Shown: piece by piece, positions 1-40,952 of the stretch | How the letters are laid out: every line of letters begins with the position of its first letter | Position numbering within the stretch: the stretch's first letter is position 1 | From: Desulfobacterales bacterium | Lineage (GTDB): Bacteria > Desulfobacterota > Desulfobacteria > Desulfobacterales > UBA2156 | Assembly: GCA_027025555.1 (NCBI GenBank) | Contig: JALVQN010000074.1 | Coordinates: 1 to 40,952, forward strand | Direction: 5' to 3' | Length of the DNA: 40,952 nucleotides | The notes under the pieces: generated by a model | Told to the model about the DNA's origin: nothing | Seen by the model: the letters and a program-made list of their open reading frames with translations, nothing else | The model's database searches: none | Program-made: the position numbers and the translations under genes

Positions 1-1872
1 GGGCAAGGGAAGGGGCTGCCTCACGGTAACGGTTTTGCCGTCAGTCTTTCGAATCCGCGTGTCTACGGCGACAAAGGAAGTGTAGGCGGTCAAAAGATGA
101 TAGGAAAGCCCCAGGCGCGTGATTTCCGAAATCCGGTCCTTGTCGGCGCCAAGGCGGTTGTCATCGGACAAGGCGGCAATGCGGTGCCGGGCCCAGAGGA
201 ACCTGAGGGCGCTGTTTTGCTTTTCCGGCAAAACAGACGCCACCGGGATCTTTTCCGTTAAAAGACGGTTTCCCAGCTTGCCGGTGACGGTGATCGTGCC
301 TTTGGGCGTTCCCCGCCATTTTCCGAAGACCACCACGGGACGCTCGGCCATGAGATCGGCAACAGAAGGGGGTTGGACATGGAAGGCGTCAAAGTCTCCA
401 TAATCGATGACAATGTCGGTGAGGACGGGCCGTTCGATCATGGCGCGGAAAATTTCGGCCTGGCTTCGGGCGCTTTCGGAATCCGTGACCACAAAGGGCT
501 CCCCCATCCCGGCCCGGGCCATCCCTTCGATGAGGTACCGGTTCACGCTCGATCCGATCCCGAAGGCAAAGAGATTGGCCCGGTTGAGGTTTTTCCGGAC
601 AAGTTCAAAGGCTTCACGTTCCACGGCCACATAGCCGTCCGTGGCAATGATCACGATCCGGGAAAACCCCTCGGGCTTGGGGGAATCCAAGGCCCTTTTC
701 AGGGCGGGCAGGAGCCGCGTGCCGCCGCCGCCCCTCTGCCGCTCAAGGGTTGCCACGGCCGTGCGCACATTCTGCGGGGTGGCGGGAATGGAGCGTGGCG
801 CCAGCATGGAAGACCCTCCGGCAAAGAGCAGGACATTGAACCGATCCACGGGACGCAGTCCGGCAAGGAGCCTTTTGAGCAACTGTTTGGAGGTTTCCAG
901 GGGAAACCCGTGCATGGAGCCGGAAACATCCACGATGAAAATGTACTCCCTGGGCGGGACGGCATCCATGGCCACCCGCTTCGGCGGTTGGATCATCAAC
1001 AGGAAGAAATTTTCCTTTTCCCCTGAAAAAAGCAAAAGGCCGCTTTGAACCCGGGACCCGCCGAGCCGGTATCGCAGGATGAGGTCCCGATTTCCGCCGA
1101 AACGCTCGGAAGGATCCAAAGAGGCCCGGACCCGGCTTTTCCCCTGGTATCGGATGTGCATCTCATGGGAAGGACACGCCACCTCCTGAACGGGCATGCC
1201 GGCGGCAATCCGCACCGATGCATCGAAGCGACAGGGGGAAAGGGTCCCCTGCTTCAGGTACGGGTTGTGGATCCATTCCTCACGGGGAAGCGGTCCGTCT
1301 CCCTGGTCCCCGGTATACCGGGGGCCCACCACCGCGGGATAGACGAAGGTATAAACGCCGTGGCGGGGGACGAGAAGCTCGGTATAGCGCAGCTCCACCC
1401 GGATGACATCCCCGGGCAGGATGTTTCCCACGTTCATCTGGAACACGTTGGGCCGGTGTTGTTCCAGGAGAGAGGCACTTTTTCCCTGGGCCAGGGCTTC
1501 CTTATACCGCTGCCGGGCCTCTTTTCTTTTTTCAACGACGGCTTCCACCGTCCGCGCGCCCACGGTCATCTTCATGGCATAAACCGCCGCCCGGGTGGAC
1601 CCCGGAAAAACATAAACGGCCTCCATGGGGCGTGTCCCCTGGTTTTCATAGACCTGGGACACGGTGACATCCGCGATGACCCCCACAATGTTCACCCGCA
1701 CGGCGGTGGATTTCAGGGGGAAACGATCCACGCTCGGGTCGTCGCTTTGAACGAAAAAATAGGGCGACCGGGTCTGATCCGGCTCCGGGGTTTGCCGGGC
1801 CCACGCGCCCTTTAGTGTGAAAAAACAGATCCCAAAGACCAGCCATTTCGTCCATGGTTTTCGTCTTGCCAT
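1..1872 (-). CDS. VIT and VWA domain secreted protein (3' end outside window)
   Basis: An uninterrupted frame of 624 codons runs from the ATG at 1872 to the left edge, so the C-terminus is missing. The ATG has a strong ribosome site (AAGGAGG, about 5 bases upstream). Residues 1-24 look like a signal peptide (basic MARRK, a hydrophobic stretch, then AWA). Residues about 45-165 match a vault inter-alpha-trypsin (VIT) domain, with Y-x-N-x-G-x-x-P-x-E-A and V-F-P features. A VWA domain spans about 308-480, with an intact metal-binding site: D315-V-S-G-S319, T385 and D412. The stretch LLTAYTSFVAVD near residue 597 is typical of VIT-VWA proteins. Some proteobacterial relatives end in a sortase signal, which cannot be judged here. 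The likely role is a metal-dependent adhesive envelope protein. It is transcribed divergently from lutABC and has an ECF-sigma type promoter upstream. Family assignment is firm; function is inferred. Confidence 0.9.
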   Translation of the reverse strand, partial: MARRKPWTKWLVFGICFFTLKGAWARQTPEPDQTRSPYFFVQSDDPSVDRFPLKSTAVRVNIVGVIADVTVSQVYENQGTRPMEAVYVFPGSTRAAVYAMKMTVGARTVEAVVEKRKEARQRYKEALAQGKSASLLEQHRPNVFQMNVGNILPGDVIRVELRYTELLVPRHGVYTFVYPAVVGPRYTGDQGDGPLPREEWIHNPYLKQGTLSPCRFDASVRIAAGMPVQEVACPSHEMHIRYQGKSRVRASLDPSERFGGNRDLILRYRLGGSRVQSGLLLFSGEKENFFLLMIQPPKRVAMDAVPPREYIFIVDVSGSMHGFPLETSKQLLKRLLAGLRPVDRFNVLLFAGGSSMLAPRSIPATPQNVRTAVATLERQRGGGGTRLLPALKRALDSPKPEGFSRIVIIATDGYVAVEREAFELVRKNLNRANLFAFGIGSSVNRYLIEGMARAGMGEPFVVTDSESARSQAEIFRAMIERPVLTDIVIDYGDFDAFHVQPPSVADLMAERPVVVFGKWRGTPKGTITVTGKLGNRLLTEKIPVASVLPEKQNSALRFLWARHRIAALSDDNRLGADKDRISEITRLGLSYHLLTAYTSFVAVDTRIRKTDGKTVTVRQPLPLP

Positions 1873-1922
1873 GTCGCCTCCTTTTCGATCGGGGTTTTGG
1901 AGTTTCATCGCCTTTTACCCCT

Positions 1923-1950
1923 TCAGACACCGGATCCTGAAAAAAGTTCC
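1923..1950 (-). promoter_or_regulatory. ECF-sigma promoter of the VIT-VWA gene
   Basis: On the minus strand the -35 element GGAACT lies at 1950-1945 and the -10 element TCTGA at 1927-1923, separated by 17 bases. This agrees with the RpoE-like consensus (GGAAC and TCTGA). The same hexamer, spacer length and GGTG just before the -10 occur upstream of the ECF sigma gene at 8145-8118. Transcription would start near 1916, giving a leader of about 44 bases that contains the AAGGAGG ribosome site. Confidence 0.75.
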
Positions 1951-2035
1951 CCAACAGGGGGGTCTTCCGGATGTCTTTTGACAACATCTGCCTTTTTCGA
2001 TACCTCAAGGGCAGCCCCGCAAAGGAAGATACCCC

Positions 2036-2809
2036 ATGGAATGCATGACAAGGACGGCTTCACCCTCCAAAGTCACGCTCTTTATACCGTGCCTGGTGGA
2101 TGCGCTTTGGCCGGAAGTGGCCGAGGCCATGGTCCGTATTCTGCGGCACCTCGGGCTTTCTCTGGATTGCCCCGCCGATCAGACGTGCTGCGGTCAGGCG
2201 GCCTTCAACGGGGGGTATCGCCGGGAGGCGCGCCGCGCTGCAAGGCGTTTCATTGAAATTTTTGAAGGGGCCCAGTGCATTGTCTGCCCTTCGGGATCCT
2301 GTGTGCATATGGTGCGCCGGCACTACCCCGGCCTTTTCCGGGAGGCGCATCCCTGGCGGCGCCGGGCGGAAGCGGTGGCCTCCCGGACCTATGAACTCAC
2401 CGAATTTTTGGTGGATGTCCTGAACGTAAAAGACCTGGGAGCCCGTTTTTCAGGCAGGATCACCTACCATGATTCCTGTCATCTCCTTCGGGGCCTCGGT
2501 GTGAAGGAACAACCCCGCAGCCTTTTGAGACACGTGACGGGCGCCGACTTCGTGGAGATGGAAAACGCCGATTCCTGTTGCGGCTTCGGAGGCACCTTTT
2601 CCCTGAAGTATCCGGATATTTCCGCGGCCATGGTCAACGCCAAGGTCGATCACATCCTTTCCTCCGGAGCGCGGACGGTGGTCGCCTGTGACGCGGGATG
2701 CCTCATCAACATGGCCGGGGCCATGAGCCGCCGGGGGATATCCGTAAACGCCCTGCATATCGCCCAGGTCCTGGCCGGCGTTGATTTCCAGCGCACGTGT
2801 CCCTTTTAA
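2036..2809 (+). CDS. lutA: LutA-type lactate utilisation Fe-S protein
   Basis: This 257-residue protein has two CCG (cysteine-rich) domains, as in LutA/YkgE and heterodisulfide reductase subunit B. The first has C19 in IPCLVD and then a CCGQ near residue 57. The second has HDSCH near residue 150 and CCGFGG near 185, with a further cysteine in DAGC. These cysteines normally bind iron-sulfur clusters. With LutB and LutC it forms the cytoplasmic L-lactate oxidation complex that yields pyruvate. GGAAG lies 7 bases before the ATG at 2036; a second in-frame ATG at 2042 is possible. It is first in a three-gene operon. A TTGACA at 1978-1983 could be its -35 element, but no good -10 follows. The assignment is confident by motif order and by neighbours. 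Confidence 0.93.
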   Translation: MECMTRTASPSKVTLFIPCLVDALWPEVAEAMVRILRHLGLSLDCPADQTCCGQAAFNGGYRREARRAARRFIEIFEGAQCIVCPSGSCVHMVRRHYPGLFREAHPWRRRAEAVASRTYELTEFLVDVLNVKDLGARFSGRITYHDSCHLLRGLGVKEQPRSLLRHVTGADFVEMENADSCCGFGGTFSLKYPDISAAMVNAKVDHILSSGARTVVACDAGCLINMAGAMSRRGISVNALHIAQVLAGVDFQRTCPF

Positions 2810-2859
2810 CCGTATTGAGACACGGCGGTGGCGGGGCCTTGAGGCCCCACGGGAAGACC

Positions 2860-4311
2860 ATGACTCAGCTCCACCCAGAAACTTACAGGGAAGCGGCCCG
2901 GAAGGCCATTGGCGACCCGGTGCTGCAGAAGGCCCTGGCCGGACTCCAGGCACGCTTCGGCCGGGGGGCCGCCGAAGCCTACCGCCGGCTCCCTGAAGGC
3001 CCTCACCTGCGTCATACGGCCCATGAAATCCGGGAACGGGCCGTCGCCCATCTGGACGTGCTCCTGGAAAGGCTTGCGGAAAAGATCCGTCAAAACGGCG
3101 GTCATGTCTTTTTTGCCTCGGATGCAACAGATGCCGTGGAGTATTGCATCAAAGTGGCCCGGCGCCACGGGGTGCGCCGGGTCGTCAAGGGCAAATCCAT
3201 GGTCACCGAAGAAATCGACTTGAATGAGAAGCTGGCCGCAGCGGGTATCGATGCGGTGGAAACCGATCTGGGGGAGTACATCATCCAGCTTGCCGGAGAG
3301 AAACCCTCCCACATCATCGCCCCGGCCATTCATAAGACGCGTTACGACATCGCCGAGCTCTTCGTCAAAAACATGGGCATCCCTTACACCACGGATCCCC
3401 CCGCATTGACCCGGGCCGCCCGAAAAGCCCTCCGGGAAGAGTTTTTGGCCGCCGATATGGGAATTTCCGGCGTCAACATGGCATGCGCGGAGACCGGCCA
3501 CATCACCACCGTCTCCAATGAGGGCAACATCCGGATGGCCACCACCCTGCCCCGGATCCACATGGCCTTCATGGGCATGGAGCGGATCGTAGGGCGCCTG
3601 GACGAATACGAGATTCTCCTGCGCCTGCTGTGCCGGGGCGCCGCCGCCCAGACCATGGCCACTTACGTCAGTTACACGGCAGGCCCCCGCCGGCCGGAAG
3701 ACTCGGACGGCCCCGAGGCATTTCATCTGGTCGTCATCGACAACGGCCGCAGCCGGATCCTGGCCGATCCCCGGTTCAGAGAGATCCTTTACTGCATCCG
3801 TTGCGCCGCATGCCTCAACGTCTGCCCGGTCTACGGCAAGATCGGCGGGCACGCTTACGGCTTTGCCTATTCAGGCCCCATCGGCGCGGTGGTCACGCCT
3901 TTGTTGACCGGCATCAACCGGGCCCGGCACCTCTGCCAGGGCGAGACCCTGTGCGGCGCCTGCATGGAGGCCTGCCCCGTGGCCATCGATCTGCCCCGCA
4001 TGCTCTTGGCGCTTCGGGAAACCTTGGCCTACGGGGACGCCTTTTGGAAAACAACACCCGCAAATCCCCTGGAAGGGCTGGCCTTCAAGGTCTGGTCCCG
4101 ACTCACGGCGAACAGACGGACCTGGGAATGTTTCTTAAAGGCAGCGGCCCTGGGACAGCGCCTTTTCCCCAAAAAGGGCAATCGGCTCCGCCGCCTCCCG
4201 CCGCCTTTTCACGGATGGACCCGGAAGCGCGACTTTCCGTCATTGGCCCCGGAAACCTTCCTGGCACGCTGGCGGAAAAATGAGATAGAGGTAGCAAAAG
4301 ACATCCCATGA
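2860..4311 (+). CDS. lutB: LutB-type lactate utilisation Fe-S protein with LUD domain
   Basis: The 483-residue protein from the ATG at 2860 fits LutB/YkgF in length and order. A LUD domain covers about residues 55-285. A ferredoxin-like region follows, with C-I-R-C-A-A-C-x3-C-P near 311 and C-G-A-C-x3-C-P near 364, giving ligands for two 4Fe-4S clusters. A helical C-terminal part completes it. It should be the electron-transfer subunit of the lactate-oxidising LutABC complex. The frame stays open upstream to a GTG at 2797 inside lutA, but that start adds 21 low-complexity residues and lacks a ribosome site. The ATG at 2860 is also poorly supported (GGGAAG only 3 bases away), so translation may be coupled to lutA. 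The stop overlaps the lutC start as ATGA. Confidence 0.92.
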   Translation: MTQLHPETYREAARKAIGDPVLQKALAGLQARFGRGAAEAYRRLPEGPHLRHTAHEIRERAVAHLDVLLERLAEKIRQNGGHVFFASDATDAVEYCIKVARRHGVRRVVKGKSMVTEEIDLNEKLAAAGIDAVETDLGEYIIQLAGEKPSHIIAPAIHKTRYDIAELFVKNMGIPYTTDPPALTRAARKALREEFLAADMGISGVNMACAETGHITTVSNEGNIRMATTLPRIHMAFMGMERIVGRLDEYEILLRLLCRGAAAQTMATYVSYTAGPRRPEDSDGPEAFHLVVIDNGRSRILADPRFREILYCIRCAACLNVCPVYGKIGGHAYGFAYSGPIGAVVTPLLTGINRARHLCQGETLCGACMEACPVAIDLPRMLLALRETLAYGDAFWKTTPANPLEGLAFKVWSRLTANRRTWECFLKAAALGQRLFPKKGNRLRRLPPPFHGWTRKRDFPSLAPETFLARWRKNEIEVAKDIP

Positions 4312-5144
4312 TCCCTCCCGATCAAAAGGCATTCCTGGGCCGGATCCGTCAGGCTCTGGGCCATGCCCCCCATGAATCCCGCAACGGATCGCATCTTTTC
4401 ATGCAGGGCCCTTCTCGGGAAGAATTGCAGATCCTTGAAAGGTATCGCCAACGGACAGCCAAGGACCGTGAGGAGCTCTTGGAACAGCTCATGGAAGCGG
4501 CCAAACCCGTGCATCTTTGCGTGAGGCGCCTTCCGGATCCGGAGGCGGCCGGCGCAGCGATCGCCGCGCTGGTCCAAGAAAAAGCGCCCGAACCAGACAC
4601 CGTCAAACAGGTGGTGGCCTGGCGCCATGGCCTCATCGACGGGCTGGATTTACATCTTCTCCCGGAACAGTCGGCCGTCAGGGTACATCGAACGCCGCCG
4701 CTGGACCCCCTCATGGATCCCGCCCGGCGTCACGCCGAACGCGAGGCCCAGCGCAGGGCCATTGCAAAGGCCCATATGGGTGTCACCGCCGCCGACTTCT
4801 GCATGGCCGACACGGCCACCCTGGTGCTGCGTGCGCGGCCGGGACAGCCCCGATCCGTGGCCTTGCTCCCTCCCGTCCATGTGGCCGTCATCACCTTGGA
4901 TCAGATCCTATGGGACATGAAGGAACTGTTCGCCCTTTTGCGCTGGGAGGCGCGCTTTGCCGCCCAAGGGCTGTCCCGTTACATGGCCTTCATCTCGGGG
5001 CCCAGCAAGACCGCCGACATCGAGGCCACCATGGTTCACGGCGCCCACGGCCCGAGGGAAGTCCATCTTTTCGTGGTGGCCTCGGCCCCAGGACGCCTTC
5101 AGTACGTGGGCCAGCGATCCACCTTCTCCGCCTTGACGAAATAG
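4308..5144 (+). CDS. lutC: LutC-type lactate utilisation protein, LUD domain
   Basis: The 278-residue third gene of the operon overlaps lutB by four bases (ATGA), a sign of coupled translation. The LUD-family core lies at about residues 150-262. It shows G-V-T-A-A-D-F-C-M-A-D-T-A-T-L, the family pattern of a GxxxADxxIAxTGT-like loop, and the S-G-P-S-K-T-A-D-I-E motif near 230. LutC is needed with LutA and LutB for growth on L-lactate in Bacillus subtilis; its own chemistry is not settled. This copy is somewhat longer than the usual 200-240 residues, with an extended N-terminal half. Its last 15 codons run antisense to the small gene ending at 5099. The assignment is firm from context and motifs. 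Confidence 0.9.
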   Translation: MIPPDQKAFLGRIRQALGHAPHESRNGSHLFMQGPSREELQILERYRQRTAKDREELLEQLMEAAKPVHLCVRRLPDPEAAGAAIAALVQEKAPEPDTVKQVVAWRHGLIDGLDLHLLPEQSAVRVHRTPPLDPLMDPARRHAEREAQRRAIAKAHMGVTAADFCMADTATLVLRARPGQPRSVALLPPVHVAVITLDQILWDMKELFALLRWEARFAAQGLSRYMAFISGPSKTADIEATMVHGAHGPREVHLFVVASAPGRLQYVGQRSTFSALTK

Positions 5145-5317
5145 CAGAACCGATCCGTCTCCAGTCTCTTTCCCGTGACAGGGCAGCGGAGGGTCACCTT
5201 CCGTCCGGTGACCGTCTCGATCTCCCAGTCCCCTCGCCGGGGGCCCTCCGTGATATGGATCTTCTGGCCTGCTGCAAAGGGATACGGCTTGAAAAAGGCC
5301 ACCTCGAATGCATCCAT
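5099..5317 (-). CDS. Small conserved-looking protein of unknown function (72 aa)
   Basis: The frame begins at an ATG at 5317 with a very good ribosome site (AAAGGAGG, 5 bases upstream). It codes for 72 residues with ordinary composition and no signal peptide or membrane segment. The middle, about residues 17-60, looks like a small beta-barrel: H-I-T-E-G-P-R-R-G-D-W-E-I, then V-T-G-R-K-V-T-L-R-C-P-V-T-G-K-R. A KOW/SH3-like fold would fit but is inferred. There is one cysteine in RCPVTG and another in FCYF. Its last 46 bases overlap the 3' end of lutC on the other strand, so the two transcripts converge. I do not recognise a named family. Confidence 0.75.
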   Translation of the reverse strand: MDAFEVAFFKPYPFAAGQKIHITEGPRRGDWEIETVTGRKVTLRCPVTGKRLETDRFCYFVKAEKVDRWPTY

Positions 5318-5366
5318 GGTTTCCTCCTTTGAATGGGCTTGACACCGCCCCTTCTTCTTGTCCTTC

Positions 5367-5393
5367 TTGACAGACAGGCCAATCCCTTATAGC
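5367..5393 (+). promoter_or_regulatory. Possible sigma-70 promoter of the lytic transglycosylase gene
   Basis: TTGACA at 5367-5372 and TATAGC at 5388-5393 are separated by 15 bases, shorter than the usual 16-18. Transcription would begin close to the ATG at 5403, which would leave almost no leader. This is weak support only. Confidence 0.3.
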
Positions 5394-5402
5394 AGATTGG
5401 CC

Positions 5403-6497
5403 ATGAAGTCCCTATGCGCCGTTGTCATGCTCCTGGCCGCAACCGGCCTCACATGCCCTTCCAGGGGCTTTGGAGAAGCCGGCCCCGTGGCTCAAATCCC
5501 TTCCCTGGTTTCTGCCCTGAAAATCGAGGCGCCCCTGGATTTTTGCCAAGAACCGGTGCCCCTGGAAGAACAGGACATCCGGGAACGCTTTGAAAAGGAA
5601 CTCCTCCTTTCCCTGTGGAACCGCGCCCAGGTCCTTTTGTGGTTGAAGCGGTCACGGAGGTACCTTGCGGTCATCGAAAAGAGACTCCAGGAAGCCGGGC
5701 TCCCCCCGGACCTGAAATACGTGGCGGTGGCGGAAAGCGGACTTTTGGAACACGCCCGGTCCAGCAAGGGGGCCGTGGGCATGTGGCAATTCATGGCCGC
5801 AACCGGGAAAAAGTACGGCCTGATCATCAACCGGCAATTCGACCAACGGCGGGACTTTCTGGCTTCCACCGGGGCGGCCGTGCGGTATTTTCGCAACCTC
5901 TACGCCCTGTTCGGTTCATGGACCCTTTCCGCCGCGGCGTTCAACATGGGAGAAAAAGGGCTCAGCGCAGCCATCGAAGCGCAGGGGACCCACAACTACT
6001 ACGAACTCTACCTGCCCCGGCAAACCCAGCGCTTCTTGTTCCGCATCCTTTCAGCCAAGGTCATCCTCTCCGACCCCGAGACGTTCGGGTTTCACTTGGC
6101 CGATGAGGATTTTTATCCCCCCATCCTTTTCGATGAAATCCGGGTGGCCCTCAGGCAACCGGTCCCCCTTCGTCTCATCGCCACGGCGTCCGGAACCCAT
6201 TTCAAGCGGATCCGGGATCTCAATCCGGCTCTCCGCACCCCTTATCTCCCCGGGGGAAATCACGTGCTCCGCCTTCCCAGAGGGGCGGCCGAGGGGTTTC
6301 AAGCCCGGTTAAGGGCCGCTTGCAAGGCCCATCTTGCCGGAAAGGGCCGGGAATTGTATGTGGTCCGCAAAGGAGACAACCTTTCCGCCATCGCGGCCCG
6401 CTTCCGCGTCCCTCTTGCCGCCCTTGTCCTGTGGAACCGGCTGGATCCGCGAAAACCGATCCACCCGGGGCAGCACCTTTTCATCTATTCCAGATAG
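5403..6497 (+). CDS. MltD-like lytic murein transglycosylase with LysM domain
   Basis: The 364-residue secreted protein starts at the ATG at 5403. The frame extends back to a TTG at 5358, but the signal peptide (MKSLCAVVMLLAATGLTC) begins at 5403; its C18 might even be lipidated. The SLT domain lies at about residues 95-235. The catalytic glutamate is probably E111 in VAESGL, followed by G-A-V-G-M-W-Q-F-M and A-A-F-N-M-G, both hallmarks of family 1D lytic transglycosylases. One LysM repeat at about 317-362 (VVRKGDNLSAIAARF) binds peptidoglycan. Together they cleave glycan strands in the periplasm. MltD proteins often have two or more LysM repeats; this one has one. It converges with the anti-sigma gene. 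No strong ribosome site is visible before the ATG. Confidence 0.9.
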   Translation: MKSLCAVVMLLAATGLTCPSRGFGEAGPVAQIPSLVSALKIEAPLDFCQEPVPLEEQDIRERFEKELLLSLWNRAQVLLWLKRSRRYLAVIEKRLQEAGLPPDLKYVAVAESGLLEHARSSKGAVGMWQFMAATGKKYGLIINRQFDQRRDFLASTGAAVRYFRNLYALFGSWTLSAAAFNMGEKGLSAAIEAQGTHNYYELYLPRQTQRFLFRILSAKVILSDPETFGFHLADEDFYPPILFDEIRVALRQPVPLRLIATASGTHFKRIRDLNPALRTPYLPGGNHVLRLPRGAAEGFQARLRAACKAHLAGKGRELYVVRKGDNLSAIAARFRVPLAALVLWNRLDPRKPIHPGQHLFIYSR

Positions 6498-6538
6498 GCC
6501 GAATCTCCCATTTTGAAAAACAGGCCGGCTGAAACAGT

Positions 6539-7504
6539 TTAATCGGCGGTCACGATCCGAACCCGCACCCGGAGGAAATCCCGGCCTTTTGCAAGAGCCT
6601 TGTCCGGGAAAACACTCTCGGCATCCAGCGCCTTGAAGCGCTTTTCAAGCGCCTCAAGCGCCTCTGAAGGAATGCGACAGATCAGAATCTTTTCCTTTGT
6701 CTTTTCAAAAGAGTCGATCACCCTGCCGCCGACCCGAACGACATGGGCCGCCACCCGGGCTTCGAGGCCTTCTTTTTTGACCAAAGGGGCGGACCCGGCC
6801 CCGGCCTTTTTCTTCTCATCTGTTCGGCGATCCGTGAAACGGGCGCCTGCTGCCCCATCCGGCGGCCCTTTCCGCTTCAAGGCCCTCTGATCCGCGGCCG
6901 GGGACACGGCTTTCAGGGGCTTTGTTTTGTCTTCCAGGACCCTCCGGTAGGGGCCTTTTCCTCCGGTCGGCGCGCTCTTTTTCACGTAAAGCACGATCTC
7001 CAACGGCTCCGACATCCTTTTCGGGACGACTTCGGACCACGTTGATTCGGGCGCCGATCCGCCCGTGCGGGCGCCTTCCCGCCCTTTCGTGGATTTGGAA
7101 GCCAAGGTCCTTTCACGGACCTCTCTGACAACGCCCGTGGGCGCCATGACGGGCGGTTGGGTCTGTTTTGGATAAAATACGAAGAAAATCAGCACCCCCG
7201 CCGCCACGGCCGAGGCAAGCTTAAGGGGGACTTTGATCCCAAAGGGGATAAAGCGCCTCTGAAAAAGGCGTCTTAAAAGCCCTTCGGAGGCCATACGCCC
7301 GTGGAGCTGCTCCAAAAAGTCATCCGGCGGCTTCACGGCCTTCAGGGTGCCCAGGGCCTTGGAGACCGCCTGAAGGGAAGCCAGTTCTTCCCGGCACAAG
7401 GGGCATGCCTCCAGATGCTTTTTAATGCGGGAAGCGGCCTTGGCATCCACTGCGCCGTCCATGAATTCGGAAAGGCGCGCCCTTATTTCACGGCATGGGG
7501 TCAT
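6539..7504 (-). CDS. Anti-sigma factor with zinc-finger (ZAS/zf-HC2) domain and single TM helix
   Basis: This 321-residue partner of the ECF sigma overlaps its gene by four bases (ATGA at 7504-7501). The N-terminal anti-sigma domain carries H30-x3-C34-x2-C37 plus C4, the zinc-binding pattern of RsrA/ChrR-type ZAS domains. One membrane helix lies at about residues 92-111. A long low-complexity linker rich in K, E, G and P follows, at about 120-255. The last 60 residues look folded (V-x-x-V-G-G-R-V-I-D, then L-x-x-L-x-x-R-F-K) and would be periplasmic, a possible sensing domain. It should hold the sigma factor at the inner membrane until an envelope signal arrives. Release by proteolysis is possible but not shown here. 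The C-terminal domain has no name that I recognise. Confidence 0.88.
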   Translation of the reverse strand: MTPCREIRARLSEFMDGAVDAKAASRIKKHLEACPLCREELASLQAVSKALGTLKAVKPPDDFLEQLHGRMASEGLLRRLFQRRFIPFGIKVPLKLASAVAAGVLIFFVFYPKQTQPPVMAPTGVVREVRERTLASKSTKGREGARTGGSAPESTWSEVVPKRMSEPLEIVLYVKKSAPTGGKGPYRRVLEDKTKPLKAVSPAADQRALKRKGPPDGAAGARFTDRRTDEKKKAGAGSAPLVKKEGLEARVAAHVVRVGGRVIDSFEKTKEKILICRIPSEALEALEKRFKALDAESVFPDKALAKGRDFLRVRVRIVTAD

Positions 7505-8097
7505 AAAAGCATCCCCCTCAACTTTTCCTTTAGAATCTGCCGGGCCCGGGAAAGCCTCGATTTCACGGTCCCCAGGTTTTTCCCGATCACGTCGGCGATG
7601 GCCTCATAGGAAAGGCCCTCCATGTCCCTTAAAAGGACCACCGCCCGATGTTCCGGTGAAAGGGATAAAATCGCCTCTTGTATTTGAAGGGCCCGTTCTT
7701 TGGCTTCCACGGCCTCCAAGGGCAAAGGATTGCCGTCTTTGAGCTGTAAAGAGGCACCGCCTTCGCCCAGGGACGCTTTTCCGTTGGTGGACAGGGTGTT
7801 GCGCCGGAGCCGATAGGCCACCAAACGCATTCGATTCTTGCAGGCATTGACGGCGATGCGGTACAACCAGGTGGAAAAAGAGGCTTCGAAGCGGAAGCGT
7901 TTCAACCCGTTGAATGCTTTGATGAATGTTTCCTGGGCCAAATCATTCGCCTCGTCGGAATCTCCCAGCATCCGGAAACAAAGGTTGAAGATGCGTCCGT
8001 GGTGCCGTTTGACCAGGGCGTCGAAGGCGCCTCGATTCCCTTCCTGAAAGGCCCTTACCAGGGCCTCGTCCCGGCGGCTATCCCCGTCCCCGGCCAC
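7501..8097 (-). CDS. ECF-type RNA polymerase sigma factor (RpoE-like)
   Basis: Sigma-70 region 2 lies at about residues 20-90 (D-E-A-N-D-L-A-Q-E-T-F-I-K-A-F and F-S-T-W-L-Y-R-I-A-x-N). Region 4 lies at about 140-195 (L-S-Y-E-A-I-A-D-V-I-G, then G-T-V-K-S-R-L-S-R-A-R). There is no region 1 or 3, so this is an ECF (group 4) sigma. The frame opens at a GTG at 8112 (203 residues). I prefer the GTG at 8097 (198 residues): it has AAAGG 7 bases upstream, and the ECF promoter at 8145-8118 should start transcription near 8112, leaving the first GTG without a leader. It is co-transcribed with the anti-sigma gene and is probably autoregulated. Confidence 0.92.
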   Translation of the reverse strand: MAGDGDSRRDEALVRAFQEGNRGAFDALVKRHHGRIFNLCFRMLGDSDEANDLAQETFIKAFNGLKRFRFEASFSTWLYRIAVNACKNRMRLVAYRLRRNTLSTNGKASLGEGGASLQLKDGNPLPLEAVEAKERALQIQEAILSLSPEHRAVVLLRDMEGLSYEAIADVIGKNLGTVKSRLSRARQILKEKLRGMLL

Positions 8098-8117
8098 ACC
8101 CCGGCCTTTCACTCATA

Positions 8118-8145
8118 TCAGACACCCAAAAGGTGAAATAGTTCC
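8118..8145 (-). promoter_or_regulatory. ECF-sigma promoter of the sigma/anti-sigma operon
   Basis: On the minus strand GGAACT at 8145-8140 and TCTGA at 8122-8118 are separated by 17 bases, with GGTG directly before the -10. Together with the identical architecture at 1950-1923 this argues for autoregulation. Sigma genes of this class usually carry their own target promoter. Confidence 0.75.
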
Positions 8146-8299
8146 GGATATTGCCTTTTTTCCATTTTCCTGTTTTCAAATCCATGGCGCCGAAAGGTAG
8201 CAGGGAAAGAACGTGAAATCAATCGACCAGGGGGCCTGTCCCGGTCGCCGGTTCGACACGGAGCGCATCCCGGCTTCCGTTGAGCCTTTCAAAAACCTG

Positions 8300-8328
8300 T
8301 TGACAAGAAAGCCTCCTTTCGTTAAAAG
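8300..8328 (+). promoter_or_regulatory. Sigma-70 promoter of tRNA-Phe
   Basis: TTGACA at 8300-8305 is followed after 17 bases by TAAAAG at 8323-8328 (or TTAAAA after 16). The element sits 31 bases before the tRNA 5' end. Confidence 0.6.
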
Positions 8329-8358
8329 GGGTACCGATTTCAGCCTTTAAAACCCCAT

Positions 8359-8434
8359 GCCGAGGTAGCTCAGTCGGTAGAGCAGGGGACTGAAAATCCC
8401 CGTGTCGGCAGTTCGATTCTGTCCCTCGGCACCA
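8359..8434 (+). tRNA. tRNA-Phe (GAA)
   Basis: A 76-base cloverleaf with acceptor stem GCCGAGG/CCTCGGC, D-loop AGCTCAGTCGGTAGAGC, anticodon loop CTGAAAA (anticodon GAA), and T-arm with GTTCGATTC. The CCA end is encoded at 8432-8434. Confidence 0.97.
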
Positions 8435-8443
8435 GTGATGACA

Positions 8444-8476
8444 AGCACCGGCGAAGTGCCCGCGGGTGCTTTTTTT
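8444..8476 (+). terminator. Rho-independent terminator after tRNA-Phe
   Basis: AGCACC at 8444-8449 pairs with GGTGCT at 8465-8470. A small inner GGC/GCC stem is possible. A run of six T at 8471-8476 follows. Confidence 0.65.
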
Positions 8477-8635
8477 ATGTCATGAAATTAAGCGCATAAA
8501 GCCGTTGAGGGCTGCCCGACTTGTCCCCGAAGGGCACCCGTCAAAGGGCGGAGGGATCGGAAGGCCGCCTCCGGATCCCTTCCCGGTATCTCCGAAAGTC
8601 CTGAAAAAAGAGAAACGCCGGCATGCCTCAGGGGG

Positions 8636-9556
8636 TCAAGCCCTGGGGATCTCTGCGGTCAGGAGGCGATGGGAGACCAGGTTGACCAGGCCCCAGATGG
8701 CGTCCGCCGCCAGGTGCGCTTCGATGGTTTCATCGAAAAGGATGGACACCCTCGGTGAAAACTCTTCGTCGCCTTCCCACAGCAAGTAATAAAGGGGGAT
8801 TTTCGGAAAGGGATAAAGGGCATAGGCGGCATCTCCCAGTCGGAGGGCCTTGCCTCCCAAAGCCTGTGCCGACCGGCAAAATCCATCCAGGTCCGTGCCG
8901 AACCTTCTGAGGAGCGGCTCCACATTCAGGGCATGGGGCCCCTGGAAGAAGTGGGCGGTCTTGAGTTCCATGACCCCCACCATCCGGCCGCGCAAGGGCA
9001 CCTCCTTGACACCCAGAAGGTAAAGCAGGCATTCCAGCTCCAAAAGCGGATCCCGGACCCGGTCCCAGGACATGCCGGCTCTTTGAAAAACAAAGCGCTT
9101 TCCAAGATCGACACGGAGTTCATCTTTGAAAAAAGGGATCCGGATTCGATCCGGAGGCTCCCAAAAAGCCCCGGCGCGCCGGCACAGGGCCTTCCGGTCC
9201 ATGGCCGTCACCGCCTCCCAATGGGCCTGGGGCACCTGGATGGCCCCTCCCGCGGGGGACTTTGCCGGGGAGGCTTCGGCCCGTCGTCTTTCTTGCATTG
9301 AAAGGAATCCTCGGCTGAAGGGGTACGGACCCGAATGAAAATTGCCGCATGGAAAAGAAGGGCAGTCCCTCAGGCAATGGGCCACCCGGTTCATGCGGGC
9401 ACAAGCCAGAATCGGACAGGGGGCCCCCAGAAGCCGTGTCTGGGCGGCCTCCTTGAGTGCGGCTTCCCGGCTTGTCCCGGCGCCGCACAAAGAACACACC
9501 CCCAGGATGAAAAGCCGGCAGACCCTGCAGTCAATCCCGCACGCCGCCGGGGTCAT
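8636..9556 (-). CDS. Cysteine-rich N-terminus plus DUF3786 protein
   Basis: A 306-residue protein without signal peptide. Residues 1-75 are rich in cysteine: C6, C10 and C13, C21, C24, then a cluster with P-C-P-I-L-A-C, H-C-L-R-D-C and F-P-C-G. They look like a metal or Fe-S binding module of the DUF3795 kind. The rest, about 105-300, matches DUF3786 proteins of anaerobes, with E-L-K-T-A-H-F-F-Q-G-P, G-G-K-A-L-R-L-G-D-A-A and I-P-L-Y-Y-L-L-W-E-G-D-E-E-F-x-P. Those proteins are thought to bind a metal or corrinoid; the function is unproven. The start at 9556 has GGAGGGG upstream and overlaps the stop of the racemase-like gene (ATGA). It is last in the dnaX-recR operon. Confidence 0.8.
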   Translation of the reverse strand: MTPAACGIDCRVCRLFILGVCSLCGAGTSREAALKEAAQTRLLGAPCPILACARMNRVAHCLRDCPSFPCGNFHSGPYPFSRGFLSMQERRRAEASPAKSPAGGAIQVPQAHWEAVTAMDRKALCRRAGAFWEPPDRIRIPFFKDELRVDLGKRFVFQRAGMSWDRVRDPLLELECLLYLLGVKEVPLRGRMVGVMELKTAHFFQGPHALNVEPLLRRFGTDLDGFCRSAQALGGKALRLGDAAYALYPFPKIPLYYLLWEGDEEFSPRVSILFDETIEAHLAADAIWGLVNLVSHRLLTAEIPRA

Positions 9557-10356
9557 GCCCGCCCCTCCACTCCTGTGGATACGGATTCAAGGATCACGCG
9601 GCTTTTTAGAAACGCCTCGCATCTTTCTTTCAATCCTTCAGTGATATCGGTGACCTGGACTTTCAAGGCGCCGCCTGTTTCGCATCCCCGGCCCCTGTCA
9701 GGGGTTCGGGCAAGAAGGTCCCCCAGGGCACGGGGAAGGACCCGCCAGGGTCGAACCACATGCACCCTTTTCCCGGCTTTCAGGAGGAGCTTTTTTTCGA
9801 TCTCAGACAAATAGGGACTGTCCAGAATCAGCGTGTCGATCTGTCGGACCCTTAATGGGTGGAGGAGTTTCTTGGCGATCCGGGTCGTTTCCGGCCTCTT
9901 GGCCCATCCCTCCTCGATGAGCGTGTCCAACAGCGTGGAAGGCCGGGTGTAAACCCGGGCGCCGGGGATCCGCTCTTGGATGAGACGCTCGTAAATTCCA
10001 CTTTTCACGGCAGCCCGGTTTCCGATGACACCGAACCGATGGTTCTTGGAAACAGAGACTGCCGCCCCAACACCCGAGGTCACTTGATCGACGGTGGGCA
10101 GGGCATAGGGTCCGATATGCCCAAGGCGCAGGGACGCCGCTGTGGCGGAACAACACACCACCAGGATTTCAGGATCCAGGGCCGTCAGGCGCCCTATCGC
10201 CGCGTCGGCGAACCGCGCCACGGTCTCCATGCTCCGGTCGGCATAAGGCGACCGGGCCGTATCGGCCAAAAAGACCAGGTCAACCCCGGGAAATGCCCTC
10301 CGGATTTCCCGGACCACGGTCAGGCCGCCGATTGCAGAATCAAAGATGCCGATCAT
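9553..10356 (-). CDS. Glutamate/aspartate racemase superfamily protein lacking one catalytic cysteine
   Basis: The fold-defining motifs of MurI are present: F-D-S-A-I-G-G (D6, S7) replaces FDSGVGG, S-P-Y-A-D-R-S replaces the VPYG loop, and T-V-D-Q-V follows. The first catalytic motif AC-N-T-A-S reads V-C69-S-A-T-A-A-S, so the cysteine is kept but the substrate-binding N-T is lost. The second motif, LGCTHYP in active enzymes, reads L-D-S-P-Y-L-S, so the second cysteine is gone. Two-base racemisation is therefore unlikely. I chose the ATG at 10356 (267 residues). The frame reaches a TTG at 10389, but FDS begins right after the ATG and this cuts the overlap with ykgJ to 17 bases. No clear ribosome site is present; translation is probably coupled. 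Confidence 0.75.
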   Translation of the reverse strand: MIGIFDSAIGGLTVVREIRRAFPGVDLVFLADTARSPYADRSMETVARFADAAIGRLTALDPEILVVCCSATAASLRLGHIGPYALPTVDQVTSGVGAAVSVSKNHRFGVIGNRAAVKSGIYERLIQERIPGARVYTRPSTLLDTLIEEGWAKRPETTRIAKKLLHPLRVRQIDTLILDSPYLSEIEKKLLLKAGKRVHVVRPWRVLPRALGDLLARTPDRGRGCETGGALKVQVTDITEGLKERCEAFLKSRVILESVSTGVEGRA

Positions 10357-10753
10357 GGGGGAAGATGATGGCCTTGACGGCCCTTTCAAGTTGGGCGTCG
10401 GAAATGTCCGTACGGATCCCCGGACACGCTTTCGCCATGATATGCCAGTTATGAAGGTCCTTCAGGAGACCGGGAATGAAGGGCCACTGCCGGCACATGC
10501 GCGGCTTGACCGGATGGATCCGGCAAAGGCCCTCCCAGAAGACGCAATAGCCGTTTTCGGCCTGGGCCAGGACCGGTTTCTTCCCCGACATCTGGCAGTA
10601 TTTGGGGACAAATCGATCCGGGTCTTCCTGCAAAAAAGCGGCAATGCGGCGGATATCCTCCGGCGTGACAAAGGTGCCGCCGTATCCCTTGCAGCAGTCC
10701 CCGCAGCGTTTGCAATGGAACAGATCGGCTTCCCGGAGGGGTTCAGATGCCAT
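10340..10753 (-). CDS. YkgJ family cysteine-cluster protein
   Basis: The 137-residue protein begins with F-H-C14-K-R-C17-G-D-C20-C21-K-G-Y-G-G, the CxxCxxCC signature of the YkgJ zinc/iron-chelating family (PF03692). It continues with Y-C near 70 and L-C-R-I-H-P-x-K-P-x-x-C-R-x-W-P-F near 77-93, the conserved second half. The family occurs widely in anaerobes; metal binding is assumed and the role unknown. Its ATG at 10753 overlaps the recR stop by 11 bases, so translation is coupled. The stop lies inside the next gene. It is a soluble cytoplasmic protein. Confidence 0.88.
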   Translation of the reverse strand: MASEPLREADLFHCKRCGDCCKGYGGTFVTPEDIRRIAAFLQEDPDRFVPKYCQMSGKKPVLAQAENGYCVFWEGLCRIHPVKPRMCRQWPFIPGLLKDLHNWHIMAKACPGIRTDISDAQLERAVKAIIFPHDRHL

Positions 10754-11342
10754 GCCGGGTGTCCAGGGCCCGCTTCAGCGTCACCGGATCCACGTACTTG
10801 AGGTCTCCGCCCATGGGCACCCCGGAGGCGATGCGGGTCGTTTTTACGGAAAGCCCATGGAGCTTTTCGGCCAGGTACGATGCGGTGGCCTCTCCCTCCA
10901 CACTGGTGGAGGTGGCCAGGATCACCTCCCGCACATTTCCTTTTGCCACACGGTCCAGGAGCTCTTGAATCCGGATGTCGTCGGGTCCGACCCCGCACAT
11001 GGGGGAAAGGACTCCCTGGAGAATATGGTAGCGACCGGTGAAGGCCCCCGCCTTTTCGATGGCGGCCATGTCCGCCGGCTGTTCCACCACGCAGACAAGA
11101 CCCGGATCCCTGGAAGGATCCCTGCAGATGGCACAACGGTCGGTGTCGCTCAAGGAATGGCACAGGCGGCACAACCGGACCGACGCCTTCATCTCCAGGA
11201 GGCTTTGGGCCAGGGATTCCACATCCTTTTTGGGCATGGAAAGGAGATGCACGGCCAGGCGTTCCGCCGTCTTTTCCCCGATGCCGGGCAAACGGGTCAA
11301 CTGGACAATCAGCCGCTTGATGGACGCCGGATAATGATGCAT
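10743..11342 (-). CDS. recR: Recombination mediator RecR
   Basis: A 199-residue protein of standard RecR length and order. A helix-hairpin-helix spans about residues 5-50 (L-P-G-I-G-E-K-T-A). A zinc finger has C58-x2-C61-x8-C70-x2-C73, and a Toprim domain covers about 80-175 (V-V-E-Q-P-A-D-M-A-A-I-E and A-T-S-T-S-V-E-G-E-A-T). RecR works with RecO and RecF to load RecA at gapped DNA. The ATG follows directly on the ybaB stop codon (TAG-ATG), the usual dnaX-ybaB-recR arrangement. Confidence 0.97.
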   Translation of the reverse strand: MHHYPASIKRLIVQLTRLPGIGEKTAERLAVHLLSMPKKDVESLAQSLLEMKASVRLCRLCHSLSDTDRCAICRDPSRDPGLVCVVEQPADMAAIEKAGAFTGRYHILQGVLSPMCGVGPDDIRIQELLDRVAKGNVREVILATSTSVEGEATASYLAEKLHGLSVKTTRIASGVPMGGDLKYVDPVTLKRALDTRHGI

Positions 11343-11654
11343 CTACATCAGCCCCGGGATATTGAGCCCGCCGGTCAGTTTCGACATCTCGGCATTCACC
11401 ATCTCCTGGGATTGTGCCAGGGCCTCGTTCACAGCAGCCAGGATCAGATCTTGAAGCATCTCCACATCCTCGGGGTCCACCACTTCCTTGTCGATGACCA
11501 GGGAGACGATCTGCTGCCGCCCATTGGCCACCACCTTGACCACGCCCCCTCCGGAAGAGGCCTCCACGGTCTTTTGGGCCAGCTCCTCCTGAACCTTGAG
11601 CATATTGGCCTGGAGTTTCTGGGCCTGTTTGAGCATCTTCCCCATACCTTTCAT
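11343..11654 (-). CDS. Nucleoid-associated protein YbaB/EbfC
   Basis: A 103-residue protein matching the YbaB/EbfC family. It has an N-terminal helix, [15 protein letters not shown]. The core is [11 protein letters not shown], followed by [14 protein letters not shown]. The family forms tweezer-like dimers that bind DNA. It lies between dnaX (10-base gap) and recR (no gap), the most common gene order for this family, and is probably co-transcribed with both. Confidence 0.95.
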
Positions 11655-11664
11655 GTCGGGCCTC

Positions 11665-13356
11665 CTACAGAATCTTCACGTCCACCACCGTGCCGCCGAA
11701 GATCCGTTTTGCTTCGGCCACCAGGGGGTGCTGGATCGCTTCTTTTTTCATGTGGTTTTGAGACGTTTCCTTTGAGGGGGCAGGTGCTTCCTTTTTCTTT
11801 CCCTGTATAAAACGGACGGTCATGGGACGTCCGTACACCGCCTGACAGGCCTTGTCCAGGGCGGTCTTGTTCTTTTTGCGATTTAACACCTGCATGTCAT
11901 ACCCGTTCCCGTTGACCTCAATCTCAAGCACCGATCCCGCTTTGCGAACCAGTCGGCATTTGCTCAGGGAGCCGGCCGCGGAAGGGGCTTTTCCCAACAG
12001 GGCCTGAATGACGCGCTCCCAGGGTTCCCCAGGCTCCGGGCCCGCCTCCGGATTCGCCGGCGGCGCCGGCGTGTCGTCTTCCGGCACGCTCTCTGGAGAA
12101 GCGGTGCGGGAAAGCGCCTTGCCGGGATCAAAACCGGACGTGTCGGCCTCGGAGGTCCCCGTCGCCGTAAGGGGTGTTTCGGGCGGGGGAGCCTCCTTCG
12201 AAGCCAGGGAAAGCATCCGTTGCCTGAGGGTGTCGAGCTTTTCGATGAGGGTTTCAATGGGCAAGGCCGGCACCACTTCCAGGGCCTTGACCAGGGCCAT
12301 CTCCAGGGCGATCCGGGGTGTCAAAGAAAACCGGATGGCCGGTTCCTCCTCCAGGAGAACGTCGCTGATCTGTCTCAAATGGAAAAGGGAAACGCCTTCG
12401 GCCTGTTTTTGGATCTGCTCGATTTCACCGCCGGGAAGGTCCATGAGCGGGCCGGATTCCCTGCACGCCTTGGCCACCATGAGGTTTCTGAAATGCTCCA
12501 CAAGATCAAAATACAACCGTTTCATGTCATAGCCCCGGGCATACGCCTCGTGGATCCTCTCCAGCACCGCGGGGGCATCCTTTTCCAGGACCGCCCGGGC
12601 CAGTTCAAAGACCTCCTTGCGGTTCATGATCCCCAAAAGATCCAACACCCGGTCCAGGGTTATCCTCCCCTCGGCACAGGTCATCACCTGGTCCAAGAGG
12701 CTCAAGGCGTCCCGCATGCCGCCGGAGGCCTCCCGGGCGATGACCCACAGGGACTCCGGATCCACGGCCACGTTTTCTTTGGATACGATGGATTCCAGGT
12801 GCGCCACGATGGATCGGGTGTGGATGCGTCTGAAATCATGCCGCTGGCACCGGGACAGGATGGTGGCGGGAAGCTTGTGGGGCTCGGTGGTGGCGAAGAT
12901 GAAAAGCACGTGGGCGGGGGGTTCCTCCAACGTCTTGAGCAAGGCGTTGAAGGCCGCAAGGCTCAGCATGTGCACTTCATCGATGATGTAGATCTTGTAC
13001 GGGCTGTAGGCGGGCATGTACCGGGCGTTTTCCCTGAGCTCCCGCACCTGGTCCACGCTGTTGTTGGAGGCGCCGTCGATTTCAAAGACGTCCGCGGCGT
13101 TGCCGCGGGTGATCTCCCGGCAGGATCGGCATCGGTTGCAGGGCGTGGGCGTGGGTCCCTTTTTGCAATTTACCGCCTTGGCCAAAATCCGCGCCACCGT
13201 GGTTTTACCGGTGCCCCGGGGTCCTGACAAGAGCACGGCATGGGCCAGACGGCCCGCCGAGACGGCATTGGCCAGGGTCCGGGTCACATGCTCCTGGTGC
13301 AGGACCTCTTCAAAGGTCTGGGGTCGATATTTTCGGGCAAGAACCAGGTACGACAC
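11665..13356 (-). CDS. dnaX: DNA polymerase III subunit gamma/tau
   Basis: The 563-residue clamp-loader ATPase has Walker A G45-P-R-G-T-G-K-T52, zinc ligands C64, C73, C76 and C79, the D-E-V-H Walker B box near residue 126, and the S-R-C sensor/arginine-finger motif near 168. Domain III reaches about 370. A proline/glutamate-rich linker and a tau-like C-terminal domain follow (E-I-E-V-N-G-N near 490). The start is a GTG at 13356 with AAGG upstream; [12 protein letters not shown] is the universal N-terminus. It heads a six-gene operon. C-AAA-AAG occurs late in the gene but is not a convincing frameshift site, so only one product is predicted. Confidence 0.96.
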
Positions 13357-13487
13357 GGCAAGGCCTTTTTATTTTGGAATTGCCCGGGCCGGCTCGGATT
13401 AAAAAAGGATCGGAAGGATCAGACCCGAAAAGGGCTTTTTCTTCCACGGGCCCGGGGAAGGGTTCCCGCATACGGCTCGGAAGGATG

Positions 13488-13581
13488 TGGCGGAGAGAGA
13501 GGGATTCGAACCCTCGGTGCCGCTTTTGGCAGCACACACGATTTCCAGTCGTGCTCCTTCGGCCATCTCGGACATCTCTCC
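13488..13581 (-). tRNA. tRNA-Ser (GGA)
   Basis: A 94-base class II tRNA on the minus strand. The acceptor stem is GGAGAGA/TCTCTCC, the anticodon loop is CTGGAAA (anticodon GGA), a long variable arm is present, and the T-loop is GGTTCGAATCC. CCA is encoded at 13490-13488. It is the second gene of a tandem serine tRNA pair. Confidence 0.97.
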
Positions 13582-13605
13582 GGCTTCACCTTTTGAATCC
13601 TCTTG

Positions 13606-13698
13606 TGGCGGAGAGGGTGGGATTCGAACCCACGATCCTGCTTTTGGCAGGATACCGCTTTTCGAGAGCGGGGCCTTCAGCCACTCGGCAACCTCTCC
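13606..13698 (-). tRNA. tRNA-Ser (CGA)
   Basis: A 93-base class II tRNA on the minus strand. The acceptor stem is GGAGAGG/CCTCTCC, the anticodon loop is CTCGAAA (anticodon CGA), the variable arm stem is ATCCTGC/GCAGGAT, and the T-loop is GGTTCGAATCC. CCA is encoded. It lies 24 bases upstream of tRNA-Ser(GGA) and is first in the transcript. Confidence 0.97.
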
Positions 13699-13780
13699 GA
13701 AACCCTTCTGAAGCCCTCCACGGCAAGCTGCGGAGGATGCGCTCCACATTGCGCTTCACAATTGGCGCATGGAAACTTTT

Positions 13781-13808
13781 ATTATATTTTTTAATCCTTG
13801 CCTGTCAA
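13781..13808 (-). promoter_or_regulatory. Strong sigma-70 promoter of the tRNA-Ser pair
   Basis: On the minus strand TTGACA at 13808-13803 and a consensus TATAAT at 13786-13781 are separated by 16 bases. Transcription would start near 13774, about 75 bases before tRNA-Ser(CGA). No terminator is obvious between tRNA-Ser(GGA) and dnaX, so readthrough into dnaX is possible. Confidence 0.8.
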
Positions 13809-13942
13809 TGCTCTTTGTGCATTTTAACGTGCACCCTTTTTATCTTTTTCAGCGGATTTTCCTTGAAGCCGTGCAATTTATTTCCTAAAAGGGGTCTTTT
13901 TAAAAAAACAAGCGTCATCCACAACAGCGAAGGAGCGATCCC

Positions 13943-15283
13943 ATGGCCACTGTTATTCCCTTCAGAGGAATCCTTTACAACCCGGAAAAGGTGGACGATA
14001 TCGCCGATGTCATGGCGCCCCCTTTTGACGTCGTGTCCGAAGCCGAGCGGCAGGAACTCCATGAAAGGCATCCCTACAACAGCATCCGCCTGACCCTCGG
14101 GAAAACCGACGCCTCCACTCCCAACGGCACCGATTGGATTCCCAAAGCGGCCCGCTACTTGGAGAATTGGCTCAAGGCGGGAATCCTTGTCCAGGACAAT
14201 TCACCCACCCTTTATTTCACGGCCCGCACCTACTTCCATGACTTAAAGCAGGTCACCCGGTTCGGATTCATTGCCCTGGTGGGCCTGGAACCTTTCGAAA
14301 AGCGGGTGGTGCTGCCCCATGAAAAGACCTTCTCCAATGTCCGGGCCCAACGGCTGGCCCTCATGCAGGCCTGTCACGCCAACTTTGCACCCATCTTCTC
14401 CCTCTATTCGGATCCGCAAAACGATATCATCGTGCACCTCAAAGCAGCGGTCTTTGACAAGGCGCCGGACATCGACTTCGTGGATCATGACAGCCAGCGG
14501 CACCGCATGTGGCGGCTCACCGATCCCTCCGTCCACCGGACCGTCCTGGAAGTCCTGAAGGACAAAAAGATCTACCTTGCAGACGGGCACCACCGGTATA
14601 CCACGGCCCTGAACTACCAGGCATGGATGCGGTCTCAACATCCGGATCTCCCAAAGGACCATCCAGCCAACTACGTGATGATGTATTTGACGGCCATGGA
14701 AGACCCGGGGCTGACCATCCTTCCGGCCCACAGGCTCTTGAAAAAAGTCCCGGTGGAAACCCGCGCCACCCTCATCCCCAAGGCCGGGAAATACTTCGAC
14801 ATCACCACATTGCCCTTCAAGGGAAAAGAACGGGAAAAAATCCTGGTGGAATTCATCTCCCTGCTCAAGGCCAATGCCCCCAAGAATGTGATCGGTGTCT
14901 TCATGAAGGACCACCAGGAGTTCTATTTGCTGGTCTTAAAATCAAAGATCATGGACCGGCTCTTCGGAAAGGAGATCGAAGCGGCCTTCCGCTACTTCGA
15001 CGTGACCGTGCTGACCCGCCTGCTCATGATGGAAGTGCTGGGATTCGACGAATCCCGCCTCGACGACGCCAATCTCATCGGGTACGACAGCACCGCCGAG
15101 GGGGCCGTGGAAGCCATCACCCGGGGCGATTACGACATCGCTTTCATTCTCAACCCCACGCGGATCGAGCAGATGAAAACCGTGGCGGACAAAGGCCTCA
15201 TCATGCCCCGGAAGGCCACGTATTTCTATCCGAAAGTGGGCAGCGGAATCGTGATGCACCGCCTGATTCCCGAGAGCCTTTAA
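13943..15283 (+). CDS. DUF1015 family protein
   Basis: The 446-residue protein has the typical N-terminus of DUF1015 (M-A-T-V-I-P-F-R-G-I-L-Y-N, then D-V-M-A-P-P-F-D-V-V). The D-G-H-H-R-Y motif near residue 216 and H-R-L near 260 are also typical. It spans the full family length and has no signal peptide. AAGGAG lies 7 bases before the ATG at 13943. The family is widespread in anaerobes and Bacteroidetes and is called an uncharacterised conserved protein (HpaII-like in some entries); its activity is unknown. An inverted repeat GTGCA-N8-TGCAC at 13817-13834 lies upstream and might be an operator. It converges on the methyltransferase gene. Confidence 0.93.
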   Translation: MATVIPFRGILYNPEKVDDIADVMAPPFDVVSEAERQELHERHPYNSIRLTLGKTDASTPNGTDWIPKAARYLENWLKAGILVQDNSPTLYFTARTYFHDLKQVTRFGFIALVGLEPFEKRVVLPHEKTFSNVRAQRLALMQACHANFAPIFSLYSDPQNDIIVHLKAAVFDKAPDIDFVDHDSQRHRMWRLTDPSVHRTVLEVLKDKKIYLADGHHRYTTALNYQAWMRSQHPDLPKDHPANYVMMYLTAMEDPGLTILPAHRLLKKVPVETRATLIPKAGKYFDITTLPFKGKEREKILVEFISLLKANAPKNVIGVFMKDHQEFYLLVLKSKIMDRLFGKEIEAAFRYFDVTVLTRLLMMEVLGFDESRLDDANLIGYDSTAEGAVEAITRGDYDIAFILNPTRIEQMKTVADKGLIMPRKATYFYPKVGSGIVMHRLIPESL

Positions 15284-15310
15284 GGGAAAGGTTTTGAGGA
15301 GACGTTCCGG

Positions 15311-16069
15311 TCACGACCAAAAAGAGGAAAAGGACCCGGCTTCAAACATCTCCAAAACCGCATCGGAATACGCTCCGTCTGGACCGTAAAGGACCAGAGG
15401 CGGGGCCACGTGGATCCCTTTCCGTCCCCCCTTGATGCCCTCCACCACCACCAGCTTGGCTTCCGTGTCCATGCGGGAGTGGACCATCCGCAGCCGTTTG
15501 GGCTCGAGACCGCAGGCCCTTAGAAAGGAAAGGATATCCGTGACCCGCCCGGCAGGGACCACGCCCACAAAGCGGCCTTTGGGCTTGAGCATCCGGTATC
15601 CCGTGGCCACCACCTCCTCCAGGGTCACGGCGATTTCATGCCGGGCCAGGGCCCGCTGACGGTTGGGATTGATCCGTCCCGAGCGCGCCTTTCGATAGGG
15701 GGGATTGCTCACCACAAGGTCCACCGCGCCTTTTGTGGCTTTTGTGTCCAACGCCCGCATGTCCCGGCAAAAGATTTCAATCCGGTTTTCCATGTTGTTT
15801 TGCCACACGTTTTTCATGGCGATTTCCGCCAGGGGCGCCTGGATCTCCACGCCGTATATCCGGATTTTCGGATGCCGGAAGGCGAGGATCAAAGGGATGA
15901 TGCCGCAACCCGTCCCCAGGTCGAGGACCGTGTCTTTCTCCCGGCAAGGCGCATGGTGGGCCAGCAAAACGGCATCGATGGAAAACCGGTATCCGGACCG
16001 TTCCTGGGCCACTTTGATCCGGCCGTTGAAAAAGGCATCCAGGGTGAGCTCAAAGGATCGGGTGTGCAT
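15311..16069 (-). CDS. TrmN6-like tRNA1(Val) (adenine-37-N6)-methyltransferase
   Basis: A 252-residue class I SAM methyltransferase. The SAM-binding motif is D-L-G-T-G-C-G at residues 50-56 and the acidic ligand loop is Y-G-V-E-I-Q. The catalytic N-P-P-Y at 122-125 marks N6-adenine methylation. The N-terminal F-F-x-G-R-I-K-V-x-Q-x-x-x-G-Y-R-F-S-I-D-A-V-L-L-A is characteristic of the TrmN6/YfiC group, which methylates A37 of tRNA1(Val). The exact substrate cannot be proved from sequence. The ATG at 16069 has no good ribosome site. It follows the DciA-like gene by 54 bases on the same strand and is probably co-transcribed. Confidence 0.88.
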   Translation of the reverse strand: MHTRSFELTLDAFFNGRIKVAQERSGYRFSIDAVLLAHHAPCREKDTVLDLGTGCGIIPLILAFRHPKIRIYGVEIQAPLAEIAMKNVWQNNMENRIEIFCRDMRALDTKATKGAVDLVVSNPPYRKARSGRINPNRQRALARHEIAVTLEEVVATGYRMLKPKGRFVGVVPAGRVTDILSFLRACGLEPKRLRMVHSRMDTEAKLVVVEGIKGGRKGIHVAPPLVLYGPDGAYSDAVLEMFEAGSFSSFWS

Positions 16070-16123
16070 CTTTGTTAAAAAGCGCGGCCGGGAATTCCGT
16101 GCAACCCTTTCTTAGGATATCCT

Positions 16124-16444
16124 TTACAGCGGCCCGATCTTGAACTTGATTTCATCGAGCAAAGGGGCCCCGAGGGCCTTGTTGAGGCTGTGGAGGATGT
16201 CGTCTTTCATGAAACAAAGTTGATGGATCCACACGGAGCTGGTGACGTGCACGATGAGCCGCCGGCCTTTAAACGCCGCCGGCTGCGCGTTTTCCGCCAC
16301 CACGCGCCCCACCACGGCATCCCAGTGCTCCCAGATGCGGACAAGATGAAGATCGCTTTCCCGCCGGCAGGTGGCCAGCACCTGCGTCAGGATATCCCTG
16401 AGGGGCACCGGCATCGAAAGTGGTTTTTTGGGATCGGTGGCCAT
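16124..16444 (-). CDS. DUF721/DciA-like protein
   Basis: A 106-residue protein covering the DUF721 domain: R-I-W-E-H-W-D-A-V-V-G-x-x-V-A-E-N-A-Q-P near residues 41-60, then L-I-V-H-V-T-S-S-V-W-I-H-Q-L near 68-82, and I-K-F-K-I-G-P-L at the end. DciA members load the replicative helicase DnaB in bacteria without DnaC. This short one could be that loader or one of the many uncharacterised DUF721 proteins. AGGGAG lies about 9 bases before the ATG at 16444. It is divergent from hflK. Confidence 0.85.
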   Translation of the reverse strand: MATDPKKPLSMPVPLRDILTQVLATCRRESDLHLVRIWEHWDAVVGRVVAENAQPAAFKGRRLIVHVTSSVWIHQLCFMKDDILHSLNKALGAPLLDEIKFKIGPL

Positions 16445-16476
16445 CTCTTTGCTCCCTTGGAAAAGGGCCTTTTCCC

Positions 16477-16505
16477 TTGACTTGATCGGACGTCTGCCCT
16501 ACACT
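16477..16505 (+). promoter_or_regulatory. Sigma-70 promoter of hflKC
   Basis: TTGACT at 16477-16482 and TACACT at 16500-16505 are separated by 17 bases. The start would be near 16512, giving a long leader of about 127 bases before the hflK ATG. That leader holds a 7-base-pair hairpin (CGGGCAC at 16565-16571 with GTGCCCG at 16585-16591). Confidence 0.6.
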
Positions 16506-16638
16506 TTACATAAATTGGACGGTTTATCAAACAGAAAACAAGGGCCTTGGGCGCCTGCTTTTTCCGGGCACGACGGGCTCCAGAGTGCCCGACGATGTTG
16601 AATCGCTGGAGACGGCCTGCATCGGGGATCGGTGGAAG

Positions 16639-17673
16639 ATGAACTGGGACTGGGAAAAACTGAAGGAACAGCAGCAGAAAATGGGCGGCAAGCCCCCCCA
16701 AATGGATGAGATCTTCAAGAAGTTCAAAGGGATGAAATTTTCCGGGAAGATCCCGGGGGGCTTCTTCATCATTCTGGTACTCATCGCCTTGGCGCTGGGG
16801 TCCTCCACATTCTACACCGTGGGCGTGGACGAAGTGGGGGTGGTGCAACGATTCGGGAAATATGTCAGAACGGCCCAGCCGGGGCTCAACTTCAAGCTGC
16901 CGGCCGGCATCGAGAAGGTCACCAAGGTCAAGGTCCGGCGTGTATACAAGGAAGAGTTCGGAGAGGGCTTCGGAGAAAGGGCGCGGTTCGGCAAAGAAAG
17001 CGAAACCGCCAGCGTGACCCTCATGCTCACCGGGGACCTCAATGTGGCCGTGGTCCCCTGGATCGTCCAGTATCGGATCAAAGATCCTTACAATTTTCTG
17101 TTCAAAGTCCAAAACGTGGAACGGCTCCTGGTGGACATGTCCGAAGCCACCATGCGCCTGGTGGTGGGGGATCGCAGCATCAACGAAGTCATCACCAAGC
17201 GGGACGAAATTGCAGTGGAAGCCCGGGAGCTGCTCCAAAAGGAACTGGACAGGGCCCAGACCGGCATCCACGTGGTGACCATCGAAATGAAGCGGACAAA
17301 CGTGCCGCGGCCGGTCCAGCCCTCCTTCAACGAAGTGAACCAGGCGGTTCAGGAAAAAGAGCAGGTCATTTACCAGGCCAAGGAAGACTACAACAAGGCG
17401 ATCCCCGCGGCCCGGGGAGAGGCGGAACGGACCATCAAGGCGGCGGAAGGCTATGCCCTGGACCTGATCAACCGCGCCAGGGGGGATGCGACCCGCTTCC
17501 TCGCCCGGTACAAGGAGTACGCCAACGCCAAGGACGTCACCAAACGGCGCCTCTACCTGGAAATGCTGGAGGACCTCTTTCCCAAGCTGGGCCCCAAGTA
17601 CATCGTGGACGTCAACCAGAAAAACTTTCTTCCCCTTTTGAACCTGACCAAGCCCATGGGTGAGTCCAAATGA
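16639..17673 (+). CDS. hflK: FtsH protease modulator HflK
   Basis: The 344-residue SPFH (band 7) protein starts at the ATG at 16639 (M-N-W-D-W-E-K-L-K). The frame extends back to a GTG at 16585, but the added residues are not HflK-like. Residues 1-38 are cytoplasmic, and a membrane helix lies at about 40-60 (F-F-I-I-L-V-L-I-A-L-A-L-G). The SPFH domain follows (Y-T-V-G-V-D-E-V-G-V-V-Q-R-F-G-K-Y), then an A/E-rich helix and I-V-D-V-N-Q-K-N-F-L-P-L-L. With HflC it forms a cage around FtsH and tunes membrane-protein degradation. Its stop overlaps the hflC start (ATGA), so the two are coupled. GGTGGAAG before the ATG is a weak ribosome site. Confidence 0.93.
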   Translation: MNWDWEKLKEQQQKMGGKPPQMDEIFKKFKGMKFSGKIPGGFFIILVLIALALGSSTFYTVGVDEVGVVQRFGKYVRTAQPGLNFKLPAGIEKVTKVKVRRVYKEEFGEGFGERARFGKESETASVTLMLTGDLNVAVVPWIVQYRIKDPYNFLFKVQNVERLLVDMSEATMRLVVGDRSINEVITKRDEIAVEARELLQKELDRAQTGIHVVTIEMKRTNVPRPVQPSFNEVNQAVQEKEQVIYQAKEDYNKAIPAARGEAERTIKAAEGYALDLINRARGDATRFLARYKEYANAKDVTKRRLYLEMLEDLFPKLGPKYIVDVNQKNFLPLLNLTKPMGESK

Positions 17674-18626
17674 AATCGAGACCTTTCATCGTGATCGTCG
17701 CTGTTGCGGCGGCCTTTTTATTGTATAATTCCGCCTATGTGGTGGATGAGCGGGAGCAGGTGGTGGTCACCCAGTTCGGGAAGGTGGTGGGGACGCCCAA
17801 AAAAGCGCCCGGGTTGTACTTCAAGCTGCCCTTCATCCAGAATACCAATTACTTTCCGAAAAACCTCCTGGACTGGGACGGGGACCCGGGTCAGATCCCC
17901 ACACTGGATAAAACCTATATCTGGGTGGACACCTTTGCACGCTGGAAAATCGTCGATCCCGTGAAATTTTTCCAGACCGTCAACAACACGGTCAGTGCCC
18001 TGGGCCGCCTGGACGACATCATCGATCCGGCCGTCCGCAATTTCATCACCTCCTATCGCCTCATCGAATCGGTCCGATCGAGCAACCGCGAACTCGACAC
18101 CCTGGAAATCGGCTTTGAAGACATCAAGGAGGAAACGCCGTACGGACACCGGGTGACCACCGGACGGGCCAAAATCACCCAAGGGATTCTGGAGCAGGCC
18201 AAGCCGAAACTGGCAAAATTCGGCATCGAACTGGTGGACGTCAAGATCAAACGGATCAACTATGTGGAACAGGTCCGCAAGTCGGTTTACAACCGCATGA
18301 TCGCAGAACGCAAGCAAATTGCAGAAAAATTCCGTTCCGAAGGACAGGGCGAAGCCCGGAAGATCCTCGGGGAAAAGGAACGGGATCTGAAAAAGATCAC
18401 TTCCGAGGCCTATCGAAAGGCCCAGGAAATCATGGGAAAGGCCGATGCCGAGGTGACCAAGATTTATGCCTCGGCTTACGGCGTGGACCCGGAGTTTTTT
18501 TCTTTTTTAAAGACTCTGGAAATCTACACCAAGTCTCTGGACAAGGACAGCACCCTGATCCTGTCCACGGACTCTGAATTCCTCAAGTACCTGAAAGGGT
18601 ACGTGCAGCCCCCCCAGAGTCCGTGA
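17670..18626 (+). CDS. hflC: FtsH protease modulator HflC
   Basis: A 318-residue partner of HflK. An N-terminal membrane helix lies at about residues 5-25 (F-I-V-I-V-A-V-A-A-A-F-L-L). The SPFH domain follows (V-V-D-E-R-E-Q-V-V-V-T-Q-F-G-K-V and P-G-L-Y-F-K-L-P-F-I). The characteristic R-S-x-N-R-E-L-D, I-E-L-V-D-V-K-I-K-R-I-N-Y and M-I-A-E-R-K-Q-I-A-E-K-F-R-S-E-G motifs come next, with a C-terminal tail that includes Y-A-S-A-Y-G-x-D-P-E-F. The four-base overlap with hflK gives an operon of two. A hairpin at 18654-18689 lies just downstream and may also serve as its terminator, though its T run is on the other strand. Confidence 0.95.
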   Translation: MKSRPFIVIVAVAAAFLLYNSAYVVDEREQVVVTQFGKVVGTPKKAPGLYFKLPFIQNTNYFPKNLLDWDGDPGQIPTLDKTYIWVDTFARWKIVDPVKFFQTVNNTVSALGRLDDIIDPAVRNFITSYRLIESVRSSNRELDTLEIGFEDIKEETPYGHRVTTGRAKITQGILEQAKPKLAKFGIELVDVKIKRINYVEQVRKSVYNRMIAERKQIAEKFRSEGQGEARKILGEKERDLKKITSEAYRKAQEIMGKADAEVTKIYASAYGVDPEFFSFLKTLEIYTKSLDKDSTLILSTDSEFLKYLKGYVQPPQSP

Positions 18627-18650
18627 CGCCCTTTCAGATGGAGTCCAAAG

Positions 18651-18689
18651 AAAAAAGCATCCATGTTCCAGCCGGAGCATGGATGCTTT
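18651..18689 (-). terminator. Rho-independent terminator of the bS22-like gene
   Basis: A perfect 12-base-pair stem (18654-18665 with 18678-18689, 12-base loop) reads on the minus strand as AAAGCATCCATG...CATGGATGCTTT. It runs into six T (complement of 18656-18651). It lies 24 bases after the stop of the 32-residue gene. On the plus strand only three T follow, so it works mainly for the minus strand. Confidence 0.85.
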
Positions 18690-18712
18690 CTCATCTGAAA
18701 ACAAGACAGACT

Positions 18713-18811
18713 CTATTTGAGCTTCCTTCGCTGATGCCGCGTCCGAGCCAGAAGCTTTCGATGCTTGTGCTTTCTCATCTTCTTCCGTCGCTTTTTAATA
18801 ACGCTGCCCAA
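18713..18811 (-). CDS. Small ribosomal protein bS22-like (AURKAIP1/COX24 domain), 32 aa
   Basis: A very short gene with a TTG start at 18811, preceded by GGAGGTGAGGC (GGAGG 6 bases from the TTG). The 32 residues are extremely basic: M-G-S-V-I-K-K-R-R-K-K-M-R-K-H-K, then H-R-K-L-L-A-R-T-R-H-Q-R-R-K-L-K. This matches the AURKAIP1/COX24 motif found in mitochondrial mS38 and in the small-subunit protein bS22 of mycobacteria, in both length and the conserved G-S-V-x-K-K-R-R-K-x-M and T-R-x-Q-R-R. It should sit in the 30S subunit near the decoding region. It is monocistronic, with its own terminator, and antisense to the space between hflC and the HExxH gene. Confidence 0.88.
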   Translation of the reverse strand: MGSVIKKRRKKMRKHKHRKLLARTRHQRRKLK

Positions 18812-19022
18812 AGCCTCACCTCCAATCCGTTTGAAAATGCCCTTTTCTTTTCCAGGGGGTTTTACCGGTTCTTTCAGGCGGCTCGGATCCAAAAAAGACC
18901 CGTGACCGCCGTTTTTTTCACAAGCTTCTACTTAAGACGTTTCGGCCCTTTTGTCCACCGCTTTTTTCCAAAAGCGACGGAAAAGGGCTTCCGTCTCCGA
19001 AGACACCCTAAACCCGCCTCCC

Positions 19023-19595
19023 ATGGATGCCCGCAATAGAGCCCTGCCCCGATTCGATCCGGGACAGATGAAGACCGTTAAAGAAGCCGCGGCCTTGGCG
19101 GAAGAACTTGCCGGCAATCACTTCAAGTTGTCCTCCAATCAGTGGCTGAACCGGCACTACGACCTCAAGACCCTGGCGGACCTTTCCGGAGACGAGATCG
19201 TTCACGGGCCCTTTGCCCAGATCATCCATTACCGGGGGCATCGCGGCGACGCCCCCCTGGGGTCTCAGGCGTTTGATCTTTACACCATCTGTCTCCAGGA
19301 TCACAATATCCTGTCCGCACTGAAGACCTCCCGGGACCTTAAGCTCTTTCCTTTCATCCTCTATATCGTCACCCACGAGCTGGTCCACATCGTTCGGTTT
19401 ACCCGGTTTTTGCAAAACTTCGTGGCCACGGAAGCGGAAAAACTGGCCGAAGAGCAGCGGGTTCATGAAAAGACCCATCAAATCCTGAAAGCGACCCCCG
19501 TCCCCGGCCTTGGGGCGGTACTGGACTATTACCGTTTCTGGCGAAACGCCTTCGATGAAATCGAGCATGACCCCATGACCCTTGACAAGTCCTGA
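19023..19595 (+). CDS. Unknown protein with HExxH motif
   Basis: The frame codes for 190 residues from the ATG at 19023 (it is open back to a TTG at 18951; an ATG at 19068 is also possible). No clear ribosome site precedes any of these. No signal peptide is seen. T-H118-E-L-V-H122-I-V-R-F is a zinc-metallopeptidase type motif inside a helix-prone stretch (L-F-P-F-I-L-Y-I-V-T-H-E-L-V-H). It is followed by F-V-A-T-E-A-E-K-L-A-E-E-Q-R-V-H-E-K-T-H, which could supply a third ligand. Whether it is an active peptidase is not known. I do not recognise a named family. It sits between the bS22-like gene and fmdB; fmdB follows after 45 bases, so the two may share a transcript. Confidence 0.75.
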   Translation: MDARNRALPRFDPGQMKTVKEAAALAEELAGNHFKLSSNQWLNRHYDLKTLADLSGDEIVHGPFAQIIHYRGHRGDAPLGSQAFDLYTICLQDHNILSALKTSRDLKLFPFILYIVTHELVHIVRFTRFLQNFVATEAEKLAEEQRVHEKTHQILKATPVPGLGAVLDYYRFWRNAFDEIEHDPMTLDKS

Positions 19596-19640
19596 GAATG
19601 CTTTATAGTAGCTTGACTTCTGAAAGGAGGTATGCCGATT

Positions 19641-19922
19641 ATGCCGGTCTACGAGTATGAATGCACCCGATGCGGCCGGATTGTGGAGGCCTTTCAAAGA
19701 TTCTCAGACAAGCCGCTCACCCGGTGCAGTCACTGTTCGGGAAAGCTCAAAAAACTCATCTCCCAATGTACCTTCCATCTCAAAGGCACCGGCTGGTACG
19801 TGACCGATTACGCCAGTGGCTCCAGGAACACCCAGGGCGGTTCTGAAAAAAAGACCAAGACGGAATCGGGAAAGACCAGCAGCAAGTCGGAAACCCCTTC
19901 CACGGGAAAATCGGATCAATAG
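19641..19922 (+). CDS. FmdB-type zinc-ribbon regulatory protein
   Basis: A 93-residue protein. M-P-V-Y-E-Y-E-C-T-R-C-G, then T-R-C-S-H-C-S-G-K-L-K-K-L-I, is the FmdB/CxxC_CxxC_SSSS zinc ribbon (C8-x2-C11...C-x2-C). The tail from about residue 62 is Ser/Lys/Thr/Gly-rich and disordered. The ribosome site decides the start: AAAGGAGG ends at 19630, only one base before the ATG at 19632 but 10 before the ATG at 19641, where the usual family start M-P-x-Y-E-Y lies. The family is annotated as a putative regulator from the methylotroph fmdB gene. Its real function is unclear. Confidence 0.9.
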   Translation: MPVYEYECTRCGRIVEAFQRFSDKPLTRCSHCSGKLKKLISQCTFHLKGTGWYVTDYASGSRNTQGGSEKKTKTESGKTSSKSETPSTGKSDQ

Positions 19923-20280
19923 GGGTGTCTCCCCCCTGCCCCCCAACCCCCTTTCAGTCTAAATCGGCGTTTCGGCAATCTCATTGAAATCCAGCGGGAC
20001 CCCGGTGTCGGGTGGGAAGCTTTACGTGCGTCCATCTGAATCTAACGCAGTCAATTTACATGTATTTTTTTCATGTCAGGCCCTTTACAAAACCGGATGA
20101 ATGATTAAGATTTTCAAAAAATCGACACCGTAAAGGACGGCGGATGTCTGTCCGGCCTCACCCGAGAAAGGAGGTGGCGCCTGAACCCTAATTTTCGAAA
20201 AAACACCGCTGAAAGCGCTTTAAGGAATTGGGAGCTGTTTCATATCCATTATCGACTCATAGAAAAGGAGAGGAAAGACC
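19923..20280 (+). other. 358-base non-coding region upstream of groES
   Basis: No gene is seen on either strand. The region holds a candidate sigma-70 promoter (20084-20111), a short inverted repeat ACATG-N9-CATGT at 20058-20076 just upstream of it, the palindrome AAAGCGCTTT at 20212-20221, and an unused AAAGGAGG at 20167-20174. No CIRCE element (TTAGCACTC-N9-GAGTGCTAA) was found. Confidence 0.6.
20084..20111 (+). promoter_or_regulatory. Candidate sigma-70 promoter of groESL
   Basis: TTTACA at 20084-20089 and TAAGAT at 20106-20111 are separated by 16 bases. It would give a leader of about 160 bases before groES. A sigma-32 type promoter was looked for and not found with acceptable spacing. 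Confidence 0.45.
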
Positions 20281-20568
20281 ATGAAACTGAGACCATTGCA
20301 GGACCGAATCTTGGTGGAACGTGTGGAAGAGGAACAGAAAACCAAAGGCGGGATCATCATTCCGGATACGGCCAAGGAAAAGCCTGCCGAAGGCAAGGTC
20401 ATCGCCGTGGGAAACGGCAAGCTGGATGAAAGCGGCAAACGGATGCCCCTGGAGGTGAAAAAGGGGGATCGCATCCTGTTTGGGAAATACGCCGGCACCG
20501 AAGTCAAGATCGAAGGACAAGAATACCTGATCATGCGCGAAGACGACGTATTGGGAATCATCGATTAA
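20281..20568 (+). CDS. groES: Co-chaperonin GroES
   Basis: A 95-residue protein of standard length. [12 protein letters not shown] is the family start. The mobile loop carries [12 protein letters not shown], and [14 protein letters not shown] closes the barrel. The heptameric lid binds GroEL and closes the folding cage in the cytoplasm. AGGAGAGGA lies just before the ATG at 20281. groEL follows after 28 bases in the same operon. Confidence 0.98.
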
Positions 20569-20581
20569 TACAACCAAGTGA

Positions 20582-22243
<1,662 letters not shown>

Positions 22244-22267
22244 ATCCGGCCTTTTTCCCTGTGTTGA

Positions 22268-22302
22268 AAAAAGCCTCCGCCGAAACGGCGGGGGCTTTTT
22301 TT
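22268..22302 (+). terminator. Rho-independent terminator of groESL
   Basis: A 10-base-pair stem (22273-22282 with 22286-22295, loop AAA, one G-T pair) is followed by seven T at 22296-22302 and preceded by an A run, so it could act in both directions. Confidence 0.9.
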
Positions 22303-22533
22303 CTGAACCCAGAAGGCCTAAGGCGAGGCGATGGGCCGGACCCGGGTATTAAATTTTTTAATAGTTTTGTGACAAAATTTTGGAACAAGCGCCTTTTCGT
22401 TTCCTTTGCAAGAGGCTCGTTTCGGTTTTTCAGCAGGTTTCGAAATTGCCTTTCGAAGGACAACTCCTTGTAACGCATACTGAATTTGTTTTACTGAAAT
22501 GCATCAGGCCTTATTTTTTTACTTTTTTTAATT
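22303..22533 (+). other. AT-rich non-coding region upstream of the pilin operon
   Basis: No gene is seen. The region contains the palindrome CAAAATTTTG and two direct copies of TTTCGAA (22438-22444 and 22451-22457, 13 bases apart), about 80-95 bases before the sigma-54 element. That is a suitable place for an activator (PilR-like) site; this role is inferred only. Confidence 0.4.
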
Positions 22534-22534
22534 T

Positions 22535-22550
22535 TGGCATAAAAATTGCT
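22535..22550 (+). promoter_or_regulatory. Sigma-54 (-24/-12) promoter of the minor pilin operon
   Basis: TGGCAT at 22535-22540, five A, then TTGCT at 22546-22550 match the RpoN consensus TGGCAC-N5-TTGCA. GG (22536-22537) and GC (22548-22549) have the required spacing. Transcription would start near 22561, 34 bases before the chosen ATG at 22595. Pilin genes of Pseudomonas and Geobacter use sigma-54 with PilR, so the setting fits. Confidence 0.75.
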
Positions 22551-22594
22551 GTTCTTTTTTTAAGATGGAGCGTATTTCCGCAAAAGGGATTGAC

Positions 22595-23161
22595 ATGGTC
22601 AAGACAGAAACGGGCCTGACCCTTCTGGAGCTGGCGGTGACGGTGGCCATTGTCGCCATTGTCAGCGCCATCGCCATTCCGAACATGATCGGATGGGTTC
22701 CCAAACACCGCCTCCAAAACGCGGCCAACGACCTGCGGTCAGAACTCCAGGCCGTCCGGATGCGGGCCATCCGGGAGAACCGGGAGTTTGCCGTCTTTTT
22801 CAACCCCACCAACAACACGTACCAGGTGGTGGACTCGGGACCCAACCGGAGCTACGACGGCAGCACCCCCGGCAGCGACGACGTCACCCTAAAGACCGTG
22901 GTTTTGAATGCCTATCGCAGCGGCGTGACATACGGCAACGGAAACGCCACCACCAATGCCACATCCGGGGGAGGCGGCTTTCCCCCGGATTTCGTAAGCT
23001 ATACGGGCAACGCCGCCGTGTTTTTGCCCACGGGGCTCATCCAGGGCATGGGCTATGTCTATCTGACCAACAACCGGGGAGATGCCTTTGCCGTGGGCAC
23101 ACCCACGTTGGCGGGCACCGTGGTCCTTCGGATCTGGACCGGCGGAAACTGGAGCCAGTAA
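22595..23161 (+). CDS. GspH/FimT-type pseudopilin
   Basis: The 188-residue minor pilin starts at the ATG at 22595, which has AAAAGGGA 5 bases upstream. An upstream ATG at 22565 would fall only about 4 bases after the sigma-54 start site and adds 10 unneeded residues. The class III signal is K-T-E-T-G/L-T-L-L-E-L-A-V-T: a G before the cut, E at +5, but leucine instead of phenylalanine at +1. A hydrophobic helix follows to about residue 28. The GspH/FimT pattern R-L-Q-N-A-A-N-D-L-R-S-E-L-Q-A-V-R-M-R-A-I-R-E-N comes next. The C-terminal half is Gly/Asn-rich. It should be a priming/tip pseudopilin in the inner membrane and pilus tip. Confidence 0.9.
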   Translation: MVKTETGLTLLELAVTVAIVAIVSAIAIPNMIGWVPKHRLQNAANDLRSELQAVRMRAIRENREFAVFFNPTNNTYQVVDSGPNRSYDGSTPGSDDVTLKTVVLNAYRSGVTYGNGNATTNATSGGGGFPPDFVSYTGNAAVFLPTGLIQGMGYVYLTNNRGDAFAVGTPTLAGTVVLRIWTGGNWSQ

Positions 23162-23187
23162 AGCGAATCAACAGGATTGTATTTCCC

Positions 23188-23952
23188 ATGAACCAAAAAG
23201 GCTTTACCTTGATCGAGCTTATGGTGAGCCTGGCCGTGGCCGGCATCGTCATGAGCGCCGTATATGTGATGTACCAGTCGCAGCTCCAGACCCAGGCCAC
23301 CCAGCTGGCCGCCACAGAAATGCACCAGCATGCCCGGGCCGCCCTTTTCCTCATGGAGCGGGAGATCCGTTCCGCCGGCACCGATCCCACGGGACACGCC
23401 GATGCCGGGTTTGTCCTCACCAATGCCAACGAAATCCGTTTCACCCGGGATATCACCGGAGGAGAATCGGACGGCACCGACAACGACAAGGACGGCAAGA
23501 CCGACGAAGCGGACGAATGGTATGACGCGGACACAACCGATGCCAACGAAGACATCCGCTACCGCCTTTGGGCGGACGGCGGCGTGAATTGCGATGCGAA
23601 CAACGACGGGATCGCCGATTCGTTTCCCTGTTCTTTATGCAGAGACACCGGCGCCGGGCTTCAGCGGGTGGCCGACAACATCGAAGCGCTCCGGCTTTTT
23701 TACCTGGACGCCAACGGGAATGAGACCACCACCGCTTCCAGCATTCGATCCGTGGTGGTGGTCCTGGTGGCCCGGTCCGACAATCCGGTGCTCATGAGGG
23801 ATCAAACCGACACCACCACTTATCAGGTCACCATCCGGGATGCTTCTGGAAACCCCACGGCAAGGACCATTCTGCCGGCCCCCAACGACACGGTGCGTCG
23901 CATCATGCTCTCCACCGAAATCCGGGTCCGGAACACCGGGTTGACCTCCTAG
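23188..23952 (+). CDS. pilW: PilW-type minor pilin
   Basis: A 254-residue protein from the ATG at 23188, the point where the prepilin leader begins (M-N-Q-K-G/F-T-L-I-E-L-M-V-S-L). The frame is open upstream to 22693, but that part only shadows the fimT-like gene. The PilW pattern H-Q-H-A-R-A-A-L-F-L-M-E-R-E-I-R-S-A-G-T-D-P-T-G is clear at about 43-66. Two calcium-loop-like stretches follow (D-N-D-K-D-G-K-T-D-E-A-D near 97 and D-A-N-N-D-G-I-A-D near 140). The protein is part of the minor pilin complex that primes pilus assembly and carries PilY1. It sits 26 bases after the previous gene. Confidence 0.92.
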   Translation: MNQKGFTLIELMVSLAVAGIVMSAVYVMYQSQLQTQATQLAATEMHQHARAALFLMEREIRSAGTDPTGHADAGFVLTNANEIRFTRDITGGESDGTDNDKDGKTDEADEWYDADTTDANEDIRYRLWADGGVNCDANNDGIADSFPCSLCRDTGAGLQRVADNIEALRLFYLDANGNETTTASSIRSVVVVLVARSDNPVLMRDQTDTTTYQVTIRDASGNPTARTILPAPNDTVRRIMLSTEIRVRNTGLTS

Positions 23953-23979
23953 TTAAGGAAAACGCCTGAGGAAGCGACC

Positions 23980-24411
23980 ATGGACATGAATCGAAACAAC
24001 CCCGCGGCAAAGCCCCTTTCCCCGGAAGACGGCTTTTCCCTTCTGGAGATCCTCATGGCCGTTGCCGTCTTTGCCATCGGCGTCCTGGGAATCGCCGGGC
24101 TTCAGGTCCAGGCCACCAACAAGACCACCCATTCCCGGCTTTTCACCGAAGCCTATACCGTGGCCTGCGACCAGATCGAGGCCATCTATTTGATGCCCTA
24201 CACCGATGCCAACATCACCGCCGGAACCCATACAGTGGGCAACACGGGCCCGGGGAACCGGTACAACCTTTCCTACACGGTGACGGACAACCTCGGCCCC
24301 ACGCCGCCGGCAAACACGAAAACCATCACCGTCACCGTTTCCATCAACGCGAGCAGCCTTTTGCCGGTGACCATCACCTTTACCAAGGCCCAAATTCAGG
24401 ATATAAGCTGA
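23980..24411 (+). CDS. pilV: PilV-type pilus modification protein / minor pilin
   Basis: A 143-residue protein. The leader D-G/F-S-L-L-E-I-L-M-A-V-A-V-F-A-I-G-V-L-G-I-A-G-L-Q is the PilV signature (L-G-I-A-G-L-Q after the prepilin helix). Y-T-V-A-C-D-Q-I-E-A-I follows, the usual second motif with varied residues. A long leader of 17 residues precedes the cut. GAGGAAG lies about 5 bases before the ATG at 23980. Its stop overlaps the next start (TGATG). It acts with PilW and PilX as part of the pilus tip complex. Confidence 0.9.
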   Translation: MDMNRNNPAAKPLSPEDGFSLLEILMAVAVFAIGVLGIAGLQVQATNKTTHSRLFTEAYTVACDQIEAIYLMPYTDANITAGTHTVGNTGPGNRYNLSYTVTDNLGPTPPANTKTITVTVSINASSLLPVTITFTKAQIQDIS

Positions 24412-24938
24412 TGGCGTTTTTTGCTTTGAAAAAAATGTCCAGACCCGTCACCCATCAAGACGGATCGGTGCTCTTTTTCACCCTCATGATCCTGGTGATC
24501 ATGGCGGCGGCCGGGTTGACCATGATCTCCAACACGGTCCTGGAGTCCAAGATCGTGCGCAACGCTTCATCCCGGACACTGAACTTCTACGCCGCCGAGG
24601 CGGCGGCCATGGAGGCCGCCCAGCGCCTTGAAAACGAAACCAACGTCACCCGGCTCAATACCCACAATGCCGTGTGGCTCAACCCCAACGGTCCCAGCGA
24701 TCCGCCCCTGGCCGATTTCAACCAGGCCTGGACCCTTTCCGGGTCCGGACAAAACGCCGTGTTCAACGCCGCCACCAACACGGCCTACACCACCGTCCGG
24801 GTGGGCGTGGCCAAGAGCGCGTCCCTGGGCTTGGAGAATCCGGATCTCCTCTGGGAATACAGCGTGCTGGGACGGTATTACGATTCCAACAACACGCCCA
24901 TTGCCATGATTGAAGTCGGGTTTAAAAAGCGATACTGA
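24411..24938 (+). CDS. pilX: PilX-type pilus assembly protein
   Basis: A 175-residue protein with the PilX N-terminal domain: D-G-S-V-L-F-F-T-L-M-I-L-V-I-M at about residues 17-31. It then has M-I-S-N-T-V-L-E-S-K-I-V-R-N and F-Y-A-A-E-A-A-A-M-E-A-A, the family Y-x-A-E-A-A-x-x-x-A pattern. Unlike classic pilins it has no glutamate at +5. Its start overlaps the pilV stop (TGATG), so the genes are coupled. It lies directly before the pilY1-type gene, as in Pseudomonas (pilV-pilW-pilX-pilY1). Confidence 0.88.
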   Translation: MAFFALKKMSRPVTHQDGSVLFFTLMILVIMAAAGLTMISNTVLESKIVRNASSRTLNFYAAEAAAMEAAQRLENETNVTRLNTHNAVWLNPNGPSDPPLADFNQAWTLSGSGQNAVFNAATNTAYTTVRVGVAKSASLGLENPDLLWEYSVLGRYYDSNNTPIAMIEVGFKKRY

Positions 24939-24953
24939 TTAAAGGAGCCTCCC

Positions 24954-27900
24954 ATGAAAGACCACGTCCCCCTTTTCAGGCAACCGAGACGGTGTCTCCT
25001 GACGGCCGCCGCCGGCCTTATCCTTTTTTTCAGCGCCGCATCCTTGGTATCAGGCATCGAGGTCAGCCAGATCCCCATGTCCCAACGGCTCAACCCCGCC
25101 CCGCCCAACGCCATGTTCGTTCTGGACAATTCCGGCTCCATGGACTGGGAGTTCATGACCACGGAAGACAACGGAACGTTTGCCGGCGGGGGGACGGTTT
25201 ACGAGTACCTTTTCGACAATCCGGGGGACAACAACTTTCCGCCGGGCGATATCTACGGAACGATCCTTTCCAACGACGACCGTGGCCTGTGGAAAGCCCA
25301 GTGGTCCGGGTACAACAAGATCTTCTACAATCCCCACAGCCAGTACCTGCCCTGGCCCCGAAAATCGGACGTGGACATCAGCGACCTGGAGCACGTGCGC
25401 TCCAATCCCAACAACGCCACCCCCACCTTCGATCTGACGGCCCAGTACCATTCCATCATCGGTGAAAGGATCATGGTGGACAACACGGACGCCGGATTTT
25501 CCTATTCCGACGCCTCCCACTGGGGAACGACCACCTATCCCAACCAGCAAGGCTCCAACTACCACTTCTCTGAGGATCAGCCGGACAACACGGTGTGGGC
25601 CAAGTGGACTCCGACTCTGCCGGGGCCCGGGACTTACGAAGTCTTTGTCTGGTTCAGGAACGTGGGTTTGCGGGAGCACACCGTCACCTATGACGTGAAA
25701 CACGCGGGGGTCATCACCACGGTCTCCACCATCGGCAACATCACCGGCGGCACCCCCATCAGCCACCACCCCGACGAGGGCCAGGGGGACCAGTGGATTT
25801 CGCTTGGTACTTTCAGGTTCAACGGCCACGGCGAGGAATACGTGAAACTCAACGCCAATCACACCAGAGGCTCGTGCTGCCGCTACGGTGCCGACGCCGC
25901 CATGTTCCAACCCGCCACCATCAGCATCACCCGCGCCCACTACTACACCATCGACGATGCGGACGGCGACGGGGAACAGGATCCCGGAGAGGCCGTTTAC
26001 CTGGTCAACTTCGTCCAGGAAGGCGGCAACTGGGTGCGAAAGTACTACCGGTTCGATGACACCGACGGCGACGACCGGGTGGAAGCCGGGGAGCTGACCG
26101 AGGTGACGGGAAGCGACATCCCGGATGCCGTCAAGCCGGCCGTCTACAAAGAAGACGGCATCTTTGTCCGGTACAAAACCGACACGGAAGACCTCCAGAA
26201 TTTCGCCAACTGGTACTCCTTTTACCGGCGCAGGGAGCTGGCCGCCAAGGCGGCCGTGGCCACCTCCATCACCCGGATCTCCCGGGTCAATGTGGGCTTT
26301 TACACCATCAATCCCGATTACGGCGCCCGGACCGGCGTCCTTCCCGTGAAGGTGGAGACCAACGCCATCATCGTGGACGACAAGGACAGCAACTTCACCC
26401 GCAGCAGCATCTGGTACTGGCAGGAATCCGACTCGCCCAATGCGTGGGAAAACAGCGCATTATACACCACGGAACAAGGGGAATGGGCCAAGTGGACGCC
26501 CACCATCCCTTCCACCGGCACCTATAAAGTCTATACCTGGTACAACTGCTTCAACAACCGGGACACGAAGGCCAAATACACCATCCACCATGACGGCGGC
26601 GATTCCGTGGTCGAGGTGAACCAGCGCCAGGAATCCGGCAATCCCTGCGGGGAGTGGGTCTATTTGGGAGAATACACCTTCAACGAAGGCACGGAAGGCT
26701 ACGTGAAGGTGGAGCGCACGGGAAGTTCCACGGGAAGCAGCACCTTGGCCGACGCCGTGAAGTTCGAGCCCACCAGCGGCCTGGTGGAGTCTGATGAAAC
26801 CGACACCCTTTTGGACATGCTCTATGCCATCGACTCCAACGGCGGTACTCCCCTGCGCGACGCCCTCCATGAGGTGGGGGAATACTACGACCAGACCGAC
26901 GGCGACCATCCCGATTTGGGGGCCTCTCCCTATGAAAGCGAGGAAAACGGCGGGCTCTGCCAGATGGCCTTTGCCATCGCCATGACCGACGGATACTGGA
27001 ACGGCTATTCCCCGGGCGTGGGCAACGCGGACGGCACCGGCGGGTGCCCGGGGGGCGAAATCTGTTCCGGGGTGGCGCCCTGGAGCGACAGCTATTCGGA
27101 CACCCTGGCCGATGTGGCCATGAAATTTTACAAGAAGGACCTTTCCACGAGCCTGCCCGACGAGGTGCCGGAAGACCAGTGCGACAAGGCCAACTGGCAG
27201 CACATGGTCACCTACACGGTCTCTTTCGGGGTGACCGGAAACATCGATCCCGAGGAGCACGGCTCCTGCCCGGACCCCGGGACCGCAATCGACTGGCCGG
27301 ACCCGGGGGATGCCGACGACCCCGACAAGATCGACGACCTCTATCACGCGGCCGTCAACGGCAGAGGCGTCTTTTTCAGCGCCCAGGATCCCGAGGAACT
27401 GGTGGACGCCCTGGTCTCCATCCTTCAAAGCATCCAGGCCAAATCCGCGTCCGGGGCCTCGGTGACCGCAAACGGTGAAAACCTCACCGGTACAACCCGG
27501 GTTTACCAGGCCCGCTTCGACACCTCGGACTGGTCCGGAGACCTTATGGCTTTTGCCATCGATCCGGAAACCGGAACCGTCTGCACCGATGCCCTCCTTT
27601 CCGGTCAGATGCCCGAGTTCTGCGCCAAGGTATCCAGGCCGATGTGGAGCGCCCAGGAAAAACTCCACGACCTTATTTCCCAATCCGGGGGGGCCGGCCT
27701 GCGCACCGTTGTCACGTACAACCCGGGTACCGGCGACGGCATTCCCTTCCGGTATCCGACGACCAGCGGCTACGGCTCCGACGGGCTGACCCGGGACCAG
27801 CTTCTGGCCCTGGATCCTTCCTGGTCCGAGAGCAACGCCACCCGGGCCCAAAACCTCGTCGCCTACCTCCGGGGGGAAGCGGTTACGGGCTTCAGGAACA

Positions 27901-29609
27901 GGACAAAGGCCCTGGCCGACCTGATCCATTCCGCGCCGCTCCTATATTTACATGAAGATAAAGATAAAACGTACGGGACCCTTTTCGTGGGGAGCAACGG
28001 GGGCATGCTGCATGCCTTCAACATGGACGACGGCACGGAACGGTTCGCCTATGTGCCCAATCTCGTGTTCGACAACCTGAAATACCTGGCGGAAAACGAC
28101 TACAGCCACCTCTTTTTCGTGGACAATTCCCCGGCCCTCCGGGTGATCCCGTATTCAAGCAAAACGAATATGATCAATCGCGTCCTTCTGGTCTGCGGCC
28201 TGGGGGCCGGGGGGAAGGGGTATTTCGCCCTGGACGTGAAAGATGCCCACACCATCACGTCGGGGGCTTCCAGCGAAAGCACGGTCAGGAAATGGGTCAT
28301 GTGGGAATACCCGAATTCGGCCACCCCTTCCACAGATGCCGATGATCTGGGGTTGAGTTTCAGCCGGGCTTTCATCGTGAAGAAAAACAAGATCGACAAC
28401 CTGGATCCCAATGAATCTGAACAGTGGGTGGTGATTTTCGGCAACGGCTACAACAGCACCAATGGGCATGCCGTGCTTTTTGTCCTGGATGCCCTCACCG
28501 GCAAGCTGCTGCGCAAAATCGACACCGGTGAAGGCGGCAACAACGGGCTCTCCACCCCCACCCTCATCGATCCCAACAACGACGGCAGGGTCGATTACGT
28601 CTATGCCGGGGATCTGAAGGGAAATTTATGGAAATTCGACCTGACATCGGGGGATGCGGCCAACTGGTCCGTGGCTTTCAATGACGGCACAAACCCGGTG
28701 CCTCTCTTCCGCGCCGGGACCTCCCAGCCCATCACCACCAAGCCCGAGGTCATGTATCATTGCAAAAAGCACGGCTATATTGTGGTCTTCGGCACCGGAA
28801 AGTTTATCGGGGCTCCGGACCGGGAGACTGAAAATTACCCGGTCCAGTCCATCTACGGCATTTGGGACTTTGCAGACGACGCCGAAGACAGCGGATTCAT
28901 CGGGCCGATTGCAAACCGTACAACGGGAAAACTCTCCTATCCCTCGGGTTTTTTCCTGGCAAAGCAGGAGGAGATCTATTTCGGCACCCATTTTGGACAC
29001 GCGCTCCGGGTCTTGAGCGACAATCCGGCCAATTACTATACGAAGACGGATCCCGAAGCCGGGCAAGCGCCCGACCCCGCCCTTCACCCGGAATACGCCA
29101 ACGATGGTGTGGACAACAACGGGGACGGCAACATCGATGAAGGGGATGAAGGGTTGACCCACCTGGGCTGGTTCTTCGATTTCCCCAACACGGAGGCCGA
29201 TTTCAAGGGAGAACGGGTCATCGTGGATCCCCTGATCCGGGAAGGAAGGGCCATTGTCATCTCCTTTTCCCCGCGGGATTCGGCGTGCTCGGGCAGCGGG
29301 TGGTCCCTGGTCCATGAAATGGACGCCTGCAGCGGCGGCCGTCTTTCTGAGGCGGTATTCGACATTAACGGCGACCACAAGATCACCGAGGAAGATATGA
29401 TCACGATCACCATCAACGGGGTCCGAGTGAAAGTTCCACCCACCGGCATCGCCTATCTCGGCCTGCTGCAGCCCCCGAAGATCCTGCGCCTGAAAACCCC
29501 CGGCCAACCTCCGCGGGAAGTCAAGCTCTTCAACAACGAAACCGCCACCATGACGCCCCTTTTCGAGAAGGCGGAAAAACGGGGAATCTACTACTGGCTG
29601 GAAAAATAA
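24954..29609 (+). CDS. pilY1: PilY1-type pilus tip protein with VWA split by two golvesin-like domains
   Basis: A 1551-residue secreted protein. The signal peptide covers about residues 1-34. The VWA metal site starts with D58-N-S-G-S62-M. The rest of the VWA, with G-G-T-P-L-R-D-A-L and A-M-T-D-G-Y-W, appears only after residue 615. Between them lie two modules like the golvesin C-terminal domain, at about 171-320 (I-M-V-D-N-T-D-A-G-F-S) and 470-605 (I-I-V-D-D-K-D-S-N-F-T). Each has W-A-K-W-T-P, T-Y-x-V-x-x-W and D-A-x-x-F-x-P. Calcium-loop motifs occur near 337 and 365. From about 830 the PilY1 beta-propeller follows, with its own calcium loop D-P-N-N-D-G-R-V-D near 1205. A C-terminal tail holds further D-x-N-x-D loops. 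It should serve in surface adhesion and pilus retraction control. GGAG precedes the ATG at 24954. Confidence 0.95.
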   Translation: MKDHVPLFRQPRRCLLTAAAGLILFFSAASLVSGIEVSQIPMSQRLNPAPPNAMFVLDNSGSMDWEFMTTEDNGTFAGGGTVYEYLFDNPGDNNFPPGDIYGTILSNDDRGLWKAQWSGYNKIFYNPHSQYLPWPRKSDVDISDLEHVRSNPNNATPTFDLTAQYHSIIGERIMVDNTDAGFSYSDASHWGTTTYPNQQGSNYHFSEDQPDNTVWAKWTPTLPGPGTYEVFVWFRNVGLREHTVTYDVKHAGVITTVSTIGNITGGTPISHHPDEGQGDQWISLGTFRFNGHGEEYVKLNANHTRGSCCRYGADAAMFQPATISITRAHYYTIDDADGDGEQDPGEAVYLVNFVQEGGNWVRKYYRFDDTDGDDRVEAGELTEVTGSDIPDAVKPAVYKEDGIFVRYKTDTEDLQNFANWYSFYRRRELAAKAAVATSITRISRVNVGFYTINPDYGARTGVLPVKVETNAIIVDDKDSNFTRSSIWYWQESDSPNAWENSALYTTEQGEWAKWTPTIPSTGTYKVYTWYNCFNNRDTKAKYTIHHDGGDSVVEVNQRQESGNPCGEWVYLGEYTFNEGTEGYVKVERTGSSTGSSTLADAVKFEPTSGLVESDETDTLLDMLYAIDSNGGTPLRDALHEVGEYYDQTDGDHPDLGASPYESEENGGLCQMAFAIAMTDGYWNGYSPGVGNADGTGGCPGGEICSGVAPWSDSYSDTLADVAMKFYKKDLSTSLPDEVPEDQCDKANWQHMVTYTVSFGVTGNIDPEEHGSCPDPGTAIDWPDPGDADDPDKIDDLYHAAVNGRGVFFSAQDPEELVDALVSILQSIQAKSASGASVTANGENLTGTTRVYQARFDTSDWSGDLMAFAIDPETGTVCTDALLSGQMPEFCAKVSRPMWSAQEKLHDLISQSGGAGLRTVVTYNPGTGDGIPFRYPTTSGYGSDGLTRDQLLALDPSWSESNATRAQNLVAYLRGEAVTGFRNRTKALADLIHSAPLLYLHEDKDKTYGTLFVGSNGGMLHAFNMDDGTERFAYVPNLVFDNLKYLAENDYSHLFFVDNSPALRVIPYSSKTNMINRVLLVCGLGAGGKGYFALDVKDAHTITSGASSESTVRKWVMWEYPNSATPSTDADDLGLSFSRAFIVKKNKIDNLDPNESEQWVVIFGNGYNSTNGHAVLFVLDALTGKLLRKIDTGEGGNNGLSTPTLIDPNNDGRVDYVYAGDLKGNLWKFDLTSGDAANWSVAFNDGTNPVPLFRAGTSQPITTKPEVMYHCKKHGYIVVFGTGKFIGAPDRETENYPVQSIYGIWDFADDAEDSGFIGPIANRTTGKLSYPSGFFLAKQEEIYFGTHFGHALRVLSDNPANYYTKTDPEAGQAPDPALHPEYANDGVDNNGDGNIDEGDEGLTHLGWFFDFPNTEADFKGERVIVDPLIREGRAIVISFSPRDSACSGSGWSLVHEMDACSGGRLSEAVFDINGDHKITEEDMITITINGVRVKVPPTGIAYLGLLQPPKILRLKTPGQPPREVKLFNNETATMTPLFEKAEKRGIYYWLEK

Positions 29610-29659
29610 TCCTTTTTCACATTCCCAGGCAGAACGTAAAGCGCATGAAAGGAAAACCC

Positions 29660-30013
29660 ATGGACAACCCAAAGCAAACGGCGCGCATGGCCGCCTTCCT
29701 TTTGCCCCTCGTCCTTTTCGGGATGCTGTTTTTCTTCCGGGCGGACGTTGCCCGGGCAGGGGAAAAGCCGCTTTATCCCGGATATCCCCTCACTTTCGAC
29801 GGGCGGGCCCACTGGGACGGCATGGCGGACGGGTACATAATCCTCAGCGACAGCCGGTTCAAACTGGCCCCCGGCGCCACCTTCCATTTTCCGGACGGAT
29901 CCTCTTCGGGACCCTCGGGATTTGCCCGGGGGGATTGGGTGGGATTTTTGCTGAACCGCGAAGGGCAAATCGAGTCCCTGTGGCTGATCCGGAAAAAGGC
30001 CAAGAAAAAATAG
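29660..30013 (+). CDS. Small secreted protein of the pilY1 operon, unknown function
   Basis: A 117-residue protein. The ATG at 29660 has AAAGGA 6 bases upstream and begins the signal peptide (basic start, then M-A-A-F-L-L-P-L-V-L-F-G-M-L-F-F-F). The ATG at 29645 is less likely. The mature part is a single small domain: G-Y-I-I-L-S-D-S-R-F-K-L-A-P-G-A-T-F-H-F, then G-F-A-R-G-D-W-V-G-F-L-L-N. A basic tail ends it. The pattern of short strands suggests an OB-like or small beta-barrel. By position it may play the part that small PilY2-type proteins play in other pilus operons, but I see no clear similarity. It lies 50 bases after pilY1. Confidence 0.75.
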   Translation: MDNPKQTARMAAFLLPLVLFGMLFFFRADVARAGEKPLYPGYPLTFDGRAHWDGMADGYIILSDSRFKLAPGATFHFPDGSSSGPSGFARGDWVGFLLNREGQIESLWLIRKKAKKK

Positions 30014-30036
30014 ACGGTTTTTCAAGGAAACGCCAT

Positions 30037-30549
30037 ATGCGGGTATTTCTCCTGATCTTTTTCACCCTTGCAGGGGTGGCGGCCGGACCCGCCGTTCCGG
30101 AAGCCGCCGTGTATCGCTTTGTGGACGAGACGGGCACCGTGCATTTCACCGACGACATTCAACAGGTCCCCGAAGCGCAACGTCCCAAAGCCCTCCATGA
30201 AAAAAAGGATGAAGACCGGGAACGGGAAACAGACAGGGGACAAAAAGTAAAAGGGCCTCTGGATCCCCCCGGGCCTTCGGATAAAAAGAAGGCTTCCCTG
30301 AAAGACGAAGCAGAGGCCCTTTTTCTCGAAAAAGAAGCCCTGGAGGAAGAGTTCAGGCAGATCATCGAAGAACGGGACCGCCTCCAACGGGAAAGAAGCA
30401 CACCCGGCGGACCCGCCGAGGTCAAGGCCTACAACGACGCGGTCTTTGCCCTGAAACGGCGCATCGCCGAATACCAAAAACGATGCGACGCCTATGAAGC
30501 CCGGCGAAAGGCCTTGCACGAGAAGATGGATGCCCTGACAACGCCTTGA
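30037..30549 (+). CDS. DUF4124 domain protein with coiled coil
   Basis: A 170-residue secreted protein from the ATG at 30037, which has AAGGA about 8 bases upstream. The longer frame from 29935 adds residues antagonistic to a signal peptide. Residues 1-24 are the signal peptide (M-R-V-F-L-L-I-F-F-T-L-A-G-V-A-A-G). DUF4124 follows at about 25-50 (V-Y-R-F-V-D-E-T-G-T-V-H-F-T-D-D). A charged linker and a coiled-coil-prone stretch of about 90 residues rich in E, K and R end it. DUF4124 proteins are periplasmic and poorly understood. The stop codon lies in the loop of a predicted terminator. Confidence 0.85.
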   Translation: MRVFLLIFFTLAGVAAGPAVPEAAVYRFVDETGTVHFTDDIQQVPEAQRPKALHEKKDEDRERETDRGQKVKGPLDPPGPSDKKKASLKDEAEALFLEKEALEEEFRQIIEERDRLQRERSTPGGPAEVKAYNDAVFALKRRIAEYQKRCDAYEARRKALHEKMDALTTP

Positions 30550-30566
30550 CAGGCGCCTTTTTTTTT
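30542..30566 (+). terminator. Possible rho-independent terminator in the pil operon
   Basis: CGCCT at 30542-30546 pairs with AGGCG at 30551-30555 around a TGAC loop. Two C and nine T (30558-30566) follow. The short stem is GC-rich and contains the DUF4124 stop codon in its loop. It may end or reduce transcription before the LysM gene. Confidence 0.45.
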
Positions 30567-30633
30567 GACACACTGGACCCGAATCCTGACCAAGGCGGTT
30601 TTTTTCATCAACACCCCAAAAAAAGAGGCTCTC

Positions 30634-31662
30634 ATGCCCCAGGTACCCCGCTTATTCTCGTTGTCCAAGATGCTCTGTGTCCTGGCCGTCGGCCTTTGTT
30701 GCGCCCTTTCCGCTTTTGCCCAAAACGGGCCACCGGACCAGGATCTGTCCTATGAACTCGGTATCTATTACACGGCCAAAAAGGGAGAGACACTGGCGGA
30801 GATCGCCAGGCGCTTCTTTGACTCGGAAACGTACTGGCCCCAGCTCTGGAAAGACAACGACCATATCCGAAATCCATACAGCCTCAAGGAAGGGGAGCGG
30901 ATCCGGCTCTATCATACTGCGGGAAGCAAGAAGATCCCCCTGGCTCTGATCGCCCGGCCCCTGCCGGAAACCGAGGCCCCTTTCGCCCTCTTTTCCCCCA
31001 TCGATGCGGTGGGGTTTGTCCGACCGGAACCGGTACCGTCCTTGGGATCCCTTTTCAAGGTGACCGGAAACAAGGCCCTCATCGCCCAGGGAGACGAGGT
31101 CTTTCTGCGGAAGCGCCGGGACGACGCTTTTGAAGCCGGTACCCGGTACAGGCTTTTCAGGGTGAGTCCCATTCCCGGAAGCCCCGTGCCGCCCGGCCTG
31201 GGGGTGCAGCACCTGATCACCGGCGTGGTGGAAGTCACGGATGTGAAGCCCGATTACGCAGTGGCCACCGTGATCCAGTCTTACCGACGGATCCATATCG
31301 ATGACCGGGTGATGCCGTATACCAAGCGCTCCCCGGTGATTCCCCTGGTCCGGTGCCAAAAAGGGTTACACGGCACCCTCGCGGCTTCCGAAGAAAAGCT
31401 CACCCTGATGGGAGAAGGTCATATCGCCTTCATCGACAAAGGCCGAAAAGACGGGGTGGCTCCCGGGCAGCAGTATCTCCTCTGTGAGAAGAAAACCCGG
31501 ATCAAACCGGACACGGGCCGGGAAGTGACGGTGGGGCCCATAGATTTCGGGACGCTCCTGGTGCTCGTGGCTGAAGAACGCGCCTCCACCGTGGTGATCA
31601 CCCAGTCGGACCGCCCGGTAGCCCCCGGAGACGGCTTCCGCGCCCCGAGCCTCATGGAATAA
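30634..31662 (+). CDS. Secreted LysM domain protein
   Basis: A 342-residue protein from the ATG at 30634, with GAGG 5 bases upstream; a longer frame to a TTG at 30565 starts inside a T run. The signal peptide ends near S-A-F-A/Q at residue 29. A LysM domain follows at about 38-90 (Y-T-A-K-K-G-E-T-L-A-E-I-A-R-R-F and N-P-Y-S-L-K-E-G). The rest, about 230 residues, has repeated short strands with G-D-E-V-F-L-R-K-R and G-R-K-D-G-V-A-P-G-Q-Q-Y-L, probably two or three small beta domains that I cannot name. It should bind peptidoglycan in the periplasm and may anchor the pilus machine, a guess from its place after pilY1. Confidence 0.82.
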   Translation: MPQVPRLFSLSKMLCVLAVGLCCALSAFAQNGPPDQDLSYELGIYYTAKKGETLAEIARRFFDSETYWPQLWKDNDHIRNPYSLKEGERIRLYHTAGSKKIPLALIARPLPETEAPFALFSPIDAVGFVRPEPVPSLGSLFKVTGNKALIAQGDEVFLRKRRDDAFEAGTRYRLFRVSPIPGSPVPPGLGVQHLITGVVEVTDVKPDYAVATVIQSYRRIHIDDRVMPYTKRSPVIPLVRCQKGLHGTLAASEEKLTLMGEGHIAFIDKGRKDGVAPGQQYLLCEKKTRIKPDTGREVTVGPIDFGTLLVLVAEERASTVVITQSDRPVAPGDGFRAPSLME

Positions 31663-31695
31663 TAGCCCGTATCTCCCTTCCAGGATCCGAACCCC

Positions 31696-33525
31696 TTACC
31701 CCTGCTCCCAGGTCACCCGGAGCACCTCCTGGTAGGTGGTCACACCGTCCAGCATCTTCCGCACGGCATTTTCCCGCATGGTCACCATCCCTTCCCGCTT
31801 GGCCAGATCCGAAATGGCGCTGACATCCGCATGATCAACGATGTGCCTCTTGATGCTCTCGGTGACGGGCAAGACCTCAAAGATCCCGGTCCGGCCCAGA
31901 AATCCCGTCCCCCGGCACTTGAGGCAGCCCCTGCCCCGTTTTAAAGAGATACGCCCTTTTTTCCCGGGATCGAGTCCCATCTCCAGCAATTCCGAGGCTT
32001 TTATTTCAAAATCTTCCTGGCAATGGACGCAGATCTTCCGCACCAGTCGCTGCCCCAGGATCCCGATGAGCGTGGATTGAATGAGAAAAGGGGGAACCCC
32101 CAAGTCCAACAGCCTCGTAATGGCCGAGGCCGCATCATTGGTATGAAGGGTGGAAAGGACCAGGTGCCCGGTGAGGGCCGCCTGGATCGCGTTTTCCGCG
32201 GTTTCGAGATCCCGCATCTCGCCGATCATGATGATGTCCGGATCCTGACGCAGAATGTTGCGCAAAATGCTTGAAAACGTGATGCCGGCCAAGGGCTGGA
32301 CCGCGATCTGGTTGAAAGACTCATGGACCATCTCGATGGGGTCCTCCACCGTGGTGACATTGACCTCCGGGGAAGAGATGGCGCGCAACGTGGAATAAAG
32401 AGTGGTCGATTTCCCGCTTCCCGTGGGACCGCAAACCAGGATGATGCCGTGGGGCATGTTGATGAAGTGGTTGTACCGGATGAAGTCCGTAGCCGAAAAG
32501 CCCAGGGTCTCCAGATCCTGGAACAGGATGTCCGGATCCATGATCCGCATGACCACTTTCTCCCCGAACGCCACCGGCACCGTGGAGACCCGGATCTCCA
32601 CCTCCACATCCCCCTTGTCCATCTTGATCCGTCCGTCCTGGGGACGGCGCTTTTCCGCCATGTCCAGCCGGGAAAGCGTCTTGATGCGGCTGATGATGGC
32701 CGAATGAACGGTCTTGGGCAGGTCGTAGACATTGTGCAGGATGCCGTCGATGCGCATGCGCACCCGGCTGACATTGCGCTTGGGTTCGATGTGAATATCG
32801 GAGGCCCGCTGTTCAAAAGCATAAACGAACAAATAATTGACGGCGTTGACGATGTGCTGATCCGTGGAGGGAAGCTCGTCCGAGGCCCGCAATCTCACGT
32901 ACTGCTCCAGATTGCCCAAATCCACCGCAGGGCCGGCGAACTGGATTTCCGCCTCTGATATGGAGCGTTTAAATCCGAAAAATTCCTGGATGAGCTTGAC
33001 GATATCGCGTTTGGGACTCACCACGGGCCGCACCTTCATGAGGCTGGCCCGGGCGATGTCGTCCAGTGCCTCCACGTTGAAGGGATTGGGAGTGGCCACG
33101 GTCAAGACGCCGCCTTTGACGCCCACGGGAAGAACCAGATGCCGTTTGGCGAAGGTGCGCGGGATGATGGTGGTCACCAGGTTAAGGTCCAGTTTCAGGG
33201 GATCGATCTTCTTATAGGGAAAGCGCCAGGCCCGGGCCAGGGTCTCGTAGACGGCGTCCTCATCCAGAATCAGCTTTGCATTGTCGGCCCTTGTCAGCTT
33301 CATCCCCACAATCAGGTCTATGGCATAAAAGGGGGCCTGTTCTTGGGCCGACCCTTCGGATGGCGGCATCTTGGAATCCGCCGGACCTTTTCGCTTCTTT
33401 CGGAAGACCGCGTCCCGGGTCAGGATCTGCTTTGCCTGAGACTTGGAGATCAGGCCCTTTTTATACAGGATCGCACATACGGATCGAAGGGAAAAGAGGC
33501 TTTTATCGCCGTTTGGAGGAAGCAT
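31696..33525 (-). CDS. GspE/PulE/PilB family assembly ATPase
   Basis: A 609-residue protein. An N-terminal GspE-type region (about 60-210) has P-N-P-F-N-V-E-A-L-D-D-I. The N2 domain carries R-A-S-D-I-H-I-E-P near 235. The ATPase has Walker A G366-P-T-G-S-G-K-S373, the Asp box V-E-D-P-I-E, Walker B with I-I-M-I-G-E-M-R-D, and the His box T-L-H-T-N-D-A. A zinc-binding C-x2-C...C-x2-C pair (C-V-H-C and C-L-K-C) lies near 503-540. These mark an extension ATPase for type IV pili or type II secretion; next to the minor pilin genes PilB is likelier. The first 60 residues (K-K-G-L-I-S-K-S-Q-A-K-Q-I-L) look like a DNA-binding-like helix region. It converges with the LysM gene. Confidence 0.93.
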   Translation of the reverse strand: MLPPNGDKSLFSLRSVCAILYKKGLISKSQAKQILTRDAVFRKKRKGPADSKMPPSEGSAQEQAPFYAIDLIVGMKLTRADNAKLILDEDAVYETLARAWRFPYKKIDPLKLDLNLVTTIIPRTFAKRHLVLPVGVKGGVLTVATPNPFNVEALDDIARASLMKVRPVVSPKRDIVKLIQEFFGFKRSISEAEIQFAGPAVDLGNLEQYVRLRASDELPSTDQHIVNAVNYLFVYAFEQRASDIHIEPKRNVSRVRMRIDGILHNVYDLPKTVHSAIISRIKTLSRLDMAEKRRPQDGRIKMDKGDVEVEIRVSTVPVAFGEKVVMRIMDPDILFQDLETLGFSATDFIRYNHFINMPHGIILVCGPTGSGKSTTLYSTLRAISSPEVNVTTVEDPIEMVHESFNQIAVQPLAGITFSSILRNILRQDPDIIMIGEMRDLETAENAIQAALTGHLVLSTLHTNDAASAITRLLDLGVPPFLIQSTLIGILGQRLVRKICVHCQEDFEIKASELLEMGLDPGKKGRISLKRGRGCLKCRGTGFLGRTGIFEVLPVTESIKRHIVDHADVSAISDLAKREGMVTMRENAVRKMLDGVTTYQEVLRVTWEQG

Positions 33526-33543
33526 CCTGGTTCACCTTCTCAT

Positions 33544-33571
33544 TTTTAACCAACATGCACGGGAAAGTCAA
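33544..33571 (-). promoter_or_regulatory. Possible promoter of the pilB-type gene
   Basis: TTGACT at 33571-33566 and TTAAAA at 33549-33544 on the minus strand are 16 bases apart. Transcription would start near 33537, which leaves barely room for the ribosome site, so the support is modest. Confidence 0.35.
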
Positions 33572-33700
33572 CTTACATCCGGGCCCTGTCCTTGATGAGG
33601 CCGCGGCGACCCTCTCCCCTTTGACCAAATCCCGCCCCGGCAAAGCCGGGCCAAGAGCCCCGCCCTCGGGCAAAAGGCGCGTGAGCGGGAATCCGGACTT

Positions 33701-34516
33701 TTACCGGGTGAAAAAGTCCACGGCGTTTTTAAAGAGTGCCGTGCCCATGGGAAAGGGAGGATGCAAAGGGGCGCGTTTTCTTTTACCCAGTTCCTTGAAG
33801 TAGGTCCATTGGGGATGATTGCCCGGATGGTTGTAAGCCTCCGGATGGGGCATGAGTCCGAAGACCCGACCCGTGGCATCACAGACACCGGCAATATCTT
33901 CCAGGGAACCGTTGGGATTTTCCGGGAAGCGGCCCTGTGCGGGCGACCCGTCGGAAAGGGCGTAGCGCAACACCACCTGTTCGTTTTCAATGAGGCGCAC
34001 GAGCGTCCCGGGCTCGGCATAAAACTTCCCTTCACCGTGGCGGACCGGAAGCTCCAGGCAATTAAGGTCCCGTGTGAAGACGCAAGGGGACCGGGGATTG
34101 ACCTTCAAGGTCACCCAGTCGTCCCTGAAGTTGCCGCAGTCGTTTCCCACAAGGGCCACCAACCGGCTCCGGTAGTCATGTCCGAACCCGGGCAAAAGGC
34201 CCAGATTGACCAGGGTCTGGAACCCGTTGCAGATCCCGATGACCACGCCCCCCTTTTCGATAAACTCGATGAGGGCATCCCCCAGATGCGTCCCCATTCT
34301 CACGGCCTGAATCACACCCGCACCGTGGTCGTCGCCCCAGGAAAACCCCCCCACAAAGGCCAGGATCTGATAGGTTCCGATGGAAACGGATCCGTCGATC
34401 AAGTCATTGATGTGGACCCTTTCGGCGTCCCCCCCGGCAAGGGTGAAGGCATAGGCGGTCTCATGATCACAGTTGAGCCCGTATCCGGTTAAGACCAGGA
34501 CCCTGACACGGCTCAT
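33701..34516 (-). CDS. purQ: Phosphoribosylformylglycinamidine synthase, glutaminase subunit PurQ
   Basis: A 271-residue class I glutamine amidotransferase. The nucleophile is C96 in G-I-C-N-G-F-Q, and the H-x-E pair is in M-P-H-P-E-A. The oxyanion region V-G-G-F-S-W-G-D follows the family. It hydrolyses glutamine and passes ammonia to PurL for step 4 of purine synthesis in the cytoplasm. Its start overlaps the purSL stop by four bases (ATGA at 34516-34513), which couples synthesis of the two subunits. No convincing terminator follows; a 6-base-pair hairpin at 33636-33650 lacks a T run. Confidence 0.95.
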   Translation of the reverse strand: MSRVRVLVLTGYGLNCDHETAYAFTLAGGDAERVHINDLIDGSVSIGTYQILAFVGGFSWGDDHGAGVIQAVRMGTHLGDALIEFIEKGGVVIGICNGFQTLVNLGLLPGFGHDYRSRLVALVGNDCGNFRDDWVTLKVNPRSPCVFTRDLNCLELPVRHGEGKFYAEPGTLVRLIENEQVVLRYALSDGSPAQGRFPENPNGSLEDIAGVCDATGRVFGLMPHPEAYNHPGNHPQWTYFKELGKRKRAPLHPPFPMGTALFKNAVDFFTR

Positions 34517-37509
34517 ATCAATCCTCCGAAAGGCCGTTTCCAGGCTGCTTTGAGATCCAACACATCGGCCTCCAACCGAATCCGGCCGTCAAGCCCCAGG
34601 ACTTTGAAGGCCGTTTCCGGAAGGATGCGTCCGATACAGGCATGGGGCAACCCCCCAAAGTGCGCCTCGAAGGCGGCCCGGTTTCCCGGATCCACGGTGA
34701 GGATGAAACGGCCCGCGGATTCGGAAAAAAGAATCGTATCGTTTCGCGCCGCGCCGTCCACAGGCACCTTTCTCAGGTCGATCTCCATCCCCAAACAGCC
34801 GGCCATGGCGCACAGGGCCAGGTGCACGCCGAGACCGCCCCGATAGATGCCGTGGACCGATGCCGCGAGCCCCTCCGAAATCGTCTGTTCCAAAGCCCGG
34901 TAAACAGGGATCAGGTCCCGGGGCGTCACCCGGGGAACATTCAGGCCGATGTAGCCCAAATGCGCGTAATATTCCGACGCCCCCAGTTCGTCCCGGGTGA
35001 CGCCGACGGCGTACACCAGGTCGCCGGGAACCTTGGCGTCCATGGTGACGCACTTGTCGACATCGTCGATGACGCTCGTGGCGGAAAACTGGAGGGTCTC
35101 CAGGGCCGACACCTTGTGGGTTTCACCGTATCTTCCCGCCAGATGCCCGTCCACGTACATGCTGTCTTTTCCGGAAAGAAGCGGAATTTCAAAGGCCAGA
35201 CACATCTCCTTGAGGGCCTTGCAGGAGCGCACCAGTTGTGCGGCCTTGAATTTGCCGTCCGGGTTTTCCAGGGGATGATACCGGATATCGGGCCAACAAA
35301 AATTATCCACGCCTCCCATGTGATCCAGCGTCCCTCCCACGGCAAGGACCCGTCGCACCGCTTCATCAATGACACAGGCCGTCATGGCATGGGCATCGAT
35401 TTGAGAATACGTGGGCAGCAGGGCCTGAGCAAAGGCCAGGCCTTCCCTGGATTCCAGATCCGGCCGGATGACCGCCGCGTCACCGGGGACATCCCGCTCC
35501 CTTCCCACCAGCGGCTTGAGGATACTGGTGCCCTGGACCTCGTGGTCGTACTGCCGGGCGATCCATTCCTTGGAGCAGATATTGGGCCGCGCCACCAAAT
35601 CGAACAACAGGGCTGACAAATTGCCGGGTTCCTTGAGGACCGGTTCCACGAGCCCCCTGTGACGGGGAGGAATCCATTCGGCATCGAACGTCCACTGGGG
35701 AAATCCCGAGGTCAAGAGATCCAGATCCACGTAGGCACAGGTCTTGTCCTCGTAGGTGATGTGCAGTTTCCCGGTATCGGTGTACCGGCCGATGACCGTG
35801 CTTTCCACGGCATGCTTGCGGGAAAGGGCCAAGAAACGCTCCAGGTCCTCGGGCCGCACGGCCACGGTCATGCGCTCCTGGGATTCGGAAACCCAGATTT
35901 CCCATTGATCCAGCCCCGCATACTTGAGGGGGACCTTTTCAAGTTCGATCTTGCACCCCCCGGAAAAGCGGGCCGACTCCCCCACGGAGGAAGAAAGGCC
36001 GCCCCCGCCATTGTCGGTGATAAACCGGATCAGGCCTGCATCCCGGGCCTCCAGCAAAAAATCGTGCATCTTCTTCTGGGTATAGGGATCCCCGATCTGG
36101 ACGTGACCGGCCGGTGTATGCTCGGAAAAAGACTCGGAGGAGGCGGTGACCCCGTGGATGCCGTCCTTGCCGACCCGGCCCCCGCACATGATGACCAGGT
36201 CTCCCGGCGTGATGGTCTTTTTTTCGCCCGGGGTCCCATGGACCTCCCGGGGCATGAGGCCCAGGGCGGTCACAAAGACCAGACATTTTCCCATGTACCC
36301 GGGGTGGAAAAAGACCTGCCCAAAAGGGGTGGGGATGCCGCTCTTGTTCCCGCCGTCACGGACGCCCTCGATGACCCCGTCCAAAAGACGCCGGGGATGG
36401 AGCCGGGGCCGCAAGTCGCCGTTGTAATCCCGGTGCCCCACACAATAGCCGTAGCTTCCCATGATCAGCTTCGACCCCTTGCCGGTGCCCATGGGATCCC
36501 GGTAGATCCCCACGATCCCGGTCAAGGCCCCGCCGTAAGCTTCCATGTTGGAAGGCGAATTGTGGGTTTCGCCGGTGATCACATAATGAAACTTGTCATT
36601 GAACCGCCCGACCCCCGCATTGTCCCACAGCACCGATTTCACCCAGGGCTTTTTTTGCATCAAAGACAGGGTCGGTGCCTCGATGCATGTCTTGAAAAGA
36701 TTGTCCACCACTTCCTTTTTCCCGGTGGATAAGTCCGTGTACCGGAAAAGCCCCCGAAAGGTATTGTGGTTGCAATGATCGCTTCGGGCCTGGGAGATGT
36801 ACTCGATCTCCACATCCGTGGGATCCGAAAGCCCCTTCGCAGCCCTTTCGGCCCGCACCTGCGCGCTGAGGAAATAGGCCCGGATAATGGGAATATCCTT
36901 GGGATTCAGGGCCAGGTTCCGTTTCCGGCTGATGGCTTCGAGGGCGGCATCGCTGTCGATGGGAATGATGGTCACCGTGGGTTCATGGTCCAGCACCACC
37001 TTGGGAAGGATCCATCCGATGCCGATCTCTTCATCCCAGGTTTCTCGAGAGAAAAGCTTCCACTGCTGGATGATGTCGTTTGCCAGAAGCTCGGCGGCGA
37101 TCCGCTCCGCCTCGGGACGGGTCAATCGGGGCCCTGAAAGGCAATACCGCTTTGACGTGTAGACGGATTGCTCCGCTTTAAACACCTGCCCCAGGACATC
37201 CTCAATGGCCTCCACCGCAGTACTTCCCGGGTTGTCCCGCACCCCCGGCCGGTACCCCACCCAGATGACCCAGTCAAAGGGGATGGGAAGGGGCCGGTAG
37301 GAAGCGACCTGGGTGACGGGATTGGTGAAAATCTCGTCTTTGATCCGGTCCAGTTGTTTTTTGGACAGATCGGCATCCAGGGTCAAGACGTGCACCACCC
37401 GGACACTGTCAAGCCGGATACCGAAATAATCGCGGGCTTTTTTACCAATCGTCTCCCCTTCGGGGTCCCTTAAATCAGATCTCAGGGCGATTTCCAGTCG
37501 ATGCGGCAT
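34513..37509 (-). CDS. purL: Phosphoribosylformylglycinamidine synthase subunit PurSL (fused)
   Basis: A 998-residue synthetase, longer than small PurL (about 730-760) and shorter than the one-chain PurL of Escherichia coli (about 1295). The first 90 residues resemble PurS (V-R-V-V-H-V-L-T-L-D-A-D, then I-F-T-N-P-V-T-Q). Residues about 120-210 are a linker/second PurS-like part. The two AIRS halves follow, with R-S-D-H-C-N-H-N-T-F near 245, T-G-E-T-H-N-S-P-S-N near 317, G-G-G-G-L-S-S-S-V-G-E-S near 520, and S-G-K-D-S-M-Y near 790. It makes FGAM from FGAR with ATP and ammonia from PurQ. PurS is therefore built in and PurQ separate. GAAAGGA lies 6 bases before the ATG at 37509, which is 12 bases after rseP. 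Confidence 0.94.
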   Translation of the reverse strand: MPHRLEIALRSDLRDPEGETIGKKARDYFGIRLDSVRVVHVLTLDADLSKKQLDRIKDEIFTNPVTQVASYRPLPIPFDWVIWVGYRPGVRDNPGSTAVEAIEDVLGQVFKAEQSVYTSKRYCLSGPRLTRPEAERIAAELLANDIIQQWKLFSRETWDEEIGIGWILPKVVLDHEPTVTIIPIDSDAALEAISRKRNLALNPKDIPIIRAYFLSAQVRAERAAKGLSDPTDVEIEYISQARSDHCNHNTFRGLFRYTDLSTGKKEVVDNLFKTCIEAPTLSLMQKKPWVKSVLWDNAGVGRFNDKFHYVITGETHNSPSNMEAYGGALTGIVGIYRDPMGTGKGSKLIMGSYGYCVGHRDYNGDLRPRLHPRRLLDGVIEGVRDGGNKSGIPTPFGQVFFHPGYMGKCLVFVTALGLMPREVHGTPGEKKTITPGDLVIMCGGRVGKDGIHGVTASSESFSEHTPAGHVQIGDPYTQKKMHDFLLEARDAGLIRFITDNGGGGLSSSVGESARFSGGCKIELEKVPLKYAGLDQWEIWVSESQERMTVAVRPEDLERFLALSRKHAVESTVIGRYTDTGKLHITYEDKTCAYVDLDLLTSGFPQWTFDAEWIPPRHRGLVEPVLKEPGNLSALLFDLVARPNICSKEWIARQYDHEVQGTSILKPLVGRERDVPGDAAVIRPDLESREGLAFAQALLPTYSQIDAHAMTACVIDEAVRRVLAVGGTLDHMGGVDNFCWPDIRYHPLENPDGKFKAAQLVRSCKALKEMCLAFEIPLLSGKDSMYVDGHLAGRYGETHKVSALETLQFSATSVIDDVDKCVTMDAKVPGDLVYAVGVTRDELGASEYYAHLGYIGLNVPRVTPRDLIPVYRALEQTISEGLAASVHGIYRGGLGVHLALCAMAGCLGMEIDLRKVPVDGAARNDTILFSESAGRFILTVDPGNRAAFEAHFGGLPHACIGRILPETAFKVLGLDGRIRLEADVLDLKAAWKRPFGGLI

Positions 37510-37521
37510 CCAAATCCTTTC

Positions 37522-38586
37522 TCAGCTGAAAAGCAGCCGCGCGATGTCGTTATAGAACACGAATATCATCAAAAGGATCAGAACAAATATGCCGACCCGT
37601 TGGGCCATTTCCCGCATCCTCATGCTCACCGGTCTTTTGATGACCGCCTCGATGATGAAAAACATGAGGTGGCCGCCGTCCAAAACCGGGATGGGCAGGA
37701 AATTAATGACGGCCAGGTTGACGCTGACCAGGGCGATGAAAAAGATGAGGGCCCCGGCCCCGGCCTTGGCCTGTTCTCCGGCCATCTGAGCAATCATGAT
37801 GGGCCCGCCCAGGGTCTTCACGGAAAGGGTGCCCTGGATGAGCTTGACGATGCTCACCACGGTCAGCTTGGCCACGGCATAGGTCTGGACAAGGCTTTCC
37901 GCGGCGGATTCAAAAAAGGTCAGCGGCACCATCTCGGTTTCCCCGGCAGCGATGATGCCGATGGTATATCGCTTTATGTCTTCGCCGAAGAGGGTCCGGG
38001 AAGGGGTCAGCCTGGGGGTGACCGTCAGCGCGACCCTTGTGCCTTTCCGGTCCACGGTGATGTGCAATGTCCGGCCATGACTTCCGGAAATCTTTTTTGC
38101 CATCGCTTCCCATGTGGTCACGGCCTGGCCGTCTATGGCAACGACCCGGTCCCCGGGCAAAAATCCGGCACGCGCCGCCGGCGATCCGGGAGTGACCTTT
38201 CCCACCGTGGGTTTGAGCACATAGCGTCCGGAAATTTGGAAGATCGCAAAAAAGATGATCACGGCCAGAAAGAGATTGAAGACCGGCCCGGCCGCCACAA
38301 TGAGGATCCTCTTGAAAACATGTTTATGGGTAAAGGAGATGGGAATGTCCGCCGGGTCGATCTCGGCATCCGGCTCTTCGCCCACCATCTTCACGTACCC
38401 GCCCAGGGGAACGGCCGAGATGCGGTACTCCGTAATGCCCACGGTCTTTCCCAGAAGTTTCGGTCCGAAACCCAGGCTGAATTTTTCCACGCCGACACCG
38501 AACAGCCGGGCCACCAGGAAGTGTCCCAACTCATGGAAGAAAATCAACACACCCAAAACAACGGCAAAGGCCAAAACGTTTCCCAT
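37522..38586 (-). CDS. rseP: RIP metalloprotease RseP
   Basis: A 354-residue site-2 protease from the ATG at 38586 (GAGG 5 bases upstream). The longer frame to 38664 only overlaps dxr. The first helix carries the zinc site H18-E19-L-G-H22. One PDZ domain lies at about 110-190 (V-T-P-G-S-P-A-A-R-A-G-F-L-P-G-D), and the third ligand region is N-F-L-P-I-P-V-L-D-G-G-H-L near 300. E. coli RseP has two PDZ domains; this shorter form has one, as in many bacteria. It cuts membrane-bound anti-sigma factors and remnant signal peptides, and could act on the anti-sigma encoded at 6539-7504 (inference). It lies 10 bases after dxr. Confidence 0.95.
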   Translation of the reverse strand: MGNVLAFAVVLGVLIFFHELGHFLVARLFGVGVEKFSLGFGPKLLGKTVGITEYRISAVPLGGYVKMVGEEPDAEIDPADIPISFTHKHVFKRILIVAAGPVFNLFLAVIIFFAIFQISGRYVLKPTVGKVTPGSPAARAGFLPGDRVVAIDGQAVTTWEAMAKKISGSHGRTLHITVDRKGTRVALTVTPRLTPSRTLFGEDIKRYTIGIIAAGETEMVPLTFFESAAESLVQTYAVAKLTVVSIVKLIQGTLSVKTLGGPIMIAQMAGEQAKAGAGALIFFIALVSVNLAVINFLPIPVLDGGHLMFFIIEAVIKRPVSMRMREMAQRVGIFVLILLMIFVFYNDIARLLFS

Positions 38587-38596
38587 GGGTCCTCGA

Positions 38597-39769
38597 TCAG
38601 ATTCGTTGCCGAAAGACGCGAACCGCTTCTTCGGCACGGGTCCGTGCCCATCGATCCGCCGCAAGGATATCCGGCAACGCAGGATTCAACGTCACGCGAT
38701 GCTTGTCCAAGGTCTCCTGGATCACCCGGGAGATGTCCATAAACCCGATTTCTTCTTTTAAAAAAGCGGCCACCGCCACCTCGTTGGCCGCATTGAGCAC
38801 CGCCGGCATGGTGCCTCCCGCCTTGCAGGCGGCAAAGGCAAGACCCAGGCACGGAAACCGCTTCAAATCCGGTTTTTCAAAACTTAAGGTCCCGATCCGA
38901 TCAAAAGCCGGCGGGGGCTGGCTCAAAGGAAGGCGTTCCGGGTATGAGAGGGCATAGGCAATGGCGCCTTTCATGTCCGGCACCGAAAGTTGCGCGATAA
39001 CGGCACCATCCCGGTAGGAGACCATGGAATGGATCACACTCTGGGGATGGATGACCACCTCGATCCGATCCATGGAAACGCCGAAAAGATGGTGGGCCTC
39101 CAGGACCTCAAGGCCTTTGTTCATGAGGGTTGAGGAGTCGATGCTGATCTTTTTCCCCATGGCCCAGGTGGGATGCTTGAGGGCATCTTCGGGACGGATG
39201 GTGTGAAACTCGGCCATGGGGCGGTGGATGAAAGGCCCTCCGGAAGCGGTGATGATGATTTTTTCCAGGTCCTGCCGGCGCTGGCCCGAAAGGCACTGAA
39301 AGATGGCGCTGTGTTCACTGTCCACCGGAAAGATGCGCACCCCTTTTTTCCGGGCCAAGCCCATCACAATCTGACCGGCCATCACCAGGGTTTCCTTGTT
39401 GGCCAGGGCGATGTCCTTTCCCGCCTCGATGGCCGCCAGCGCGGGCATGAGTCCCGCGGCCCCCACCATGGCCGCAAGGAGCATATCGGCCTTCTCGTGG
39501 GCGGCCGCCGCCTGATAGCCTGGCTCGCCCCACGTCACGCGGGTTCTGGAATCAGACGGGAGCCTGGCCTTCAACGCTTCCGCGGCCGAGCCGTCGTAGA
39601 CCACGGCCAATTCGGGAGAAAACTCCCGGATCTGCGAGGCAAGCCGGTCCACATTCTTCTTGGCCGCCAAGCTCACCACCTGGAAGCGTTCCGGGAACAT
39701 GCGCACGATGGACAGGGCGTTTGTCCCGATGGATCCGGTGGAACCGAGAATGGAAAGTCGCTTCTTCAA
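38597..39769 (-). CDS. dxr: 1-deoxy-D-xylulose 5-phosphate reductoisomerase
   Basis: A 390-residue enzyme of normal length if it starts at the TTG at 39769. The TTG overlaps the cdsA stop (CTTTGA) and has AAGGAG 7 bases upstream; the open frame to 40159 is only a shadow of cdsA. The NADPH loop is G-S-T-G-S-I-G near residue 9. The metal site has V-D-S-E-H-S-A-I-F-Q. S-G-G-P-F and I-D-S-S-T-L-M-N-K-G-L-E-V are substrate motifs, and N-A-A-N-E-V-A-V-A lies near 345. It performs the first committed step of the MEP isoprenoid pathway in the cytoplasm. Confidence 0.95.
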   Translation of the reverse strand: MKKRLSILGSTGSIGTNALSIVRMFPERFQVVSLAAKKNVDRLASQIREFSPELAVVYDGSAAEALKARLPSDSRTRVTWGEPGYQAAAAHEKADMLLAAMVGAAGLMPALAAIEAGKDIALANKETLVMAGQIVMGLARKKGVRIFPVDSEHSAIFQCLSGQRRQDLEKIIITASGGPFIHRPMAEFHTIRPEDALKHPTWAMGKKISIDSSTLMNKGLEVLEAHHLFGVSMDRIEVVIHPQSVIHSMVSYRDGAVIAQLSVPDMKGAIAYALSYPERLPLSQPPPAFDRIGTLSFEKPDLKRFPCLGLAFAACKAGGTMPAVLNAANEVAVAAFLKEEIGFMDISRVIQETLDKHRVTLNPALPDILAADRWARTRAEEAVRVFRQRI

Positions 39770-40605
39770 AGGAGAAACTCCTTGAACACGTACCCCACCG
39801 GTGCCGCGAAGAGCAGGGCGTCCATGCGATCCAAGACGCCTCCGTGCCCCGGAAAAATCCCGCCCGAATCCTTGACGCCGGCGGCCCGTTTGAGCATGGA
39901 TTCGAAGAGGTCCCCCATCTGGGCGGCGGTTTCCATCGTCATGAGAAAGACCAGGGAAAGACCCGGGGGCAGATGCGGCAGAAAAAGGCTCCTGAAAAGA
40001 AAACCCACGGCCACGGCCGAAGCAAGCCCCCCCACGGCGCCTTCCAGGGTCTTTCCCGGACTGATGGAAGGGCAGAGCTTGTGTCTTCCGCCGTAGGTGC
40101 CGGCGTAAAAGGCGCCCATGTCCCCGGCAAAGACCACACAGAGCATGAAGTAAATCCACGTCTGCCCGGCGTCGCTGTTGCGGATGAGGACCAGGTGCGC
40201 CAAAAAAAGCGGAACGTAGACCACGGCGAGACTCTGTCTGAAGACCGGCTCCAGGGCCGCGCCCGTTCCATCAAACCGCGTCATGGCAAAGAAAGCGACG
40301 GCCATCAGATTCAAAGCCACAACCATCATCATCAACGGGGGGGATTTCCGGAAGGCGCCGTATATGATCAAAACGCCTGCGCCATAAGCCAAAAGCTCCA
40401 ATGAAAGCCGCCGCATTGTGGACACCCTTCCCAAGCCCCCCTCCTGGAGGCCGCCTGCGGGAAACAGGAGGCGGAACCCTTCATGGATTCCCAGAATCGA
40501 CAAAAGGGCGACGACGCCGGCAAACAATGCCACCCCGCCCCAAGAGATGAGTCCCACCAAAAAGGGAAGGGCCGCAAGGCCCGTGATCCAGCGTTTCTTA
40601 TGCAC
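39766..40605 (-). CDS. cdsA: Phosphatidate cytidylyltransferase
   Basis: A 279-residue inner-membrane protein from a GTG at 40605 with GGAAG about 6 bases upstream; the longer frame to 40704 overlaps uppS. Seven or so hydrophobic helices are seen. The signature S-I-S-P-G-K-T-L-E-G-A-V-G-G near 190, then M-G-D-L-F-E-S-M-L-K-R and K-D-S-G-G-I-F-P-G-H-G-G-V-L-D-R-M-D, matches CdsA fully. It makes CDP-diacylglycerol for phospholipid synthesis. Its stop overlaps the dxr start. Confidence 0.95.
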   Translation of the reverse strand: MHKKRWITGLAALPFLVGLISWGGVALFAGVVALLSILGIHEGFRLLFPAGGLQEGGLGRVSTMRRLSLELLAYGAGVLIIYGAFRKSPPLMMMVVALNLMAVAFFAMTRFDGTGAALEPVFRQSLAVVYVPLFLAHLVLIRNSDAGQTWIYFMLCVVFAGDMGAFYAGTYGGRHKLCPSISPGKTLEGAVGGLASAVAVGFLFRSLFLPHLPPGLSLVFLMTMETAAQMGDLFESMLKRAAGVKDSGGIFPGHGGVLDRMDALLFAAPVGYVFKEFLL

Positions 40606-40616
40606 CCCTTCTTCCT

Positions 40617-40952
40617 TTAGGGATCGGTCCGGCCGAAGCGGCGTTCCCGCTTCTGGAACGCCTTGAGAATTTGGATGTATTCCTCCCTGGAAAAGTCCGG
40701 CCACAGGGTCGGTGTAATAAAGATCTCGGTGTAGGCCACCTGCCAGAGCAGGAAGTTGCTCAGGCGCATCTCCCCGGAAGTGCGTATGAGAAGATCCGGA
40801 TCCGGCATGTCCCGGGTATAAAGGTGATGTGCAAAGAGCGCTTCGCCGATCTCATCCGGGTCCACGGCCCCTTGCCGGACCTTGCGGGCGATATCCCGAA
40901 CCGCCCTGACAATCTCCGCCCGGCTTCCATAGCTCAACGCCAGATTAAGCAC
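40617..40952 (-). CDS. uppS: Isoprenyl transferase UppS (5' end outside window)
   Basis: The last 111 residues of an undecaprenyl diphosphate synthase type enzyme; the true start lies beyond the right edge. [10 protein letters not shown], then [22 protein letters not shown], and [14 protein letters not shown] are the C-terminal family motifs that hold the diphosphate-binding arginines and serine. It makes the C55 lipid carrier for cell-wall synthesis. The order uppS-cdsA-dxr-rseP is the standard one. The GTG at the edge is an internal valine, not a start. Confidence 0.95.

What the first reader, a model, noticed from the sequence alone, without database searches (positions are those of the whole stretch)
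1..8145. Two near-identical ECF promoters link the sigma factor to a VIT-VWA envelope protein
On the minus strand GGAACT-N17-TCTGA occurs at 1950-1923 before the VIT-VWA gene and at 8145-8118 before the ECF sigma gene. Both copies also have GGTG directly before TCTGA and a T/A-rich stretch after the -35. Two exact matches in the two places where a regulator and a target should have them is unlikely by chance. ECF sigmas of the RpoE class recognise GGAAC/TCTGA-like sites. Inference: the sigma controls itself and a secreted VWA/VIT protein, a regulon I have not seen described.
Basis: partly seen in the sequence, partly recalled or inferred. Interest (0 to 1): 0.8.

Follow-up and report, generated by a model that had tools for sequence, protein, structure and literature searches.

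The report
Private sigma-factor circuit for VIT-VWA protein

Summary
The two promoter-like sites are real (1950-1923 and 8145-8118, minus strand) and the inference drawn from them is well supported by comparison. In 389 genomes of the same order, the exact consensus GGAACNTTT-N13-GTCTAA occurs 52 times; 22 lie directly before the orthologous ECF sigma gene and 23 before the VIT-VWA gene. In the window's own genome, a consensus scan allowing one mismatch finds only these two sites. Every tabulated long-form VIT-VWA gene in a genome with the sigma carries the site (21 of 21); most in genomes without it do not. Across the phylum the spacer is N17 or N18, and the two promoters agree in every genome where both were seen. 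The sigma start codon sits 4-5 bases after the -10 box in 25 of 27 loci, so its mRNA is probably leaderless; the VIT-VWA gene has a normal leader with a strong ribosome site. Best reading: a positively autoregulated RpoE/AlgU-like ECF sigma with a membrane zinc-finger anti-sigma factor, dedicated to one exported VIT-VWA protein. Signal and function of the output are unknown. Relatives lacking the sigma often carry another VIT-VWA form with exosortase K, CreBC-like genes and cre-tag-like repeats.

The parts
7501..8112 (-). ECF sigma factor gene (203 aa), start GTG 8112; sigma regions 2 and 4
   Evidence: Pfam Sigma70_r2 and Sigma70_r4_2; nearest solved structures are named RNA polymerase sigma-H factor (6in7) and sigma-E factor (1or7)
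8118..8145 (-). ECF promoter of the sigma gene: -35 GGAAC 8145-8141, -10 TCTGA 8122-8118; start codon 5 bases downstream; in-frame stop TGA 8115-8113 excludes an earlier start
   Evidence: conserved before the seven close orthologs and in further loci of the order
6539..7504 (-). membrane anti-sigma factor (321 aa): cytoplasmic zinc finger (HxxxCxxC), helix about 94-110 that reads as the membrane span, long disordered linker, C-terminal alpha/beta domain; overlaps the sigma stop by 4 bases (ATGA)
   Evidence: Pfam zf-HC2; H30, C34, C37 invariant; model with confident N-terminal and fair C-terminal domain; weak N-terminal match to RsiW
1..1872 (-). VIT-VWA protein gene with signal peptide, cut by the contig end; the full-length ortholog of the same genus (788 aa) ends in an AgmX/PglI-type domain
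   Evidence: Pfam VIT and VWA; NF033768 in the G002 ortholog; MIDAS-type DVSGS in the translation
1923..1950 (-). ECF promoter of the VIT-VWA gene: -35 GGAAC 1950-1946, -10 TCTGA 1927-1923, about 45-base leader expected
   Evidence: same site before the long-form VIT-VWA gene in every tabulated sigma-bearing genome
1877..1885 (-). Shine-Dalgarno AAAAGGAGG of the VIT-VWA gene
   Evidence: read; AGGAGG-type site also in most orthologs
2036..6497 (+). LutABC-type lactate oxidation genes and an MltD-type LysM transglycosylase lying between the two units in opposite orientation; same arrangement in G002; not part of the circuit as far as the sites tell
   Evidence: no consensus site other than the two promoters

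Best explanation
The sigma gene at 8112-7501 encodes an RpoE/AlgU-like ECF sigma factor held inactive by the membrane zinc-finger anti-sigma factor encoded directly after it. On an unknown envelope signal the anti-sigma factor releases the sigma, which transcribes from GGAAC-TTT-N13-GTCTRA promoters. In this genome these are essentially two: its own promoter (positive feedback, giving a probably leaderless sigma-anti-sigma mRNA) and the promoter of one exported VIT-VWA protein (ordinary leader, strong ribosome site). It is thus a dedicated sigma circuit with one structural output. Shown by comparison: the sites, their conservation, their link to the sigma, the near-absence of other sites. Inferred: that this sigma binds them, the transcript starts, release through cleavage of the anti-sigma factor, and the role of the VIT-VWA protein in the envelope.
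For: Site before the sigma orthologs and before VIT-VWA in the same genomes, even where the genes are 64 kb apart (G021). Order-wide, 45 of 52 exact matches lie before the sigma (22) or VIT-VWA (23), counted by comparing coordinates. Seven genomes with both genes give two matches each at these promoters, one of them (G006) with one extra. In the table of sigma-bearing genomes 21 of 21 long-form VIT-VWA genes have the site; no short form does, also within one genome: in G123 and G213 the long form has the sigma site and the short form does not. Spacer lengths agree (N17/N17 or N18/N18) in every genome where both sites were seen. Own genome: only two sites with up to one mismatch. The sigma is RpoE/AlgU-like, a class known to use GGAAC/TCTGA-like sites (family knowledge). 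GGAAC and GTC are invariant in the two site collections while the spacer varies.
Against: No transcript data. The consensus was derived partly from the same genes, so 'only two sites' depends on stringency; weaker targets may be missed. Six exact sites lie elsewhere in the order; two of them, in G191, precede other exported proteins, and G191 shows no close sigma ortholog. A few VIT-VWA genes carry the site with no sigma found (G121, G133, G213, G277, G300), which I ascribe to incomplete assemblies without proof. The presence/absence pattern is partly one shared event on the tree.
Confidence: 0.88

Rival explanations
1. The two sites are recognised by another ECF sigma of the cell, or by several, and the neighbouring sigma is only one more target.
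For: Similar GGAAC/GTCT sites occur near unrelated ECF genes in other phyla, so the site type is not private to this sigma. G191 has the sites without a close ortholog.
Against: Presence of the sites follows this sigma ortholog across the order. Only one other, weak ECF match was found in the own genome.
Confidence: 0.07
2. The sigma has a broader envelope regulon of RpoE type, and these two are merely its best-conserved members.
For: Extra targets in G191: a VIT protein with TPR and DUF2135, and a DUF4139 protein. The scans demand a strict consensus.
Against: With one mismatch allowed, the own genome gives no other site, and in sigma-bearing genomes the further one-mismatch sites are no more frequent than in the reversed control.
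Confidence: 0.25
3. Chance resemblance of two sites.
For: The loose pattern alone is not enriched in the genome.
Against: Conservation at both loci in many families with diverged spacers and flanks.
Confidence: 0.01

Closest known systems
E. coli RpoE (sigma E)-RseA and Pseudomonas AlgU-MucA
   Same: ECF sigma of the same class by sequence, similar -35/-10 elements, anti-sigma factor encoded next to it, own promoter (the last three from family knowledge)
   Different: Those have large envelope regulons and other anti-sigma proteins; this sigma falls below the RpoE equivalog cut-off (142.7 against 236.15 bits) and appears to have about two promoters
SigW-RsiW of Bacillus
   Same: Zinc-finger anti-sigma N-terminus resembles RsiW, weakly by score; membrane-anchored
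   Different: Large regulon, other promoter sequence, Gram-positive host (family knowledge); different C-terminal part
Proteobacterial dedicated sortase system (TIGR03788 target, TIGR03785/TIGR03787 two-component system)
   Same: VIT-VWA surface protein with a dedicated regulator
   Different: Scores below the TIGR03788 cut-off (386 against 551.65); no sorting tail in the long form; the regulator is an ECF sigma, not a two-component system
CreBC and the cre tag TTCAC-N6-TTCAC (PMC3660660)
   Same: Likely regulator of the short VIT-VWA form in relatives
   Different: The repeats were not seen before the sigma-linked long form

Membership tests
ECF sigma factor | Sigma regions 2 and 4 only | tested here: met
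ECF sigma factor | Anti-sigma gene directly downstream, likely co-transcribed | tested here: met
   4-base overlap read from the ORF coordinates, zf-HC2; adjacent in relatives
ECF sigma factor | Positive autoregulation through an AAC-type -35 promoter | tested here: inconclusive
   Site present and conserved; binding and transcription not tested
RpoE equivalog (TIGR02939) | Score above the curated cut-off | tested here: not met
   142.7 against 236.15 bits
Zinc-finger (ZAS) anti-sigma factors | HxxxCxxC motif in an N-terminal helical domain | tested here: met
   H30, C34, C37 invariant, Pfam zf-HC2, helices in the model
Zinc-finger (ZAS) anti-sigma factors | Binds and inhibits the cognate sigma | not testable with these tools
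   needs a binding assay
Marine proteobacterial sortase target (TIGR03788) | Score above the curated cut-off | tested here: not met
   386 bits for the truncated protein, 400.7 for the full G002 ortholog, cut-off 551.65
AgmX/PglI C-terminal domain proteins (NF033768) | C-terminal domain above cut-off | tested here: inconclusive
   Met in G002 (41.2 against 40); the window copy is cut before this domain

The most novel reading that the evidence does not exclude
A private ECF sigma line with a leaderless sigma mRNA, whose whole output in most species is one VIT-VWA envelope protein that itself reports back to the anti-sigma factor, and which was exchanged during evolution for CreBC/exosortase K control of a sister form of the same protein.
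Probability: 0.2. Interest if true: 0.7.

Novelty: new member of a known kind. Interest (0 to 1): 0.55.

Why it matters
Targets of ECF sigma factors are rarely known in uncultured lineages. Here comparison alone yields a specific regulator-target pair, conserved over a phylum, for a widespread envelope protein family of unknown function. The agreement of spacer length at both promoters is a natural record of sigma-promoter co-evolution. The conserved start codon at the expected transcript start makes a leaderless sigma gene directly testable.

Tried and rejected
Loose pattern over the own genome: not informative. My first fixed-length pattern was one base too long and hit neither promoter; it served as a spacing control. 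The first family scans failed on coordinates. Structure search of the anti-sigma C-terminal domain gave only weak matches to PulL/PulM-type domains; not used as evidence. Idea that the lactate and MltD genes between the units belong to the circuit: rejected, no consensus site before them and they do not lie between the units in relatives outside the genus. Leaderless start as a universal rule: rejected, since in several distant families the start codon overlaps the -10 box or lies elsewhere.

Full report
What was checked. Taken alone, the loose pattern is no proof: five matches in the 2.68 Mb genome against three for the reversed control. The question was therefore moved to related genomes.

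The genes. 8112-7501 encodes an ECF sigma factor with regions 2 and 4. Its closest solved structures are named sigma-H and sigma-E factors, which I take to be AlgU and sigma E, but it scores below the RpoE equivalog cut-off. 7504-6539, overlapping its stop by four bases, encodes a zinc-finger anti-sigma factor with a hydrophobic helix, a long disordered linker and a small C-terminal alpha/beta domain in the model. 1872-1 encodes an exported VIT-VWA protein, cut by the contig end; the full ortholog in the same genus (G002) has 788 residues and ends in an AgmX/PglI-type domain. Between them, in the opposite orientation, lie LutABC-type genes and an MltD-type transglycosylase, also in G002.

Conservation of the sigma promoter. 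Seven orthologs at 49-67% identity stand clear of the next matches at 39% or less. All carry a GGAAC-type promoter of the same length directly upstream. In further genomes of the order and the phylum the result repeats, with exceptions in the most distant families.

Conservation of the VIT-VWA promoter. In all seven genomes with both genes (window, G002, G006, G008, G020, G021, G026) the same element lies 64-83 bases before the VIT-VWA start, whether the genes are adjacent, a few kilobases apart or 64 kb apart. In the relatives of that first set that lack the sigma and have enough upstream sequence the element is missing. In the larger table, 21 of 21 long-form genes in sigma-bearing genomes have it. 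G111, with a partial sigma match at a contig end, showed only a short-form gene.

Genome-wide specificity. In these seven genomes the pattern GGAACNNTT-N12-13-GTCTRW matches at the two promoters and nowhere else, save one extra site in G006. Over 389 genomes of the order the exact form GGAACNTTT-N13-GTCTAA occurs 52 times. Comparing coordinates precede the sigma gene (one of them a broken copy in G043), 23 precede a VIT-VWA gene or fragment, one (G314) sits near a contig end where VIT-VWA is expected, and six lie elsewhere. With one mismatch allowed, the own genome still yields only the two sites.

Co-variation of the spacer. Outside the order some families have one more base between the boxes. 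In the genomes where both promoters are visible, the length agrees: N18 at both in G591, G583 and G630 (the G630 sigma site has ATCTAA in place of GTCTAA), N17 at both in G657, G421, G393, G429, G567 and in the order. The sigma tree needs two changes by parsimony, of which well-supported branches force one.

Leaderless sigma gene. In 25 of 27 loci of the first set the start codon lies 4 or 5 bases after the -10 box, and in many an in-frame stop inside or just after the -10 box rules out an earlier start (the L117 start was read by eye). ECF transcripts usually begin about there (family knowledge), so the mRNA should begin at or next to the start codon. VIT-VWA genes instead have leaders of 36 bases or more and, in most cases, AGGAGG-type sites. 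In the window and G002 a second in-frame GTG (8097 in the window) is an alternative start with a short leader. In several distant families the start overlaps the -10 box, which I cannot explain.

Loss and rewiring. The long VIT-VWA genes without the site and the short forms lie mostly together on the tree, nested among site-bearing ones (quick tree, careful search not finished, rooting uncertain). Short forms end in a PEP-CTERM-like tail. In L077 the gene sits with exosortase K and a CreB/CreC-like pair by family scan, and L079 has exosortase K; in other loci only the ORF map suggests the same set. Their upstream regions carry TTCA[CT]-N6 repeats in most cases, matching the E. coli cre tag (PMC3660660). 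This is a lead, not a test of CreB binding.

Mechanism. Most likely an envelope signal frees the sigma from the anti-sigma factor, and the sigma transcribes its own operon and the VIT-VWA gene. That ECF systems are often autoregulated and co-transcribed with the anti-sigma factor is established (PMC8103513). What is particular here is the very small and conserved target set. In G191 two more exported proteins, one with a VIT domain, carry the site, so the regulon can grow. The signal, the protease steps and the action of the VIT-VWA protein are unknown.

Known or new. No held paper joins ECF sigma factors with VIT domains and von Willebrand factor, but the reference classification of ECF groups is not in the library, so a group matching this one may already be listed. 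I file it as a new member of a known kind: an autoregulated ECF sigma with an anti-sigma factor, with a newly assigned, conserved target.

Noticed in passing
L076-L081 and L335-L346 (upstream of short VIT-VWA genes): Sister VIT-VWA form with PEP-CTERM-like tail, in examined loci next to exosortase K and CreBC-like two-component genes, with TTCA[CT]-N6-TTCA[CT] repeats like the E. coli cre tag before most of the genes.
   Followed up: partly
L282:2453-4076 and L283:2422-5534 (G191): Exact copies of the sigma promoter before a DUF4139 protein and before a 989-aa VIT, TPR and DUF2135 protein, in a genome where no close sigma ortholog was found.
   Followed up: partly
L379-L381, L385, L388, L389, L393: In distant families the sigma start codon overlaps or abuts the -10 box, so a transcript from that promoter would lack the start codon or begin within it; unexplained.
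   Followed up: partly
L119:9931-9958: A sigma ortholog of Candidatus Magnetobacterium casense (Nitrospirota) has the same promoter, but no VIT-VWA gene was found within the 20 kb held.
   Followed up: partly
L067:5627-7975: The VIT-VWA gene of G006 is interrupted by one in-frame TAA while keeping its sigma promoter.
   Followed up: no
window 8359-8434: tRNA-Phe gene upstream of the sigma promoter, on the opposite strand.
   Followed up: no
window 24954-29609: 1551-aa exported protein that reads like a PilY1-type pilus protein, after pilin-like genes (read from the translation only).
   Followed up: no

Follow-up and report, generated by a model that had tools for sequence, protein, structure and literature searches.

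The window, as we term the whole 40,952-nucleotide stretch of DNA analysed, comes from an uncultured relative of sulfate reducers and encodes a protein of the type found at the tip of type IV pili. Within this protein, a PilY1 of 1551 amino acids, the VWA domain is split into three pieces by two golvesin modules that are inserted at two separate loops. This architecture is well supported with respect to the gene, its operon, the identity of the modules, the two sites and the assembly of the VWA domain from both halves. We consider it probable, at roughly two chances in three, that the protein is a tip adhesin in which the MIDAS-bearing VWA domain acts as a chassis for plug-in modules that most likely bind polysaccharide. 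The features are located as follows.

22565–23161, forward strand: minor pilin of FimU/GspH type (GspH E = 4e-7)
23380–23952, forward strand: likely PilW-type minor pilin, a weak call from a PilW match under the cut-off (E = 0.44) and operon position
23980–24411, forward strand: minor pilin PilV (TIGR02523 E = 4.6e-10, under its curated cut-off)
24411–24938, forward strand: minor pilin PilX (PilX_N E = 2.6e-6)
24954–29609, forward strand: pilY1 gene, an open reading frame of 1551 amino acids with a signal peptide, a VWA domain with two inserted golvesin modules and a PilY1 beta-propeller
25059–25460, forward strand: predicted VWA piece 1, residues 36–169, with strand b1 (residues 52–57 in the AlphaFold2 model), MIDAS D-N-S-G-S and the YNPxxxYxPWP element; conserved in golvesin-free homologues
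25125–25139, forward strand: MIDAS DxSxS motif D-N-S-G-S, residues 58–62; DxSxS is conserved in the 42-member alignment
25461–25919, forward strand: golvesin module 1 at VWA site 1, residues about 170–322, between b1 and helix a1 (PF25275 at 25470–25901; CBM35-like fold at model positions 136–285)
25920–26357, forward strand: predicted VWA piece 2, residues 323–468, with the hairpin extension, helix NFANWYSFYRRRELAAKAA, b2 VNVGFYTIN (445–451) and b3 VLPVKVE (459–465); kept in golvesin-free homologues
25953–25991, forward strand: Ca-loop-like motif DDADGDGEQDPGE, residues 334–346, in the native stretch; a similar motif occurs in the golvesin-free homologue L056
26055–26093, forward strand: Ca-loop-like motif DDTDGDDRVEAGE, residues 368–380, in the native VWA stretch
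26358–26780, forward strand: golvesin module 2 at VWA site 2, residues 469–609, between b3 and helix a2 (PF25275 at 26367–26768; CBM35/CBM6 fold)
26781–27446, forward strand: predicted VWA piece 3, residues 610–831, with the MIDAS T (GGTPL) and D (MTDG) loops, b4–b6 and the closing helices, from the model and motifs
27963–28931, forward strand: PilY1 beta-propeller domain (PF05567), residues 1004–1326
28569–28595, forward strand: motif DPNNDGRVD of the PilY1 protein, residues 1206–1214
29935–30549, forward strand: DUF4124 protein 3′ of pilY1 (PF13511 E = 4.8e-7)
31696–33525, reverse strand: type IV pilus extension ATPase of PilB/TfpB type (TfpB model E = 2.8e-195, under the equivalog cut-off)

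The initial annotation had called the protein a PilY1, and this is borne out by both the propeller and the minor-pilin operon. The C-terminal propeller matches PF05567 in Pfam with E = 5.3e-47 and 161 bits against a cut-off of 28.1. It contains the sequence DPNNDGRVD, which we take to resemble the Ca-binding loop of PilY1 propellers. Two further Ca-loop-like motifs, NNGDGNIDEGDEG at 29115–29153 and DINGDHKITEED at 29361–29396, lie past the propeller. The gene order is four minor pilins, pilY1, the DUF4124 protein, a LysM protein and, on the opposite strand, the PilB/TfpB-type ATPase. The neighbours by which a PilY1 is recognised, FimU, PilV, PilW and PilX, all appear to be represented, the PilW call being weak; with that member included on its weak match, the minor-pilin operon around pilY1 is complete.

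The PilB-type ATPase is 81–82% identical in two congeners. Elsewhere in the genome a profile search identified two PilT-family ATPases and PilQ, all above their cut-offs, which together with the PilB-type ATPase make a retractile type IVa pilus likely. The VWA domain of PilY1 is located at the ultimate tip of the pilus in Myxococcus, and the tip position of PilY1 and the need for it in pilus assembly come from other species only (PMC7541494). By analogy, the PilY1 of this organism would also be located at the tip.

In the congener G001 the genes for HflC, GroEL, LysM and PilB are syntenic with those of the window, and the minor-pilin/pilY1 operon of ~8 kb is missing between GroEL and LysM (window 22565–30549 compared with L121, on contig C11 of G001). 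A search for PF05567 in the congeners G001 and G002 gave no match, and both retain pilB and pilT. Since two close congeners with no detectable pilY1 keep pilB and pilT, the trait is non-essential within the genus. A recent foreign origin of the operon was considered and rejected. Although a congener lacks the operon at the same place, the GC and GC3 of most of its genes are those of the rest of the window, so that there is no compositional sign of recent arrival.

Golvesin_C (PF25275) matches the 1551-amino acid protein in two stretches, with a whole-protein E of 7.5e-41 in Pfam. In a search of the genome the stretch at 26367–26768 gave 99.5 bits (E = 2.9e-28) and that at 25470–25901 gave 58.8 bits (E = 9.9e-16), both exceeding the curated cut-off of 31.6 bits. 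The two matches are not due to chance, and the two golvesin modules previously annotated, for which a lack of any golvesin match was the stated counter-case, were both recovered. A single further golvesin gene was found in this genome (L126, positions 273–3032, on contig C156 of G000), an open frame of 920 amino acids combining peptidase M23, golvesin and PA14.

Structure comparison of the window model places Paenibacillus xanthan lyase (6F2P) across both modules together with Z = 21.7, in an alignment whose rmsd reflects two rigid modules. Alignments to single modules gave Z = 11–13 and rmsd 2.6–3.3 with ~120–128 residues aligned; the xanthan-binding MiXBM (7EHG) was found at Z = 12.7, and structures of CBM35s with glucuronic acid at Z = 11–12. 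In the model both modules adopt a beta-sandwich fold of CBM35/CBM6/CBM36 type. Module 2 is also related in sequence to residues 907–1036 of 6F2P (phmmer E = 1e-11), and retains the invariant residues of the golvesin family; its conserved positions include W514, R536, Q557 and W568. Some near-invariant residues are absent from module 1 in the golvesin alignment, with G261 where 96% have Gln and Q199 where 93% are aromatic. Module 1 may therefore be degenerate, or it may have a different ligand, a changed specificity or no binding left. The loop at the Gln and aromatic positions is longer in module 1 (window 25461–25919).

The initial annotation also described a split metal site (MIDAS) in the VWA domain and named, as a second counter-case, a VWA domain predicted to fold without both halves. 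The motifs lie where they had been placed, with D-N-S-G-S followed by GGTPL at residues 630–634 (26841–26855, including T632) and MTDG at 677–680 (26982–26993, including D679). All of the MIDAS, DxSxS ... T ... D, is thus present, and it is conserved across homologues. An AlphaFold2 model of residues 36–870, made from a 42-sequence alignment (protein numbering is that of the model plus 35), has pLDDT 84.9 and pTM 0.77. Its elements run in the order b1 (52–57), golvesin 1, helices (410–441), b2 (445–451), b3 (459–465), golvesin 2, helices (616–624 and 634–646), b4 (672–678), b5 (751–758), helix (789–802), b6 (804–810) and helix (813–831). Structure prediction had been suggested as a check, and in the model the strands and helices of the VWA domain come in order from all three pieces, across both inserts. 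As b1 and the DxSxS loop lie within piece 1, the predicted VWA fold requires both halves, contrary to the counter-case.

Profile searches, the other suggested check, found golvesin twice but no Pfam VWA family in the window protein, a result to be expected of a domain broken into three pieces. VWA_2 matches 19 of 42 homologues (best E = 3.3e-7), the window protein not being one of them. No match was obtained when a profile of the whole VWA-golvesin alignment was searched against PDB sequences. The matches listed for a structure search with the window model were filled by CBMs, with no separate VWA match among them, and the homologue L069, which has one (permuted) golvesin, was taken for the VWA structure search in place of the window model. 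In the L069 model (pLDDT 88.4, pTM 0.83), ~175–200 residues drawn from model positions 11–609 align to solved VWA domains with Z = 16–18.6 and rmsd 2–3.5. These include Mfa5 (6TNJ, Z = 18.6), S. sanguinis PilB (Z = 16.8), SpaC (Z = 16.8) and integrin I domains. The region aligns to solved VWA domains, those of pilus tips included, solely when both halves are used. The window protein is thus predicted to contain a VWA domain with a Rossmann-like fold, an assignment based on MIDAS and fold and not on a database match. From the VWA topology, site 1 would lie on the MIDAS face and site 2 toward the opposite end.

One element of the initial annotation has to be revised. It described a single insert holding both modules, and instead there are two inserts at two loops (residues about 170–320 and 469–609). 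In the alignment with relatives, module 1 is preceded by the YNPxxxYxPWP / 'YHSI' stretch and followed by 'ITRAHYY', and module 2 lies between 'VLPVKVE' and 'TDTLLDMLYAIDSNGGTPL'. The ~148 residues that separate the modules comprise a beta-hairpin extension, the helix NFANWYSFYRRRELAAKAA and the strand VNVGFYTIN. Golvesin-free homologues share the hairpin extension, a NFANWYSYYRRR helix and a VxVGxxTI strand, indicating that this stretch is native VWA and not insert. A single insert is ruled out, since the intervening stretch belongs to the host domain and there are homologues in which either site 1 or site 2 is empty. The Ca-loop-like motifs reported between the modules do exist there, but as both fall in the native stretch, and the first (334–346) is also found in some golvesin-free homologues (DADGDG... 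in L056), they are not parts of a golvesin insert.

The spacing between the MIDAS DxS and the MTD motif was compared in 83 distinct VWA-PilY1 proteins. Where golvesin is absent it has a median of 315 (range 265–480, n = 42). It is 451 where only site 1 is filled (n = 19) and 654 where both sites are filled (n = 13), the window protein having 619. Two golvesins at site 1 give 586 (n = 4), three give 751 (n = 1) and two with one further golvesin give 749 (n = 1); three of the 83 proteins are filled at site 2 only. Over the 83 homologues, site 1 contains zero, one, two or three golvesins, or a PPC domain instead. Between L041 and L051, with 71.5% identity across 1353 aligned positions, the difference is exactly the site-1 module, and so on alignment they are a natural filled and empty pair for this site. 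Inserts in other PilY1 proteins, for which the initial annotation proposed to look, recur among the Desulfobacterota relatives found, and the gammaproteobacterial homologues in the sample are all golvesin-free. The named loci are the best 80 of 453, so this sample is biased toward similarity; in a less biased set, golvesin was present in a PilY1 VWA domain in 11 of 58 genomes of the same order. The culturable relative Desulfobotulus alkaliphilus (L052) shares the architecture of the window protein.

Division of the golvesin profile into an N part, up to the 'LGxYxF' strand, and a C part, the last hairpin with 'ADAVKF', shows that by far the most modules have the order N to C. The C part precedes the N part in the site-1 modules of L022, L069, L081, L090 and L030 as well as in two modules of L075, the C-part matches in L090 and L075 being weak (1e-3, 2e-3 and 0.4). 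From this order we conclude that the six proteins carry a circularly permuted golvesin. In a tree built on the part from the MIDAS to the propeller, all six belong to a single supported ten-member clade, and the model of L069 (1630–3549) is confident in the permuted region. In L022 the permuted golvesin of site 1 is accompanied by one of normal order at site 2. Site 1 of L049 (open reading frame 5860–9420, residues ~180–471) has the order N1-[N2-C2]-C1, apparently one golvesin nested inside another, and a third golvesin occupies site 2. Tandem golvesins at the same site occur in L073, L079, L074, L077 and L112, and permutation may have come about by tandem duplication followed by loss of the outer parts.

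In L057, L058, L059, L084 and L078, site 1 is occupied by an insert of comparable size that gave no match in a search for golvesin. That of L078 is a PPC domain (PF04151, E = 6.1e-7, above the cut-off), with weaker PPC matches at site 1 of L058 (0.011) and L059 (0.46). L072 and L083 are similar to L078 in spacing and probably have a non-golvesin insert at site 1 as well. Upstream of the VWA domain there are extra repeats in some proteins, four Calx-beta domains in L078 and six MopE Cu-binding motifs in L076.

A recent duplication of one golvesin inside the window gene was rejected, since modules 1 and 2 are 30% identical to each other and share no long stretch of nearly identical DNA. The module tree groups site-1 modules with those of site 1, and site-2 modules with those of site 2, from other proteins. 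This requires six label changes against 18 in shuffles, with a few rows carrying a wrong site label, the sites later being set by spacing. Such clustering by site indicates old, separate lineages. In the tree of the MIDAS-to-propeller part the window protein falls in a supported clade (97) of mostly two-site proteins. The presence of a site-1 module requires about 13 changes over this tree, which argues for repeated gain and loss. These comparisons indicate that modules have been gained, lost, duplicated and exchanged repeatedly in the relatives.

We propose that the PilY1 propeller would dock on the minor-pilin complex, with the VWA domain projecting at the extreme tip. The N and C termini of golvesin could be joined to a VWA loop, and modules are inserted in frame at two loops that would be permissive. 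There they would most likely bind polysaccharide, whether EPS of the cell itself or of its neighbours, or acidic polysaccharide bound to particles. On retraction driven by PilT, load would pass through the modules directly into the VWA domain, because they are built into its loops. In Pseudomonas, force-induced changes in the PilY1 VWA domain are required for surface signalling (PMC8806160).

The nature of the ligand and the coupling to force are what we infer from related systems. A CBM fold by itself is not proof of sugar binding. Glycan binding would nevertheless be the likeliest function of the golvesin modules given three lines of evidence together, the CBM35/CBM6 fold, the sequence relation to 6F2P and the binding by IPR033803 lectins. 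The extra terminal module of the Paenibacillus xanthan lyase is described as an additional, unclassified xanthan-binding module, and the enzyme (PXL) lacking its xanthan-binding modules has lower activity and a higher Km (PMC10881899). Two IPR033803 lectins bound glycans on an array, and the family is said to include golvesin and a xanthan lyase (PMC9166713). By analogy, the term carbohydrate-binding adhesin used in the initial annotation is plausible for this PilY1.

The modules might take hold of EPS made by the cell itself, in which case retraction would haul on its own matrix rather than on foreign surfaces. There is a precedent in the N-terminal domains (DUF4114) of PilY1.1 and PilY1.2 in Myxococcus, which are proposed to bind EPS (PMC13190605), and the relation to xanthan suggests bacterial EPS as the class of ligand (PMC10881899). 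We regard this as possible though doubtful, and it is in any case a subtype of the tip adhesin. Less likely again, the golvesins could serve chiefly as structural spacers with no ligand, making the tip VWA domain larger or stiffer, shielding it or tuning its unfolding force. The placing of the two modules at opposite poles by topology would suit such a role, as would the divergence of module 1 at conserved positions, and the VWA domains of RrgA and GBS104 have inserted arms that lengthen the protein (PMC7893114). However, the same site accepts unrelated domains (golvesin, PPC) and tandem copies, which fits variation of ligand better than a fixed spacer length. Moreover, module 2 retains the invariant residues of its family, and the fold neighbours are carbohydrate-binding modules.

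It is improbable that the CBM fold has been reused for protein or mineral ligands in place of glycans. The hosts do inhabit sediments and biofilms, and beta-sandwich CBM-like folds can also bind protein. The targets of Cbeg4/5 are glycoprotein glycans (PMC9166713). Yet the closest sequence relative of solved structure is a module at the C terminus of a polysaccharide lyase. Finally, although the assembly is fragmented (226 contigs), an artefact, whether a chimera made in assembly or a pseudogene with remnants lying between the two halves of the VWA domain, is already refuted by the recurrence of the two-site architecture, seen in at least 12 independent genomes. The gene is also a single open frame of 1551 amino acids, and GC and GC3 stay even across the gene and its operon.

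The tip adhesin extends to a broader proposal, which we advance tentatively and at somewhat less than even odds. The PilY1 VWA domain of the Desulfobacterota might be a general-purpose chassis, with two loops that take interchangeable modules (golvesin that is single, tandem, nested or permuted, and PPC). The specificity of the tip would then evolve by cassette-like exchange, and engagement of ligand would be coupled directly to a force sensor. The large natural series bears on how type IV pilus tips gain or change their ligand specificity, and suggests a route for such change. It makes testable whether the inserted module sets the grip of the pilus, and whether load on a module within the VWA domain acts on the mechanosensor. 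A natural experiment on domain insertion is offered by the golvesins that are permuted or nested.

Comparison with known systems places the architecture among tip proteins. PilY1 of P. aeruginosa and PilY1.3 of Myxococcus, like the window protein, have a VWA domain with MIDAS DxSxS...T...D, a C-terminal PF05567 propeller and minor-pilin neighbours, but in the window protein the VWA domain is split by two golvesins at two loops. A survey from 2026 identified no further conserved N-terminal domain of PilY1 besides vWFA and DUF4114 (PMC13190605). Myxococcus PilY1.1 and PilY1.2 share with the window protein the idea of an N-terminal binding domain, suggested to bind EPS, but there it is DUF4114, and the survey reports no VWA domain (PMC13190605). 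The sortase-pilus tip adhesins RrgA and GBS104 have a tip VWA domain with MIDAS and two insertions, whose arms are proposed to form a binding cradle (PMC7893114). Their inserts, however, are hairpin or loop arms and not independently folding CBM-type domains, and the pilus is of another type. In S. sanguinis, PilB (VWA; Z = 16.8 to the L069 model) and PilC (a glycan-binding lectin; PMC9934059) belong to a type IV pilus tip, but these are modules grafted on pilins in separate proteins and not a CBM nested inside a VWA domain. Both window modules match the golvesin C-terminal / xanthan lyase module (PF25275; 6F2P 907–1036; IPR033803) by Pfam and fold, module 2 also by sequence to 6F2P. Those modules are appended to an enzyme or lectin, whereas in the window protein they are inserted in a pilus-tip VWA domain. 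The literature searched contained neither the combination of golvesin with PilY1 nor CBM-type domains inside a PilY1 VWA domain. Tip VWA domains with inserts and lectin-bearing pilins are known; what appears to be new is the nesting of complete CBM-type domains within the VWA domain of PilY1.
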